DNA from: Sphingobacterium populi
Lineage (GTDB): Bacteria; Bacteroidota; Bacteroidia; Sphingobacteriales; Sphingobacteriaceae
DNA: 64,000 nt
Assembly (NCBI RefSeq): GCF_001586775.1
Contig: NZ_LQXS01000003.1
Location: forward strand, 62,001-126,000
Direction: 5' to 3'
Position numbers and translations under genes: made by a program. The notes beneath the pieces were generated by a model that saw nothing but the letters and a program-made list of their open reading frames with translations, had not been told where the DNA came from and ran no database searches. Positions 1 to 64,000 of this stretch are shown in pieces (position 1 is the stretch's first letter; each line of letters opens with the position of its first letter).

Positions 1-2
1 AC

Positions 3-131
3 TTTACGGGGCGTGCCTACTGCGAGCAGAAAGGGATAGAACTCTATTTTAATAGTCGCGATCACCGTTTCTCCAGTTCGGGTTTGAGGAGAATTGTTGC
101 AGAAAAAGAAGCTGCAAAAAATAATAAATAA
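3..131 (+). CDS. C-terminal end of a probable nucleotidyltransferase (cytidylyl/adenylyltransferase family), truncated by the window edge
   Basis: An open frame runs from the first bases of the window to a TAA at 129-131 and gives about 42 residues, so the start lies upstream. The tail contains YFNSRDHRFSSSGLRRIV, which resembles from memory the C-terminal end of TagD-like cytidylyltransferase/adenylyltransferase proteins of Bacteroidota, where a Ser/Thr-rich stretch before an Arg pair lies near the nucleotide site. The Rossmann-like catalytic HxGH region is not in the window, so the reaction cannot be confirmed. It lies 32 bases before rmlB in the same direction and may belong to the same operon. 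Confidence that it is coding is good; the family is tentative. Confidence 0.5.
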   Translation, partial: FTGRAYCEQKGIELYFNSRDHRFSSSGLRRIVAEKEAAKNNK

Positions 132-163
132 AAGCAGTATATTACTCTAATTCGAATAGAGCT

Positions 164-1216
164 ATGTCAAAAACGATATTGATTACCGGCGGAGCCGGAT
201 TTATTGGTTCTCATGTAGTAAGGGAATTTGTTACTAAATATGCCGACTATCGTATTGTCAATCTGGATGCGTTGACGTATGCAGGGAATTTGGAGAACCT
301 AAAAGATATTCAAGACAAGGCCAATTATACATTCGTAAAAGCGGATATTACTGATGCAGCTCATATTCTAGAAGTATTTAAAGAATACCAACCAGACGGT
401 GTGATTCATTTGGCTGCAGAATCTCATGTGGATCGTTCGATCACGGATCCCTCTGCTTTTGTGATGACCAACGTTATCGGCACTGTTAACTTACTAAATG
501 CGGCCCGAGAAATCTGGAAGGATAATTTTGAAGGGAAGCGTTTCCACCATGTATCTACAGACGAAGTTTTCGGAGCATTGGGTAGCACAGGTTTGTTTAC
601 AGAAGATACTAAATACGATCCACACTCGCCGTATTCTGCGTCGAAGGCATCGTCAGATCATTTTGTAAGAGCTTATCATGATACATATGGCTTACCGATA
701 GTACTAACGAATTGCTCAAACAACTATGGTCCCAACCATTTTCCAGAAAAACTGATTCCGTTGTGTATTCATAACATTTTGAACAACAAACCTTTGCCAA
801 TATATGGTGACGGCAAGTATACCCGGGATTGGTTATTCGTAATCGATCATGCGAAAGCTATTGATTTAGTTTATCATAAAGGTAAAAATGGGGATTCTTA
901 TAATGTGGGAGGTTTCAATGAGTGGCAAAATATTGATTTGGTTAAGGAATTGTGCCAACAAATGGACGACAAATTAGGCAGAACTAAGGGAACTTCCGAA
1001 AGCCTAATTACCTACGTGAAAGACCGGCCAGGGCATGATCTCCGTTACGCGATCGATGCTACAAAAATTAATAAAGAATTGGGATATATGCCATCTGTAA
1101 CCTTCCAACAAGGACTGTCACTGACGATCGATTGGTTTTTGAATAACAAAGAATGGCTGCAGAATGTAACCAGTGGGGATTACCAAAACTATTACGAAAC
1201 GCAGTACGAAAGATAA
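164..1216 (+). CDS. rfbB: dTDP-glucose 4,6-dehydratase (RmlB)
   Basis: Second step of dTDP-L-rhamnose synthesis: converts dTDP-D-glucose to dTDP-4-keto-6-deoxy-D-glucose using bound NAD in the cytoplasm. At 350 residues it is the usual family length. The N-terminal Rossmann motif GGAGFIG is at residues 9-15, the catalytic STDE is at 131-134 and the YSASK motif gives Y157 and K161, the extended-SDR catalytic pair. The ATG start has no sensible competitor. The gene heads the set rmlB-rmlC-rmlD-rmlA, which is complete, so the cell can supply dTDP-rhamnose to the glycosyltransferases downstream. Confidence 0.96.
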   Translation: MSKTILITGGAGFIGSHVVREFVTKYADYRIVNLDALTYAGNLENLKDIQDKANYTFVKADITDAAHILEVFKEYQPDGVIHLAAESHVDRSITDPSAFVMTNVIGTVNLLNAAREIWKDNFEGKRFHHVSTDEVFGALGSTGLFTEDTKYDPHSPYSASKASSDHFVRAYHDTYGLPIVLTNCSNNYGPNHFPEKLIPLCIHNILNNKPLPIYGDGKYTRDWLFVIDHAKAIDLVYHKGKNGDSYNVGGFNEWQNIDLVKELCQQMDDKLGRTKGTSESLITYVKDRPGHDLRYAIDATKINKELGYMPSVTFQQGLSLTIDWFLNNKEWLQNVTSGDYQNYYETQYER

Positions 1217-1217
1217 T

Positions 1218-1769
1218 ATGAAGGCTACAGAAACCAAGCTGAAAGGCTGTTTCATTTTAGAACCCAAAAAATTCGGAGATAGCCGCGGTTACTTCTTCGA
1301 AAGCTTCAACGAGCAAACATTTAATGAGGTCACGAAAACCCAAACTCGGTTTGTGCAAGATAACCAATCGTATTCTACGAAAGGTGTATTGAGAGGTTTG
1401 CACGCACAGGCAGGCGAATATGCACAAGCTAAGTTAGTACGCGTATTATCTGGAAAAGTATTAGATGTAGCGGTTGACGCAAGAAAAGGCTCTGCCACAT
1501 TTGGCCAGCACGTAGCTGTGGAGTTGTCGGCCGAAAATAATCTGCAATTATTTGTTCCACGTGGGTTCTTGCACGGTTTTGTAGTGTTAAGCGATACGGC
1601 CACCTTCTTTTATAAGTGCGATAACTTTTATCATAAGGATGCCGAACAAGGTGTGCGTTTTGATGATGATACATTGGGCATAGATTGGATTTTGCCACAC
1701 GGGTCTCTTTTGGTTTCCGACAAAGACGGTGTATTACCAACCTTTGCTGAAGTGTTTGGTGGTAAATAG
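1218..1769 (+). CDS. rfbC: dTDP-4-dehydrorhamnose 3,5-epimerase (RmlC)
   Basis: Third rhamnose step, epimerising the 4-keto-6-deoxyglucose intermediate at C3 and C5. The 183-residue cupin-fold protein shows RGLH with the catalytic base H62, K72 in the KLVRV strand and Y132 in FFYKCDNFY, which line up with the known His/Lys/Tyr active site. I chose the ATG at 1218, one base after the rmlB stop codon. A longer frame reaches back to 1173 but would overlap rmlB by 44 bases and add residues that the family lacks. Confidence 0.95.
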   Translation: MKATETKLKGCFILEPKKFGDSRGYFFESFNEQTFNEVTKTQTRFVQDNQSYSTKGVLRGLHAQAGEYAQAKLVRVLSGKVLDVAVDARKGSATFGQHVAVELSAENNLQLFVPRGFLHGFVVLSDTATFFYKCDNFYHKDAEQGVRFDDDTLGIDWILPHGSLLVSDKDGVLPTFAEVFGGK

Positions 1770-1798
1770 TCAAAGAAGAGGGGTATTAGAATAGCTTT

Positions 1799-2647
1799 AT
1801 GAAAATTTTAGTTACCGGAGCTAACGGACAGTTGGGCCAAGAGTTGCAAGTCGTAGCGAAACACTATCCTCAAGATGTTTTTATCTTTGTTGGTCGGGAT
1901 GAAATGCCCTTGAACCATCCTGCACAAATTAACTCCGTATTAGATCATCACAATCCGGATTTTATCATCAACGCAGCTGCTTATACAGCGGTTGACAAGG
2001 CAGAGTCCGAACTCGAATTGACGGATCTAGTGAATCATCAAGCGGTGGCTAGCATGGCAAAATGGGCAAAGCAACATAGCGTTCAATTGATTCACGTATC
2101 CACAGATTATGTGTTTCAAGGGGATAGCAGTACACCACTTACGGAGAGTGAAGAAACAAATCCGATCAATGTTTATGGTTCCTCCAAGCAAAAAGGAGAG
2201 CAAGCTATTTTGCAGTCTGGTGCTGATGCAGTAATCATCCGCACTGCATGGGTTTATTCTACCTACGGTGCGAACTTTGTGAAAACAATGATTAGATTGA
2301 TGACTGAGCGCGACGAGATTTCGGTTATTTCAGATCAAATTGGTTCGCCCACTTACGCCTACGATCTAGCTATGGTCATCTTGACTATTGCGCACAGTGA
2401 CAAATGGAATGCTGGTATCTATCATTATAGCAATGAAGGTAAAACTTCTTGGTATGATTTCGCTATAGCTATTCGTGACGTGAGATCTTTAGACTGTAGG
2501 ATTAAGCCAATTTCAACAGAACAATATCCTACACCCGCCAAACGTCCACGATATTCTCTTTTGGACAAGACGAAGATAAAGGATACCTTTGCAATAGAAA
2601 TCCCAAATTGGGAAGAAAGCTTGAGGTTGATGGTGGGAAAATTATGA
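1799..2647 (+). CDS. rfbD: dTDP-4-dehydrorhamnose reductase (RmlD)
   Basis: Last step of dTDP-L-rhamnose synthesis, NAD(P)H-dependent reduction of the 4-keto group. The 282-residue protein has the nucleotide-binding motif GANGQLG at residues 7-13, STDYVF from residue 101 and the SDR pair Y126/K130 in YGSSK. Length and motif order fit RmlD. It follows rmlC by 29 bases in the same direction and precedes rmlA. Confidence 0.95.
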   Translation: MKILVTGANGQLGQELQVVAKHYPQDVFIFVGRDEMPLNHPAQINSVLDHHNPDFIINAAAYTAVDKAESELELTDLVNHQAVASMAKWAKQHSVQLIHVSTDYVFQGDSSTPLTESEETNPINVYGSSKQKGEQAILQSGADAVIIRTAWVYSTYGANFVKTMIRLMTERDEISVISDQIGSPTYAYDLAMVILTIAHSDKWNAGIYHYSNEGKTSWYDFAIAIRDVRSLDCRIKPISTEQYPTPAKRPRYSLLDKTKIKDTFAIEIPNWEESLRLMVGKL

Positions 2648-2680
2648 ACTCCAAATTTGACTTTATTATAATATAAATTT

Positions 2681-3541
2681 ATGAAGGGAATAATTCTTGC
2701 CGGCGGTTCCGGTACACGTCTGCATCCTTTAACATTGGCCGTAAGCAAGCAGTTGATGCCGGTTTACGATAAACCTATGATTTATTATCCCTTGTCGACA
2801 CTGATGTTAGCAGGGATAAAAGACATACTCATAATTTCCACGCCGCAGGATTTGCCTCATTTCGAAAAGTTACTTGGAGATGGCTCACAATTAGGATGTT
2901 CGTTTAGTTATAAGGAACAACCTTCTCCAGACGGATTGGCTCAAGCATTTATTTTAGGTGAGGAGTTTATAGGTGACGATAAGGTAGCGTTAATTTTGGG
3001 CGATAATATCTTTTATGGCTCTGGCATGTCCAAGTTATTACAGTCAAATGCTAATCCGAATGGTGGTTGTGTTTTTGCGTATCAAGTGCACGACCCAGAA
3101 AGATATGGTGTCGTCGATTTTGACGCTGACAAGAAGGTCGTTTCCATTGAAGAAAAACCTGCAAATCCTAAATCAAACTATGCAGTTCCTGGATTATACT
3201 TCTATGATAATGAGGTCGTCGAGATTGCCAAAAGCATAAAACCGTCTCATCGTGGCGAATTAGAAATTACAGACATTAATAAAGTATATTTAGAACAAGG
3301 AAAATTGCAAGTTGGCGTTTTCGATCGTGGTACCGCTTGGCTAGATACTGGCACAATTCAATCTTTGATGCAGGCTGGTCAATTTGTTCAGGTGATTGAA
3401 GAGCGAACTGGAACAAAAATAGGAGCGATTGAAGAGGTAGCTTTTAGAATGGGTTATATTGATGGCGATCAGTTGTTACGTTTGGCAGAACCATTGGTAA
3501 AGAGTGGGTATGGAGAGTATTTAAAAGTAATTGCGAAATAG
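2681..3541 (+). CDS. rfbA: glucose-1-phosphate thymidylyltransferase (RmlA)
   Basis: First step of dTDP-rhamnose synthesis: glucose-1-phosphate plus dTTP to dTDP-glucose and pyrophosphate. The 286-residue protein has the pyrophosphorylase signature [11 protein letters not shown] from residue 8, the [11 protein letters not shown] sugar-phosphate nucleotidyltransferase block and D107 in LGDNIFYG for metal binding. It is usually allosterically inhibited by dTDP-rhamnose in this family. Only 4 bases separate its stop from the ATG of the export gene, so the sugar-nucleotide and export genes are probably co-transcribed. Confidence 0.96.
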
Positions 3542-3545
3542 TACT

Positions 3546-6031
3546 ATGAAGAAGGATTTGTATTGCGTTATAATGTTTCTAATCATTGGTTTATTTTCTA
3601 TGAGAATTGATGCTGTAAGTGCACAATCGTTAGACTATTCCAAAGTAAAAGCGGAGTCATTGAGTGATGATCAGATTTTACAAATGATCACTCGTGCTGA
3701 GGAACAGGGATTAACTCCTAATGAGATGTACGACACATTGACGGAGCAAGGAATGTCAAGCTCTGAGGTGTTAAAACTGCGGTCTCGAGTAAATAAAATA
3801 CGTAAAGAAAAAGTCGGTAATCAAAAGTTATCTTCGCTCGTAGACCTAAGCGAGGAAGGGAGAAGTGTTAGTAAGGAAAGTGATTTAATTGATACTTCGA
3901 CAGGAGAAGACGCTCAAAAAGACGACAGTTCGAGAATCTTTGGCTCTTCGTTATTTAACAATGGTAATATAAAGTTCGAGCCGAACCTAAATATTCCAAC
4001 CCCATCAAACTATATCGTGGGAACAGGCGATCAGTTACTGGTCGAGCTTACAGGTGATAACGAGGCTAGTTATAAACTTCCAATAAATGCCGAAGGCACA
4101 ATAAGGGTAGAGTATGTTGGTATTGTAGAGGTGGCTGGGCTAACGATAGATGAAGTAAAAGCGAAGCTCTTCAATCGATTTGTAGGTACATATCCATCTC
4201 TTCGTTCTGGAAGAACAAATCTTTCATTGAGTCTAGGAAATATTAGATCTATTAAAATAATTTTAACTGGCTTCGTAACACAGCCTGGTACGTATACTCT
4301 ACCATCTGTTGCAAGTGTTTTTAACGCGTTGTATGCTGCTGGTGGGCCCTCAGATAAAGGAACATTTCGTAATATCCAGATTATTAGAATAATAGTATTG
4401 TCGGGACTATCGATGCTTATGACTTTTTAGTCAATGGATATCAATCTGGTAATATTCGATTAGTAGACCAAGATGTTATACACATTCCAGTACAACAAAA
4501 ACAAGTAGAGATCGAGGGCTTGGTGAATAGACCAGGTTTTTTTGAAACCAAAGATGGTGAGAGTTTCAGCGATTTATTACGATATGCTGGTGGATTCACC
4601 TCAAAGGCTTACCGTGCAAAAATTAGAGTATTTGAAACAACAGACAGAGATCGTCGGATACGAGATATTTATGCAGCTGATTTTGATTCTTACCTTCCTA
4701 AAAACGGGGATCATTATATTGTGGAAGAGATTCTCGACCGGTACGAAAACAGAGTGCAGATAGAAGGAGCAGTTTTTAGGCCAGGCTATTATGAATTGTC
4801 TGAAGGCTTAACAGCTCGCGACCTACTCAACAAGGCAGATGGGATTAAGGAAGATGCTTTTATGACAAGAGCCTATATCAATAGGCTTAATGCTGATAAT
4901 ACGCAGAAGCTTATTTCTTTCAATTTGCAATCTTTACTAGACGGTACTACAGCCGATATTGATCTTAGAAGAGAAGATAGACTAATTGTTTCTTCTATTT
5001 TCGATTTACGTGAAGAGTACAGCATAAATGTAGATGGTGAAGTGCGAAAACCCGGGAAGTTTCAATACGCAGAGGATATGACTTTAGGAAATGTTATTCA
5101 CATGGCAGGTGGGCTTTCTGATGCGGCTAATATTGAACGTATTGAAATTGCTAGAAGAATCCGACGAAACATAAATGAGCGTGATTCTGTACTATCTGAG
5201 CTATTAGTGGTGAATTTTCCCGATAAAGAATCCGCATTGGAATCCGATTTTGTCTTACAACCATTCGATATCATAAATATTCGAACTAGCACAGGCTATC
5301 AATTTCAAAAGCAAGTGCGTGTAGAAGGAGAGGTTAATTATCCTGGAGTTTACACGCTAGTGTCAAAAGATGAGACAATCTCTGACATTATAAAAAGAGC
5401 TGGGGGTGTAACGGATTATGCCTATTTAGAAGGAGCCTCTTTACAACGTACAATTTCTGATGCTAGAATAGCACTAGATAATAATCACGCCTCGGATTCC
5501 GTGCAGTCAGTTATTGATGAGATTGTGGATGCGGATGACTCAGTTCAAGGACGAGTGCTGACCATCAATAAGGATGTACGAGCAAAGAATACCTCGTTGG
5601 CTTTGAGTAACTATGTTGGAATTCAATTACCTAAAATTTTGGATAAGCCGCATTCTAGTCGTGATCTTTTAATGGAAAATGGAGATATCATTATTGTGCC
5701 AAGGCAGTTGCAAACTATCGTGGTAAGAGGAGAGGTGCTTAACGCCAATCGAATTGTCTATAAAAAGGGAATGCCGTTAACTTACTATGTTAACCAAGCA
5801 GGAGGATTTACGGCAAGTGCACATAAGAAAAAGACTTTTGTCCAATATGCTAATGGAGAAGTTAAAAGTACAGTTGTTGGTCTAGGTCGGATTTATCCGG
5901 AAATAAGACCGGGCGCAGAAATTATTGTGCCGCAGAAGCCTGTTAAGCAACCAATGGGTGCGAGAGCCCTTATCGGTCTAACATCTGCTGCCGTTTCTAC
6001 CATGGCTATTATCTTAAGTCTTTTACGCTAA
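3546..6031 (+). pseudogene. multi-SLBB polysaccharide export protein (Wza-like), interrupted by a -1 frameshift
   Basis: The product is an outer-membrane/periplasmic polysaccharide exporter. A signal peptide (first 27 residues, ending VSAQ) is followed by a polysaccharide-export domain with VGTGDQLLVELTGDNEA, then several SLBB-type repeats (VEIEGLVNRPGFFETKDGE, VQIEGAVFRPGYYELSEG, YSINVDGEVRKPGKF, VRVEGEVNYPGVYTLVSKDE, IVVRGEVLNANRIVYKKG), and a hydrophobic C-terminus. The frame starting at ATG 3546 stops at 4430, while the same protein continues in another frame from about 4388 to 6031. Adding one base near 4388 (AGAATAAT read as AGAAATAAT) restores about 828 residues with SLBB sequence continuous across the join. 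Either the gene is broken or a base was lost in sequencing. It partners the Wzz at 6033. Confidence 0.85.
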
Positions 6032-6032
6032 T

Positions 6033-7106
6033 ATGATTACGGAGAATTCAAAGGAAGAAATATCCTTAAAACAATTATTTATTTACATAGGTAAAGGAAC
6101 TAACTATCTTTTTTCGAAGTGGTATCTATTGTTTTTATTTGGTGCTATAGGCGCAACTATAGGCTATTTGTATGCAAAAAACAGTACGCCGCTTTTTAGT
6201 GGAACTACTACATTTATTTTAGAAAATAGCAATGAGGGAGTTAAGAGCGGCGGATTGTCGGCTTTAGGTGGATTGGGAATGTCTGGAATAGGTGGAACAG
6301 AGTCTCTTTTCCAAGGAGAAAGTCTTTTTGAATTATACAAATCGCGCGCGATTTTGGCAAAAACATTACTCGAACTAATTGATGATAGAGAATTATTTGT
6401 ACAACGCTTTTATAAGATAAACGACGATTTTAGGAAAAGTATCGATAGCAGACCTGACATAAAAGAGTTGATAGAGAATCGAAGCTTTTTTAGTGAGAGT
6501 GATTCGTTGAACGAAAGAATACGAGATTCTATTCTGACCAAGGTTGTTTCCCGTATTAAGTCTGATTATATTGAAGTCGATAAATTAAATAAAAAAGCGA
6601 ATATTATATATGTGACAATATCTGCTGAAGATGAAGAATTCGCAAAGAGATTCAATGAAGAGTTGGTTAACAATGTGAATGATTTTTATCTTCAAGTAAA
6701 AAGTGGCAGGTCCACTGATAATATTAAAATGTTACAATACAAAGTTGATTCGGTTAGGAATGTGCTTTTTGGGGCAATCTCTGTTACGCAAAGCACTACT
6801 GATAATACTCCAAATTTAAATCCTACAAGACAATCACTTCGTAGTGTGCCGATTGCACAGGCTGAAGTGTCAACAGAGTCCAGTAGGTCTGTACTTGCAG
6901 ATTTAATGCGTAATCTAGAACAAGCAAAGCTAACTTTGAGTAAAGATGGGCCGATTATTAAAATTGTTGACAACGTTATTTACCCATTACCTAAGATAAA
7001 AGCGAGTACATTTATATACGGATTGATTGGAGCTTTTGGGGGAACCTTCCTCATCATAATGATACTTTCCTGCTTAAAGGTGATTAGACATATCTTGAAT
7101 TCCTAA
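6033..7106 (+). CDS. polysaccharide chain-length determinant protein (Wzz family, no kinase domain)
   Basis: Inner-membrane co-polymerase that sets polymer length in Wzy-type pathways. The 357-residue protein has an N-terminal membrane segment around residues 30-48, a long periplasmic region with a Gly-rich stretch (SGGLSALGGLGMSGIGG), a helical part and a C-terminal membrane segment around residues 325-347. The last cytoplasmic residues are few and there is no Walker motif, so it lacks the tyrosine-kinase domain of Wzc. Its start is one base after the export-gene stop codon, which supports translational coupling. It serves the first of the two export systems here. Confidence 0.88.
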   Translation: MITENSKEEISLKQLFIYIGKGTNYLFSKWYLLFLFGAIGATIGYLYAKNSTPLFSGTTTFILENSNEGVKSGGLSALGGLGMSGIGGTESLFQGESLFELYKSRAILAKTLLELIDDRELFVQRFYKINDDFRKSIDSRPDIKELIENRSFFSESDSLNERIRDSILTKVVSRIKSDYIEVDKLNKKANIIYVTISAEDEEFAKRFNEELVNNVNDFYLQVKSGRSTDNIKMLQYKVDSVRNVLFGAISVTQSTTDNTPNLNPTRQSLRSVPIAQAEVSTESSRSVLADLMRNLEQAKLTLSKDGPIIKIVDNVIYPLPKIKASTFIYGLIGAFGGTFLIIMILSCLKVIRHILNS

Positions 7107-7241
7107 AATTTCGATTTGTAAAAATTAAATGTAATAGGTTATAAATATAGAAGTTGTAATGGCTGTGAAGCGGTTTTTTATAAACAATTTGTATGACTTC
7201 CTTAGCTAAACGGTTATAAATTTAATATAGAGAGTTGCAGA

Positions 7242-8774
7242 GTGGTCGATAATAGGAGAATTGCAAAGAATACAATGTTTCTTTATTTCCGTATGTTTTT
7301 AAACATGGGAGTCGCGCTTTATACCTCTAGATTAGTGCTTTCTACTCTTGGTGTCGAAAACTATGGCATCTATAGTGTCGTTGGCGGGGTAGTGGTGCTT
7401 TTCAGTTTCTTTAATTCATCGATGTCGTCGGCTACACAGCGTTTTTTAGCCATAGATTTTGGTAGAAAAATTGAAGGAAATTTGCAGTATACTTTTAATA
7501 CAGCTCTAGCCATTCATTTAGCAATAGCTGTGCTAGTATTAATTATTGCCGAGTCGGTCGGTCTGTGGTTCGTCAACTATCGACTAAATTTTCCTGCCGA
7601 ACGAATGACTGAAGTAAATATAGTGTATCAGTTCTCTGTGCTTTCAAGTATCATTGGTGTAACACAAGTCCCCTTTAATGCTTTAATTATTGTACGAGAG
7701 CGTATGAGCATCTTTGCTATGATAAGTGTCGCAGAAACCTTTTTGAGATTAATAATCGTCTATATATTGGTACGCGCTCCTTATTCAAAACTGGTTAGTT
7801 TTTCAGTATTATTGTTTATTGTTAGCTTAGTTATTTCCACATTTTATAAAGTCTACTGTCTCCGATCGTTTAAAGAAAGCAAATTTATGATTGTGAAAGA
7901 ATGGGCTCTTTATGGGGAACTTCTTTCATATTCGGGATGGAATTTGATAGGTAATATAGCCACCGTTGGTAAAGGACAGGGGGTAAACATCTTGCTTAAT
8001 GTTTTTTTTGGAACACTTTTAAATGCAGCATATGGAATTATGATCCAAGCACAAACAGCCGTGCAATCATTTGTCCTAAATTTCCAGATTGCTGTTAATC
8101 CTCAGATCTATAAACTATATGCAGAAAATAAGCTCTCCCAAATGCACGGACTTATGTTTAGAAGTTCGAAGTTTTCTTATTTTCTGTTGTTCATTTTGAT
8201 CTGTCCAATCGTTTATAACATTGATTATCTACTTGTTTTCTGGCTAAAAAATCCTCCGGAATTTTCTAACGTGTTCATAAAGTACGCACTTATAAATTTA
8301 TTGATAGAGTGTGTCTCCGGAGCGCTCATTACCGGAGCTTTGTCAACAGGGAAAATTAAGTGGTATCAAATAGTGGTAGGGAGTATTTTATTGCTAAACC
8401 TACCTATAAGCTATATTGCATTCAAGTTTACAAATAATCCGGTTGCATTTCTTTACGTTTCTATTTTTATAGCATTCTTAACTTTGATTTTTCGATTGTT
8501 GTTTTTGCGAAAAATGATTAAATTGAACGTGAAAGATTATGTGTGTAGTGTCTTGATCCCCATACTTTTGGTAAGTGTTTTTACCGGTTTATTCATGGTT
8601 GGTTATTTTGCATTCTTTGGTAAGGCAGATTCTATTGTTATGCTTTTCATAACGAGCTGTGTAATTATGTCGTTTGGAATGTTTGTTATTATACTGGTTG
8701 GTTGCAATCACGGAGAAAGATTGGTCCTTTTGAGGTCAGTTGAAGTGATTAAGAATAAATTTAAATCCCGATGA
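7242..8774 (+). CDS. lipid-linked oligosaccharide flippase (Wzx family)
   Basis: Polytopic inner-membrane protein of 510 residues, predicted to flip undecaprenyl-linked repeat units to the periplasm. It has about a dozen hydrophobic segments and the N-terminal block NRRIAKNTMFLYFRMF. The start is a GTG at 7242, supported because the second flippase at 43231 aligns from its own N-terminus with the same RIAKNT block. The two flippases are clearly homologous but diverged, which points to two separate repeat units. A 135-base gap separates it from wzz. Confidence 0.9.
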   Translation: MVDNRRIAKNTMFLYFRMFLNMGVALYTSRLVLSTLGVENYGIYSVVGGVVVLFSFFNSSMSSATQRFLAIDFGRKIEGNLQYTFNTALAIHLAIAVLVLIIAESVGLWFVNYRLNFPAERMTEVNIVYQFSVLSSIIGVTQVPFNALIIVRERMSIFAMISVAETFLRLIIVYILVRAPYSKLVSFSVLLFIVSLVISTFYKVYCLRSFKESKFMIVKEWALYGELLSYSGWNLIGNIATVGKGQGVNILLNVFFGTLLNAAYGIMIQAQTAVQSFVLNFQIAVNPQIYKLYAENKLSQMHGLMFRSSKFSYFLLFILICPIVYNIDYLLVFWLKNPPEFSNVFIKYALINLLIECVSGALITGALSTGKIKWYQIVVGSILLLNLPISYIAFKFTNNPVAFLYVSIFIAFLTLIFRLLFLRKMIKLNVKDYVCSVLIPILLVSVFTGLFMVGYFAFFGKADSIVMLFITSCVIMSFGMFVIILVGCNHGERLVLLRSVEVIKNKFKSR

Positions 8775-8831
8775 ATCTGTGAAAACATCTGGAGTAATTT
8801 TGGTCCTTTATTTGAAAAAAACAAATACAAT

Positions 8832-10112
8832 ATGAAGAATTTAACAGCATTTATTAGAGGCGGACAAGTTCCTAGAGGTAACGTAAGAGTTAGTGGGGCT
8901 AAAAATGCGAGCACACGTTTACTTGCAGCATCACTTATTGCGGACGAACCCGTCGTTTTAAATAATTTTCCCACAGAGCTTGTAGATGCTAAGCATAAGA
9001 TTAATTTTATCAATCGTAGTGGTGGGAAAGTACTTGTTGATGCTGTGGCTGAACAAATTACGATAGATAGTTCACAGCTTGGTACTTTGCCGCTAGATGA
9101 TTATGATTATCCGATCCGTACCACCTACTTATTAGTAGCCGGTTTAATCAAAAAATCGGGTGTGGCGAGAATTCCCTATCCAGGAGGGTGCAAAATTGGT
9201 GATCGAGGATATGATCTCCACATTATGGTATGGGAGAGGCTTGGAGCTAAAGTTGTGGAGAAGGAAGGGTATATTGAAGTAACTGCCACTAAAGGATTTC
9301 AAGCCGGCGTGATTGACTTTCCAATATCGACCATTGGTGGTACGGAGAATGCTTTAATCTCCGCCTCTACGATTTCCGATGAAACTATTATAAAAAATGC
9401 ATATATAAGTCCAGAGGTATATAGCTTAATCGAGTTTTTGCGAACGATGGGTGCACATATCGATGTAGTAGGCAATAGTTTTATTAAAGTTAAGGGTGCA
9501 AAATATCTGCGTGGATCAATTTTTGATGTAATGCCAGATCGGATTGAGGCGATCACATGGATCGTTTACGGTATTATTTCCGGTGGACAAATCACCGTAG
9601 AGGATGTGCCATTTGATACTATGGAAATCCCTCTTATTCATTTAAAACATGCGGGTATTGAATTGTACCGGAATTCCAATAACGTGATAATTTCGCCCGA
9701 GTGTCTTGTAAATGGTGAAATACAGCCATTCGAATTGGCTTGTGGGACTCACCCAGGGATTATTTCTGATATGCAATCTTTCTATACTTTGCTTGGATTA
9801 TTTGGGAACGGCACAAGTCGCGTTTTCGATTATCGCTACCCTGAGCGTATCAAATATTGTTATGAACTTAACAAGTTTTTTCCGAATAGCATCGAGGCTA
9901 CTCCAGGGACTATAAAAATTCAGGGAGGGACACCGCCTTTAGCGGCTACGGCCGAATCGACAGATCTAAGAGGCAGTATGGCGGTCGTAATGGCGGCATT
10001 ACTGGCAGATGGTGAGTCAACAATTCATAATGTTGAAATGGCGCTAAGAGGATACAATAATTTAGAAGCGAAGCTTAAAAGTTTGGGTGTAGACTTTCAG
10101 GTGACAAGCTAA
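8832..10112 (+). CDS. MurA-like UDP-N-acetylglucosamine 1-carboxyvinyltransferase in a polysaccharide locus
   Basis: Enolpyruvyl transferase of the MurA/AroA fold, 426 residues. Catalytic positions of MurA are present: K24-N25 in SGAKNAS, C120 in PGGCKIGDRGYDLH (matching Cys115 of E. coli MurA, the fosfomycin target) and D313 in SDMQ (matching Asp305). The expected reaction is transfer of enolpyruvate from PEP to the 3-OH of UDP-GlcNAc or a related UDP-sugar. It stands beside a MurB-like gene and before glycosyltransferases, away from any other cell-wall genes, so I infer that it makes a lactyl-ether sugar for the polysaccharide. It could instead be an extra housekeeping MurA. Confidence 0.88.
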   Translation: MKNLTAFIRGGQVPRGNVRVSGAKNASTRLLAASLIADEPVVLNNFPTELVDAKHKINFINRSGGKVLVDAVAEQITIDSSQLGTLPLDDYDYPIRTTYLLVAGLIKKSGVARIPYPGGCKIGDRGYDLHIMVWERLGAKVVEKEGYIEVTATKGFQAGVIDFPISTIGGTENALISASTISDETIIKNAYISPEVYSLIEFLRTMGAHIDVVGNSFIKVKGAKYLRGSIFDVMPDRIEAITWIVYGIISGGQITVEDVPFDTMEIPLIHLKHAGIELYRNSNNVIISPECLVNGEIQPFELACGTHPGIISDMQSFYTLLGLFGNGTSRVFDYRYPERIKYCYELNKFFPNSIEATPGTIKIQGGTPPLAATAESTDLRGSMAVVMAALLADGESTIHNVEMALRGYNNLEAKLKSLGVDFQVTS

Positions 10113-10132
10113 AGCGAATTAATGAACTACCC

Positions 10133-10993
10133 ATGAAGATTATCGAAAATTTGGATTTGACGGCCTACAATTCTTATCGTGTAGCGTCAAGGTGTAAAAG
10201 GGCTTTTTTTCCAGAAAGTGAAGAGGATATTCGTGACATTTTACAAGAGCATGGAAATGGTTCTATAATTATGTTGGGAAGTGGTCATAACGTGATTCTT
10301 TCCAAGAGCTTTTACGACCAAGATTTTATGGTGTTTAATGGTAATTTTGATTCTGTTAAGCTAATAGATGATCAAACAATACACGCCCAGGCGGGAATCG
10401 ACCTTTTGCAGCTTAGTGAATTCGCTTTGTCTAAATCATTATCAGGAATGGAAATTTTTTACGACATACCAAGTTCATTAGGAGGTGCAATAGTAATGAA
10501 TGCTGGTGCTAATGGAGAAGATATTCATAGTTTAATTTTAAATGCTCGTTACTACGATCCAAATAAAGATGAGTTTATTGAGCTACATTCCGCTGATATA
10601 TCTAGAGGTTATCGAGATAGTTATTTTCAACAGAACCCCCACTTGGTTATTACTGAAGCAACAATTAAACTTTCCAAAGGATCTGCATCGCTTATTAAAA
10701 TGAAAATGCAAACAATAAAAGAGCAACGTTGGGCCAAACAGCCAAAAGACTTTCCAAATGCTGGTAGCGTCTTTAAGCGCCCTGCCGGTTATTTTGTTGG
10801 CGCTATCATGGATGAACTTTCACTGAAAGGTGTTTCGATAGGCGGAGCCAAAGTCTCAGAAAAACACGGCGGCTTTATTGTCAATTACAATAAAGCGAGT
10901 GGAGAAGATATTATGGCACTTATTGAGCACATACAGCAATGTGTTGAAAACAAATATGGCTTCCGATTAAATGTTGAACAGCGAATTATTTAA
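10133..10993 (+). CDS. MurB-like UDP-N-acetylenolpyruvoylglucosamine reductase in a polysaccharide locus
   Basis: FAD-dependent reductase of the MurB family, 286 residues, expected to reduce an enolpyruvyl-UDP-sugar to the lactyl ether. Visible features are the FAD-binding block LGSGHNVILSK, SSLGGAIVMNAGANG, Y160-R161 followed by DS, S212 in NAGSVFK as the proton-donor serine, and E282 in the C-terminal VEQRII. The length and the YRDS block suggest the shorter type II MurB. It lies 20 bases after the MurA-like gene, so the two are probably one transcriptional and metabolic unit. One deviation is His in the usual GGGSN-like glycine loop. Confidence 0.88.
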   Translation: MKIIENLDLTAYNSYRVASRCKRAFFPESEEDIRDILQEHGNGSIIMLGSGHNVILSKSFYDQDFMVFNGNFDSVKLIDDQTIHAQAGIDLLQLSEFALSKSLSGMEIFYDIPSSLGGAIVMNAGANGEDIHSLILNARYYDPNKDEFIELHSADISRGYRDSYFQQNPHLVITEATIKLSKGSASLIKMKMQTIKEQRWAKQPKDFPNAGSVFKRPAGYFVGAIMDELSLKGVSIGGAKVSEKHGGFIVNYNKASGEDIMALIEHIQQCVENKYGFRLNVEQRII

Positions 10994-10996
10994 TTG

Positions 10997-12013
10997 ATGG
11001 AATTACAAAAACCTAAGGTAAGTATTATTTCAGGATATTATAATCGTGAAGATTATGTTCAAGAGTCCATTCAAAGTTTACTTGACCAAACATTTACTGA
11101 TTTCGAAATTATTATTTTTGATGATTGTTCAACAGACTCGACTCGTCAAAAATTAAGGAGGTTGGCTGCGACTGATAGTAGGATTGTACTCATCTTGCAT
11201 GAACAGAATCAAGGTTTTGTTAATGGAATAATTGATGCAGTAGCAATTGCGAAAGGTGACTATATTGCGATCCATGGTTCAGGAGATTTTTCTCTTCCTG
11301 AACGTATTGAAAAGCAGGTGGAAGTGTTGGATCAATCTGGAAGTATTGGTTTGGTTGGTTGTTATGTTGAAAATATCGAACTTAATATGGGTTTTGAGCG
11401 TGTTACATTATGGAAGCATGATGTAACAGGCAAATGCATCGATCTTTTAAACAAACAAAATTTGTTTACCCACGGAGAAGTTATGTTTAAGCGTGCTTTA
11501 TATAACCAAGCAGGAGGGTATCGCTCCTTCTTTAAGTTTACTCAAGACTACGACTTATGGACCAGAATGGCCATACATAGTGAATTTTTCACTATTCCTG
11601 AGGTACTATACCGTCGGTATTTGCGGAGAGACGGTGCATCAGTTGTTCCTGAGAAACGATTGCTACAATCCTTGCTAGCTGTGATTGTGAGGCAAAATAT
11701 CCGTTTCATAAAAAAGGGCAAACCCGATTTAGTCGATGAGTATGGTAATCAGGCCATTGATTATATTACTGAAATTCCAAAGAAATCAGCCGAACTTCTA
11801 ACTAATAGAACATTGGAAGTTTTGATAGAGAAAGGGAAAAAATCTGTTTTAGCTAGACGTGTCATATTTTTATTTTCCAAGCAGAGAGACTATCTGTTTT
11901 TGGGAGTATTGCTTAGAACACTTGTTTTGTTGCCGCAGAGTTTTATTGAAAGATTGGCAAAAAATTCAGTGTTTAAATATATTTTATCAGTTACAATTTA
12001 TAAGTTGCCGTAA
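10997..12013 (+). CDS. family 2 glycosyltransferase
   Basis: Cytoplasmic or membrane-associated transferase of the GT-A fold, 338 residues. The N-terminus shows VSIISGYYNREDYVQESI and FDDCSTDST, typical of GT2 enzymes, then ITEIP and a hydrophobic C-terminal helix. The usual DxD is replaced by HGSGD near residue 95. I chose the ATG at 10997 instead of the TTG one codon earlier. It starts 3 bases after the murB-like stop codon, so it may be the enzyme that uses the lactyl sugar. Donor and acceptor cannot be read from sequence. Confidence 0.85.
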   Translation: MELQKPKVSIISGYYNREDYVQESIQSLLDQTFTDFEIIIFDDCSTDSTRQKLRRLAATDSRIVLILHEQNQGFVNGIIDAVAIAKGDYIAIHGSGDFSLPERIEKQVEVLDQSGSIGLVGCYVENIELNMGFERVTLWKHDVTGKCIDLLNKQNLFTHGEVMFKRALYNQAGGYRSFFKFTQDYDLWTRMAIHSEFFTIPEVLYRRYLRRDGASVVPEKRLLQSLLAVIVRQNIRFIKKGKPDLVDEYGNQAIDYITEIPKKSAELLTNRTLEVLIEKGKKSVLARRVIFLFSKQRDYLFLGVLLRTLVLLPQSFIERLAKNSVFKYILSVTIYKLP

Positions 12014-12032
12014 CAGGTGTTATCATCATCAT

Positions 12033-13046
12033 ATGAAGGTTTCGATAATTATACCGAATTACAATCATGCAAAATATTTGAAACAGCGTATTGATGCAGT
12101 TTTAAACCAAACATTCGACGATTATGAAGTCATTATACTGGACGATTGTTCCACTGATGACAGTAGGGCAATTATAGAGGAATATAGACAACACGATAAA
12201 GTTTCTTCTATTATCTTCAATGAAACGAACAGTGGTGGGGTATTCCGACAGTGGATAAGAGGATTAAGTCTGGCGTCGGGTCAATATGTTTGGATAGCAG
12301 AAAGTGATGATTGTACAGATCCTTATTTTCTTGAAAAAACACTCCAAATTATGGAGGCAGATCCTAATCTCAAAATGGTTTTTACAGATAGTTATATTAT
12401 TAATGAGGATAATCATATAATCGATAGAAATAGTCTGGATAAAGAGAGCGCTTTTAATGCATTAAAAAAAGATAATTATATTATTAACTCAGATAATCTG
12501 ACACGTTACCTTTTTTTAGATATGATTATTACGAATGCAAGTAGTGCACTTATCGATAAAGCTGCCCTCCTTAAAATAGATTCGGACATTCTCAAAACTT
12601 TTAAAAATACAGGCGATCGCTTTGTTTATATAGGAATTGCACAGTATTACGGCATACGATTCCTTGATGAACCACTTAACTACATGCGCTCACATAGCGG
12701 GAATACTACAAAGATGAGTTTGAAAAATGGAAATATTTTTCGAGATCGATTAGAAGTATTCTCATACTACTTAGATGGTGTCACGTTAAATGACGAAGCT
12801 AAGCTAAACTTGCGCACATTTTTTGAGCAAAGCTACTTCGATTTTGTGGATTTTTGTGATTTTACAAAATTGGATCTTCTCCAAAAGCGCCTTAAAGACA
12901 AGAAAATTATTACAATCTTTCAGTACACTTTATACAATATGTATAATAGTACGTTCAATCATTTTTTGAAGAAGCAGAGCTTAATCATAAGGAGGACGTG
13001 TCAGTTTTTGCAAAGAAAATTATCGCTTGGACGTAATCCGATTTAA
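12033..13046 (+). CDS. family 2 glycosyltransferase
   Basis: GT-A-fold transferase of 337 residues beginning VSIIIPNYNHAKYLKQRI with DDCSTDDS and the metal-binding stretch ESDD. I chose the ATG at 12033 because the family's conserved N-terminus begins two residues later; an in-frame extension back to 11859 would overlap the previous gene and adds unrelated residues. It belongs to a run of glycosyltransferases that build the first repeat unit. Confidence 0.86.
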   Translation: MKVSIIIPNYNHAKYLKQRIDAVLNQTFDDYEVIILDDCSTDDSRAIIEEYRQHDKVSSIIFNETNSGGVFRQWIRGLSLASGQYVWIAESDDCTDPYFLEKTLQIMEADPNLKMVFTDSYIINEDNHIIDRNSLDKESAFNALKKDNYIINSDNLTRYLFLDMIITNASSALIDKAALLKIDSDILKTFKNTGDRFVYIGIAQYYGIRFLDEPLNYMRSHSGNTTKMSLKNGNIFRDRLEVFSYYLDGVTLNDEAKLNLRTFFEQSYFDFVDFCDFTKLDLLQKRLKDKKIITIFQYTLYNMYNSTFNHFLKKQSLIIRRTCQFLQRKLSLGRNPI

Positions 13047-13067
13047 TAAACATAGATACTAGTAAAC

Positions 13068-13988
13068 ATGCTATTTTCAATTTTAATCGCAAATTACAAT
13101 AACTCTTTATACATCGAAGAAGCATTGAAAAGCGTCTATGCACAAACTTACCAGAATTGGGAAGTTATTATTGTTGATGATGCTTCTACCGATAATTCTT
13201 TAGAGATTGTAAAACCGTATTTAGACGATTCTCGAATCAAGCTTTTTAGAAACGATAAGAATCGAGGTTGTGGCTATACTAAAATGCGGTGTGCTGAGCA
13301 AGCCATTGGTACTTATTGCGGTTTTCTTGATCCTGATGATTCATTGACGATAGATGCTCTGCAAGTAATGGTAGATGCTTTTCGGAAATTTCCCGCTGCA
13401 TCGATGATTAACTCTAAAAATGTTTTTTGTGATGAGAATATGAATGTTATCGAAGTAAATCCGTATTCTCAAGATGTACATGATAAGGGTTCTTATCTTT
13501 TGTATGAAGGTTTAGGAGTGACACATTTTGCAGTGTATAGAAATGAATTATATAGACAAACTGTTGGATTATCTCCGGAGTTTACAAAGGCTGTAGATCA
13601 AGACTTGTTCTATCTTTTGGATGATATGGGTACAATTTTCTTTGTAGATAAGGTGCTATATAATTACCGTATTCACAGTGGCGGCATTTCAACTTTCTCA
13701 AATGCTATGCCAGCGCTTTATCAACATTATCGTGTAAAAAAGAAAGCTGCTTTACGAAGACTGACTGACAAAAAATTTACGGAGCAATTTAAAAATTTGA
13801 GAACGTTGCTGTATAAGTGTGATTTTCACATGGCGATGCTTGAAAAGAGATATTTTAAAGCATCCAAATTTTTGCTAATCTATACATTTAATGGTGGAAG
13901 TAAAGAAGTTTTTGCTATGATTGTAAGACTTTTTCGTCATCCAAGCAGGGTGATAAATTCTATTTTTAATGTCTATAAAGTAAAATGA
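13068..13988 (+). CDS. family 2 glycosyltransferase
   Basis: GT-A-fold transferase of 306 residues. It starts FSILIANYNNSLYIEEAL, has VDDASTDNS as the nucleotide-binding acidic block and LDPDDSL as the DxD-like metal site. Its stop codon overlaps the start of the GH16 lipoprotein by four bases (ATGA), so the two are translationally coupled. Sugar specificity is unknown. Confidence 0.87.
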   Translation: MLFSILIANYNNSLYIEEALKSVYAQTYQNWEVIIVDDASTDNSLEIVKPYLDDSRIKLFRNDKNRGCGYTKMRCAEQAIGTYCGFLDPDDSLTIDALQVMVDAFRKFPAASMINSKNVFCDENMNVIEVNPYSQDVHDKGSYLLYEGLGVTHFAVYRNELYRQTVGLSPEFTKAVDQDLFYLLDDMGTIFFVDKVLYNYRIHSGGISTFSNAMPALYQHYRVKKKAALRRLTDKKFTEQFKNLRTLLYKCDFHMAMLEKRYFKASKFLLIYTFNGGSKEVFAMIVRLFRHPSRVINSIFNVYKVK

Positions 13989-14788
13989 TTCCAGCTGTTA
14001 ACCTCACCAATTTTATATTGGTTTTGTCGTGCTTCTTTTTGTTGATGGCCTGTAGAAAGCCAGATCTTAATATTGAAGGCTTACCTACTGTCGTATTGCC
14101 ACCACAAGGCTACACACTTGCTTGGGAGGATGAATTTGATAAAGCACTTCTTGATTCCACAAAGTGGTCATTCAGGCAGTTGGGTAGGCGTAGAAGTGGA
14201 TTTAATACAAGGGAATGTATTATACCCAACGAAGAGCGCGGGACATTAACAATTCGTACTTTCTTGAGGAACGATTCAATATTTACGGGTATGATTGGCA
14301 CGCAAGAAAAATTCGAACAACAATATGGGTATTTTGAATGCAGTGCTCGCATAAGCCAAATAGCCTACGGATATTGGGCAGCTTTTTGGCTGCAATCTCC
14401 AGATATTGGTAAAACTCTCAATCCAGAAGTAGACGGTGTTGAAATAGACATTATGGAATTTGTACACGGTTATCCTTATCAAGTTAGTCAAGCGATTCAT
14501 TGGAATGGATACGCACAGAATCACATGATGTCTAGCAATAATATATTATCAGACTCGAGGTTTGATGGTGCTCAATACCATCTCTATTCGATGGAGTGGA
14601 CTCCAGATTACTATCGCTTTTTTGTTGATCGAAGGATGGTTTGGGAAGTTCGAGGACCAATTTCACATAGAGAACAATATATGATTCTTAGCTGTGAAGT
14701 TGGAGATAGATTACCCTTCATCAACACATTCGGGAATACTCCTGTAGATTTCGAGATTGATTACGTGCGTGTTTATAAAAAAGAGTAG
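13985..14788 (+). CDS. GH16-family glycoside hydrolase/transglycosylase lipoprotein
   Basis: A 267-residue exported protein with an N-terminal lipobox LLMAC (Cys23) and a laminarinase-type GH16 domain beginning YTLAWEDEFD. The catalytic motif EIDIME gives E153, D155 and E158, the nucleophile/helper/acid-base set of the family. Members cleave or transglycosylate beta-1,3/1,4-glucans and galactans. Being encoded between polysaccharide glycosyltransferases and overlapping one by ATGA suggests that it trims, releases or remodels the polymer made by this locus; that role is inference. The substrate is unknown. Confidence 0.88.
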   Translation: MIPAVNLTNFILVLSCFFLLMACRKPDLNIEGLPTVVLPPQGYTLAWEDEFDKALLDSTKWSFRQLGRRRSGFNTRECIIPNEERGTLTIRTFLRNDSIFTGMIGTQEKFEQQYGYFECSARISQIAYGYWAAFWLQSPDIGKTLNPEVDGVEIDIMEFVHGYPYQVSQAIHWNGYAQNHMMSSNNILSDSRFDGAQYHLYSMEWTPDYYRFFVDRRMVWEVRGPISHREQYMILSCEVGDRLPFINTFGNTPVDFEIDYVRVYKKE

Positions 14789-14790
14789 TG

Positions 14791-15841
14791 ATGGAAATAA
14801 TGCCAATTAATTTTTTTTTTTTCAATTATTGTACCGATATATAATGTCGAGAAATATCTCTATAGGTGTGTCGACTCGCTACAGTCGCAGATTTTTAAAG
14901 ACTTTGAAGTTGTTTTTATCAATGATGGTTCCACAGATGGAAGTTTAATACAGTTAAAGAATCAGCTTGAAAGCGTTTCGTTTCAATATCAACTCATAGA
15001 GCAATCCAATCAAGGATTAAGTGCTGCGCGAAATGTCGGCTTTACTCATACATCTGGAAAATTTATACTCTTTTTAGATAGTGACGACTATCTGCAACCA
15101 GATGCACTTTCATACTTGTTTGATAAGTTGCAAAGTTATTCTAATATTGATTACATGGCATTCGCCAGAAATTATGTCGACGAAGCGTACAAGCCGATTC
15201 AGCGTAGTTTTGTCAAATACGAATTTGAGGAAGAAGAAAAAATTTTTAAACATCATGAAGTATTACACAGTCTGCTGAGCTTTCGCAATATATCTTTTAC
15301 AGTGATTGACAAAGTTTTTGCGCGTGATTTCTTAGTGCAATTTTCTCCATTCATATTTAAGGTAGGTGTAAACTTTGAAGATCATATATTTACTTTTTTT
15401 ACTACAAAAAATGTTAACCAGGTTTTGGTAAGTAGGAGGCCACTCTTAAATTATTTGGTAAGAAGTACATCTATAATGCGGACGGCAGATCAAAAGATGG
15501 TTAATAATTATATAATCATGTTGAGAGAGTTTATAGAAAACATGAGGTTATACACGAATCGAAGTAGTGAAAACCGATTAATTTTACAACATGTTCTAGT
15601 ACAAGTTGCCTCTTTCTATAAGGCGCTTTACGATGTGAAAACGCTGAATGCAAAGGATTATCAAAAGTTATCCAATTCATTTAAACAGAAACTAATTGAA
15701 TATAAACTTTGGGGAGCGATTAATAGTAATTTTAGTGTCTTAAAAAACATTACAGCGTTATACATCAGAAGCCCACTCAGCTCTTATCAACTTTTCAATA
15801 ATTTATTTTTTAAGATTTTGTCCTTTTTAGGAAAGGGTTAA
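14791..15841 (+). pseudogene. family 2 glycosyltransferase with a 12-T tract that puts the start out of frame (possible phase-variable gene)
   Basis: The GT2 body reads SIIVPIYNVEKYLYRCVDSL, NDGSTDGS and LDSDDYL (DxD) from about 14822 to 15841. Candidate ATG codons at 14791 and 14800 precede a run of 12 T (14811-14822), which leaves them one base out of frame with the body. A run of 11 or 14 T would give a normal enzyme of about 349 residues. The frame of the body has a stop at 14798-14800 and no ATG, GTG or TTG before its conserved N-terminal strand. The tract sits in codons 4-8 after the second ATG, a classic place for slipped-strand switching. A sequencing indel is equally possible. Confidence 0.8.
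14811..14822 (+). repeat. 12-T homopolymer tract just after a glycosyltransferase start codon
   Basis: Twelve consecutive T, the longest single-base run I noticed in the window. It lies inside codons following ATG 14800 and its length decides whether the glycosyltransferase is read in frame: 11 or 14 T is in frame, 12 is out. Family members normally need only about five T here (Asn-Phe-Ser), so the run looks expanded. Confidence 0.85.
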
Positions 15842-15851
15842 TTTTTTCAGT

Positions 15852-16979
15852 ATGGAGAAAAGAGGAAAGAGTACGCTGGGGAAGCAGAAAGAGGAGAAAA
15901 AACATGTGTTATTCGTCATTACCGGATTGCGGATGGGCGGAGCCGAGATGCAGTGTTTGTTGTTAACAAAAGCGTTGATCGAAAGAGACTATAGTGTTAG
16001 TGTTGCTGTGATGGAGCCCAATGGAATTCTGATTCCTGAATTTAAACGATGTGGATCAAAAGTTTATGAACTAGGGGGTAAAAGTAAAGCTTCACTTATA
16101 AACGGACTATTAAAGTTAATTAGGATCATTTATAGAGAAAAACCAGACGTAGTGCATAGTCACATGATTCATGCAAATTTCTTTACTCGATTTGCTCGTA
16201 TTTTTTGTCCAATTAAAAAATTAATTTGCACTGCCCACAATATATCTGAGGGCGGACGAGCTATGATGAATGTGTATCATTACACTGATTTTCTTTCTGA
16301 TGCGAATACAAATGTTAGTAAAGAAGCTCTGGAAGAGTATATTAAGAGAGGATATTTTAGTAAAAAAAAGGCAGTTCTTATCACCAATGCTATTGACACT
16401 ACGTACTTTCGTTATGATCCATTTGGCAGAGAATCCATCAGAAAAGAGTTGGAACTAGACGCTAATAAATTTGTTTTTTTAGCGGTTGGTAGATTACACG
16501 ATCAAAAGGACTACCCTAATTTACTGTATGCTTACAAGAAAATTGTAGAAGATAATGAAAAAGTACACTTATTAATAGTAGGTATAGGGGATAAGCGAGA
16601 AGAGATAGAAAATCTTATTACTAGTTTAGATCTTTGTGCACATATAAGTATGCTGGGTATACGTACAGATATACCAAAAGTTATGAGTGCTTCAGATTGC
16701 TTTGTGCTTTCCTCTGCATACGAGGGCTTCGGCCTTGTCGTTGCCGAAGCACTTTCGTGTGAACTCTCTGTCGTCGCAACAGATGCGGGAGGAGTAAAGG
16801 AAGTACTGGGTGGACATGGTAAATTGATTCCAACAAGAGATACCGAATCCCTTTACAAAGTTATGAGCGAATCATTGAACGAAAAACGCGTAAGCAACAC
16901 TTCGGGTCGAGACTATATTGTGCAACGTTATGATATACAACGCTTAATTAAAAAGTGGTTAGATTTGTATGGAATTTAA
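15852..16979 (+). CDS. family 4 glycosyltransferase
   Basis: GT-B-fold transferase of 375 residues. The N-terminal domain has VLFVITGLRMGGAEMQ, the glycine-rich acceptor loop, and the C-terminal domain has VGRLHDQKDYPNL and SAYEGFGLVVAEALS, the E-x7-E motif that binds the nucleotide-sugar donor. It is a retaining enzyme by family. It starts 10 bases after the frameshifted glycosyltransferase and 4 bases separate it from the polymerase-like gene. Confidence 0.9.
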   Translation: MEKRGKSTLGKQKEEKKHVLFVITGLRMGGAEMQCLLLTKALIERDYSVSVAVMEPNGILIPEFKRCGSKVYELGGKSKASLINGLLKLIRIIYREKPDVVHSHMIHANFFTRFARIFCPIKKLICTAHNISEGGRAMMNVYHYTDFLSDANTNVSKEALEEYIKRGYFSKKKAVLITNAIDTTYFRYDPFGRESIRKELELDANKFVFLAVGRLHDQKDYPNLLYAYKKIVEDNEKVHLLIVGIGDKREEIENLITSLDLCAHISMLGIRTDIPKVMSASDCFVLSSAYEGFGLVVAEALSCELSVVATDAGGVKEVLGGHGKLIPTRDTESLYKVMSESLNEKRVSNTSGRDYIVQRYDIQRLIKKWLDLYGI

Positions 16980-16983
16980 TTAA

Positions 16984-18069
16984 ATGGCATTTAGGAAATT
17001 TTGGATATCTTATTTTTCTGTTAAAGTATTTTACCTTTTTTTTGCTTTCTTTGTTTACGGTAAGCTTACGACATTGGGAGATACGTCGTCCTATTTAAAC
17101 AAGGGCATCTCGTTCGGTTTAGAAGTTTTTTTTTCGTCTACTTCCATGATGTTTTTCCTGGGTGGCATATTTAAAACGATCTTCTTTATTGATGTGTTGG
17201 CTAGTATACCCCTTATGTTACTATCGTTTTATGGTATTTATTACGCTGTAGATCGCTTAAATCTTTATCGATATCCCATTCTGCTTTTCGTAGGATTATC
17301 ATTGCCAAATTTTGCTGTATGGACCAGTATACATTCTAAAGAGGCGGTTGCTTGTTTCTTCTGCGGCGTATTAGCTGTTATGATTATCCGTTTCCTAAAT
17401 GAAGATTTTAAAATCCGATTTATATATTTAATCGCACTTTACTTCTGTCTTTTATTTAAGCCTCAGTATCTTTTGTTTATTGCTCAAGCATTGGTTTTTT
17501 TACGACTAATTGCATTCTTTAAAATGGGTCCTACTGCCACATTTTTGTTAGGCGTAATTATGTTTACATTAAATCTTGTAGGCGTGTATTTGTTGCGAGA
17601 TTTGATTGATACCTTGGCACAAGGGATGTATCTACACTTTACATATAAGGATCCAGAAATGGCTAAAAGTACACGATCGGCTGATCCTTGGTTAGAGCAA
17701 TATGGTTTTTTTAAACAAGCACCATACGGTATGTTTATTGCATTTTGGGGTCCAACTGTGAAAGAGATGGTATCCAAACCAGTACAACTGATTGCAGGAA
17801 TAGAAAGTGGTTTCTTACTTTTGCTTTTCATGCTCTTATGTTACAAACGTTTGACATATTTTCTGAACAAAGGACTTTTTAATCCCCGTATCTATTTTGC
17901 TTTGGGTATCATTATTGTAGGTATTTTATTCGTGCATTACCCATTTGGTTTTTTAAATCCTGGGTCGGGAATACGATATAGAGCTAACTTCTATCTGTTA
18001 TTCCTTTTAATGCTTTTCTATTTGTTTGATATGAATGCCATATCTCGAATAATTAAAAATAAAATATAA
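16984..18069 (+). CDS. putative oligosaccharide repeat-unit polymerase (Wzy-like membrane protein)
   Basis: A 361-residue polytopic membrane protein with about nine to ten hydrophobic segments and a larger loop near residues 210-250 (DLIDTLAQGMYLHF to WLEQYGFFKQAP). Wzy polymerases have little sequence conservation, so the call rests on topology and on position: this first system has a flippase and a Wzz but no other polymerase candidate. It is very AT-rich, as usual for repeat-unit-specific genes. A T9 run at 17106-17114 is intact in frame. Confidence 0.7.
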   Translation: MAFRKFWISYFSVKVFYLFFAFFVYGKLTTLGDTSSYLNKGISFGLEVFFSSTSMMFFLGGIFKTIFFIDVLASIPLMLLSFYGIYYAVDRLNLYRYPILLFVGLSLPNFAVWTSIHSKEAVACFFCGVLAVMIIRFLNEDFKIRFIYLIALYFCLLFKPQYLLFIAQALVFLRLIAFFKMGPTATFLLGVIMFTLNLVGVYLLRDLIDTLAQGMYLHFTYKDPEMAKSTRSADPWLEQYGFFKQAPYGMFIAFWGPTVKEMVSKPVQLIAGIESGFLLLLFMLLCYKRLTYFLNKGLFNPRIYFALGIIIVGILFVHYPFGFLNPGSGIRYRANFYLLFLLMLFYLFDMNAISRIIKNKI

Positions 18070-18076
18070 CTTGACA

Positions 18077-19294
18077 ATGAAGAGAAACTTACTGACACTA
18101 CTATTGGTATTAATCAATTTGATGGCAATCGCCGTACAGAAGTATAAAAGCGATGCTGAAGAGCTAAATCAACTTATATCTGTTGCAGTTAAAAATCAAA
18201 CACCTGTGAACCTTGAAAGAGGTAGGACCTACAAAGTAGATAAAGCAATTCAAAAAGTTGTATTATCCGCAGGTCAGAAATTAACGATTAATGGCAATGG
18301 TTCAAAAATTGATTTCCTCGCAAATTCTGGAAAACAATTGTCATATCTTTTCCACATTCAATCCAAAGAGTATAACGCCAAAGCAGTTTTCAGTATTAAC
18401 AATGTTACCATTGATGGATCGCAAAATCCAGTGCAATTTGATAGTAAGAGTTATTCAAAATTGATTTTAGCAGTGCCAATTTTTACGGAGCGAATTGGCG
18501 AAGTGAATTTAGATGCGATAAATATGTCAAACATCTATGGTGCAGGAGCAAGAATTAATGTTTTTGGGAAGTTTTCAGCCAATAATTTGAAGTTCAATAG
18601 AGTCGGCGGTAAATGGTATAAAACGGACGATTTTGATGCGTTTGGTGACGCTATTTATTTAGCATATGCTCGAGATAATGCGGTGGCAATAATTAAAAAT
18701 AGCCACCTGGAGGGGTATCCAGCATCACCAAATCTTGGTGGTTGGAAAGAGAATCTTTCACGTTGTGGCATCGTAGCAGAATATAACAAAACGAATTTGC
18801 TTACACTTACGGTAGAAAATACTGAAATGGTGGGTTATCATAGATCTATTCATATAGAGGAGTCGAAGACAGCATTGGATGTGAATAATTCTACCTTTGA
18901 ACGTTTTGGTAGCGCCGTTTTCGTCTATGGTTTTGCAGCAAAAGATGTTTATATAAAAAACTCGAAGTTCATTAATAATGTGGATTCATTTTTTGGGGGA
19001 GCTAAAGGAATTGTCACGGCGTATGCTAATAATAACAAAGGATTTGTAACCAATTGCAAAATACAGTCGAACACCTTTTTTCGGAATAACGAAATAACCG
19101 TCGTTTATAAAAATTCTGACTTTCAATTCACCAAATACAGTAAACCAAATCGTTCTTCGAGTTTCGAAAATTGTAATTTTAGTACGACGGCGAATCTTGC
19201 ATCTGATTTTGGTAAAATGGATGCTCATTCCAAAAGGTCCTCGACCATGAAGCATAATATTATTAAGGGTGTGATAGATGCAATCTTTAAATAG
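18077..19294 (+). CDS. secreted right-handed beta-helix protein (pectate-lyase-like)
   Basis: A 405-residue protein with a signal peptide (MKRNLLTLLLVLINLMAIAV) and a body of repeating short beta-strand units such as LTINGNGSKIDF, INNVTIDGSQN, AIIKNSHLEG, LTVENTEMVG and VYIKNSKFINN, with Asn/Ser ladders typical of parallel beta-helix polysaccharide lyases and epimerases. No catalytic set can be assigned. I chose the ATG at 18077 over the TTG at 18071 because the signal peptide starts there. Sitting between the polymerase and a glycosyltransferase, it may cleave, epimerise or bind the polymer. Confidence 0.75.
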   Translation: MKRNLLTLLLVLINLMAIAVQKYKSDAEELNQLISVAVKNQTPVNLERGRTYKVDKAIQKVVLSAGQKLTINGNGSKIDFLANSGKQLSYLFHIQSKEYNAKAVFSINNVTIDGSQNPVQFDSKSYSKLILAVPIFTERIGEVNLDAINMSNIYGAGARINVFGKFSANNLKFNRVGGKWYKTDDFDAFGDAIYLAYARDNAVAIIKNSHLEGYPASPNLGGWKENLSRCGIVAEYNKTNLLTLTVENTEMVGYHRSIHIEESKTALDVNNSTFERFGSAVFVYGFAAKDVYIKNSKFINNVDSFFGGAKGIVTAYANNNKGFVTNCKIQSNTFFRNNEITVVYKNSDFQFTKYSKPNRSSSFENCNFSTTANLASDFGKMDAHSKRSSTMKHNIIKGVIDAIFK

Positions 19295-19332
19295 TTCTTT
19301 AATATAGGTTCTGCTACAATATAAATAGTTAC

Positions 19333-20484
19333 ATGAAAATTCAGTTCGTAATTACCGATTATGGAAGTTTTAATAATTTTCTAGGAGATGTAGCGGTACA
19401 TTTGATACATCTTGGCCATCGAGTACAGGTGGTATGTTCATTAGATAGGGTGATAGATGTAGAAGATCACTACGACTATCTTGGGGAGGGAATTTTATTC
19501 GATTATGTGGATTTTCCGCGAGGATTTAATCTTTGGAAACACTGGCAAGCTTCAAGGTCTATCCACAAACTAATCGCCAAGTTTAATCCTGATGTTGTTT
19601 CCATTCATTTTACGACCGGTATTTTTACTACAACTTTTCGATCTAGATTGAACGTGCGAACTATTGGAACCTTTCACGGGCTGGGTTATCCGGCAGTAGA
19701 AGGATTTATAAAAAGAGCTATCTATAAAATTGTTGAATCGCATTCGTTGAAACGAATTGATCAAAGTTGGGTACTAAATAGGTCTGATTACGACCTTGTA
19801 AAAAATGAGTTTCCAACAATAGATATAAACCTTTTGAAAACAAAGGGTTTAGGATGTAATTTAGGACGATTTAATAAAGCAAATTTTACCGATGTGCAAG
19901 ACCGGAAGCTACGAGATACGCTAGGGATTAAATCAGAAGATTTTGTAGTATGTTTTACCGGGAGATTCGTTTTTTTCAAGGGTTTTGATAAGGTGGTTCG
20001 TGCTTTTAGTAAAGTCATGCAGGATCATCCTGAGGCAAATGTAAAGCTGTTGCTTATCGGAGGTAACGATCGTGCACATCCAAGTGGCTTAAATGAAAAA
20101 GAAGAACGCTGGATTCATGAAAGTGAACATGTAAAATGCATTGGCTTCACAAAAAAAGTAGAAGAATATTTGAGTATTTCAGATTTATTTCTTTTCCCTA
20201 GTGAAAAGGAAGGGATGCCGGTCTGTATTATCGAAGCTTTGGCGATGGGTGTTCCGATTATAACCACCTCTTCTAGGGGATGCGCAGACTTAGTTGTAGA
20301 TGGGAAGAACGGAATAGTTTTAAAAGAGAATACTATTGAAGAGATCGCAAAACAGCTCTTCAGAGTTATGAGTAACCGAGCTTTAATAAATGAGTTCAAA
20401 GCAAATATAGAACAGGAGCGTCCTTCTTTAGGTCGTAATAATTTTGTTCAGCAACAAGCAAATTTTTTCCAGTCTTTATCTTAA
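19333..20484 (+). CDS. family 4 glycosyltransferase
   Basis: GT-B-fold transferase of 383 residues. Visible blocks are HFTTGIFTT and GTFHGLGYPA in the N-terminal domain, CFTGRFVFFKGFDK at the start of the donor domain and SEKEGMPVCIIEALAMG with the E-x7-E motif. It resembles the WbpX/CapM-type enzymes of polysaccharide loci. Specificity unknown. Confidence 0.9.
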   Translation: MKIQFVITDYGSFNNFLGDVAVHLIHLGHRVQVVCSLDRVIDVEDHYDYLGEGILFDYVDFPRGFNLWKHWQASRSIHKLIAKFNPDVVSIHFTTGIFTTTFRSRLNVRTIGTFHGLGYPAVEGFIKRAIYKIVESHSLKRIDQSWVLNRSDYDLVKNEFPTIDINLLKTKGLGCNLGRFNKANFTDVQDRKLRDTLGIKSEDFVVCFTGRFVFFKGFDKVVRAFSKVMQDHPEANVKLLLIGGNDRAHPSGLNEKEERWIHESEHVKCIGFTKKVEEYLSISDLFLFPSEKEGMPVCIIEALAMGVPIITTSSRGCADLVVDGKNGIVLKENTIEEIAKQLFRVMSNRALINEFKANIEQERPSLGRNNFVQQQANFFQSLS

Positions 20485-20495
20485 TATTATTTTCA

Positions 20496-21362
20496 ATGCA
20501 AGAAGATGCCGTTGCCTTTTCGGTGATTATACCTTTGTACAATAAGCAAACTACAATAGAAATCACGATTCAATCGGTGCTTGATCAACACGTAAGAAAC
20601 TTCGAGATCATCATTGTAAATGATGGTTCAACAGATGAGAGCTTACAACGAGTTCGCAGCATTCAAGATCACAGAATTGTTATTATTGACAAACAAAATG
20701 AAGGCGTCTCTAAAGCAAGAAATATTGGGATACAACAATCAAAATATCCGTGGTTGTGTTTTTTAGATGCAGATGATTATTGGGAAAGTGATCATCTAAC
20801 GCACTTAGTCGAGATTATAAGAAAGGAATCGCATCAAAATTTTTTGGCAACGGGATTCCGAATCGCTACGGGTGATTTGAAGGTGTCTAAATCAATTATT
20901 TGGCCAAAGCGAGGGCTATTCAATTATTTCGATGTGGCTTCGATGAATGGGTTTGCAGTCCACACCTCGAGTGTGTGTATCCACAAAGAAATTTTGCGTG
21001 CTGATTCGTTTGATGAAAATTTGTCCCTCGGGGAAGATAATGAGCTTTTTTCGCGTATTGGACGCAAATATTTTGTATACTTTATACCTTACGCAACAAC
21101 CTACTATATATCGGATTCTGAAAACAAAGAAACTCTTCGAAATCATCCTGTTAAAAAGGATTTTTTGTATAATATCAATCTAAGCGGAATTACGAATGAC
21201 AAAGAGCGCAAATACTACACACTGTTTATCATTTCTCATCTATTGAGGTTTGCAATAAAAGAAAAAAATATAGCAAAATCCAGAACGTTATACTCTTATT
21301 ATAGGAAGGATTTAGATCTTCGAGATTTTCTTTACTATTTTTCAAGAAAAATTTTTAGATAG
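20496..21362 (+). CDS. family 2 glycosyltransferase
   Basis: GT-A-fold transferase of 288 residues with FSVIIPLYNKQTTIEITI, VNDGSTDES and LDADDYWESDHL (DxD), followed by a helical C-terminus. It is the last plus-strand transferase of this run; the next gene faces it on the minus strand only 9 bases away. Confidence 0.89.
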   Translation: MQEDAVAFSVIIPLYNKQTTIEITIQSVLDQHVRNFEIIIVNDGSTDESLQRVRSIQDHRIVIIDKQNEGVSKARNIGIQQSKYPWLCFLDADDYWESDHLTHLVEIIRKESHQNFLATGFRIATGDLKVSKSIIWPKRGLFNYFDVASMNGFAVHTSSVCIHKEILRADSFDENLSLGEDNELFSRIGRKYFVYFIPYATTYYISDSENKETLRNHPVKKDFLYNINLSGITNDKERKYYTLFIISHLLRFAIKEKNIAKSRTLYSYYRKDLDLRDFLYYFSRKIFR

Positions 21363-21371
21363 AAAGAACTC

Positions 21372-22390
21372 TTAAATAGGTTTCTTTTGCTTGTAAAAAA
21401 GCACACTATTTATAATTGGTGTTCTTTTTGCCACAATATAAATAAGAATACATAACCCTATTGTGAAAACGAAATTGGCAATATCTGCTATTACTAATAG
21501 CTTATAGCTAGATTGAGGGATAAATTTCCTAGAAATCTTGTATAAATTGGGTTCTATAAGAGCGTGAAAGCATAAAATGAAAAGGCTTGCTTTTCCGCAA
21601 GCTACAAACACTAATTTTAGTGGAGTAATGCGGCGTAATACGTGTTTGGAAATAAAAAACACTAGATATATTCCACATGCGACTGACAAAAGGGTGAAAA
21701 AGGTATTCCCGAAGATATCTGCAACGATATTTAAACGGATGTTCAACGTATTTTTAAAGTACATAAGTAGTCCATAGCTGAATAAGATTATAAGAAATAT
21801 TACGCTATTATTTACTAAATAATCTTTAAGGAGAGATTTATGTTTTTTAAAAGTGTATCCAATAGCTAAAAAAAGTACGACGTAAATATAAGTGTAAGCA
21901 TATAGATAATCTATCTTGAATCCATTTGCAAGAAAAACTCCAATCAAAGCTAAAATAGCATACAGTAATTTTTTTTACTGTGGGATTCCCATGCGGACAA
22001 TATGATATGGAAAATTACTAATCCAAAATAGAGACTAATAGGAAACCACATTGGTAGCAAAAAATCTTTAAATTTCAATGTTGTTAATGCTTCAAGTGCT
22101 TCGTTGCGAAAGCTAGGCTTGATTGCGGAGTAGAATAGAAAAAGCGAAACTATAAGTACTATAGCAGGTTTCAGTAAACCATTTGTTTTATGTTTTATAA
22201 ATGCTTTTAAATCGGGATAAAAGCTGAACAGGTATCCTGAAATAAAAAGAAAAAGTGGAACTTTAAAAATAATCAAGTAGGAATTGAAAGTGCTTATAGA
22301 TTCATAGGTGTCACTTATTGTAAAGTGTGACAAAGTCATCAGGAGAATGCTGATCCCCTTGGCAATGTCAATAGTTTCGTTTCTGTGCAT
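21372..22390 (-). pseudogene. acyltransferase-3 family membrane protein, split by a one-base frame break in an A8 tract
   Basis: The protein begins MHRNETIDIAKGISILLMTL and has SHF and multiple membrane helices, typical of the acyltransferase-3 family that O-acylates surface sugars. The frame from 22390 ends at 21950, yet the remaining helices continue in another frame from there to 21372. The junction is a run of eight A on the coding strand (T at 21969-21976). With nine A the reading is SHSKKKLLYAILALIGVF and a protein of about 339 residues results. It is the only minus-strand gene in this cluster and has its own promoter, so it could be controlled separately. Confidence 0.82.
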
Positions 22391-22406
22391 AAAGATTTAT
22401 TGGTTT

Positions 22407-22438
22407 CAAATATAAGCGGATCACGTAGCATTAGCAAA
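22407..22438 (-). promoter_or_regulatory. Bacteroidota-type promoter for the acyltransferase gene
   Basis: Read on the minus strand, TTTG (22438-22435) is followed after 20 bases by TATATTTG (22414-22407), an exact match to the TTTG-N19-TAnnTTTG promoter pattern of Bacteroidota. The predicted start is only about 10 bases from the ATG at 22390. Confidence 0.6.
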
Positions 22439-22462
22439 TCGATTGGCTAGATCAAGTCCTTT

Positions 22463-22497
22463 TTTGCTTACGTATTAAATGAAATTAAGTAACTTCG
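22463..22497 (+). promoter_or_regulatory. weak candidate promoter for the DUF4886 lipoprotein gene
   Basis: TTTG at 22463-22466 and TAACTTCG at 22490-22497 resemble the Bacteroidota -33/-7 pair, but the 23-base spacer is longer than usual and the -7 element has one mismatch. It faces away from the acyltransferase promoter and would give a leader of about 25 bases. Confidence 0.35.
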
Positions 22498-22528
22498 TGC
22501 TATTCTGAAATCTACTGTTTAAGCATCA

Positions 22529-23659
22529 ATGAGTGTAATCTCTTTCCTTCGGTTTTTTTTCTTTTTTGTTATCTTATCATGTGTGTCATGCAGAAAAGAC
22601 AATGTAGATTTTCCTGAAGATCTAACTGTTGAGTTAAATAGAACACAGGTCTCTTTAGGTAGACAAGATACTTTGAAACTATATGTGAGAAACATTTCAC
22701 AGAAGGTAAAGAAAGATTCTGTTTTTTGGAAACTTGATAACAGAGCTGTGTTGACAGTATTAGCGATCAAAGGTGATACGGTGCTCTTGAAGCCCAAGGC
22801 TGCTGGTCAAGCAAAGATTTCTGTCGGTATTCCATCTTTAGGTTTTGAATCACAATGTATTATCAATGTTCATCAAGAAGATTTAATACGCATTTTAGCT
22901 ATTGGTAATAGCTTTTCAGAAGATGCATTAGAACAAAATCTTTATCAATTAGCATCTGCAAATGAGAAGAAAATTATTGTAGCTAATGCATTTTATACCG
23001 GGGCAGACTTTAATTTTCATGTGCACTCTGCACAAAATGACATTCGATCTTACAGTTATAGAAAAATCTCAGCTTCGGGACAACGAACGGTTACGGAAGG
23101 TATGTCACTGAAAGAAATTATCGTCGATGATTACTGGGATTATATAAGTTTTCAGCAAAGAAGTGATGACTCTGGTATTTATGAAACATTTGTTAATGGC
23201 CTTCCAAAGCTAGTGGACTTCGTCAATATGAGAAATGACAGGTCAACGACAAAGTATATTTTGCACCAAACGTGGTCCTACAGCGACGGCTCGCCACACT
23301 TAGCTTTTAATAGATACAAAAACAATTCGTTGGTTATGTATGAGGCTATTGCGGGAGCATATATGAGGACTCAAGCCGAACTTCTTCCTAATGCTATTGT
23401 TGTTCCTAGCGGAACCAGTATTCAGAACTACCGCCAAAATATTCAAAGTAGCATTTTAACGAGAGATACTCAGCACCTCAATGCTTTGGGGAGATACATT
23501 GCTGCTGCTACTTGGTATTATACTCTTTTTGATAAAGGGCATTCCACTTCTTTAGCGAAACTTTATCGGCCCAGCACAATTTCGCAAAATGTTGCAAACA
23601 ATGCTGAAAAGGCTGTAAGAAGGGCTATTGATTTTCCATTTTCTTTAAAAGAGTTTTAA
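22529..23659 (+). CDS. SGNH-hydrolase-like lipoprotein (DUF4886 type) with an N-terminal Ig-like domain
   Basis: A 376-residue exported lipoprotein: lipobox Cys21 in SCVSC, an N-terminal Ig/BIG2-like region (LTVELNRTQVSLGRQDTLKL, about residues 30-115), then a domain starting LAIGNSFSEDAL with the GNSFS block I (Ser128 or Ser130) and a late RDTQHLN motif giving the Asp/His pair of SGNH esterases. This arrangement fits the DUF4886 family, likely carbohydrate esterases. It could remove acyl groups that the adjacent acyltransferase adds; this is inferred from proximity only. Confidence 0.75.
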   Translation: MSVISFLRFFFFFVILSCVSCRKDNVDFPEDLTVELNRTQVSLGRQDTLKLYVRNISQKVKKDSVFWKLDNRAVLTVLAIKGDTVLLKPKAAGQAKISVGIPSLGFESQCIINVHQEDLIRILAIGNSFSEDALEQNLYQLASANEKKIIVANAFYTGADFNFHVHSAQNDIRSYSYRKISASGQRTVTEGMSLKEIIVDDYWDYISFQQRSDDSGIYETFVNGLPKLVDFVNMRNDRSTTKYILHQTWSYSDGSPHLAFNRYKNNSLVMYEAIAGAYMRTQAELLPNAIVVPSGTSIQNYRQNIQSSILTRDTQHLNALGRYIAAATWYYTLFDKGHSTSLAKLYRPSTISQNVANNAEKAVRRAIDFPFSLKEF

Positions 23660-23984
23660 AAAAATAACCGTTATATTTGACGTTAATTTTCACGCAACTA
23701 GGTATGTTAATTTGTGTTTCTAAAAAGTGTTTTTACTCCTGAAATTTTAACATTATTTGTTTTACGAACGAAAAGATTGTGTTATAGATATGGTAAATTC
23801 GTAGATTCAATCTGATTGGTAATGATGCCGGTGATTGATTACAATCTACGAAAGACTTCCCTTGATTGAGAACTGAGTCGACATTTAGTCATATGACATA
23901 TTTAGTTGAGTATGACAAAATAAAATTATAAATTACCTTTTAACAAAAAAAGCTTATTGCTGACCTGCTAAATATAGAGGTTTG
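23660..23984. other. 325-base non-coding stretch before the outer-membrane barrel gene
   Basis: AT-rich, with no open frame of note. It contains an exact -7-like element TATATTTG at 23672-23679 with no good -33 partner; if used it would give a leader of about 300 bases. I see no terminator hairpin or riboswitch motif. Confidence 0.5.
23672..23679 (+). promoter_or_regulatory. possible -7 promoter element
   Basis: TATATTTG matches the Bacteroidota TAnnTTTG -7 element exactly. The region 19-20 bases upstream is TTTTAA and not TTTG, so the assignment is weak. Confidence 0.3.
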
Positions 23985-24770
23985 ATGATTTTTAATGAAT
24001 TCTATAAGATGAACATGAAGAACTATAACTTAAAGGTTTCATTCTTAAGTTTACTATTGCTAATGTCAGTCTCGGTTCAGGCTCAGCAGAAACTGTTTGA
24101 TACGCACCTTTTTAAAGTTAACTTGCTTCCGATTGCGCTGCGAAGCTATAACATATCTTATGAAACGACTATTAGCGATCATTGGTCCTTTGCTTTAGGT
24201 GTTAATGTTCGCCCAAGTCAAGGTGTTCCATTTCAATCTGAAGTTGAGCGTTATTATACGGATAATGATGTACGCCTTAGCAACCTCATGGTATCACAAT
24301 ATTCTATTGTTCCAGAGTTTCGTTACTACTTCACGCCATCTAGTGCGTTGCGAGGCTTTTATTTGGGTACATACTTTCAATATGCCAATTTTGGAGTCGA
24401 CATGCAAATTGATTACACAGGGCGTGGAAATGGAGTCAATCCCTCTGAGTTTGATTTCAAAGGGCCAATCCATACATATACTGCTGGTGCATCAATTGGT
24501 CGGCAGTGGAGGTTCGGAAAGGCATTTTATCTAGATTGGACAATTCTAGGTGCTAGTTTCGGTATAAATAGTGGAAATATAGTGGGGATTAACAGAAATA
24601 ATCGTCCTTTGGATGACTACGAGCAACAAGTTTTTATTAATAAACCAAATGAGTTTGACATACCACTTGCGAATGTTAGAGTTGATGCGGAAAGTGATCA
24701 AATATCAATTCGCACTAATGGTCTATGGGCTGGTGCTAGGTTTGGGTTATCTATAGGTTATCGCTTTTAA
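23985..24770 (+). CDS. outer-membrane beta-barrel protein of unknown function
   Basis: About 261 residues with a signal peptide (hydrophobic VSFLSLLLLMSVSVQAQ) and alternating aromatic beta strands ending in a C-terminal GLSIGYRF, a typical barrel terminus. The start is uncertain: ATG at 23985 has an AGAGG sequence 4 bases before it, while ATG at 24009 or 24015 gives a shorter signal peptide. It lies between the lipoprotein and ugd; no function can be assigned beyond a surface role. Confidence 0.7.
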   Translation: MIFNEFYKMNMKNYNLKVSFLSLLLLMSVSVQAQQKLFDTHLFKVNLLPIALRSYNISYETTISDHWSFALGVNVRPSQGVPFQSEVERYYTDNDVRLSNLMVSQYSIVPEFRYYFTPSSALRGFYLGTYFQYANFGVDMQIDYTGRGNGVNPSEFDFKGPIHTYTAGASIGRQWRFGKAFYLDWTILGASFGINSGNIVGINRNNRPLDDYEQQVFINKPNEFDIPLANVRVDAESDQISIRTNGLWAGARFGLSIGYRF

Positions 24771-24856
24771 TTATAGCCTTTACTACACGCCTCTGTTCAA
24801 CTTACAGCAAAGTTTAGATTTCATTAAATAAGTCAGGTCTATTAAATAGATATATC

Positions 24857-26239
24857 ATGATTAACATACAAAAAATTACTTGTATAGGTGCCGGCTATGT
24901 CGGCGGTCCCACTATGTCTGTGATAGCGCAGAAAAACCCCAATGTCGAAGTTACCGTTGTGGATTTGAACCAGCAACGGATTGCCGCTTGGAATGACGAA
25001 AATTTGGAGAATCTTCCGGTTTATGAACCCGGTCTGGATGCAGTAGTTGGGGAAGCACGTGGCCGGAATTTGTTCTTTTCTACCGACGTAGATAAGGCTA
25101 TTGATGAGGCGGATATGATCTTTATCTCTGTCAATACGCCTACAAAGACGTATGGTAAAGGCAAAGGACAGGCGGCAGATTTAAAATATATAGAATTATG
25201 TGCCCGTCAGATTGCTACAGTAGCCAAATCAGACAAGATTGTGGTAGAGAAGTCGACCTTACCTGTACGAACTGCAGAAGCACTAAAAAGTATTTTGGAT
25301 CATACCGGCAATGGTGTCAACTTTCATATTCTTTCTAATCCTGAATTCTTGGCAGAAGGTACGGCGGTAACCGATTTGCATAATCCGGATCGCGTATTGA
25401 TTGGTGGCGAAGATGCCGAAGCGATCGAAGCGCTAGTGCAGGTCTATGAAGCTTGGGTGCCGAGAGAGCGCATTTTAACCACCAATTTATGGTCTTCCGA
25501 GCTTTCTAAGTTGGTGGCCAATGCATTTTTGGCGCAGCGAGTCTCCAGTATCAATGCCATTTCTGAGTTGTGTGAAGTCACCGGTGCAAACGTCGATGAA
25601 GTAGCACATGCTATTGGTAAAGACAGTCGTATAGGCTCTAAGTTCTTAAAAGCATCGGTAGGCTTTGGCGGGTCATGTTTCCAGAAAGATATTCTAAACC
25701 TAGTCTACATCGCGCGTTCTTATCACCTAAACGAAGTGGCTGATTATTGGGAACAGGTGATTTTGTTAAACGATCATCAGAAAACACGCTTCGCCGAGCG
25801 AATCATTAAAAACATGTACAATACCGTTAATGGAAAGCAAATCGCATTCTTAGGTTGGGCATTTAAAAAAGATACTAACGATACACGTGAATCGGCGGCT
25901 ATCTATGTGGCGGATCATCTGTTAGACGAAGAGGCAAACATTATCGTCTACGATCCAAAAGTATCTGCCGAACAGATCTACCGTGATTTGGATTATTTAG
26001 GTACGCGTTCTCCAGAGGAGAATCGCCGTTTAGTAACAGTAGTAAGTACAGCGGATCAAGCAGTAAATGGCTCGCATGCAGTGGCCATATTGACGGAATG
26101 GGATGAGTTTAAGCACTACGATTGGGCGAAGATTAAAGAAAATATGAAACGTCCTGCATTCCTTTTCGATGGTCGGAAACTGCTTCATGGGGTTGAATTA
26201 CAGAAAATAGGATTCTCCTATTACGCGATAGGCGAATAG
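24857..26239 (+). CDS. ugd: UDP-glucose 6-dehydrogenase, copy 1
   Basis: Oxidises UDP-glucose to UDP-glucuronate with two NAD+. The 460-residue protein has the NAD motif GAGYVGG from residue 11, the [11 protein letters not shown] block, [10 protein letters not shown] and the catalytic C274 in [10 protein letters not shown]. It resembles the longer eukaryote-like branch of the family. A second copy at 52928 differs at only about 30 positions by eye (roughly 93% identical). UDP-glucuronate probably feeds an acidic sugar in both polysaccharides. Confidence 0.95.
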
Positions 26240-26247
26240 CAACTGAT

Positions 26248-27156
26248 ATGATATATATTACGGGAACTTCTGGCTTCGTTGGAACAAATCTTTCAAGATA
26301 CCTCCGGGCGAAAGGTCATAAGACTAGTGCCATCTTGCTTCGCGATGTAGCGTGGCAGTCGCAGAATTGGACAAATCCTACCGCCATTATTCATCTGGCC
26401 GGCAAAGCGCATGATACTACTAACACCTCTGCTGAAGAAAAGTATTATGAGATAAACCGTGATCTAACAGTTGAAGTGTTTGAAAAATTCTTGCAATCCG
26501 ATATCCGCGATTTCTTTTATTTCTCTTCCGTAAAAGCGGTAGCAGATACGGTTGATGCTGTTTTACTAGAGGACGCTATAGCTAATCCACTTACACCTTA
26601 TGGAAAATCCAAGCTGGAAGCCGAAACTATCCTGTTGAAAACCCCGTTGCCAGAAGGGAAAAGATTATTTATCGTCAGGCCGTGCATGATACATGGGGCA
26701 GGGAATAAGGGAAATCTAAATCTCTTGTATAAGGTAGTAAGTAAGGGGTTGCCCTGGCCATTAGCGAGCTTCCATAATGCGCGATCCTTTATCAGTATAG
26801 ATAATCTCTGTTATCTCATTGACCAAATAATTAATAAACCGGAAATACCCTCGGGTATTTATAATTTTGCGGACGATACTGTCTTGTCTACCAATGATGT
26901 CATTACGATTACTTCTGGAGCTTTAGGTAAAAAAGTGAAACTATGGAAAACACCTAAAGGTCTTGTAAAACTATTGGCCAAAATGGGTGATGCTTGTTCT
27001 TTGCCTCTGAATTCTGAAAGACTTAAAAAGTTGACGGAATCGTACGTGGTATCCAATCAAAAAATTAAGGATGCCTTGGGCATAGACAAACTACCGCTTA
27101 CTGCTCAAGAAGGAATGGAAAAAACAATCCGCTCATTTGTAGATAGTAAGGAGTAA
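26248..27156 (+). CDS. NAD-dependent sugar epimerase/dehydratase (extended SDR)
   Basis: A 302-residue extended SDR with TGTSGFVG (glycine motif from residue 5), HLAGKAHD, FSSVKAVAD and the catalytic YGKSK. Together with the following WecA-like gene this pairing is common in Bacteroidota polysaccharide loci, where the epimerase supplies the first N-acetyl amino sugar (for example a 4-epimer or 4-keto derivative of UDP-GlcNAc/FucNAc). The exact substrate is not readable. It starts 8 bases after ugd. Confidence 0.85.
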   Translation: MIYITGTSGFVGTNLSRYLRAKGHKTSAILLRDVAWQSQNWTNPTAIIHLAGKAHDTTNTSAEEKYYEINRDLTVEVFEKFLQSDIRDFFYFSSVKAVADTVDAVLLEDAIANPLTPYGKSKLEAETILLKTPLPEGKRLFIVRPCMIHGAGNKGNLNLLYKVVSKGLPWPLASFHNARSFISIDNLCYLIDQIINKPEIPSGIYNFADDTVLSTNDVITITSGALGKKVKLWKTPKGLVKLLAKMGDACSLPLNSERLKKLTESYVVSNQKIKDALGIDKLPLTAQEGMEKTIRSFVDSKE

Positions 27157-27189
27157 TTCTGCTATTTTCGCTAAACACCATCATTTAAC

Positions 27190-28164
27190 ATGCCCTACAT
27201 TCTGCTACTAGCTGCATTTATCGTATTTGAATTACTGTATTTTCGTATTGCCGATCATTTTAATATCATTGACAAACCCAATGAAAGATCGTCGCACACA
27301 GAAATAACCCTGCGCGGTGGAGGTGTAGTGTTTTATTTTGCAGCTCTGGTATATTTTGTCGCTTCGGGATTTTCATACCCTTGGTTTTTTCTGGGTCTAA
27401 CTCTGATGACCGCCGTTTCTTTTGCAGATGATTTATTAACGCTTTCCAACAAACTACGATTAGTAATCCATTTTTTATCGGTTCTATTGATGGCATACCA
27501 ATTAGAATTATTTGCTATGCCGTGGTTTTATTTACTCGCAACGTTTGTACTGGTTGTTGGTGTTATCAATGCATATAACTTTATGGATGGTATCAATGGC
27601 ATCACGGCGGCATATAGTTTGGCAGTCGGAGGGCTTCTGATGCTGGTCAATCATACTGTAAGCTTTATTGATCCAGATCTTTTGTCGTATACCATGCTTG
27701 GGGTTCTTGCTTTTGCGTTCTTCAATTTCCGTAAAAAGGCCAAATGCTTTGCTGGAGATGTTGGTTCGGTCGCAATTGCTTTCATACTAATATTTGCACT
27801 GGCACAATTGATATTATATACAGGAAATTTTATTTATCTACTTTTCTTGGGAATTTATGGAGTCGATGCGGTCTGGACGATCATTCGCCGGCTTTATCTA
27901 AAGGAGAACATATTTCAAGCTCATCGATCGCATTTATATCAATACCTGGCTAATGAAGCGGGTGTTCCAAAGCTATGGGTTTCGGCGATATATGGTATTC
28001 TTCAATTTATGCTCGGCTTAATAGTTGTTTATGTGACTAAATTTGATGTTAGCGTACAAATTTTGTTTTCAGTTGTGTCATTATTGGTACTAAGTATAGC
28101 TTATCTCTTGCTTAAGACATATATAATTAAGAAACATATTCGAAGTAACCAGCAGAAAAGATAA
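27190..28164 (+). CDS. undecaprenyl-phosphate N-acetylhexosamine-1-phosphate transferase (WecA/MraY family)
   Basis: Polytopic initiating transferase of 324 residues that moves a sugar-1-phosphate onto undecaprenyl phosphate. Signature acidic motifs are present: FADDLL (D80-D81), NAYNFMDGING (N130, D133, N136), GDVGS at 189-193 and the late HRSHLYQYL. About ten membrane helices are visible. It is one of two different initiating enzymes in the window; the other is at 32991. It overlaps no neighbour and is followed 2 bases later by the cupin gene. Confidence 0.9.
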   Translation: MPYILLLAAFIVFELLYFRIADHFNIIDKPNERSSHTEITLRGGGVVFYFAALVYFVASGFSYPWFFLGLTLMTAVSFADDLLTLSNKLRLVIHFLSVLLMAYQLELFAMPWFYLLATFVLVVGVINAYNFMDGINGITAAYSLAVGGLLMLVNHTVSFIDPDLLSYTMLGVLAFAFFNFRKKAKCFAGDVGSVAIAFILIFALAQLILYTGNFIYLLFLGIYGVDAVWTIIRRLYLKENIFQAHRSHLYQYLANEAGVPKLWVSAIYGILQFMLGLIVVYVTKFDVSVQILFSVVSLLVLSIAYLLLKTYIIKKHIRSNQQKR

Positions 28165-28166
28165 AG

Positions 28167-28607
28167 ATGCAAAATTCAGATTATAGTTTTATCGCAGGTG
28201 GGATCGCAAAAGACCTCCGCGGGCAGATTCGCTTTGTCAATGCCTTTGACATGACGCAGGTGAAGCGGTTTTACCTTATTCAAAATGCTGACCTTGAGGT
28301 GATCCGAGGTTGGCGAGGGCACAAAATCGAACAGCGGTGGTTTTATGTGGTATCAGGCGAGTTTTCGGCGCGCTTAGTCAAGATTGATGATTGGAAGAGC
28401 CCTTCTCCAAACCTACCTGTCGACGAGTTCTTACTCAGCGCTTCCGAGGGCCAAATTTTGCACGTCCCAGCAGGCTATGCTACGGCCTTTCAAGCGACAG
28501 AGAATAATGCTGAGCTATTGGTTTACGCTGATTATCCAGTAGACCATGCGGCATTGGACGATCACCTGTGGCCGAGTAATTATTTTGTGGGAGAAAATAA
28601 CAAATAG
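28167..28607 (+). CDS. cupin-fold sugar-modifying protein (WxcM/FdtA-like)
   Basis: A 146-residue single-domain cupin with GQIRFVNAFDM, KRFYLIQN, HKIEQRWFYVVSGEF and a second strand set ending LHVPAGYATAFQA. It resembles the WxcM-like ketoisomerase/epimerase proteins found in polysaccharide loci, often acting on dTDP-4-keto-6-deoxyhexoses. Lying between WecA and a CapD-type dehydratase, it may act on the dehydratase product. Substrate assignment is inference. Confidence 0.7.
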   Translation: MQNSDYSFIAGGIAKDLRGQIRFVNAFDMTQVKRFYLIQNADLEVIRGWRGHKIEQRWFYVVSGEFSARLVKIDDWKSPSPNLPVDEFLLSASEGQILHVPAGYATAFQATENNAELLVYADYPVDHAALDDHLWPSNYFVGENNK

Positions 28608-28711
28608 TCTTACAAATATCAGCAGGCCTTTTACTGTTTATTTTCATATCTTTACGTCTTTATTACCCGTTATTTAATCTAGTGGGTGAAAATAATTAGC
28701 GGCAGATCTTG

Positions 28712-30688
28712 ATGTTTTTAAGCTCGGATGTAAAATCAAAGTTATTAATGCACGGACCAAGGTGGTTGGTGTTGCTCATTGACTTTGTAGTTGTCTGGAG
28801 CTGTTTCTGTCTGAGTTATCTGCTCATCATGCGGTTGGTAGGAAAGGTGAATATCAGTACGATGTTGAGTCAATCTGTTGTAGTATCGCTGGTATATTTT
28901 ATTTCCTTCCTCGTTTACAGGCCTTTTAAAGGGATTATTCGTAGAACGAGCCTGAATGATCTTTTCTTGATCGGGAACAGCATATTACTTTCTATGCTAG
29001 TTCTTTTTGTGTCGGCGTATAGTGTCGATTCGTTTTTTTTAAATCAGACATCATCACGTACAATTAGCCATACTATTTTTCATTTTTCCCACACGCAACT
29101 TCTTTTACACGGTATGATGGTGGGAATTACTATGAGTGGGTTGCGACTGCTATATCGTGAATTGTTTCACCAATTGTTTTGGTACAACAAGGAGAATGCG
29201 ATTTCAGTTATACTTTTTGGTGCGGGTAATATGGGGCATAATACGTATAACATGCTGCATTTAGGGTCCAGAAATAGGTATCGGGTCGTAGCCATTGTGG
29301 ATGATAATCCCAAACGTATTGGGAAGCACATAAATGGTTTGCCAGTTCGCCCCTTAAGTCATTTATCGTATGATTTGCTAGGGCAGATCGGTGGAGCGCA
29401 AGAGCTTATTATCGCTATCGACGATATAGACCCTGAACGACTGAGTCGAATCTCTAGTGTGGCAGAGAAACTTCCATTGAAAATCAAGGTAATTCCGCCT
29501 TCCTCCAAATACATCGAAGGAGCCGTCGCAGCGCAGCACATTCGAACCTTGAAAATCGAAGATCTGCTTGGAAGAAAAGCGATTAATATCGATAATCCAG
29601 TCGTGTCCGAAGCATTTCAAGGAAAAACAATACTCGTAACTGGTGGTGCCGGTTCTATTGGTGCTGAATTGGTGCGGCAGATTGCTCGTGCTGCTTGCAA
29701 GAAATTGATTATTGTAGATCAGGCTGAGTCTGCCCTTTACGATGTACAACAGGAGCTCAAGCATCTAAACCGACCCCAGGACATAAAGCCTGTGGTAGGT
29801 GATGTGCGAGACGCTGTTTTTATGGAAGCTCTATTTGAGGCTGAGCGGCCAGACATCATATTCCATGCGGCGGCTTATAAGCATGTGCCATTAATGGAGG
29901 AGAATCCATACGAAGCGGTCTGGACAAATGTGGTTGGTACAACGGTGATTGCGCGATTAGCGGATAAATATGAGGTCGAAAAGTTCGTAATGGTTTCTAC
30001 CGACAAAGCCGTAAACCCTACTAATGTGATGGGTGCTACAAAACGAATCGCGGAGGTGTATGTTGCTGCACTGAATAGAAAATCCAAGACCCCCTATATT
30101 GTGACTCGGTTTGGTAATGTGTTGGGGTCTAATGGCTCTGTGATACCACTTTTTGAACGACAAATAAAAGAAGGTGGGCCTTTGACAATTACACACCCCG
30201 ATATTACGCGGTATTTTATGACTATACCAGAAGCTTGTCAATTGGTGCAAGAGGCTGCCGTTATGGGTAAGGGAGGAGAGGTGTTTGTGTTTGACATGGG
30301 GCGGCCAGTTAGAATTATGGAACTGGCAAAGAAAATGATTGCCCTCAAGGGACTTCAGTATCCTGTTGATATTGATATCAAGATTGTTGGTCTTCGTCCA
30401 GGCGAAAAAGTTTTTGAGGAACTGTTGGCGAATGGTGAAAATACGATCAAAACATATCATGAGAAGATCATGATTGCTAAAGTCAATACGGACGACCTCG
30501 CTGAAAGATATATGGAGATCGAGGAGTTATGCAATTATATAAAATGCATGCCTGCAAGCTATTGTAATATTGAGTTGGTGTCAAGAATCAAGGCTATTGT
30601 GCCAGAATTTAAATCGCAGAACTCAGAATTCATGGTATTGGATGATCCCGAGTTTCTTAACGTGGTTCCGAGTGAGAAATCTGCCTAG
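28712..30688 (+). CDS. membrane-bound UDP-N-acetylhexosamine 4,6-dehydratase (CapD/WbpM/FlaA1 family)
   Basis: A 658-residue protein: about four membrane helices in the first 150 residues, a first Rossmann-like domain (LFGAGNMGHNT, about 168-178), then the SDR catalytic domain with GGAGSIG at 311-317 and STDKAVNPTNVMGATK at 429-444. Full-length WbpM-type enzymes make UDP-4-keto-6-deoxy-GlcNAc on the way to QuiNAc, FucNAc or bacillosamine. I chose ATG 28712 over TTG 28709. A -7-like TATCTTTA at 28647-28654 may drive it. Confidence 0.92.
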   Translation: MFLSSDVKSKLLMHGPRWLVLLIDFVVVWSCFCLSYLLIMRLVGKVNISTMLSQSVVVSLVYFISFLVYRPFKGIIRRTSLNDLFLIGNSILLSMLVLFVSAYSVDSFFLNQTSSRTISHTIFHFSHTQLLLHGMMVGITMSGLRLLYRELFHQLFWYNKENAISVILFGAGNMGHNTYNMLHLGSRNRYRVVAIVDDNPKRIGKHINGLPVRPLSHLSYDLLGQIGGAQELIIAIDDIDPERLSRISSVAEKLPLKIKVIPPSSKYIEGAVAAQHIRTLKIEDLLGRKAINIDNPVVSEAFQGKTILVTGGAGSIGAELVRQIARAACKKLIIVDQAESALYDVQQELKHLNRPQDIKPVVGDVRDAVFMEALFEAERPDIIFHAAAYKHVPLMEENPYEAVWTNVVGTTVIARLADKYEVEKFVMVSTDKAVNPTNVMGATKRIAEVYVAALNRKSKTPYIVTRFGNVLGSNGSVIPLFERQIKEGGPLTITHPDITRYFMTIPEACQLVQEAAVMGKGGEVFVFDMGRPVRIMELAKKMIALKGLQYPVDIDIKIVGLRPGEKVFEELLANGENTIKTYHEKIMIAKVNTDDLAERYMEIEELCNYIKCMPASYCNIELVSRIKAIVPEFKSQNSEFMVLDDPEFLNVVPSEKSA

Positions 30689-30760
30689 ATTTAGCTTTTC
30701 TTTCGAAATTAAATCGTTTTTTCTTCCTCAATAGTTTTTTCTGATTGTTTGTAACAAGTT

Positions 30761-30791
30761 TTTGATTTTCGATCCACAATAAGTATCATTG
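30761..30791 (+). promoter_or_regulatory. Bacteroidota-type promoter for the TPR-HTH regulator gene
   Basis: TTTG at 30761-30764 is followed after exactly 19 bases by TATCATTG at 30784-30791, one mismatch from TAnnTTTG. The predicted start near 30798 gives a leader of about 27 bases to ATG 30825 and excludes the TTG at 30804 as a well-led start. Confidence 0.55.
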
Positions 30792-30824
30792 TAATGTCAA
30801 CCTTTGAAAAGAACAGCATTATAC

Positions 30825-32543
30825 ATGTCCCGTTTTCTCTACGTGATAGCTTTTTTGTTGTGCAATGTTAGTATACATGCTCAACATAAATCCTTATCGA
30901 ATAAACCTAATAGCGTAGGTAGCTTATCTTCTCTAGAGTCTGTATTAATGGATCAAATTTATCGATCCAAAGATAGCGCAGCGACAGCCGAAAGCCTTAA
31001 TAACCTTCTTCAAACAGCGAAGACAAAAAATAGTGCTGAACTCGAGATAGTTCATGATTTACTTGCGGCAGATCATTATTCTCGTATGGCGGACAAGGTG
31101 AATGCTAAATCTGACCTTTATTATAGAAAAGCGCTATTATCCGCAAAGCGCCTTGATAACAATGAGCTTATCGTAATAGTGCTTATTCGACAAGGATACT
31201 ATTATTTTGTGTATAGGGAACTGGAAACAGCGACTCCATATTTTTTGCAGGCAGGTGAATTGATCGGGCAGGTGGATTATAAATCGGTACCTCTATTTGC
31301 CCGTCATATACATCAAATCTCTACTTTCTACGGGTACATCGGTAACTATTCCGGCGCGATTAAATTATTACAAGAAGGCTTGCCTTATTGTAAAGATGGC
31401 ACATCTCTACACATCAGTATGGTAAACTCCATGGGTGTATATAGCGAAAAACAACAATTACTTGGCCAAGCAGTAGTTCATTTTCAAAGAGCGCTGGGTG
31501 TTGCGGAGCGTAATCAAGATAGTCTTTGGATGGGGATCGTCATTGGTAATCTTGCTTCTATAGAAGAGCAGAAGGGAAATCCCTCAAAAGCTATTCGCTT
31601 GCTACGAGAAAATGTACGATTGTCGGTCAAATACCATGAGCATCTAGATGCGATGCGATCCATGATCAAATTGGCTGAAGTATTGATAGACGTTGGAGGG
31701 TGGCAAGAAGCGGAAGGATATCTTGCGCGCGGTGAGCAGTATGTAAAGGCAAAGCCCTTTTTTTTACCTTTCAAAACTCGGATAGCAAAGTTGCATTCGG
31801 AAATTGCGCGTATAAAGGGAAATCAGACCGAAGAATTACGGTACTTAAAGGCCTACGTGCATTTTGATGATAGCCTACGTGCTACAGAACGTTACGACGA
31901 ATTGCAACGCGCGTATTGGCAGTGGCAATCAGACGATTTTCAACGATCCCTTGCTGCGTCTGATGAAGAGCGAAAAACAACCTTACTATTAGAGCTTACC
32001 TTTGGCCTTCTCGTGACCTCCGTTCTAATTATCATTATACTACTTCTCAATAGAAGCAAGAATAGGTTGAAAATCAAATCCACTCTATTGGAGAAGGAGC
32101 AACTAATCCATGCTATGGAACGCGAAGTGCTGAACAAAGAGTTAGAGACGATCACCAACTCCTGGAAAGAGGCTGACGAAAAATCAAAAGAAAGTAGTAC
32201 GCTGATCGCGGGTCTGCAAAATGATCTAGAAAAACTTGGTAAAGAAAATATCAACATCAAAGTGCGCTCTGCAGAAGCGCTAGATGAGTTGCTGAAAGAG
32301 CCTATTATGACCGATGATAGATGGACCAAATTCAAGCTTACATTTGATCAGGTATTTCCGGATTATTTAAAGAAGAAAAAGCTGAAATACCCCCGACTTA
32401 CAGAAGGTGATCTTCGACTTCTTGCGCTAATAAAATTGAATTACAGCAATATGGGAATGTCTACTTTGCTCGGTATTTCGATGGATGGCGTGAAGAAAGG
32501 AAAACAGCGTCTAAAGAAGAAGATGGAAGATCTTGCTAACTGA
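30825..32543 (+). CDS. TPR sensor-regulator with one transmembrane helix and a C-terminal HTH
   Basis: A 572-residue protein built as signal peptide (1-20, ending HAQ), periplasmic TPR-like helical repeats (about 40-360), one membrane helix (386-410), a charged coiled coil (about 415-480) and a LuxR-like HTH: YPRLTEGDLRLLALIKLNYS and MSTLLGISMDGVKKGKQRLKKKM (523-566). This is a familiar Bacteroidota design in which a periplasmic sensor is joined through the membrane to a DNA-binding domain. It stands alone between the two polysaccharide blocks with its own promoter, so it may control one of them; targets are unknown. Confidence 0.8.
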   Translation: MSRFLYVIAFLLCNVSIHAQHKSLSNKPNSVGSLSSLESVLMDQIYRSKDSAATAESLNNLLQTAKTKNSAELEIVHDLLAADHYSRMADKVNAKSDLYYRKALLSAKRLDNNELIVIVLIRQGYYYFVYRELETATPYFLQAGELIGQVDYKSVPLFARHIHQISTFYGYIGNYSGAIKLLQEGLPYCKDGTSLHISMVNSMGVYSEKQQLLGQAVVHFQRALGVAERNQDSLWMGIVIGNLASIEEQKGNPSKAIRLLRENVRLSVKYHEHLDAMRSMIKLAEVLIDVGGWQEAEGYLARGEQYVKAKPFFLPFKTRIAKLHSEIARIKGNQTEELRYLKAYVHFDDSLRATERYDELQRAYWQWQSDDFQRSLAASDEERKTTLLLELTFGLLVTSVLIIIILLLNRSKNRLKIKSTLLEKEQLIHAMEREVLNKELETITNSWKEADEKSKESSTLIAGLQNDLEKLGKENINIKVRSAEALDELLKEPIMTDDRWTKFKLTFDQVFPDYLKKKKLKYPRLTEGDLRLLALIKLNYSNMGMSTLLGISMDGVKKGKQRLKKKMEDLAN

Positions 32544-32990
32544 AATAGTTGTTACGACACCAATGTTGCTAACATATCGAGTTGTTTTTTGTCATATTCA
32601 TAATAAAAGCAATAATATATTATCTTTTTATCATCACTTCATGGGGTGGACAATAGGTGGACACTCTCATGAATGAATACGTACCCAGCCCTGTTTAAAC
32701 GTATTCTTTTATTATTGTCCCTTAATTGTCTACCCTTCTTGCTTCGAGAATCGTTGTTTGCGCGAAAATCTGCATGTATCTTTGGGAATCGAATCGAGAT
32801 TAGGATTTGAAATGCATGTGTGGTCGTAATATCTCCATAATATTGCTGATTATTCATAGTGTTTGACTTTAGAATCGGTGTTTGACATAGTTTTTTTCAG
32901 AATGTTGTTGAAAATGAGTCTTATATGCAATGGCTGTGGTGTAAAAAACGAGAGTTTTGAAAAATTTATTCACTAAATCTTTAAATAAGT
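32544..32990. other. 447-base intergenic stretch between the regulator and the second polysaccharide block
   Basis: No convincing gene. A minus-strand frame of 72 codons (32639-32857) shows no recognisable protein. The 9-base sequence GTGTTTGAC occurs twice in direct orientation at 32859-32867 and 32878-32886, 19 bases apart, followed by TAGTTTTT, which could be a promoter or regulator site for the gene at 32991. No terminator with a clear stem is visible. Confidence 0.5.
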
Positions 32991-34409
32991 ATGTTTAGGT
33001 ATGTTCAAAATCGAGTACTTGTCTACTTGAGAGCCTTTTGGATAGCAACAGATTTTGTTTTTGTGAATTTGGCATTTCTCTTTGCTTTCGATCTGGCGTT
33101 AGAATTGAATTTGATAAAATATATTGATAAATCATCGTCCTCTTTTCAATCCTTATGGATGATGTATAATTTATTAGCTGTCCTAGCTTCACTACTTTCA
33201 CATCTTTACCGTGATATTTCGATGGAGCGCTTGGAGAATATGTTTCGAGCGACACTTCGCGGCGGTGCCGGATTGATCATTTCGTTTGGAATCTGTGTAA
33301 TGTCTGGTTTTCAGTTGGCGCATGCATGGCCTTTTGTTGCCATTCTTTCTGTAGTGCTAGCTGCCTACTTCATTGTGTCTCGTTTTTTCATGACTTACAT
33401 ATATCCAGCATTTGCCAAGAAATTTAATTGGTCCAAGCGAGTTGCTATTATTGGTCATGGCGATCATTTGGCTCCTGTAGCAGAATATTTTGATAGACAA
33501 GGTGACTTTTATAGCATCAATACGATTGGATACAAAGATCCGGACGCGCTGCAAAACAAAGAAAAGACCTTGCAGCGATTTAAGGAATATTTTGAGACAG
33601 TATCCAAAGATGGTATCCACGACGTGTTTTTGGTAACTACGCCCGAGGTCAGTGCATATACTGAAGATTTGATTGTAGCTGCGGATTTCCAATGTGTACA
33701 GCTAAACTTTGTTCCAGCGATCAGTGCAAGGATAACTTATAACGGAAATGAAACCACACAGGTCAAGTTTGATCTGCCCGTGCTTAAATCGCATGAAGAG
33801 CCCATGTCTACCATGGAAAACCGTTTTAAGAAACGGCTAATTGACTTATTCATCAGTAGTATGGTGATTGTCTTCATCCTAAGTTGGATGATTCCTATCA
33901 TTGGCTTAATCATCAAGATTCAAAGTCCGGGGCCAATCTTTTTTAAGCAACCACGTTCTGGGAGAAACAATCGGGCTTTTGGTTGCTATAAATTTAGAAG
34001 CATGGTGGTGAACAAACAATCTAACGCGCAACAAGCCAGCAAAGGTGATAAGCGAATTACATCGATTGGACATTTTCTGCGAAAAACGAATCTGGATGAA
34101 TTTCCACAATTTATTAATGTGTTTCTAGGACAAATGAGTGTCGTAGGCCCAAGGCCACACATGTTGTCGCACACAGAGCATTATAGTCAACTGATTCAAC
34201 ATTATATGGTTCGCCACTTCGTGAAACCGGGAATTACAGGTTGGGCGCAAGTAAACGGATTCAGAGGAGAAACTAAAGATCCGGCATTAATGGCCAAACG
34301 GGTAGAATACGATATTGAATACTTAAGAAACTGGTCAGCCATGCTTGACTTTAAGATCGTATGCATGACGGCTATTAATATGATAAAAGGGGAAGAAAAC
34401 GCTTATTAA
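32991..34409 (+). CDS. undecaprenyl-phosphate hexose-1-phosphate transferase (WcaJ-type polyprenyl phosphotransferase)
   Basis: Initiating enzyme of 472 residues. Four membrane helices fill the first 140 residues, a Rossmann-like CoA-binding domain follows (RVAIIGHGDH from about 150), then a re-entrant helix and the catalytic Bac_transf domain: KRLIDLFIS, CYKFRSM, the DE pair D369-E370 in LRKTNLDEFPQF, VGPRP and KPGITGWAQVNGFRGET. It probably loads glucose- or galactose-1-phosphate on undecaprenyl phosphate and opens the second polysaccharide cluster. A WecA-type initiator exists separately at 27190. Confidence 0.93.
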   Translation: MFRYVQNRVLVYLRAFWIATDFVFVNLAFLFAFDLALELNLIKYIDKSSSSFQSLWMMYNLLAVLASLLSHLYRDISMERLENMFRATLRGGAGLIISFGICVMSGFQLAHAWPFVAILSVVLAAYFIVSRFFMTYIYPAFAKKFNWSKRVAIIGHGDHLAPVAEYFDRQGDFYSINTIGYKDPDALQNKEKTLQRFKEYFETVSKDGIHDVFLVTTPEVSAYTEDLIVAADFQCVQLNFVPAISARITYNGNETTQVKFDLPVLKSHEEPMSTMENRFKKRLIDLFISSMVIVFILSWMIPIIGLIIKIQSPGPIFFKQPRSGRNNRAFGCYKFRSMVVNKQSNAQQASKGDKRITSIGHFLRKTNLDEFPQFINVFLGQMSVVGPRPHMLSHTEHYSQLIQHYMVRHFVKPGITGWAQVNGFRGETKDPALMAKRVEYDIEYLRNWSAMLDFKIVCMTAINMIKGEENAY

Positions 34410-34438
34410 CATCTATTTATAATATCAAATCAACCTTT

Positions 34439-35179
34439 ATGAAATTTAAATTCACATTAGTCGTGATGATGCTGTTCGCTTTGTGCAGCCTTTTCGCCAG
34501 CACAAGCGTGCTCGCAAATGGTGGCGATCGAGACAGTATCCCTGCATCGGCCTATGAGTACGGTTATCCGTATCCAGTAGGATTAGGTGTGCACGTCGGA
34601 ACAACCGGCGTAGGCGTACACTACTATCAGCCGTTGGGCACTCACTTCGGAGCGCGATTGGCCGGTAGTTTTATGCCGTTTAATACTAAGATTAAAGGAA
34701 ACTACAGTAATCGCGATACCAGAACAAACGTTTTTGCTAATGCGCACAATGTTTCCTTATTGTTCGGCTGGACTCCCTTTGCTTCAAGAACAGGATTTTT
34801 TCGTTCTTTCAATGTGCAATTGGGTGGAGCCTACTTTTTCAAATTAGATGGCAGATTGGAAACACGCTTAGCTGATCCATACCGTTACGGGGAGATTGCG
34901 GTAGATCCAGAATATGTAGGTACAATTACGACGCGCGTGAATTGGAAAGAGACTGTCAATCCCTATGCAGGTATAGGTTGGAGTAATATTGTGATCGATA
35001 GTCGATTCTCTATGAATATTGATTTAGGAGCTTATTATTTATCGAAGCCGTCAGTTCGTATGGAAGCAAGCGGTTTATTGGAAGAAAATGTGGCTAATGC
35101 GTCGCGGATCGAAAATAACATTCGCAACTATCGTTATCTACCACGTGTTGAAATTGGATTCAGTTACCGTTTCTGGTAA
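34439..35179 (+). CDS. outer-membrane beta-barrel protein of unknown function
   Basis: A 246-residue protein with signal peptide (MKFKFTLVVMMLFALCSLFA, cleavage after SVLA) and amphipathic strands, ending RVEIGFSYRFW, a barrel C-terminus. It lies 29 bases after the initiating transferase and before a large lipoprotein, so it is part of the second operon. It may assist surface attachment or secretion; there is no family I can name. Confidence 0.75.
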   Translation: MKFKFTLVVMMLFALCSLFASTSVLANGGDRDSIPASAYEYGYPYPVGLGVHVGTTGVGVHYYQPLGTHFGARLAGSFMPFNTKIKGNYSNRDTRTNVFANAHNVSLLFGWTPFASRTGFFRSFNVQLGGAYFFKLDGRLETRLADPYRYGEIAVDPEYVGTITTRVNWKETVNPYAGIGWSNIVIDSRFSMNIDLGAYYLSKPSVRMEASGLLEENVANASRIENNIRNYRYLPRVEIGFSYRFW

Positions 35180-35209
35180 ACACTATTCAACCATTAGCAA
35201 TTGACAAAC

Positions 35210-36829
35210 ATGAAAAAAATAGCTACTTATATATGCGCACTTATTTTACTGAGTGTGACTGGGGCATGTGAAAACCCACTAAAGGATTTTGATTTAATCA
35301 TCAGTACGGAGGTGATCAAACATTCGGCGACTTTGCGCATCGTTGATCAAAACGGAAATACTATCAATGGCGTTTCTGTCACACTTGAATCTGGCGATAC
35401 TCAAGACATCTACAACATGAATGGTTTTCGTGACTTCAAACCAACTGAAAACCTCGTAATCTTTGGTCTAGATCCTAAACGAACTGTTTCTGCGTCCAAT
35501 CCGGTGCGTTTTATGGTTTCAATCGCTGCCAGCGGATACACCACGCAAATTGTTCCCGTTTCTATTACAGATGCATCTGCAGGTATCGAAACCATTATCT
35601 TAAGAAAACCAACGCAAGTTCCAGGAGGTGTAGAGCAGGTTACTCAAAATATAGCACTAGGAGCAAATGGCGCCACTACAGAAGCGATTACTGTTTCATT
35701 ACCTTCTGCCGATGGTGAAGGAGGTCGAGTAGCATTGAGTATTCCGGCGGGTACGCAGTTTAGAGATGCTGCAGGAAATATTATTGTGGGTACTAACCTT
35801 CAAGTAGTAGTCGGTAGCATCAATGGACGTGACCAAAATGCACAATCAGTACTTCCAGGTGGTAGCTTGAGAAGTAACAATGTTATCTTAGCTGGAGGTG
35901 CTAGTGCGGCAGGAACTTTTAGTCCGGCAGCCATTACGGAGATTAATATGGTTATTAATGGCGTGGCTATCCGACAGTTCAGCCAACCTTTGACCGTCAG
36001 TTTACCAGTAAGTGACGATTATATTAGTCCGATTACTGGCCAAACGATCGCAACTGGGAGCAATTTTGACATCTTTAGTAATAGCAGTGACGATGGTCTT
36101 TGGAGATTTGAGCAAAGTATTGCCGTTGGTGGTTCGGCCGCCTCTGGTTATGAGGTTAGCTTCCCAATTACCCACTTGACATTTTTCTTGGCGGGTGAGT
36201 TTGCTGAAGCTTGTTCCGATGAGTCGATCATTAATTTCTCTGGCGAATGGATGTCTAATAGTTCAACTTATCCAGTGACAGTTGAGGCCGTGTGGGGTGG
36301 AAATGTGATCGCATCTGCTCAGTACTCCGTGTCGAGCAATAATGCAAGTATATCTATCGCAAATTTGCCTGCAAACAATGTATCGATCGTAGTGAAGAAT
36401 GCTGCTGGCGCTGTGATCGCAGAAAGTACTTTGGCTACTTGTGGGCAGATTACTCAAATAGTACTACCGAGTCCAGGAGATCCTACCAATGCTGTAGCAA
36501 CATTGCAATTGTACGTACGTTGTCCAGATAAGGTAGACCCTATTACTTTACTGCCAACATTCCAACTATTTTATCGTGTTACTGGTACAAGAGAATTCAA
36601 ATTTTTAGGTACTGTTACCAATGGTTTTTTAAGAACAACTTTACTACGTACTGATGGCACTAAATATGACTTTAAAGCAATCTGGAACAACCGAGTGAAA
36701 GTTGTTGGTGGGAAAACTATTAGTGTAGACAATACTGATACTGTCGGTATACAACCGGGAGATATCATGGGTGAAAAGGCGGGTGCCACCAACTTGGCTA
36801 TTTTGACCGAAGAGTGTGGGAATTTATAA
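35210..36829 (+). CDS. surface lipoprotein with carboxypeptidase-regulatory/Ig-like domains, unknown function
   Basis: A 539-residue lipoprotein: lipobox VTGAC in the first 22 residues, an N-terminal beta-sandwich starting ATLRIVDQNGNTINGVSVTL that resembles carboxypeptidase-regulatory-like folds, a central Gly/Ala-rich beta region (FRDAAGNIIVGTNLQVVVGS), and repeated Ig-like stretches to the C-terminus. I chose ATG 35210; a TTG at 35201 would add MTN. It follows the barrel gene by 30 bases, and the two may form an outer-membrane pair. The function cannot be inferred further. Confidence 0.72.
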   Translation: MKKIATYICALILLSVTGACENPLKDFDLIISTEVIKHSATLRIVDQNGNTINGVSVTLESGDTQDIYNMNGFRDFKPTENLVIFGLDPKRTVSASNPVRFMVSIAASGYTTQIVPVSITDASAGIETIILRKPTQVPGGVEQVTQNIALGANGATTEAITVSLPSADGEGGRVALSIPAGTQFRDAAGNIIVGTNLQVVVGSINGRDQNAQSVLPGGSLRSNNVILAGGASAAGTFSPAAITEINMVINGVAIRQFSQPLTVSLPVSDDYISPITGQTIATGSNFDIFSNSSDDGLWRFEQSIAVGGSAASGYEVSFPITHLTFFLAGEFAEACSDESIINFSGEWMSNSSTYPVTVEAVWGGNVIASAQYSVSSNNASISIANLPANNVSIVVKNAAGAVIAESTLATCGQITQIVLPSPGDPTNAVATLQLYVRCPDKVDPITLLPTFQLFYRVTGTREFKFLGTVTNGFLRTTLLRTDGTKYDFKAIWNNRVKVVGGKTISVDNTDTVGIQPGDIMGEKAGATNLAILTEECGNL

Positions 36830-36943
36830 AATTAATACAACGTGAAAAATAGTGTACTCCATCTGGTTTTTAGAAATTCTCCGAATACGATTCGTAGACA
36901 ACAAAATCTGTATGGTTTACCAAAGAAACAAGTGTTAGCTTGT

Positions 36944-36995
36944 AATTGTAGGGAAATATCCCGGACGGTCGCTCCGGCCGGGTATTTCTACAATT
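36944..36995 (+). terminator. imperfect GC-rich hairpin between the lipoprotein gene and the tyrosine-phosphatase gene
   Basis: AATTGTAG (36944-36951), AAATA and CCCGG pair with CCGGG, TATTT and CTACAATT (36988-36995), with small bulges at 36952-36953 and 36959 and a 13-base loop. The loop arm can also form a CCGGA/TCCGG stem. No T-run follows, so it may be an attenuator, an RNA-stability element or a weak terminator dividing the operon. Confidence 0.45.
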
Positions 36996-37017
36996 ATTTG
37001 GCTTACTAATACAAACT

Positions 37018-37761
37018 ATGCTAAACATCTTCCGAGCAAAAAGAAAGTTTCAGAATTTAGAATGGATGCAGATTGATATGCATTCTCACATCTTGCCAAG
37101 TTTAGACGATGGCGCTGCAACATTGGAAGATAGTTTACAATTGATCCAGCGTTTATCAGGATTGGGAATCCAGAAGTTTTTTTTTACTCCGCATATCTTC
37201 GAAGGTATGTACCCCAATACCGCACAATCAATTGCAAATGCATACGAAAAAATCGTGCTGAGTAAGTACGCCGAGTTAGCTGGAGGATACGCGGCTGAAT
37301 ATATGGTCGATACGTATTTTGCTGGTTTGATACAGAATGGAGAAGGTTTAATCACACTGCCTAACAACTATGTCTTAATAGAGATGTCATATATTCAGGA
37401 AAGCACGCTGATTGAGAAAGCCATTTTTGACTTACAAGTGAATGGCTATAAACCCATATTGGCTCATCCTGAACGCTATGTCTTTTATCATGGCAATGTA
37501 AATGCCATTAAGCGGCTACGAGAATTAGGCTGTTTGCTCCAACTCAACCTGCTATCACTTTACGGCTATTATGGTTCTAATGAAAAAAAGGCAGCGCGGC
37601 AATTAAGTGAGAAAGGTTTGGTGGATCTGGTCGGTAGCGACGTTCATCATATGCGACACATCAAAGCGCTCGAACACTGGATCGGAAAAGAGGATTTATG
37701 GCCCTACTTGAAGCAATGTAAATTACAAAATCAGGCATTATTCGACACGGTCGATGTCTGA
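37018..37761 (+). CDS. PHP-type protein tyrosine phosphatase (CpsB/YwqE family)
   Basis: Metal-dependent phosphatase of 247 residues that dephosphorylates the BY-kinase Wzc. The motif DMHSHILPSLDDGA places H22 and H24 of the PHP metal site, with later FFTPH, HPERY and VGSDVHH motifs supplying the remaining ligands. The length matches CpsB/CapC. It lies just before wza and wzc, the standard arrangement for controlling capsule or EPS chain length by tyrosine phosphorylation. Confidence 0.92.
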   Translation: MLNIFRAKRKFQNLEWMQIDMHSHILPSLDDGAATLEDSLQLIQRLSGLGIQKFFFTPHIFEGMYPNTAQSIANAYEKIVLSKYAELAGGYAAEYMVDTYFAGLIQNGEGLITLPNNYVLIEMSYIQESTLIEKAIFDLQVNGYKPILAHPERYVFYHGNVNAIKRLRELGCLLQLNLLSLYGYYGSNEKKAARQLSEKGLVDLVGSDVHHMRHIKALEHWIGKEDLWPYLKQCKLQNQALFDTVDV

Positions 37762-37795
37762 CAAATCATACTAAAAACCTACAACTACAATTACA

Positions 37796-38614
37796 ATGAC
37801 TAATAACTTAAAAAGATCTTTACCACGAACACCCTTTTGGTATCTATTATGCGGCTTGCTAAGTATACTATTATTAGATAGTTGCTCGGTAAAAAATATT
37901 GTATATTTCAATGATCTTCCGGCAGATTCGTTAAAAATAATGAGAACAGCTGCCGACTTCACAGAGCCCGTTATCCAATCGGATGATATACTGAGCATCA
38001 CTATCCAGACATTAGATCCCACCACCAGTAGTGTTGTTAATCAGGCCGAAGCTGTGCAAGCTGTAGGCGCGAGTAGCGCTAGTAATGTGGGTAATCAGGT
38101 TATATCCGGTTTTCTAGTAGACAAAGATGGTTATGTGCACATGACGTTACTTGGAAAAGTGAACGTGCTCGGCCTCACCACCTACGAAGCGAGAGAACTC
38201 ATTACAAACAAAGCATCTGAATTTTATCGAAATCCAACGGTACAGGTGCGGTTCGCTAATTATAAGATCACGGTACTAGGGGAGGTGTTAAGACCTGCGA
38301 CATACACCGTACCAAACGAAAAAGTTACTGTCTTAGATGCACTAGGTTTAGCTGGAGATCTAACAATCTACGGTAAACGGGAGAATGTCTTACTTATCCG
38401 GGAGGAAAAGGGAGAGAAAGCTATGGTAAGACTCAACTTAAACGATAGCGACATCTTTCAATCTCCTTATTATTATTTGCGACAAAACGACGTGATCTAC
38501 GTAGAGCCTGGCAAGGCCAAGGCTGCAGCGAATAACGCTGCCAGAACGCAGACTTATGCGATCATTGGTTCATCGTTATCCTTGCTTATTGTTTTATTAA
38601 CAAGATGGAGATAG
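37796..38614 (+). CDS. wza: outer-membrane polysaccharide export lipoprotein (Wza family)
   Basis: A 272-residue exporter: lipobox-like LLLDSC, a polysaccharide-export domain (IQSDDILSITIQTLDP, VDKDGYVHMTLLGKVNVLGL), an SLBB domain (KITVLGEVLRPATYTVPNEK) and a C-terminal hydrophobic helix (TYAIIGSSLSLLIVLLTRW) that could cross the outer membrane. It is much shorter than the exporter at 3546, which has many SLBB repeats, so the two systems use different exporters. Confidence 0.92.
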   Translation: MTNNLKRSLPRTPFWYLLCGLLSILLLDSCSVKNIVYFNDLPADSLKIMRTAADFTEPVIQSDDILSITIQTLDPTTSSVVNQAEAVQAVGASSASNVGNQVISGFLVDKDGYVHMTLLGKVNVLGLTTYEARELITNKASEFYRNPTVQVRFANYKITVLGEVLRPATYTVPNEKVTVLDALGLAGDLTIYGKRENVLLIREEKGEKAMVRLNLNDSDIFQSPYYYLRQNDVIYVEPGKAKAAANNAARTQTYAIIGSSLSLLIVLLTRWR

Positions 38615-38657
38615 TTGTTTAGTTAAAAAACACGTTTTCAAATCACGATTTATACTT

Positions 38658-41024
38658 ATGAGTGCAAAAGATTGGAATGATGAGTTCGAATTTGAAGATA
38701 GACAGTCGGACAATAAAGAACTGATGAGGTTTGTGGGGCAGGTTCTGTCCAATTGGTATTGGTTTTTCTTGTGTGGAATATTAGGCATATTATTAGCCTT
38801 TTTCTATCTACGTTATACTGTTCCAGTGTATACCGTTGAGGCAAAACTATTAGTCTCCGATGATAAAAAAGGTGGAAGTTCTCTTGAAGGTTCCCTAATG
38901 GGCGACTTGTCGGGATTAATGGGCGGTAAGAGTTCCGTAGATAACGAGGTTGAAGTACTGTTGACACATGATTTGATGCGAGAGATGGTATACGCTGATA
39001 GCTCCTATATAAGCTACTTCGCTGAGGGTACTTTTAAAGCAAGATCCGTATATTCTGCACCATTTGAGGTATCTATATTATCAGACCCTGATTCTATTCG
39101 GGAGATTATAAGTCTTGGTATAGCACAAGATGAAGGTGGACAACTTGTTTTAACCAATCCTGACACTACGTTTCAGGTAGCAATCGGCAAACCTTTCGCA
39201 ATTGATGAAGTGGGATTACTTCAAATCAACAATGTTGGTCAGATCCTTAAGGAACAGCCGTATGGCTTTACTATCCGTCCAGTAGGGAAGGTTGTTGCCG
39301 GTCTTATGCAGGCTCTAAGTGTATCCGTTACCAATAAAAATGTTTCCACTATCGATCTGGTGCTTAAGAGTAGCCTGCCAAAACGAGGTGAAGAGCAATT
39401 GCAGATGCTGATTCAAAAATACGTGCAGCGTAACCTAGATGACAAAAACGTCATTGCAGACTCCACTTTATCATTTATCAATGCGAGACTTACAGCGATA
39501 ACACAAGAGTTGGCGGGAGTCGAAGACCGTATATCTGGTTACAAGCAGAGGACACAGCTGGCTGATATGACGGAGCAGAGTCGCATCTTGCTAGAGAATT
39601 CTGCGAGTTATACGAAGAGTTTGGCTGAGATTGATGTCCAACTATCTAGCTTGGACGCTATGTCCAACTATCTACGGGATGTAAGTAATCCACGTGTTGT
39701 ACCAGCCTCTGTGGTGCTGCATGACGCTGCATTTAATGCCTTAATCAATCGCTATAATGAATTGGTGTTACAGAGGGAACGTCTATTGCTAGCAAATACC
39801 GAAGATAATCCATTAGTCAAAAACATTACCGTTCAAATTGCTGGTGTGCGTGAAGACATGATTAGCAGTTTGGCCTCCACAAAGCGTAATCTTGAACTGT
39901 CTAGATCCAAACAGGCTCAAATGTCTAACCAATTAACCTCTCAAATACAGCGAGTACCTACTATTGAAAGGGGATACATTGATTTAGCGCGTTTACAACA
40001 AATCAAGCAAGCGCAGTATATTTTCTTGCAAGAGAAGTGGGAAGAAACCGCCATTAGCCGCACTGCAAATGTATCTAATTCCAAGGTAATTGATGCTCCT
40101 CGATCAAGTCAGGAACCCATCTCACCTAAGAAAAAAATCATTTACGTCCTAGGTTTTTTTGTTGGCCTTTTGCTGCCTTTGGGGATTTTGTACATCAAAG
40201 GATTGCTTAATGTTCGAGTGATGAGTATGGACGATATCGAGCGAGGGAACAAGTTGCCTATACTCGGTACGGTCTCGCACTCCGATGAACAAGGCCAAGT
40301 CGTTATCACCAAAACCTCGCGTTCGCCTATTGCGGAGCAGTTTCGTGCGATACGTACCAACTTGGAGTTTGCTTTGCAAAGCAAAAAAACGATTCTATTT
40401 ACTTCCTCGATGTCTGGTGAAGGAAAGTCGTATGTAGCGCTCAATTTGGCCGTGTCGCTCGCTTTATTAGGTAAAAAGGTGTTGATTATGGAATTGGATT
40501 TACGCAAGCCTTCCATAACCACTAAACTAAATTTGTCTGCTGGGAAAGGATTTTCTCACTATGTCGTACGACCAGAAATGCGATTGGAGGATGTCCTGAC
40601 GCCATCCGGTGTACATGAGCATGTGGATCTAATACAGGCTGGTGCTATCCCGCCTAACCCGGCCGAATTATTAGTGAGCGCAAGGGCAGAGCAATTAATG
40701 CAAACAGTAAAGGAACATTACGATTATGTGCTAATGGATGCTCCACCTGTTGGTATGGTGACCGACGCACAATTGCTAAACCGCTATGCCGACGTGTGCC
40801 TGTATTTGGTACGACATGGTCATACTTTTAAGGAGCAATTGCGTATTCCAAATGATTTGGTATCAAAAGAACGTATTTCACCTATTCAATTAATCGTGAA
40901 CGATGTGAAAGCTACCGGAAGCTATTATAGTAACTACGGCTATGGTTATGGATACGGCTACGGTGAATATGGTCAAGAAGATAAAAGCAAGAAATGTTGG
41001 CAACAACTATTCAAACGTAAATAA
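38658..41024 (+). CDS. wzc: Wzc-type polysaccharide co-polymerase/BY-kinase
   Basis: Inner-membrane tyrosine autokinase of 788 residues. The N-terminal Wzz domain has a membrane helix at about 33-51, a Gly-rich loop (LMGDLSGLMGGKSS) and a long coiled coil (270-460). A second helix at about 494-515 leads to the cytoplasmic kinase: RAIRTN (563-568), Walker A SGEGKS with K590, Walker A' MELDLRKP with D614, Walker B VLMDAPP with D694 and a Tyr-rich tail (Y756 to Y771) with repeated Gly-Tyr pairs. The tail tyrosines are expected targets of the phosphatase at 37018. Confidence 0.96.
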   Translation: MSAKDWNDEFEFEDRQSDNKELMRFVGQVLSNWYWFFLCGILGILLAFFYLRYTVPVYTVEAKLLVSDDKKGGSSLEGSLMGDLSGLMGGKSSVDNEVEVLLTHDLMREMVYADSSYISYFAEGTFKARSVYSAPFEVSILSDPDSIREIISLGIAQDEGGQLVLTNPDTTFQVAIGKPFAIDEVGLLQINNVGQILKEQPYGFTIRPVGKVVAGLMQALSVSVTNKNVSTIDLVLKSSLPKRGEEQLQMLIQKYVQRNLDDKNVIADSTLSFINARLTAITQELAGVEDRISGYKQRTQLADMTEQSRILLENSASYTKSLAEIDVQLSSLDAMSNYLRDVSNPRVVPASVVLHDAAFNALINRYNELVLQRERLLLANTEDNPLVKNITVQIAGVREDMISSLASTKRNLELSRSKQAQMSNQLTSQIQRVPTIERGYIDLARLQQIKQAQYIFLQEKWEETAISRTANVSNSKVIDAPRSSQEPISPKKKIIYVLGFFVGLLLPLGILYIKGLLNVRVMSMDDIERGNKLPILGTVSHSDEQGQVVITKTSRSPIAEQFRAIRTNLEFALQSKKTILFTSSMSGEGKSYVALNLAVSLALLGKKVLIMELDLRKPSITTKLNLSAGKGFSHYVVRPEMRLEDVLTPSGVHEHVDLIQAGAIPPNPAELLVSARAEQLMQTVKEHYDYVLMDAPPVGMVTDAQLLNRYADVCLYLVRHGHTFKEQLRIPNDLVSKERISPIQLIVNDVKATGSYYSNYGYGYGYGYGEYGQEDKSKKCWQQLFKRK

Positions 41025-41029
41025 AATAC

Positions 41030-41980
41030 ATGGAAAAGCAGGCTAAAATATACTTAGCTGGGCACAGAGGCATGGTAGGCTCAGCAGTAAAAAGAATGTT
41101 GGAAAGCAATGGCTATAACAACCTTATTGTACGTACCTCGTTCGAGTTGGATTTACGAAATCAACAAGCCGTTTCGGACTTTTTTGAGCAAGAGCAGCCG
41201 GATGTGGTTATTGATGCAGCGGCTCGTGTCGGCGGGATTCTAGCGAACAATGATTATCCTTATCAGTTCTTGATGGAGAATATGCAGATTCAGAACAATC
41301 TGATTGATGCGGCACATCAGCATGCGGTTCAGAAATTTATATTTCTTGGTTCATCTTGTATTTATCCCAAACTGGCGCCCCAACCGCTCAAAGAAGCATA
41401 CCTATTAACAGACTCCTTGGAACCAACCAACGAGTGGTACGCCATTGCTAAAATTACGGGAGTAAAAGCATGTCAAGCCATTCGTCAGCAATTCGGAAAG
41501 GACTATGTTAGCCTAATGCCGACCAACCTATACGGTACCAATGACAATTTTGATTTGAATACGTCACACGTTTTACCCGCCATGATCCGTAAGTTCCATG
41601 AAGCGAAAGAGAATGGACATGTCCCTGTGACACTTTGGGGGTCAGGAACACCGATGCGCGAATTCCTATTTGTCGATGATCTGGCCAACGCTGTTTTGTT
41701 TGCCTTGGAGAATGTATTGCCAGAGTATTTATACAATGTTGGTACAGGAGAAGATCTGACGATTAAAGCGTTAGCCAAAACTATACAAAATGCTGTTGGC
41801 CATCAAGGTGATATTATCTGGGATAGCAGTAAACCTGATGGAACACCACGCAAGCTAATGGACATTTCAAAGATGCATAATCTTGGCTGGAAGCACAAAA
41901 TTGGGTTGAGCCACGGTATTGCAGAAACCTACGACTGGTTTCTGGCGAATCAGAAGGATTATAAACAAGTTAAACTTTAA
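41030..41980 (+). CDS. fcl: GDP-L-fucose synthase
   Basis: Bifunctional 3,5-epimerase/4-reductase that converts GDP-4-keto-6-deoxymannose to GDP-L-fucose. The 316-residue SDR shows GHRGMVG (glycine motif 11-17), GSSCIYP with S108/S109 and the pair Y137/K141 in WYAIAK. It starts 5 bases after wzc and precedes gmd, so the GDP-fucose branch is present. Confidence 0.95.
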   Translation: MEKQAKIYLAGHRGMVGSAVKRMLESNGYNNLIVRTSFELDLRNQQAVSDFFEQEQPDVVIDAAARVGGILANNDYPYQFLMENMQIQNNLIDAAHQHAVQKFIFLGSSCIYPKLAPQPLKEAYLLTDSLEPTNEWYAIAKITGVKACQAIRQQFGKDYVSLMPTNLYGTNDNFDLNTSHVLPAMIRKFHEAKENGHVPVTLWGSGTPMREFLFVDDLANAVLFALENVLPEYLYNVGTGEDLTIKALAKTIQNAVGHQGDIIWDSSKPDGTPRKLMDISKMHNLGWKHKIGLSHGIAETYDWFLANQKDYKQVKL

Positions 41981-42086
41981 GATACCGTCGTTGCTAGAAA
42001 AGCATCGACGAAGCAGTCTATTAAAATTTATATCAACTTTCGGTAGTCTGTACGATCTACCTATTTGAAACTAAGTACGACAATAC

Positions 42087-43199
42087 ATGAAAACAGCATT
42101 AATTACAGGCATTACCGGGCAAGATGGTTCTTATCTAGCCGAATTATTATTGGAAAAAGGATATATGGTACATGGTGTCAAACGCAGAGCATCATCGTTT
42201 AATACACACCGTATAGATCATTTATACATCGATCAGCATGAACAGCACGTGCGATTCAAACTGCATTATGGCGATCTAACAGATTCGACTAATCTGATCC
42301 GCATTATTCAAGAAGTACAGCCAGATGAGATTTACAACTTAGGTGCCATGTCCCACGTCAAGGTATCTTTCGATTCACCCGAATATGTTGGTAATGTTGA
42401 TGGCTTAGGTACTTTACGTATTTTGGAAGCAGTACGCATCTTAAAGCTAGAAAATAAAACACGGATATATCAGGCATCCACTTCAGAGTTATATGGAGGT
42501 TTGGAAGAGAATAAAAACTCCGAAGGCTTTTACGATGAAAGTTCTCCTTTTTACCCACGGTCACCTTACGGCGTAGCCAAGATTTATGGGTTTTGGATTA
42601 CGAAGAATTACCGTGAAGCGTACAATATGTATGCTTGCAATGGTATTTTGTTTAATCATGAATCACCTCGTCGCGGCGAGACGTTTGTGACTCGTAAGAT
42701 CACTATGGCCACGGCAGCCATTGCTCTAGGAAAGCAAGAGTGTTTGTATCTAGGGAATATGAATGCATTACGCGACTGGGGCCACGCGAAAGATTACGTA
42801 GAAGCCATGTGGCGAATCTTACAGCAAGATGAACCAGAGGATTACGTAATTGCAACTGGAATAACTACTTCCGTTAGAGACTTTGTGCGTCTGGCCTTTC
42901 AAGAAGTAGGCGTAGAGTTGGAGTTTAGCGGTGAGGCCGAGCAAGAAATTGCAATGGTAAAGAGCCTAAGCAATGATGAGTATCAATTTGAAATTGGACA
43001 GGTTGTTGTTCGCGTAGATCCTACCTATTACAGACCGACTGAAGTAGATTTATTGTTAGGCGATCCTACGAAATCAAAAACAAAACTAGGGTGGAAACCA
43101 CAGTACGATCTAGCTGCTTTGGTGTCCGAAATGGTAGTTTCTGATATTGCTCTAATGAAAGGCAATTACAATACACAGTGGGAACATATCGTAGGATAG
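42087..43199 (+). CDS. gmd: GDP-mannose 4,6-dehydratase
   Basis: Converts GDP-D-mannose to GDP-4-keto-6-deoxy-D-mannose with NADP. The 370-residue SDR has TGITGQDG near residue 7, [16 protein letters not shown], catalytic STSELYG (131-137) and Y161/K165 in YGVAK. Its precursor GDP-mannose would come from the guanylyltransferase encoded at 56179. A 106-base gap separates it from fcl. Confidence 0.96.
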
Positions 43200-43230
43200 A
43201 TAAGACGTATTATCATAACAGAATTGGCGA

Positions 43231-44758
43231 ATGATTGACGCAAATAATAAGAGAATAGCGAAAAACACGCTATTTCTCTACATTAGGATGCTTCTGATAA
43301 TATTTGTAAACCTTTATACGGTTAGAATTGTGCTGCAAGAGTTGGGAACAGAAGACTACGGCATATACAACTTAGTAGGTGGTGTCGTTGCAATGTTCTC
43401 TTTTTTAAGTCAATCTTTATCTTCTGCATCCCAACGTTTTTTTGCTTTAGAAATTGGTAAAAATAATAGTAGTATGTTAGCTAGTATTGTTAACACCACA
43501 TTATGGACTTACATTTTTCTGGCGATTATAATATTTGGAATCGGACAACTATTAGGTTCGTGGTTTTTAAATGAAAAATTGACGACGATTCCATTAGATA
43601 GAGTGAGCACAGCAAATTTTGTTTTCAATTGTTCAATGATAAGTCTTGTTGTATCACTTCTTTCAGTCCCGTTCAATGCTTTGATTATTGCCAATGAAAA
43701 AATGAATGTCTACTCCTACATATCAATATTCGAAGTTGTTTTTAAACTGATTTCGGTTTTTCTATTACAATTATATGTCGGAGATAAATTGAGACTATAT
43801 GCAATAATTTTACTTCTATCAACAAGTATTGTAGGTTCATTGTACTTTTTTTATTGCCAAAAAAATTATCCACATATAAAATACTCTAGAACTTGGGACA
43901 AATCCGTTCAAAAAAAGATTTTAAGTTTTACAGGTTGGAATATGTTTGATTCTATGGCTAACGTTATGAATACGCAAGGTATGAATATTTTTCTCGGATA
44001 TTTTTTTGGTCCGCTTGTAAATGCCGGGCGTGGTGTAGCATATCAGGTAAGCGTAACATTAAACCAGTTTGTTCTGAATTTTGTAACAGCTACAAAGCCC
44101 CAAATAGTCAAATATTATGCTCAAAATGAGTTAGCTGCTATGCAAAGTTTAGTTTTTCGTAGTTCTAAGTTTTCATTTTATCTGTTAGCTGTAGTAACGA
44201 TTCCATTTTTTTTTAAACGCAGAGCTTTTATTTCAACTATGGTTGGGAGATGTTCCAGATTATGTGGTAGAATTCACGAAATTGATTCTTGTAGCAATAT
44301 TGATTGATGTGGTTTCGTATCCATTAATGGCTCATGTTCAAGCTACTGGAAAAGTGAAGCTTTTTAGTGCTTCAATTGGAGTACTAAAATTGTGCAATTT
44401 GCCAATTGCATATATTTTATTGAGTTTTGGAGGCCAACCGAGTATCGTGTTTTTAATTAATATCGGTTGTTCCATCCTTTGCTTACTTTTCAGGCTATTA
44501 ATACTCAGGAAGCTTGATGGATTTCCGATCGTGCAATTTGGTAGACGGGTACTACTTCCAATTCTCTTAGTAAGTTTAATAACTGCGATTATCCCAAATA
44601 TTATGCGCTGGGAATCGACACTCGATTTTGGTGATTCGATAATCAGGCTCTTGATAGTTGGAGGAGCATTACTTGCGGCCATATTTTTTATAGGAATAAC
44701 AATAGGGGAACGAGTAGCCTTAATGTCGCTTTTCAAATCAAAGATAGCTAAAGGTTGA
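43231..44758 (+). pseudogene. second Wzx-type flippase, split by one extra T in a T9 tract
   Basis: Homologous to the flippase at 7242 from the first residues (RIAKNTLFLY, LGTEDYGIYNLVGGVVA) and with the same expected length once repaired (about 508 residues). The first frame ends at 44307 with unrelated residues after IPFF, and the true continuation (ELLFQLWLGDVPDYVVEF, then helices) is in another frame to 44758. A run of nine T at 44206-44214 lies at the break; eight T restores IPFFLNAELLFQLWLGDVP. Either the flippase is off or the run was mis-sequenced. It is AT-rich, as repeat-unit-specific genes usually are. Confidence 0.84.
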
Positions 44759-44760
44759 GC

Positions 44761-45921
44761 ATGTCAGGAATTGAGCACATAGTTTTGTTTGCACTTTTAT
44801 TTTTCCTATTCTATTTATGGGGAATCTTTGCATATAAAATTAAATCAGATTTAAATTTTTGGGCATTGGCATTAATCCCTGTGTCGCTATTTTCTGTCAT
44901 TGTCGGCTCTAGATTTGGATGGGGAGCAGACTATATGTTTTACAAATTTCGATTAGAGCACGCGTTTACATTTAAAGAAGATCAAATTGGTTTTAGATGG
45001 CTTAATCAAGGAATAGATATTTTTGGTTTAAATTACGTCGGTGGGTATATTGTTTATAGTTTTATTTTCATCACCTGTTCGGTTTTGTTGGTGCGCAGTT
45101 ATGGTATCTCATCGAAGTATATGTATGCGTTTATCATACCAGCAACTCTGTTATTCCCGACCTCAATTATCAGACAAGGCTTAGCATTAAGCTTTATTTT
45201 TCTCGGACTGTATTTCTATAATAAAAGGAATTGGCCCGGGATTATAATCTCGCTATGTATTGCAATATCTATTCATACTTCAACTCTTATAACAGCAGTT
45301 ATGTTGGGAGCTTTCGCATACTTGTTCAGGAGTCCTTTCAACTGGAAAATCACAGTGCCAATTTATTTGTTTGTTACATTCTTTTTTGACGTTAGTAAGG
45401 TAGGAGTACTATCGTCTTATATTCAAATGTTGTCCTTAGGCAATCAATTTCAGAGTTATATTGATACTTCGGACCGTTGGTTTGGAGAAGATGCGGCGGA
45501 TGAACAATTTCAACAAGGTAATCTTGCCTTAGTGACATCTGCCTTATTCCACGTTGCAATTATATACTTAGGCTACTGGAGTATCTATATTAAAAAAAAC
45601 CACAAAATCGTTTACATCTATAATTCTGTGGTTTTTGGGTTGATCTTTTTAAGAGCAGTTTTCCTCTTTGAGATATTTAAAAGGTTCGCTCAACCTCTGG
45701 TCATGTTGTATTTTGTAGTGTTAGGCTATGCTTTGTTTGTTTTTTTAGAAGTACCATATAAGACGCTCAGACGGAAGTTGGACAAAAACAAGCTAAAAAA
45801 TTTTTTAAAAGTGAAGAGGTTTTTTTGGCCAATATTTGCCTGTATAATGTTGTATCTAATCATGTTCTGGGGAAGATTTATTTTTTTAAATCCAAAGGGT
45901 GTGTTTTTTTGGGATCAATAG
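44761..45921 (+). CDS. EpsG-family oligosaccharide polymerase (Wzy-like)
   Basis: A 386-residue polytopic membrane protein with about ten to twelve hydrophobic segments, SRFGWGADYMFYKFRLE in an extracytoplasmic loop and FPTSIIRQGLALSFIFLGLY further in, both typical of EpsG proteins. The start ATG 44761 comes 2 bases after the flippase stop codon; a TTG overlaps two codons earlier. It is the polymerase of the second system. Confidence 0.82.
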   Translation: MSGIEHIVLFALLFFLFYLWGIFAYKIKSDLNFWALALIPVSLFSVIVGSRFGWGADYMFYKFRLEHAFTFKEDQIGFRWLNQGIDIFGLNYVGGYIVYSFIFITCSVLLVRSYGISSKYMYAFIIPATLLFPTSIIRQGLALSFIFLGLYFYNKRNWPGIIISLCIAISIHTSTLITAVMLGAFAYLFRSPFNWKITVPIYLFVTFFFDVSKVGVLSSYIQMLSLGNQFQSYIDTSDRWFGEDAADEQFQQGNLALVTSALFHVAIIYLGYWSIYIKKNHKIVYIYNSVVFGLIFLRAVFLFEIFKRFAQPLVMLYFVVLGYALFVFLEVPYKTLRRKLDKNKLKNFLKVKRFFWPIFACIMLYLIMFWGRFIFLNPKGVFFWDQ

Positions 45922-45934
45922 TTAATAACAAGTT

Positions 45935-46642
45935 ATGTTCTTTAATAGATTATATAAATACGTCGAAAAAAAAATGGCAAGTAGGAATAGCGAAACTATT
46001 CTTAATTACTATCGCAAGAAAGGATGTTCAATTGGAAAAGGAACGGTGGCGATCGATAGTAAATCGATAGTGATAGATGTTACGAGACCATCTCTTGTTA
46101 CTATTGGTGATAATGTGCTGTTGCACAGGGGGATTAAAATATTGACGCACGATTACTCGTCTAGAGTTTTTTTGAACCTGTACCATGAATTTGTGCCATC
46201 ACATGGTCGAGTTACGATCGGTAATAATGTTTGGTTTGGAGAGAATTGCACAGTGTTAAAGAGTGTTTCAATCGGGGATAATTGCATCATTGGATATGGT
46301 TCTTTGGTTACAAAAGACATACCTGCAAATTCTGTGGCAGTCGGAATCCCGGCTAGGGTTATATGCTCTATAGGGGATTATTACAAAAAGCGAAGGAAAC
46401 AGTATGTTGAGGAAGTAATTGATTATGCCATCTCAATAAGGGATCGTTACAAAAGGGCACCCGTTTTAGAAGATTTCGTCGACGATTTTCCAAGTTTTAT
46501 TAATGGTGAAAATTATAAAGATTATCCCATGTTCCCAGTTCAGCAAAGATTGAAAGATAATTTCGAACTATGGCGATTGAATCATGTGTCGGAATTCAAA
46601 AATTTTGAAGAATTCATTAAAGAGGTTGAAAGACGGTCTTAA
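45935..46642 (+). CDS. hexapeptide-repeat (left-handed beta-helix) O-acyltransferase
   Basis: A 235-residue acyltransferase with LbH repeats (IGDNVLLHRG, IGNNVWFGENC, SIGDNCIIGYGSLVTKDIPAN) and the capping GIPARVI found in sugar O-acetyltransferases. It probably acetylates a sugar of the repeat unit using acetyl-CoA. An A9 run at 45966-45974 is intact in frame. Confidence 0.85.
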   Translation: MFFNRLYKYVEKKMASRNSETILNYYRKKGCSIGKGTVAIDSKSIVIDVTRPSLVTIGDNVLLHRGIKILTHDYSSRVFLNLYHEFVPSHGRVTIGNNVWFGENCTVLKSVSIGDNCIIGYGSLVTKDIPANSVAVGIPARVICSIGDYYKKRRKQYVEEVIDYAISIRDRYKRAPVLEDFVDDFPSFINGENYKDYPMFPVQQRLKDNFELWRLNHVSEFKNFEEFIKEVERRS

Positions 46643-46658
46643 GTTAGAGCAATTGTAT

Positions 46659-47678
46659 ATGAAAACATTAAAAGGATATTTCTACAGATTCTTGGGTAAA
46701 AAGTCAGCAACTTATTTGAATGGTTGGTACACATTTTTTAATAAATGGAGATTATTGTCCGTCAATTACGTATATGATGCTAAGATGTATCATAGTCACT
46801 CCTCCATGGTGAAAAAAAATACGTGGAAGAAAAAAGAGGCAACCATAATATTACATTATCATGCGATTGAAAAGGCATTTTTGCATAGCTCTTTGCGTTT
46901 TCGATTCGGTATTCCTCGTATCCAAATCTTGTTGTCTTTAATTAAGGATCTCGAGAAAGAGTACCTCACTAGTTCGCAAGTGCTGATTGCTTGCGAGTGT
47001 CTGTGTAAATATTATGAAATACATCAAAAAAACAACATTGATGTTTCTGATTATTTTTCCGATGATGATTATGGTTTCCTGAGGAATATCAATCAAAAGG
47101 AAGAGGAGATAGTACATGAGCAAGTTAGAGAGCTTTTCTTTAAAAAAGGTCTGGATTTTAAAGACTTTGCTAGTTCGCGACGGAGTGTCAGAAATTTTTC
47201 TGGAGAATTGGTTAGTCCCGAAACTCTTGACAAAGTTGTTGAGATTGCAAAAACTAGTCCTTCAGTCTGTAACAGGCAGCCAGCTAAAGTTTACTGCATA
47301 CAGAATAAAGAAAAATTGGCTGAAGTATTTCGACTACAAGGTGGTTTACAGGGGTTTACCGATGGTATATCTCAGGTTTTAATTTTAACATGTGATAGAA
47401 GTACTTTCTACTCTGTAGGAGAGCGAAATCAATTATTTATTGATGGAGGATTATTTTTAATGAACCTTTTGTATGCTTTGCATTACTATAATATCGGAGC
47501 TTGTCCAGCTCATTGGGCAAAGGAAAAGCATGACGATATCGAGATTAAACAGCTATTAGATCTTGATCCTGCAGAGAAAGTTATCTGCGTAGTCCCTATT
47601 GGTATTCCAAAGGAGAATTTTAAAACTACACTTTCAAAACGTCGAGCAAACACCGAAATCCTACATTTTATCAATTAA
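46659..47678 (+). CDS. nitroreductase-family protein in a polysaccharide locus
   Basis: A 339-residue protein with an N-terminal helical region and a flavin nitroreductase fold: SRRSVRNFSGE, AKTSPSVCNRQPAKVY, GLFLMNLLYALHYYNIG and VCVVPIG near the end. Such genes occur beside pyruvyl transferases in many capsule clusters, with no proven role that I know of. I chose ATG 46659 because the frame extending to 46584 overlaps the previous gene. It ends 6 bases before the pyruvyl transferase. Confidence 0.82.
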   Translation: MKTLKGYFYRFLGKKSATYLNGWYTFFNKWRLLSVNYVYDAKMYHSHSSMVKKNTWKKKEATIILHYHAIEKAFLHSSLRFRFGIPRIQILLSLIKDLEKEYLTSSQVLIACECLCKYYEIHQKNNIDVSDYFSDDDYGFLRNINQKEEEIVHEQVRELFFKKGLDFKDFASSRRSVRNFSGELVSPETLDKVVEIAKTSPSVCNRQPAKVYCIQNKEKLAEVFRLQGGLQGFTDGISQVLILTCDRSTFYSVGERNQLFIDGGLFLMNLLYALHYYNIGACPAHWAKEKHDDIEIKQLLDLDPAEKVICVVPIGIPKENFKTTLSKRRANTEILHFIN

Positions 47679-47684
47679 TGCGCT

Positions 47685-48821
47685 ATGAAGAAGACTACTA
47701 AAGTTGGTTTATTGACTATGCATAAAGTCATAAATTATGGATCGTTTTTGCAGGCCTACGCTACACAAACAATCATTGGAAGTTTAGGTTACGTTTGTGA
47801 AATAATTGATTATAAGTATCCAAATCAGTGGCAGCATGATCGAGGCTCAATTAGAAGAGGGAAGCTTAAACGATTGATTCATCAGCTTGTGAAACCTTTT
47901 GGTTTAATAAGTGAACACAGGAAGGAAAAAAAAATAATAGACGCGATGAATAGATATTATAACTTATCAGTAGTCGCGTATAATTCGCCAGAAGAAATTA
48001 AAAGTGCCCCCCCTGAATACGATATCTATTTGACAGGAAGTGACCAGACATGGAATGCACGCTTTACCAAGGGCGATCCCACTTTTCTTTTGGGGTTTGT
48101 TTCAAATGGAGGACGAAAAGTCTCTTTCTCCTCCAGCTTAGCTTCCAACAAAATTGAGGAACAATATATAAACCTTTTCAAAGAACTTTTGAGTGAATAC
48201 GATGCAATTTCAGTAAGGGAGAATAACGGTGTTCGTCTAGTGGAGAGTCTTGCAAGCAGAACGCCCCCAGTTACTTTAGACCCGACCTTAGTACTCACAA
48301 AAGAAGATTGGAAAGTCTTGAGTAAATCAATATCTACAAGACTGCATAGAGAGAACTATATTTTGTTTTATATGCTATCCTATGCGTTTGAACCTAGGCC
48401 ATATATTTATCAGCTTTTAAAATATTGGCAGGAGCAAACTGGTCTGATTGTTTTGTCATTTACCAAAATTCCAGCTGAGTACGAAATACGATATATCTAC
48501 TGTGGTGATTCTGGAATTCCTGAATATTTACATTATTTCGAACATGCTAACTATGTCGTAACATCATCCTTTCATGGAACAGCTTTTGCCGTGAATTTTG
48601 GAATACCGCTGTTATCAGTTGTATCATCAGCAAACTCTGGAGATGATCGGCAGTCGAGTTTCTTAACAAAAGTAAAATTAACGAATTGTATAGTGCCTAT
48701 TGGTAGCGAGTTCGACAGATTAAATCCTGTCTATGATGAAATTGTAGCGTGGGACCAGTTAAATTTCCTTAGAAAAGAATCTCTAAATTATTTAAAGTAC
48801 AGCTTAGATAAAACGGTATGA
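47685..48821 (+). CDS. polysaccharide pyruvyl transferase family protein
   Basis: A 378-residue protein of the CsaB/WcaK family that adds pyruvate ketals to sugars from PEP. It begins VGLLTMHKVINYGSFLQAYATQ, has LTGSDQTWNARF and YVVTSSFHGTAFAVNFGIPL, the conserved C-terminal SSFHG block. Its stop overlaps the start of the next glycosyltransferase by four bases (ATGA). An A9 run near 47930 is intact. The modified sugar is unknown. Confidence 0.88.
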   Translation: MKKTTKVGLLTMHKVINYGSFLQAYATQTIIGSLGYVCEIIDYKYPNQWQHDRGSIRRGKLKRLIHQLVKPFGLISEHRKEKKIIDAMNRYYNLSVVAYNSPEEIKSAPPEYDIYLTGSDQTWNARFTKGDPTFLLGFVSNGGRKVSFSSSLASNKIEEQYINLFKELLSEYDAISVRENNGVRLVESLASRTPPVTLDPTLVLTKEDWKVLSKSISTRLHRENYILFYMLSYAFEPRPYIYQLLKYWQEQTGLIVLSFTKIPAEYEIRYIYCGDSGIPEYLHYFEHANYVVTSSFHGTAFAVNFGIPLLSVVSSANSGDDRQSSFLTKVKLTNCIVPIGSEFDRLNPVYDEIVAWDQLNFLRKESLNYLKYSLDKTV

Positions 48822-49840
48822 TTACCCCCAAAATTAGTGTGGTAGTTCCAATTTACAACGTCGAAAAGTATCTCGATAGGTGTATGCAGTCGTTACAAAA
48901 TCAGACGTTGAAGGATATTGAAATAATCTTGGTAGATGACGAGTCTCCCGATAACTGTCCTAAAATGTGTGACGAATATGCCAGCCAGGACCCCAGAGTA
49001 AAAGTTATTCATAAAAAAAATGCAGGATTAGGATTTGCGAGAAATAGCGGCTTATCCAGCGCAACTGGAGAGTTTGTCATATTTGTAGATTCTGATGATT
49101 GGATTGATACAACTGCTTTATCCATTATGTATAATGAGGCGATCAAGAATAATGTGGATACAGTTTTTTGTAACCATGATTTGGAAACGAATTCAGGAAA
49201 TTTCGATACAGTCCATGAGATAAAGGAGAATCGTTTGTTAACTTCAAAGAATGAGATAGCCCAGTATCTATTAAATATGATTGGTGCTCCAGCGTCAGAG
49301 GCAAATGATCGTTTGTACTCAATGTCTGTTTGGCACGCTCTGTATTCAGTAGACGTGATCAAAAAGGCTAATATCCTTTTCTTTTCGGAACGAGAGTTCT
49401 TATCTGAGGATGTGCTATTTCATGTACAGTATTTGTATTATTCGCAAAGAGTTTCTCTATTGGATGCGTCCTTTTATAAATACTGCTTGAATGAAACTTC
49501 GTTAACGAAGACATATAGAAGTGACAGGTTTCTCCGATATATTGATCTGCATAAAAAACTGTTAAGCCTATTTAGTGAGATGGATTGGAAAGTTCCTATG
49601 GATTATAGAGATAGTGTAGATCGTTTGTTTTTGGGCTATGTGAGACGAAATCTATTACGGGCTCATATTCCAAAGGGCGAGGAGAAAGAAGTTATAAGAA
49701 GCATTGCTAAAAACGGATATTTGAAAGAAGTATTAGGTCGATATTCTGTGAATGAAATGCAGTTAAAGCTTCGAGTGTTCTATTGGCTTCTTTCAAAAAA
49801 ATATATATCTGGTATATTGTTGTTTAGAAACTTAATCTAA
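48818..49840 (+). CDS. family 2 glycosyltransferase
   Basis: A 340-residue GT-A enzyme with ISVVVPIYNVEKYLDRCM, VDDESPDNCPKMCDEYA and the metal motif VDSDDWI (DxD). It is translationally coupled to the pyruvyl transferase by an ATGA overlap. Specificity unknown. Confidence 0.92.
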   Translation: MITPKISVVVPIYNVEKYLDRCMQSLQNQTLKDIEIILVDDESPDNCPKMCDEYASQDPRVKVIHKKNAGLGFARNSGLSSATGEFVIFVDSDDWIDTTALSIMYNEAIKNNVDTVFCNHDLETNSGNFDTVHEIKENRLLTSKNEIAQYLLNMIGAPASEANDRLYSMSVWHALYSVDVIKKANILFFSEREFLSEDVLFHVQYLYYSQRVSLLDASFYKYCLNETSLTKTYRSDRFLRYIDLHKKLLSLFSEMDWKVPMDYRDSVDRLFLGYVRRNLLRAHIPKGEEKEVIRSIAKNGYLKEVLGRYSVNEMQLKLRVFYWLLSKKYISGILLFRNLI

Positions 49841-49846
49841 GAAAAT

Positions 49847-50392
49847 ATGATTAACTCAAAGCAAGATTTAGATTTTTATTTGAAGTCGGATTTTTCGCGT
49901 TTCGATCGGAAGCCAAATCTTAAGGATTATATATTGTCAAATGAAATATGGTATATATATCATTATCAACGTCATTTGAGATATGTGGAATATTATATGA
50001 ATACTAATAAATCGAAATTGCTCTTTCTGTATCATTTCTTTAAATACAAGAGATTAGGATTCAAACTGCGATTTACTATATATCCGAACACCGTAGGACC
50101 TGGTCTTAGGATATATCATGCTGGCGACTTTATACATGTGAAGAAACTGTGTAAAATTGGACGTAATTGCACATTATTGCCCGGCGTTGTAATCGGCAAT
50201 AAAAATTTGGAAGATGATGGTAGTCAGGTTTTTATAGGGGACAACGTATACTTTGGCCTGGGTGCTAGAGTCTTTGGCAAAGTCAAGATTGGAGATGATG
50301 TTGTTGTGGGAGCGAATTCTGTAGTTGTTAAAGATATTGCAAGCAATTGTGTTGTGTCCGGTATCCCAGCAAAGGTTATTAAGATGAAGTAG
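49847..50392 (+). CDS. serine-acetyltransferase-like hexapeptide acyltransferase
   Basis: A 181-residue protein with an N-terminal helical part and LbH repeats (IYPNTVGPGLRIYHAG, CKIGRNCTLLPGVVIGNKN, VFIGDNVYFGLGARVFGKV) ending SGIPAKVIKMK. CysE-like sequence appears in many polysaccharide loci as sugar O-acetyltransferases. It starts 6 bases after the glycosyltransferase. Confidence 0.87.
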   Translation: MINSKQDLDFYLKSDFSRFDRKPNLKDYILSNEIWYIYHYQRHLRYVEYYMNTNKSKLLFLYHFFKYKRLGFKLRFTIYPNTVGPGLRIYHAGDFIHVKKLCKIGRNCTLLPGVVIGNKNLEDDGSQVFIGDNVYFGLGARVFGKVKIGDDVVVGANSVVVKDIASNCVVSGIPAKVIKMK

Positions 50393-50416
50393 ATATTTAA
50401 TTGATGTTGATTTGTT

Positions 50417-51037
50417 ATGTTAAGAAAATTGTTGGGAAGTATAGTTTATATACATCTCGGGTTGCAGGGATTATCTGATAGATTACTTTCTGTTTTTTAC
50501 AAAAGTCGATTTGGATCCTGCGGATCCTCTGTGATGATTAAGCCTTGTACATCTAACTTTAAAGGATTTGAGAATATTCATATAGGTACAGGTGTGCGGA
50601 TTGCGCGATATGCAGTAATATATTCTACAAATGCAAAGGTTTTCATAGGGAATAATGTAGGTGCTGCTCCGTACTTGTCAATAATTTCAGGAAATCATAG
50701 TGTCGGTAAGGTCGGCCATATCATGTTTGAACAGTCAGTGGATGATAAGATAGAGGGCGAAGATCAAGATGTGATTTTAGAGGATGACTTGTGGATAGGC
50801 ATACGCGTAAGTATTCTCTCTGGTGTCAAGATTGGCAGGGGAAGTGTTATTGCCGCTGGTTCGGTTGTTAATAAATCTTGTCCCCCTTACTCTATTATCG
50901 GAGGAGTTCCGGCTAAAGTTTTAAAATTTAGATTTACTGTTGAGGAAATTCTCCAACATGAAGAGCTCGTTTATACTGCTGAACAACGTATTTCTAAAGA
51001 ACAATTAATCGCTCAACGATCAAGTTACATTCAATGA
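50417..51037 (+). CDS. hexapeptide-repeat O-acetyltransferase
   Basis: A 206-residue LbH acyltransferase of the WcaF/NodL type: IHIGTGVRIARYAVIYS, VFIGNNVGAAPYLSIISGNHS, WIGIRVSILSGVKIGRGSVIAAGSV and GGVPAKVLKFRF. Its end overlaps the next glycosyltransferase by four bases (ATGA). It is the third acyltransferase in this block, so the polymer may be heavily acetylated. Confidence 0.87.
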   Translation: MLRKLLGSIVYIHLGLQGLSDRLLSVFYKSRFGSCGSSVMIKPCTSNFKGFENIHIGTGVRIARYAVIYSTNAKVFIGNNVGAAPYLSIISGNHSVGKVGHIMFEQSVDDKIEGEDQDVILEDDLWIGIRVSILSGVKIGRGSVIAAGSVVNKSCPPYSIIGGVPAKVLKFRFTVEEILQHEELVYTAEQRISKEQLIAQRSSYIQ

Positions 51038-52114
51038 AAATCTTAATAACTGCACCTAGTTTAGAAACTTCCAAAAATGTTAGCGGAATATCGACGGTAG
51101 TCAACACGATTATTGCGAATAATGTAGATCATGAGTACACACATTATTTGCTGGGACGACCTGATCAGTCAAATAGCCTGACATATCTTTTTGTGTTTAT
51201 CCGACAATTGATGTTCTTTCCGATTATATTAAAAAGAGAAAAAATAGAGCTTGTGCATCAAAATCTGCCATTCGATCCTAAAGGATTAATGCGAGAATCT
51301 GTTATAAATTTTTGGTGTTACCTCTTTAATGTTCCTGTTGTATTGCATATACATGGGGGAGCATTTTTAATGCAGAAAAATCCAAAGAAAATTTGGAGAT
51401 TTCTCAGTAGTGCTTTGTTTAAACATAGTCGTCAGGTTCTGGTTCTAAGTGAGCTCGAGCAAGCAGCACTTTTAAGCTTTCACAATTTTGGCGGTGCGAT
51501 TGTATTGTCTAATAGCATCGCTGTAAGTGATTATTTGTATAATCTTCGACAGCCTATTAATGAACCACCAGTCTTCTTGTTCCTGGGAAGATTGCACGAG
51601 AGTAAAGGTTTAGATGATATTTACGATGCGTTTTGTGTATTAAAACAGCAGTTATTAAGTTTCCGTTTTGTGTTATGCGGTTCAGGTCCGCTAATGGAAT
51701 CAGTAAAAAGTAAATTTGAAAAGTTATTGGGTTCTGATTTTGATTTTCGAGGAGTTGTATCGGGGGAAGATAAAGTAGCAGCATTTATAGATAGTGACTT
51801 TTTTTTTGCTACCCTCACGCTATGGAGAAGGTTTGCCGATGGCTTTGCTTGAGTCTATGGCATCCGGTCTAATTCCTATTGTGACTGATGATGCCTCGAT
51901 GAAATTCTTGGTACATCATAATCAAAATGGAATTCGGGTTGATAAGAGAAGTGGTAAAGATATTGCAGAAAAGATTACAGCTTTATTAAGCGTAGACCAC
52001 GAATATCTAACTCAGCTTAGATTAAGCGCTGTAAAGACAATTGTGGGATCGTATGATATCAAAGCCTATGTGAAAAAGTTGAATATGATCTATGCTGGTG
52101 ATTTTACAATTTAA
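51034..52114 (+). pseudogene. family 4 glycosyltransferase, split by one extra T in a T9 tract
   Basis: A GT-B enzyme starting ILITAPSLETSKNVSGIS with the donor-domain FLFLGRLHESKGLDDIYDA. The first frame ends at 51852 after SDFFF followed by unrelated residues, and the expected continuation LLPSRYGEGLPMALLESMASG (E-x7-E) runs in another frame to 52114. The break is a run of nine T at 51799-51807; eight T gives SDFFLLPSRYGEGLP and about 359 residues. Phase variation, mutation or a sequencing insertion would look alike. Confidence 0.85.
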
Positions 52115-52174
52115 TATGGCTTATAATGATTTTGAACTTTCGTCTGTAACTGTTAAACTCAAATTTAATTAAAT

Positions 52175-52915
52175 ATGAATTATCGCGTAGTGAGTTTGGC
52201 GATTTCTGCTGGAAAATATAAAGGTTTTGTCGATAATGCTATTAAGCTTGGTACGAATAGCATATCTTCCTACGTCTGCGTAGCCAATGTGCATATGTGT
52301 ATTGAAGCCTATGATAATGCCGATTTCGCTAGGATTGTAAACCAAGCTGATTTGGTTACGCCAGATGGTATGCCTTTGGCCAAAGCAATTAAACTATTGT
52401 ACGGTGTAGAGCAGGATCGAGTAGCGGGGATGGATTTATTGCCGGATTTACTGGCAGAAGCAGAAAAAGAGAATCTCAAATGCTTTGTATATGGTGGCAG
52501 TGAAAAGATGCTAGCAAACAGCGAAGCCTATATTCAAGAGCACTATCCAAATTTGCAGTGTGGATTTCATAGTCCCCCCTTTCGTGCCTTAACTACCGAA
52601 GAGGAGCTAGCGGACTGTGATCGGATCAATAATTTTGGTGCTCATTTAGTCTTCGTTGCATTGGGTTGTCCAAAACAAGAAAAGTGGATGGCGAAGATGA
52701 AAGGCCGTATTCATGCCTGCATGTTAGGTATTGGAGGCGCCTTGCCTGTCATGATTGGAATGCAAGACCGTGCACCCGCTTGGATGCAAAAAGCGAGTTT
52801 AGAATGGTTATATCGCCTAGGGCAAGAGCCCAAGCGCTTATTTAAGCGATACGCTTATACAAATTCAAAGTTCATATATTTATTAATGAAGCAAAAATTA
52901 GGTTTACTAAAGTAA
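52175..52915 (+). CDS. WecG/TagA/CpsF-family glycosyltransferase
   Basis: A 246-residue GT26 enzyme with VCVANVHMCIEAYD, QADLVTPDGMPLAKAIKLL, VYGGSEKML, VALGCPKQEKWMAKMKG and GIGGALPVMIGMQDRAPAWM, the family signature. These enzymes usually add the second sugar (such as ManNAcA) on a lipid-linked N-acetylhexosamine. It is placed near the end of the second block, just before ugd copy 2. Confidence 0.93.
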   Translation: MNYRVVSLAISAGKYKGFVDNAIKLGTNSISSYVCVANVHMCIEAYDNADFARIVNQADLVTPDGMPLAKAIKLLYGVEQDRVAGMDLLPDLLAEAEKENLKCFVYGGSEKMLANSEAYIQEHYPNLQCGFHSPPFRALTTEEELADCDRINNFGAHLVFVALGCPKQEKWMAKMKGRIHACMLGIGGALPVMIGMQDRAPAWMQKASLEWLYRLGQEPKRLFKRYAYTNSKFIYLLMKQKLGLLK

Positions 52916-52927
52916 ACGATCATAATT

Positions 52928-54310
52928 ATGAAAGATATCAAAAAAATAACCTGTATAGGTGCCGGCTACGTAGGCGGACCCACCATGTCTGTGATTGCAC
53001 AGAAAAACCCAAACGTAGAAATTACCGTTGTTGATTTAAATGAGCAACGGATTGCGGCATGGAATGATGCAGATCTTTCTAAACTGCCCGTATATGAGCC
53101 TGGCTTGGACGCTGTAGTTGGTGAAGCGCGTGGTCGCAATCTATTCTTCTCTACCGATGTGGATAAGGCCATTGATGAGGCAGATATGATCTTTATCTCA
53201 GTAAATACACCTACCAAAACCTATGGTAAAGGTAAAGGGCAAGCGGCTGATTTGAAGTTTATCGAGTTGTGTGCGCGTCAGATTGCTGCGGTGGCCAAGT
53301 CGGATAAGATTGTGGTAGAGAAATCGACGCTTCCTGTACGTACTGCAGAAGCATTAAAAAGTATTTTGGATCATACCGGCAATGGGGTAAACTTTCATAT
53401 TCTTTCCAATCCAGAGTTCTTGGCAGAAGGAACAGCCGTGACCGATTTACACAATCCAGATCGTGTACTGATTGGTGGTGAAGATGCTGAAGCCATCGAA
53501 GCCTTAGTACAAGTGTACGAAGCTTGGGTACCTAGAGAGCGTATTTTGACGACCAACCTATGGTCATCCGAATTGTCTAAATTAGTAGCCAATGCCTTTC
53601 TAGCACAACGCGTATCCAGTATCAATGCCATCTCCGAATTGTGTGAGGTAACCGGTGCCAATGTGGATGAGGTAGCACACGCCATAGGAAAAGATAGCCG
53701 TATCGGTAGCAAATTTTTAAAAGCATCCGTTGGTTTTGGAGGATCATGTTTTCAGAAAGACATCTTGAATTTAGTCTATATCGCCCGTTCTTACCATTTA
53801 GATGCGGTAGCCGATTACTGGGAGCAAGTGATTTTGCTGAATGATCATCAGAAAACACGTTTCGCGGAGCGCATCATCAAAACCATGTACAATACCGTGA
53901 ATGGCAAACAAATTGCGTTTTTGGGTTGGGCATTTAAAAAAGACACCAATGATACACGGGAATCTGCGGCGATTTATGTAGCCGACCATTTATTGGATGA
54001 GGAAGCCAGCATTATTGTATACGATCCAAAAGTAACGGCGGAGCAAATCTACCGTGATCTGGATTATCTGGGAACGCGTACAGCAGAAGAGAATCGCCGT
54101 TTAGTCACCGTAGTCAATACGCCAACCGAGGCAGTAACAGGCGCACATGCCATTGCAATATTGACCGAGTGGGACGAATTTAAAGATTATGATTGGGCAA
54201 GTATTAAGGAAGGTATGAAACGACCATCTTTCCTCTTCGACGGTAGGAAATTGCTCAATGGAGCCGAATTACAAAAGATAGGATTCTCCTATTACGCCAT
54301 TGGAGAATAG
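52928..54310 (+). CDS. ugd: UDP-glucose 6-dehydrogenase, copy 2
   Basis: The same 460-residue enzyme as at 24857, with all catalytic motifs ([18 protein letters not shown]274 in [10 protein letters not shown]). It differs at about 30 residues, mostly in the C-terminal part, and many synonymous positions differ in the DNA. Both copies lie in the same direction and end neatly before other genes. It terminates the second operon at a strong hairpin. Confidence 0.95.
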
Positions 54311-54313
54311 CAA

Positions 54314-54354
54314 TAAAAAAAGGGTTGGAAAATATGTTTCCAACCCTTTTTTAT
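54314..54354. terminator. bidirectional rho-independent terminator
   Basis: GGGTTGGAAA (54322-54331) pairs with TTTCCAACCC (54337-54346) around a 5-base loop, with an A-run before and a T-run after that extend the stem. It ends the plus-strand polysaccharide operon after ugd copy 2 and also the minus-strand wzi-type gene that ends at 54359. Confidence 0.92.
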
Positions 54355-54358
54355 TTTA

Positions 54359-55918
54359 CTAAAAGTTTCTTCGGGCATGGATCATCAGCCCTACACCGCT
54401 ATCCAGCATCTTGCCTTGATCTAAGGCAAATGTACCCCCAACAATCATTTTCGGAAGTAGTTCCTTTTCTGCCTGCAGCAACATAGAGAACTGGTTGACT
54501 GGCGTAAACAGTAATCCTGTAGGAAAAAAAGTTCTTCCAGTCGATTTTCCATATTCACTGGTGGCGAAGGTGCCGTAATGCTTGGCATAGGTTAGTTTAG
54601 TCAGTACGTTCCAATTGTACACATGCCCACTTGCACCAATATGTGTCGCGATTACGCGATTACTGATAAAGAAGTCTCCTGGGAAATTGGCTTGACCACT
54701 GCGTGCTTGGGTCGCTGGGATTATTAACGGCGTACCCATACCCACTCCCTTGTACGACCAACCTTCCAAGTATTCAAAATTATTATAGTAATCCTCATCA
54801 CCAGATGCAGTAGGCTTAGACCATGGATATCCCGCCTGGTCTTTAGAGTAGAAGAATTCGACTAATAAGGTCTTCCAGTCCCAGTTTGATGTAGTTTTTC
54901 GAAAGCGGTTATTGGTTAGCGTCAAGCCGTTTAAACCATCTTTGATATTAGCCAATTTAGACAGTGCACCTACCTCATAGATATTTTGGCGATAGGCCAT
55001 TAAGGATACATTTCCAAAGTTATAGGATGCACCCAAGTCTATAGATCCTTGGTGATTACCAATTTTTGACCGTGGTATTGGATTGCCCTGCCGTCCTCCG
55101 TAGGCTTTGCCAAAAGTGACATAAGATAAGGTTTGTAGGAAATTGAGATCAAAGGCACTGCCATAGCGTTCGTTTTCACCACCCCACTGCACCTGATGAT
55201 TAAATCCACCAAAAAGTTGCAGTTTCCAATCCGCTCTACCGAGCCGACCATACAAAGATTTTTGATGTAGAAAAGTATGTAGTCTATAGTCATCACTAGG
55301 AACCCTGAATGCTCCCGGGCTCATATCATACTGCCCCATATACCCATTCGCAAAATTTCCCTTAAAGGAAAGCAAACCCTCAAACCAAGGTAAGCGGTAG
55401 TATTCGGGGATGCTTATCTCGAATTTGGGCACGCCTAGTGCATTGCCCGATACGGCAAAATTACCAGAAGTCAACAGCGTATCCCCGTTCAATCCCATTA
55501 CATCACGGCTACGACCTAATCGGGCTTCAAACATGGCAAACCTCACTTTTGCATATGCCTCGATAATCTGAGCTTGCAGCGTGCGGCCAATATTTGCGCG
55601 ACCTTCCAAGGCATAACCCCAGTCCCATAGCGAGTTGTTGTTCGCTGCGCGTCCTTTCCATTCGCCAAGTTGTTGGTACTCTTTGAAACCTCGCACGATC
55701 AAACTTCCAGAGCCACCATCCAATGGCACCGAACCAAATTGATTGGAGCGCATCCAGAATGGAGCAATCTGATCTCCCGCATATCCTGCCTGAAGCTGTA
55801 GTGACAGGCCAGCTTTCCTAACGGTGTCTTTTTCGAGTATGGTTTGAGCATTCAAATCCTGTGACATGTGACAGCACAAGCCAATAATGCCGATGAAGGC
55901 AATTAAGAAGTCTTTCAT
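54359..55918 (-). CDS. capsule-assembly Wzi-family outer-membrane protein
   Basis: A 519-residue barrel protein with a signal peptide (MKDFLIAFIGIIGLCCHMSQ, cleavage after NAQ) and motifs such as QAGYAGDQIAPFWMRSNQ, WDWGYALEGRANIGR and ARLGRSRDVMGL near the start, characteristic of the Wzi family that anchors or assembles capsule at the surface. It is transcribed toward the terminator it shares with ugd copy 2. Confidence 0.82.
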   Translation of the reverse strand: MKDFLIAFIGIIGLCCHMSQDLNAQTILEKDTVRKAGLSLQLQAGYAGDQIAPFWMRSNQFGSVPLDGGSGSLIVRGFKEYQQLGEWKGRAANNNSLWDWGYALEGRANIGRTLQAQIIEAYAKVRFAMFEARLGRSRDVMGLNGDTLLTSGNFAVSGNALGVPKFEISIPEYYRLPWFEGLLSFKGNFANGYMGQYDMSPGAFRVPSDDYRLHTFLHQKSLYGRLGRADWKLQLFGGFNHQVQWGGENERYGSAFDLNFLQTLSYVTFGKAYGGRQGNPIPRSKIGNHQGSIDLGASYNFGNVSLMAYRQNIYEVGALSKLANIKDGLNGLTLTNNRFRKTTSNWDWKTLLVEFFYSKDQAGYPWSKPTASGDEDYYNNFEYLEGWSYKGVGMGTPLIIPATQARSGQANFPGDFFISNRVIATHIGASGHVYNWNVLTKLTYAKHYGTFATSEYGKSTGRTFFPTGLLFTPVNQFSMLLQAEKELLPKMIVGGTFALDQGKMLDSGVGLMIHARRNF

Positions 55919-55961
55919 AAGTAAATGTTCTCTCTAAAGATAACAAACCGACGTTAAGGGG

Positions 55962-55969
55962 CAAAACTA
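55962..55969 (-). promoter_or_regulatory. possible -7 element for the Wzi-family gene
   Basis: On the minus strand the sequence reads TAGTTTTG, an exact TAnnTTTG, about 43 bases before the ATG at 55918. No good -33 partner is visible, so confidence is low. Confidence 0.35.
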
Positions 55970-55988
55970 AATAGTATACTAATACATT

Positions 55989-56130
55989 CTACCCTAATTT
56001 TTTTTAAAAGACCACAAAAACTCGCTTAGAAATCTTGTATTTATACGTATCTTTCCTCAATTATATGTATACCTATGTTAGTAGACTGTGTATTCATTGA
56101 TTTATTCAATAATTTCATCTTTAGGGTAGA
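55989..56130. repeat. 10-base inverted repeat in the divergent region between the wzi-type and manC genes
   Basis: TCTACCCTAA (55988-55997) recurs as its complement TTAGGGTAGA (56121-56130). The 260-base gap between the two divergent starts has room for regulator sites, and the repeats could be operator half-sites. No transposase or other mobile-element sign accompanies them. Confidence 0.4.
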
Positions 56131-56178
56131 TAAAACACAACTTAGCATAGGTCATAACTTATTAAATATATATTTCTA

Positions 56179-57176
56179 GTGAGCAATATCATCCATGTAA
56201 TTCTTACAGGCGGCGTAGGAAGCGACTGTGGCCGCTATCTCGAAAAAGCAATCCAAAGCAATATTTAAAGCTGTTCAAAGAAGGTTCGCTCTTCGCGATG
56301 ACCGTAATGCGCAATCAAACTTTGTGTGACCAAGTTACCGTGGTGGGCAACTGTGACAACCATCAATTGAGTCAAGAGGTGATGGATGCGCAAAATATCA
56401 GTTACACCGATATTATTGAGGCGACACCACGTAATACAGCTGCAGCAATTGCCTTCGCGGCTTTCGCGGCAAATCCTGATGATATTCTAATTGTAACGCC
56501 ATCCGATCACGTCATTGTTGGTGAGGAAGCCTATAAACAGGCGATGCAAGCCGGAATTGCCAAGGCGCACCAAGGTTACATCGTCACCTTTGGTATTAAG
56601 CCCGTACGTCCAGAAACAGGTTACGGTTATATTGAGTTTCAAGAAGACCAAGTGCTTTCTTTCCGCGAAAAACCCAATCAAGATACGGCAGAAGATTTTA
56701 TCGAGCGGGGTAACTTTCTTTGGAACTCGGGTATGTTTTGCTTCCGGGCAGATACCTTATTGCAGGAGTTGCAACAGTTCGAGCCGCAAGTATACGCTAC
56801 AGCATTAGCCACATGGAAAAGTCAGAAAGATGGATATTTAGATGAGTCCCTGTCAAAAAAAATTCCTTCTATTAGTATTGATTACGCGGTGATGGAGCGT
56901 TCTAAGAAAATCCGCGTAGTAGCAACCGAATTTGCTTGGTCCGATCTAGGATCGTTTGAGTCCTTATACGATTACTTGGTACAGACTGGCCATCCTGTCG
57001 ACGAAAATGGCAATATGGTACTGGGCTCGGACGTATATACGGCTTTTGTGGGGCTGAAAAATACGATCGTTGTATCAACGACTGATGCGATGCTTTTTGT
57101 GCAGAAAGAAAAGTCACAAGATGTTAAAAAGGTATATAATACTCTTGAAAAGCATCAATCCAAATTGATTGACTAA
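56179..57176 (+). pseudogene. manC: mannose-1-phosphate guanylyltransferase (ManC), interrupted by a -1 frameshift near its start
   Basis: Makes GDP-mannose from mannose-1-phosphate and GTP, the precursor for gmd/fcl. A GTG start at 56179 begins SNIIHVILTGGVGS and stays in frame up to 56223, where one C is missing (AGCGACTG read as AGCCGACTG gives GSRLWPLSRKSNPKQYLKLF). From there the correct frame continues to 57176, with the ATPRNTAAAIAFAA and TPSDHVI blocks. The repaired protein would be about 332 residues. A shortened protein from ATG 56298 would lack the nucleotide-binding signature and should be inactive. Confidence 0.86.
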
Positions 57177-57247
57177 GGTAAACTTAACTTAGGCGAACAT
57201 TCTATACTAAAAAGCGTATCTTCGACTCTTCAATACTTGATGGATCG

Positions 57248-58804
57248 ATGGATACGCTTAAAAAAACACACTACTTCGCTAAAAGATTATCATTATTTCT
57301 TTTCTTTGCTAGTCTGGCACAATTTGCTGTCGGGCAGATTACTTATCAACCGTATTCCTATCAACGTTATCAATACTATCAAAAGGAACTATATAATGAT
57401 ACGATTCTAGGGCATACGGCTGTAAAACCTTTAGTACAGCAAGCACTCAGTAGCACTGATACGCCACTGCGACCTGCGGATACGTCCAAAAATTGGTTTT
57501 TACGTAAAATATTCGATGAGCACCTCGTGCAAATTGTCAAAGATGACCACACGTTCTATTTAGATTTCTTGCCCGACCTACTCATCGGTACGCAGCGAGG
57601 GACAGTTCAAAAGGGATTGTGGACCAACACACGCGGGGCACAAGCTGGATTAACCGTGGGGAATAAGTTTTCTCTCTATGTCAACTTTTTTGAGAATCAA
57701 GCGCGCTTTCCCACGCACATCGATAGTAGTGCAATGCGCATCGGTGGCTTGCCAGGTCAGGGTTTTTCGACAGGTATCGCTACCGGAGAATATGATTGGA
57801 TGAACACCGCAGTTAATATGACCTACGACCTAGATACAGCATTTCGAGTTACGTTGGCTTATGACAAATTGCATATTGGTGATGGATATCGGTCGATGTT
57901 GGTTTCGGAAAGTCCGTACAATTTTGCTCATGCTCATTTTTCTGGATCGGTGAAGCGTTTTCAATACAACAGTATCTGGGGGACTTTGTTGGACCGTTTC
58001 AATCCTCGTATGACGGAAGGAGAGGATGCGTTTACCACCCGAATGGGAGAAGGAGTGAAGTACGCGGCATTTCAATATGTAGACTACCTTGCGGCGAACA
58101 ATTTAACAATTGGAGCTTTTCATTCGCTGATTTGGGCACAAGATCATGGAGCGGAGAAGTCGGGAGCCAATGGCGGTTTAGGATTGAACGTTAAGTATCG
58201 TCCAATCCCTAAATGGATAGTATATGGGCAATTGTATGCGGATCGACTTTCCAAATTTAGCTTCAACAAAGATAGCGATCGTCGTACGTCCTATCAATTT
58301 GGTGTAAAAACGCATGATCTTTTTAGTGTCGACAGGTTAAATGCAACAGTCGAATATAATCAAGCAGCACCGTACACCTATCAGAACGAGAATAATAGGA
58401 TTAATTATAGTAATAATGGTGAACCAATAGCACATCCTAATGGAGCTAATTTTCGGGAGATTTTAGCAATACTAACCTACCGCTGGAACCGTATTGATTT
58501 GTACGGACAAAGTATGTTTGCGCGTTATGGCGTGGATTCGAGCCCGCTTAGTAACGTCGGTCAAAATATATTTAGACAGGATATTCCTAATATTGGAAAC
58601 CGTATTGGGCAAGGTGAGTTGAGAAATCTGCTTTACAATGAGATTAGGGCAGCTTATATCATCAATCCGCGCTATAATCTACGAGCAGAAGTGGGTTTTA
58701 TCAATAGGATTCAGGATGGGTCAAGTACCTTTGGCAGAAGCAATGCAAATATTATTACAATCGGATTGAGATCCTCATTCCGAACCTTTCAAACCGAATA
58801 TTAG
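57248..58804 (+). CDS. outer-membrane beta-barrel protein, possibly RemB-like
   Basis: A 518-residue exported protein: signal peptide (KRLSLFLFFASLAQFAVG, cleavage before QITYQP), a Tyr/Gln-rich start, then many amphipathic strands and a C-terminal aromatic barrel end (SSFRTFQTEY). I recall gliding-motility RemB-type annotation on proteins of this kind downstream of manC in related genomes, but cannot confirm it here. ATG 57248 begins 71 bases after manC. Confidence 0.7.
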   Translation: MDTLKKTHYFAKRLSLFLFFASLAQFAVGQITYQPYSYQRYQYYQKELYNDTILGHTAVKPLVQQALSSTDTPLRPADTSKNWFLRKIFDEHLVQIVKDDHTFYLDFLPDLLIGTQRGTVQKGLWTNTRGAQAGLTVGNKFSLYVNFFENQARFPTHIDSSAMRIGGLPGQGFSTGIATGEYDWMNTAVNMTYDLDTAFRVTLAYDKLHIGDGYRSMLVSESPYNFAHAHFSGSVKRFQYNSIWGTLLDRFNPRMTEGEDAFTTRMGEGVKYAAFQYVDYLAANNLTIGAFHSLIWAQDHGAEKSGANGGLGLNVKYRPIPKWIVYGQLYADRLSKFSFNKDSDRRTSYQFGVKTHDLFSVDRLNATVEYNQAAPYTYQNENNRINYSNNGEPIAHPNGANFREILAILTYRWNRIDLYGQSMFARYGVDSSPLSNVGQNIFRQDIPNIGNRIGQGELRNLLYNEIRAAYIINPRYNLRAEVGFINRIQDGSSTFGRSNANIITIGLRSSFRTFQTEY

Positions 58805-58823
58805 AGATGCCTCCGGACTTATA

Positions 58824-58873
58824 TTAAAAGCAATAGCGTCTGACAATATGTTGTCAGACGCTATTGCTTTTAA
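58824..58873. terminator. long perfect hairpin, bidirectional terminator
   Basis: A 23-base perfect inverted repeat, TTAAAAGCAATAGCGTCTG...CAGACGCTATTGCTTTTAA, with a 4-base loop (58847-58850). It lies between two converging genes (ends 58804 and 58903) and has A/T edges on both sides. Confidence 0.9.
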
Positions 58874-58902
58874 AGTAGAATATCCTTCTCCGGTGAGGAC
58901 GG

Positions 58903-59403
58903 TTATTCCATCTCGTTTAAAATAACCGTACCATTGTGTTTTTTGTCGACAACAAGAACTATACTAGAACGGGTGGTATCCGGCTGTTCTGATCCGCTTA
59001 CCCAGCGATACGTAAATACAACCTCGTCGGGCTCAGAATCGCGAAGGCTAATCGGTTGTACTGTCGTGCGCACATCAGGACTTTGTGCCATTACGGCAAT
59101 CACATAGTTTTTAGAAAAATCAATCTCATGTTTTTCTTTGTCCTCCTCGGTGCAATAAAAGATACCGTCAAATTCTTCTTTGGTTTCTATTTTGGGGTTC
59201 GAGGGAACTTCTTTTACGGTGTGCTTTACCAAAAAATGATCTGCTACTTCGTAATCGATATGCATATTGTCTCCGCCCGTAGAGGGTTCTTCCAATGACG
59301 GGTCAATCGTTTGATCATGTGCATTTTGCGGCCCGCTATTACATGCGCTCAACATAAAAAACGCTGCCGCAGCGCCTGCAAAAAGGTATTTCGTCTTTTT
59401 CAT
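58903..59403 (-). CDS. PrcB-like lipoprotein of unknown function
   Basis: A 166-residue lipoprotein with lipobox LSAC (Cys21), an acidic linker, and a C-terminal domain (DFSKNYVIAVMAQ, VVFTYRWVSGSEQPD, IVLVVDKKHNGTVIL) that resembles the Bacteroidota PrcB family. It stands alone on the minus strand behind the hairpin. The role is unknown. Confidence 0.6.
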   Translation of the reverse strand: MKKTKYLFAGAAAAFFMLSACNSGPQNAHDQTIDPSLEEPSTGGDNMHIDYEVADHFLVKHTVKEVPSNPKIETKEEFDGIFYCTEEDKEKHEIDFSKNYVIAVMAQSPDVRTTVQPISLRDSEPDEVVFTYRWVSGSEQPDTTRSSIVLVVDKKHNGTVILNEME

Positions 59404-59699
59404 ATCATTAATATTTTATATTCATAAGAACCAGATAGTCACGTTATTGTTTGGTGATGCCTAAGGATGTCTGTACATTATTCGCTCTTTGTAGAGCGAT
59501 TATTGCGTATTAAACCCTATTTTTTGCTGACATATTACGTTGTCTGGAAACCCAGTCACAATCTTGTAAAGAGCAACGGCTAGGAGATTGTTATCAAACA
59601 ATTCTGGTTTTATCTAATTTTATTAAAAGTCGCGATGGGACTCTTTGTTCGATTAGTCTTCTTTGATGTCACATCTTAAAATCTTATACCTCTTACTGC

Positions 59700-60353
59700 A
59701 TGTACAAAGCTTTTTTTATCGTTGGCATATTTTTGAGTATATGTCCTGCTGCAAATGCACAATTTAACAGTCTTCCTTTTGAATGGAACGTGCACGTTGG
59801 GGGAAGCTACTTCAATGCGCCATCTTTTACTCGAATGATGCAGGAGCAAGATCTTAATGCGATTTCTCCGGTTGGTATCGATGTAGCACTGGGCATTGGC
59901 TATCGTCTGGGAAGAGTGGTGGCGGGGGGAAACGTTTCGCGGATGTATGGTGTTGGCCGAGATAAAAAGTTTGGTGCAACAACACCGACTATCTATGTTG
60001 CTACCAATCTATTACATATAGATCGTTGGGTGATTGTACCATTCTTAGGTTTCGGTGCACAATTTGCCTCTGCACTGATTGAGAAAGAGTATTTCACGGG
60101 CAATTTTGATGACTTTTTCACTAACAATTCCAATCAGACTCGTTTCACTCATACAGCGCCAGTTGTAGATTTGGGAATTACTTTCAAAACATACGATCTT
60201 TTTACCGCAACCTATCGGGCTAAGTTTAAAATGGGTTATCAAACTGGCTTAAAACAACCGGTTTGGCGGGTGGGTAATACCGAATTACACCATGCACCAC
60301 GCGATCGTACTAGTACAGTATATCTGCAGCTCAGTATGGGAATCGGACGATAA
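59700..60353 (+). CDS. outer-membrane beta-barrel protein of unknown function
   Basis: A 217-residue barrel with signal peptide (MYKAFFIVGIFLSICPAANA) and alternating aromatic strands ending VYLQLSMGIGR. The 296 bases before it hold no recognised element apart from AT-rich DNA. It ends at a strong hairpin against the receptor gene. Confidence 0.65.
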   Translation: MYKAFFIVGIFLSICPAANAQFNSLPFEWNVHVGGSYFNAPSFTRMMQEQDLNAISPVGIDVALGIGYRLGRVVAGGNVSRMYGVGRDKKFGATTPTIYVATNLLHIDRWVIVPFLGFGAQFASALIEKEYFTGNFDDFFTNNSNQTRFTHTAPVVDLGITFKTYDLFTATYRAKFKMGYQTGLKQPVWRVGNTELHHAPRDRTSTVYLQLSMGIGR

Positions 60354-60371
60354 GAGTGCTCCAAATGAATG

Positions 60372-60416
60372 AATCTTCTGTCTGCCAGATTCAATCATAA
60401 TGGCAGACAGAAGATT
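60372..60416. terminator. perfect 16-base hairpin, bidirectional terminator
   Basis: AATCTTCTGTCTGCCA (60372-60387) pairs perfectly with TGGCAGACAGAAGATT (60401-60416) around a 13-base loop. It separates the barrel gene (ends 60353) from the converging receptor gene (ends 60430). Confidence 0.85.
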
Positions 60417-60429
60417 GGTGTTGCCCTTA

Positions 60430-62877
60430 TTAGAAGCGAATATTCAACCCTAATAAGAAATGAGTAGTCGCTTGCGGGAAATAAAAGTTATAAAAATTGT
60501 GTGTACCTGTCGCGTCGATAGATCCCCACGTGTATCCATTTGTGGCAAACTTAGCATTGAACACGTTGTTTACGGCTAAGTTGACGTCCATTCGATCCAA
60601 ACCCCAAGGCGATAGGGAATAGACTGCGCGTAGATTGTTTACAAATGAAGGATCAATACTTCTATCCAGAGAAGATGTATTATCCAAGTACATACGAGAT
60701 ACATATTTGCTCGTCAGGCTAAAAGCCAACGGCTCTAGCGGGCGATAGGTAAAATCACTGGATAATACTGTGCTCGGCGAAAGCGCAATATTCGTTTTGT
60801 CATACGTGTTTACCTGCTCACCGGCTAATTCCCAAGCAGCATCATAGATCGGGATGTATTCTACGAAATTGCGAATCTTATTAGCACTCAACGCCGCCGT
60901 AGCGCGCCATTCGAACTGTGGAGAGATTATCCAAGCGCCATCGAACTCCACGCCAGTACGATAACTATCTGGTACATTTTGGCGGATACTTCCTCCCACA
61001 TCGTTTATTGCTCCAGTGGCGATAAGTTGATCTTTGTATAGCATCGCATAGGCATTCACCCCCAAGTTAAAGTTCGATTGGCGCACGCGGTAGCCGAGCT
61101 CTGCATTGTGCATGCGCTCCGGTCTAGGGAATTCGTTGAGCGGATTCTCTGCATAATCCTTCCTAACAGGTTCTTTGCTAGCATACGCATAAGAACCATA
61201 GATATTCGAAGATTCGTTGATAAAATAAGTCGTACCTACCTTGGGATTGAAGAAGTTTAGCTGATCATCAAAATTCAGATAAACTCCACGTTGATCTGGA
61301 CCTTCTGCACGGTAGTTGATGTTGCGGTATTGTAGATCCAGATTAAGCAACCAATTTTCCGTTCTGTAATCCGCTTTACCATAGATGTTGAAATCTGTTT
61401 TCTTCGCATCATTAAAATAATATCGATCGCCTAGATTTCCTGTGGAAGCATATCGCGCCCAGGTCACTTCGCCGAAGTGATCGCCAAGATATTCATTATA
61501 CGCACCACCTAATGTGAAACGTAGTTTGTTGGATGCTTGGTAGTTGGCTGCATAAGTAATGCCATAAAAATGATTGTCCAACCAGCGCTGACGCACCAGA
61601 TCAGTACGAGAAATGGTATCTGTGCCATGAATGACGTTAGGCAGATTATATCTCGAAAGTCGGTCATTCGGCCTGAATTCTTCAAAATATCCAGCACCAC
61701 GCGTATAATGTAAGGCACTTTGTAGGCTCCATTTATGATCGGGTGTGTACGTATATTGCAAATGAGCATGTGTTTGCTGATAGTTGTCCGTCTGTCCATC
61801 GTATGTATAGAAGTTGTACCGGCGATCTGCATTCAGCAGGCGCTCGCGTTCTGGCCCTTCATACAATTCCATTGCATCGGCATAGGCTGGCAGTTGCTCG
61901 CGATTGCCCGTAAGCAGTGGTTCTGGTGTGCCATACCATGATTGATAGGTCGTTTGTTTTCCAGAAAATACCGTTGCTTTCAAAGTGTGTTTTTTTGTGT
62001 ACAGGCCACCGTCTAGATAGAAAGATTGCATATTGGCGGAGGCGCGCTCTACATATCCGTCGGTAGCAATACGCGATAGCCGGGCGTTGAATGCAAACTT
62101 ATCCTTAAGTAGACCCGATCCAACTTTAACCGTGTTTTTCCACGAATTGAAGGATCCATACGAATTATTCAATTCCGCATAAGCCTCGGTTTCCAATACA
62201 TCGGTTTGAATGTTGACGGAAGCGCCAAATGCCCCAGCGCCATTGGTAGAGGTGCCAATACCGCGTTGTACTTGGATGCTTTCTACCGAAGAAGCAAAAT
62301 CTGGGAGATTGACAAAAAATGAACCCATACTTTCCGCATCATTTAGCGGAATGCCATTCAAAGTAACATTAATACGTTCATTATCTGATCCGCGTATGCG
62401 CATGCTTGTGTAGCCAATTCCAGCGCCAGCATCCGAACTCACTACCACGCCTGGCGTCTGATCGAGTAAGAAGGGAATATCTTGTCCTAAATTTGTTTTT
62501 CGGAGCTCTTCTTTACTGATATTACGAAAAGTAGTCGCACTATTCTCGCGTGCTCTGGTCGATTGTACGAACACCTCACCTGTCTGGCGCATAGCTCGCT
62601 TTAAAATAACAGTTATCCTAGATCGCTCTGTCGGAATGATTTGTGATACTGTTTCATATCCAACATAACTCACTTTTAGGGATGGCGCAGCAACTGGAAT
62701 TGTAATCACAGTTGTACCATGTGCATTGGTAATCTGTGTTACATTCCCGATAGCTACCGTGGCTCCTACGATCGGTTGATTCTGATCATCAGTTACTTGG
62801 ATAGTCATTTTTTCTTGTGCGAAACTGAAGCAAGCCATCAGGCAAAGCGTACATAAAGCAAAATAGTGCTTCATCAT
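60430..62877 (-). CDS. TonB-dependent outer-membrane receptor, probable thiamine transporter
   Basis: An 815-residue receptor: signal peptide (cleaved near FSFAQ), an N-terminal carboxypeptidase-regulatory-like domain (IQVTDDQNQPIVGATVAIG), a plug domain (FRNISKEELRKTNLGQDIPF, MRIRGSDNERINVTLNG) and a long beta barrel ending in a terminal Phe (LLGLNIRF). Placed directly behind a TPP riboswitch, it most likely imports thiamine or a precursor across the outer membrane with TonB energy, as known for similar riboswitch-controlled receptors in Bacteroidota. Confidence 0.88.
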   Translation of the reverse strand: MMKHYFALCTLCLMACFSFAQEKMTIQVTDDQNQPIVGATVAIGNVTQITNAHGTTVITIPVAAPSLKVSYVGYETVSQIIPTERSRITVILKRAMRQTGEVFVQSTRARENSATTFRNISKEELRKTNLGQDIPFLLDQTPGVVVSSDAGAGIGYTSMRIRGSDNERINVTLNGIPLNDAESMGSFFVNLPDFASSVESIQVQRGIGTSTNGAGAFGASVNIQTDVLETEAYAELNNSYGSFNSWKNTVKVGSGLLKDKFAFNARLSRIATDGYVERASANMQSFYLDGGLYTKKHTLKATVFSGKQTTYQSWYGTPEPLLTGNREQLPAYADAMELYEGPERERLLNADRRYNFYTYDGQTDNYQQTHAHLQYTYTPDHKWSLQSALHYTRGAGYFEEFRPNDRLSRYNLPNVIHGTDTISRTDLVRQRWLDNHFYGITYAANYQASNKLRFTLGGAYNEYLGDHFGEVTWARYASTGNLGDRYYFNDAKKTDFNIYGKADYRTENWLLNLDLQYRNINYRAEGPDQRGVYLNFDDQLNFFNPKVGTTYFINESSNIYGSYAYASKEPVRKDYAENPLNEFPRPERMHNAELGYRVRQSNFNLGVNAYAMLYKDQLIATGAINDVGGSIRQNVPDSYRTGVEFDGAWIISPQFEWRATAALSANKIRNFVEYIPIYDAAWELAGEQVNTYDKTNIALSPSTVLSSDFTYRPLEPLAFSLTSKYVSRMYLDNTSSLDRSIDPSFVNNLRAVYSLSPWGLDRMDVNLAVNNVFNAKFATNGYTWGSIDATGTHNFYNFYFPQATTHFLLGLNIRF

Positions 62878-62941
62878 GTTAAAGTGTTTTTTAGCGTTAA
62901 ACGTAGTGCTGCAAGGGGTTACAACACCTTCTATTTAACTT

Positions 62942-63046
62942 CCCTCCCTACGTCGGCATTATCCGAATCAGGTACGTTTCCACATTCGTGAAACTGGGTA
63001 TAATCTCAGCCTGTATTTGTGTTATAAAAAAACAAGGCACCCCTAA
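62942..63046 (-). ncRNA. TPP (thiamine pyrophosphate) riboswitch
   Basis: On the minus strand the leader reads GGGGTGCC, GGCTGAGATTATACCC, then ACCTGATTCGGATAATGCCG and ACGTAGGGA, which is the conserved THI-box core with CTGAGA (63009-63004) and the GGATAATGCC/CGTAGGGA half. It lies 64 bases upstream of the receptor ATG. It should shut the receptor off when TPP is plentiful. Confidence 0.95.
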
Positions 63047-63055
63047 TCGATGGCG

Positions 63056-63086
63056 CAAAGCTAAATCTTTCTGACAGAATTTAAAA
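63056..63086 (-). promoter_or_regulatory. promoter for the riboswitch-receptor transcript
   Basis: Read on the minus strand, TAGCTTTG (63063-63056) is an exact TAnnTTTG -7 element, with CTTTT about 19 bases upstream as a weak -33. The predicted start lies just before the first bases of the riboswitch, which supports it. Confidence 0.6.
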
Positions 63087-63150
63087 GCTTAAATTACAGA
63101 AGTCCAAAATTTTTGCAAGATGTTAATTTTTATATTCGCTCGGTTTTCTT

Positions 63151-63158
63151 TACGTTTG
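63151..63158 (+). promoter_or_regulatory. -7 promoter element for the amidohydrolase gene
   Basis: TACGTTTG matches TAnnTTTG exactly, with a T-rich stretch 19 bases before it as -33. It gives a leader of about 42 bases to ATG 63207. Confidence 0.5.
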
Positions 63159-63206
63159 ACAGCAAGGGTGAGGTCATGTCTTTGCCTTCATTCATTTTTA
63201 CATTAA

Positions 63207-64000
63207 ATGACTACTTACTACACTGCAGATTACATCTTGCCTATTACTTCGCCTCCGATTAAAGGTGGGGTTGTCGCTATTGATGAAAATGGACTTATCG
63301 TCGGCCTTTACCAGTCCAACGATCCATTGCTTCATGACAAAGAATTAATTCGATGTGCCGGAGTGCTCACGCCAGGATTTGTAAATGGACATTGCCACTT
63401 GGAGCTTTCTCACATGAAAGGCAAGGTGCCCAAAGGCATTGGCTTACCAAAATTTTTGAGTACCGTAATGGCCGAAAGATCGACCGCGGAAGAGGAAGTC
63501 GAAAAAGCAATGGTAGATGCAGACCGAGCAATGTTCGCGAACGGAATCCAGGTTGTAGGCGACCACGTTAATACGCCTGTATCTGCTACCGTAAAAGCAC
63601 AAAGCCCGATTTGCTATCATACTTTTGTTGAGCTAATTGGTTTTGATCCGGCAGTAGCAGATGACCGAGTTGACCAAGCAAGGGATACCGAATACGAATT
63701 CGAACCTCAGCGCACCTCTATCACGCCTCATGCAGCCTATTCTTGCTCCAAAAAACTGCTAAGATCACTCTCTGATAAGGTGGACGATAAAAATATATTT
63801 AGTATCCATAATCAAGAAAGCGACGAAGAAAATAAATTTTTCAGGTACAAGCAAGGCGCATTTCTTGATTTTTATAAGGAGAACAATATTTCGCACGATC
63901 ATATGACAGCCAATGGGAAGAATGCCCTGCAAAATAGCTTGCAATTTCTTCCCGAAGACAATCGGGTGTTATTAGTTCATAATACCTATACTGCTCCGAA
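63207..64000 (+). CDS. amidohydrolase-family protein, truncated by the window edge
   Basis: Reading from ATG 63207 the frame stays open to the end of the window (about 264 residues so far). It has the metal-dependent hydrolase start TPGFVNGHCHLELSHMKGK with the HxH metal motif, and HNQESDEE and LVHNTYTAP blocks further on that fit the later metal and substrate ligands of the deaminase-type amidohydrolases (chlorohydrolase/S-adenosylhomocysteine or aminofutalosine deaminase group). The exact substrate is not clear. The stop codon lies outside the window. Confidence 0.8.
   Translation, partial: MTTYYTADYILPITSPPIKGGVVAIDENGLIVGLYQSNDPLLHDKELIRCAGVLTPGFVNGHCHLELSHMKGKVPKGIGLPKFLSTVMAERSTAEEEVEKAMVDADRAMFANGIQVVGDHVNTPVSATVKAQSPICYHTFVELIGFDPAVADDRVDQARDTEYEFEPQRTSITPHAAYSCSKKLLRSLSDKVDDKNIFSIHNQESDEENKFFRYKQGAFLDFYKENNISHDHMTANGKNALQNSLQFLPEDNRVLLVHNTYTAP

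Follow-up and report, generated by a model that had tools for sequence, protein, structure and literature searches.

Why does a genome carry a MurA-like and a MurB-like gene side by side among the genes for a surface polysaccharide? Such a pair is located in the 64,000-nucleotide stretch of DNA analyzed here (the window), and an earlier note had taken it for an extra pathway serving the surface polysaccharide. We consider it probable (roughly 80%) that the two genes encode the first two enzymes of a mobile three-gene cassette (MurA*-MurB*-GT*), which is part of a Wzx/Wzy-type surface polysaccharide locus and makes and transfers a 3-O-lactyl sugar. Asterisks denote the dedicated, cassette-specific versions of each family (MurA*, MurB*, GT2*, GT4*). 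The pair consists of the following genes:

8832-10112, plus strand: dedicated MurA-like enolpyruvyl transferase of type 1, 426 aa, with the signature D-Y-R335-Y-P337-E-R and Cys120
10133-10993, plus strand: dedicated MurB-like reductase of type II, 286 aa, without the Tyr190 loop of E. coli MurB

Both frames are intact and separated by 20 bases, in agreement with the earlier description. The PF00275 domain spans residues 14-415 of the MurA-like protein (153.4 bits) and places it in the family. The ORF scores 323.9 bits against NF006873, above the cut-off, and 309.8 bits against the murA equivalog TIGR01072, below the cut-off of 392.7. Alignment with E. coli MurA matches K24/N25, R96, C120 and R125 to K22/N23, R91, C115 and R120, and D313, R380 and R406 to D305, R371 and R397. 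The catalytic and PEP-site residues K24, N25, R96, C120, R125, D313 and R406 are all kept, including the three (C120, K24 and D313) that had been called intact before. An AlphaFold2 model of the protein, built from 21 sequences, reached a mean pLDDT of 92.2, and its top match in the PDB is 3kqj, the complex of MurA with UDP-GlcNAc (TM 0.88). The MurB-like ORF exceeds the cut-off of TIGR00179 (183.5 against 144.5 bits) and finds its nearest solved structure in S. aureus MurB (1hsk, E 9e-44). Its residues Y160, R161, S212 and E282 align with Y158, R159, S229 and E325 of the E. coli enzyme, which likewise bears out the claimed integrity of S212 and E282.

The surroundings of the pair comprise the following features:

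164-1216, plus strand: RmlB, at the start of the polysaccharide locus
1173-1769, plus strand: 198-aa ORF, at the start of the polysaccharide locus
1799-2647, plus strand: RmlD, a dTDP-rhamnose gene
2681-3541, plus strand: RmlA-like nucleotidyl transferase, at the start of the polysaccharide locus
3531-4430, plus strand: Poly_export/SLBB protein, at the end of the first block (164-4430)
7242-8774, plus strand: probable Wzx-type flippase, a 510-aa membrane protein directly upstream of MurA*
10994-12013, plus strand: glycosyltransferase of a module-specific GT2 family (GT2*), the predicted transferase of the lactyl sugar, with an in-frame ATG at 10997
13985-14788: GH16 family member whose N-terminus resembles that of a lipoprotein, within the operon
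16984-18069, plus strand: candidate Wzy polymerase, a 361-aa membrane protein
24857-26239, plus strand: UDP-glucose 6-dehydrogenase-like protein, which could supply UDP-GlcA and is only a candidate member of the cassette

The layout is that of a polysaccharide locus: dTDP-rhamnose genes, export genes and the probable flippase lie upstream of the pair, and GT2 and GT4 glycosyltransferases, the GH16 protein and the UDP-glucose dehydrogenase-like gene follow downstream, as the earlier note had recognized when it spoke of a glycosyltransferase operon. The ATG of GT2* is found three bases past the MurB* stop. Neither the putative Wzx (7242-8774), for which length, hydrophobic sequence and position speak, nor the candidate Wzy (16984-18069) has a Pfam match; hence, both were assigned by sequence and position only, which is a weak point of the cassette explanation. 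The GH16 protein possibly trims or releases the polymer.

Several further observations concern the same window. It holds two similar 460-aa UDP-glucose dehydrogenase-like genes (24857-26239 and 52928-54310), and a third dehydrogenase, resembling UDP-GlcNAc 6-dehydrogenases, is located directly upstream of the window (locus L105, 8234-9526). At 43231-44758 and 51034-52114, overlapping short ORFs in different frames resemble one flippase and one glycosyltransferase and look as if split by a frameshift or an assembly error. On the minus strand, two adjoining ORFs (21372-22390) resemble the halves of one membrane acyltransferase whose frame may be broken by a stop or frameshift; no Pfam match was found for the 191-aa half.

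If the genome contained no other murA and murB, the pair would have to be its housekeeping set. A search of the genome (3.56 Mb, 49 contigs), which the earlier note had proposed, detected a murA on contig C1 that scores 442.7 bits against TIGR01072 and is 29% identical to the window gene, and about 10 kb from it a murB with 405 bits against PRK00046, both above the NCBI equivalog cut-offs. Since separate equivalog-grade copies are present, the pair is ruled out as the genome's housekeeping murA/murB, and its reading as an extra copy stands; the window MurA itself falls below the TIGR01072 cut-off and is not the sole murA of the genome. The same holds for other carriers: all 20 carrier genomes checked possess another murA, which in 19 of them exceeds the equivalog cut-off, while the dedicated copy stays below it in all 20.

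We then compared 30 dedicated MurAs (25 of type 1 and five of type 2) with 22 housekeeping MurAs in a midpoint-rooted FastTree phylogeny. The dedicated proteins, with the window MurA among them, form a paralogous clade that is separated from all 22 housekeeping sequences with a support of 1.0, so that the tree proposed for MurA likewise favors the earlier reading. This division is mirrored by an R-x-P signature, which is present in 30/30 dedicated and 0/22 housekeeping MurAs, the latter having V/I/M-x-E. At the position of E. coli Val327, which we take from structure annotation to contact the sugar, the dedicated proteins carry Arg throughout, whereas V, I or M is found in all 22 housekeeping enzymes; at position 329 (E. 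coli), Pro is invariant in the dedicated set and Glu occupies 21 of the 22 housekeeping sequences. Further substrate-site positions differ invariably between both groups. Two docking studies list Val327 as an active-site residue of MurA.

In its fold (TM 0.88-0.90), its catalytic residues and the Cys at the fosfomycin site, the window protein thus resembles peptidoglycan MurA (EC 2.5.1.7), from which it differs by an identity of only 28-31% to MurA structures, its score below the TIGR01072 cut-off, the R-x-P in place of V/I/M-x-E, the polysaccharide context and its separate clade. A comparable picture emerges for the reductase. Dedicated MurBs share the catalytic Ser, Glu, Arg and Tyr with type II peptidoglycan MurB (S. 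aureus, 1hsk), but Tyr125 (E. coli numbering), present in 29/32 non-cassette MurBs, is substituted in every dedicated MurB compared, and Asn233 is replaced by Arg in the Bacteroidota type. A MurA relative outside peptidoglycan synthesis is already known in NikO of nikkomycin biosynthesis, an enzyme of antibiotic synthesis whose substrate is UMP (PMC6801904); its structure 4fqd matches our model with a TM of 0.85-0.87, although the identity to the window protein in this structural match is 23%.

A scan of 84,980 genomes retrieved 22 relatives with 53-76% identity from Bacteroidota, Alteromonas and other Gammaproteobacteria, Alphaproteobacteria, Microbacterium and Pelagicoccus; two Alteromonas species are among the cassette carriers. 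Loci of Olivibacter, Pedobacter, Mucilaginibacter and Parapedobacter match genomes that group with the window's as one family, which puts the window in Sphingobacteriaceae, the family meant below. A second subtype, MurA-2, is 35-41% identical to the window protein; five genomes of the family encode it, and best matches place it on at least three alphaproteobacterial plasmids as well. Dedicated MurBs likewise fall into two types, one from Bacteroidota and one mainly from other phyla, and both MurA types occur with both MurB types.

Within 400 genomes of the family, separate searches identified MurA* and MurB* in the identical 13. GT2* (>150 bits) is encoded in nine of these, every time directly after MurB*, with a gap between 154 bits and the next match at 114.5 bits across the 400 genomes; the remaining four carry GT4* at their loci. 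Among 32 loci from four phyla, 31 have MurB adjacent to MurA or close by, and 29 contain GT2* or GT4*, the two never occurring together. The GT2* group (21 members) is closed, as all its members outrank every other GT2 in 72 loci when the window gene and four others serve as queries, and a GT4-like group of eight members takes its place in other loci. For control, we examined regions around a polysaccharide co-polymerase gene from the window genome's family; GT2* or GT4* occurred in 0/40 of them and MurA* in 0/34 of those long enough to count. When the cassette is defined by a MurA of the R-x-P clade, a dedicated MurB and GT2* or GT4*, the window contains one. With about 3% of genomes carrying it, the cassette is rare; its distribution is patchy, and it is retained as a unit.

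Two kinds of observation speak against the cassette explanation. The R-x-P signature could affect a property other than acceptor choice, and there are exceptions: three of the 32 loci have neither transferase, and one MurA* lacks a MurB*. The latter belongs to a Lunatimonas MAG (L051, 9992-14922) with MurA*, a flippase and GT4* and a single murB found in the genome; it may use the housekeeping MurB, its sugar may remain enolpyruvylated, or the MAG may be incomplete. The smallest form of the cassette that we saw resides on plasmid unnamed2 of Qingshengfaniella alkalisoli (L170, 8965-12202), where MurA-2, MurB and GT2* stand alone among catabolic and transport genes, no further polysaccharide genes being annotated nearby.

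Second MurA copies serving peptidoglycan are known, for instance in Gram-positive bacteria. Since the window pair belongs to the same enzyme families, it might be a backup or fosfomycin-insensitive-type isozyme that has come to lie in a polysaccharide locus by chance. We regard this as improbable, given the polysaccharide setting, the link to specific glycosyltransferases across phyla and the separate clade of the dedicated MurA. Moreover, the residue at the fosfomycin position is the reverse of what a resistance role would demand, as the extra copy carries the Cys attacked by the drug and the housekeeping MurA of this genome an Asp (PGGDKIG). The patchy spread (13/400 genomes of the family) could also be taken to indicate horizontally acquired genes that are decaying and without function. 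Intact frames, invariant catalytic residues and strong purifying selection between close relatives make this very unlikely; dN/dS came to 0.01-0.05 for two pairs of close relatives, the synonymous sites of the window genes themselves being saturated in this comparison.

For the cassette as the preferred reading, we propose a route drawn from what is known of the three enzyme families. MurA* would transfer the enolpyruvyl group from PEP onto a UDP-activated sugar, most likely at O-3, and MurB* would reduce it with FAD and NADPH to a lactyl (1-carboxyethyl) ether. The module-specific glycosyltransferase would attach the acidic lactyl sugar to the repeat unit on its lipid carrier; flipping, polymerization and export of that unit would follow. 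The reactions themselves, the attachment at O-3 and the occurrence of the lactyl sugar in the polysaccharide are our inference.

Sugars of this kind are known from surface glycans: MurNAc occurs in the LOS of Psychrobacter arcticus (PMC4515632), 3-O-lactyl-GlcA in an Alteromonas EPS (PMC2901825) and 4-O-lactyl-Man in a Salinivibrio O-chain (PMC8466920). They represent the kind of product expected here and are known by chemistry. The earlier note had called such sugars made by dedicated MurA/MurB copies rarely described, which needs qualifying: the product class is known, and it is a dedicated, modular MurA/MurB(/GT) gene set with a diagnostic signature for lactyl sugars in polysaccharide synthesis that was not found in the open-access literature searched.

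Two cases may be distinguished for the sugar that accepts the enolpyruvyl group. The pair may convert UDP-GlcNAc into ordinary UDP-MurNAc and so provide a separately regulated source of it for a surface polysaccharide that contains MurNAc, a possibility to which we give somewhat less than an even chance. The fold and catalytic residues are those of MurA and MurB, UDP-GlcNAc is the simplest acceptor, MurNAc is known from surface glycans (PMC4515632), and many cassettes lack an adjacent sugar-nucleotide gene, which fits a substrate present in every cell. The housekeeping enzymes, however, already supply UDP-MurNAc, and R-x-P together with the other invariant differences is hard to explain with unchanged substrate and product.

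Given this divergent substrate-site signature, the product may derive from a UDP-sugar other than UDP-GlcNAc. The acceptor could be a uronic acid such as UDP-GlcA, yielding 3-O-lactyl-GlcA or a similar diacidic sugar, which we likewise hold to be plausible at rather less than even odds. A different acceptor would account both for the signature, with its Arg in 30/30 proteins at a substrate-site position, and for the apparent redundancy with the housekeeping enzymes; in addition, 3-O-lactyl-GlcA is found in an Alteromonas EPS (PMC2901825), two Alteromonas species carry the cassette, and genes for UDP-GlcA/UDP-GlcNAcA dehydrogenases or epimerases adjoin several cassettes. Against this, dehydrogenases are not enriched (7/18 cassette versus 18/34 control loci) and epimerases only weakly (6/18 versus 2/34, p = 0.015, uncorrected and one of three tests). 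A likeness of GT2* to chondroitin synthase was considered as a sign of UDP-GlcA specificity and dropped, because this likeness is equal or stronger in further GT2s encoded in the window. A wider proposal is that MurA* transfers the enolpyruvyl group to an acceptor new to its family, such as UDP-GlcA or some other UDP-sugar besides UDP-GlcNAc, and that several phyla share the cassette as a general 3-O-lactyl pathway for surface polysaccharides, spread horizontally, in which MurA, MurB and transferase types are swapped like modules; it remains tentative, with chances somewhat below even.

The fosfomycin site separates the two MurAs of the cell. Cys is found in 30/30 dedicated MurAs and Asp in 11/22 housekeeping MurAs compared; by our reading of the sequences, these eleven probably comprise the copy of this genome and ten from Bacteroidota that group with it in the tree. 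In Mycobacteria and Chlamydia, a change from Cys to Asp at this site has been associated with resistance to fosfomycin (PMC6801904). The drug sensitivity predicted from Cys120 in the earlier note therefore applies at most to the dedicated enzyme, and the cell need not be sensitive, as its housekeeping MurA has Asp. Fosfomycin might hence block the surface sugar alone and may offer a chemical means of switching the lactyl-sugar pathway selectively.

The cassette is a concrete and widely distributed candidate for the genes that add the lactyl group to coat sugars, and the combination of an R-x-P MurA, a MurB and one of two transferases could predict lactylated surface polysaccharides from genomes. 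If this is true, the first committed steps of peptidoglycan synthesis have been copied for another polymer. Our analysis suggests, in short, that the opening reactions of wall building were duplicated in bacteria and that the copies serve to produce unusual acidic coat sugars with a lactic-acid group.
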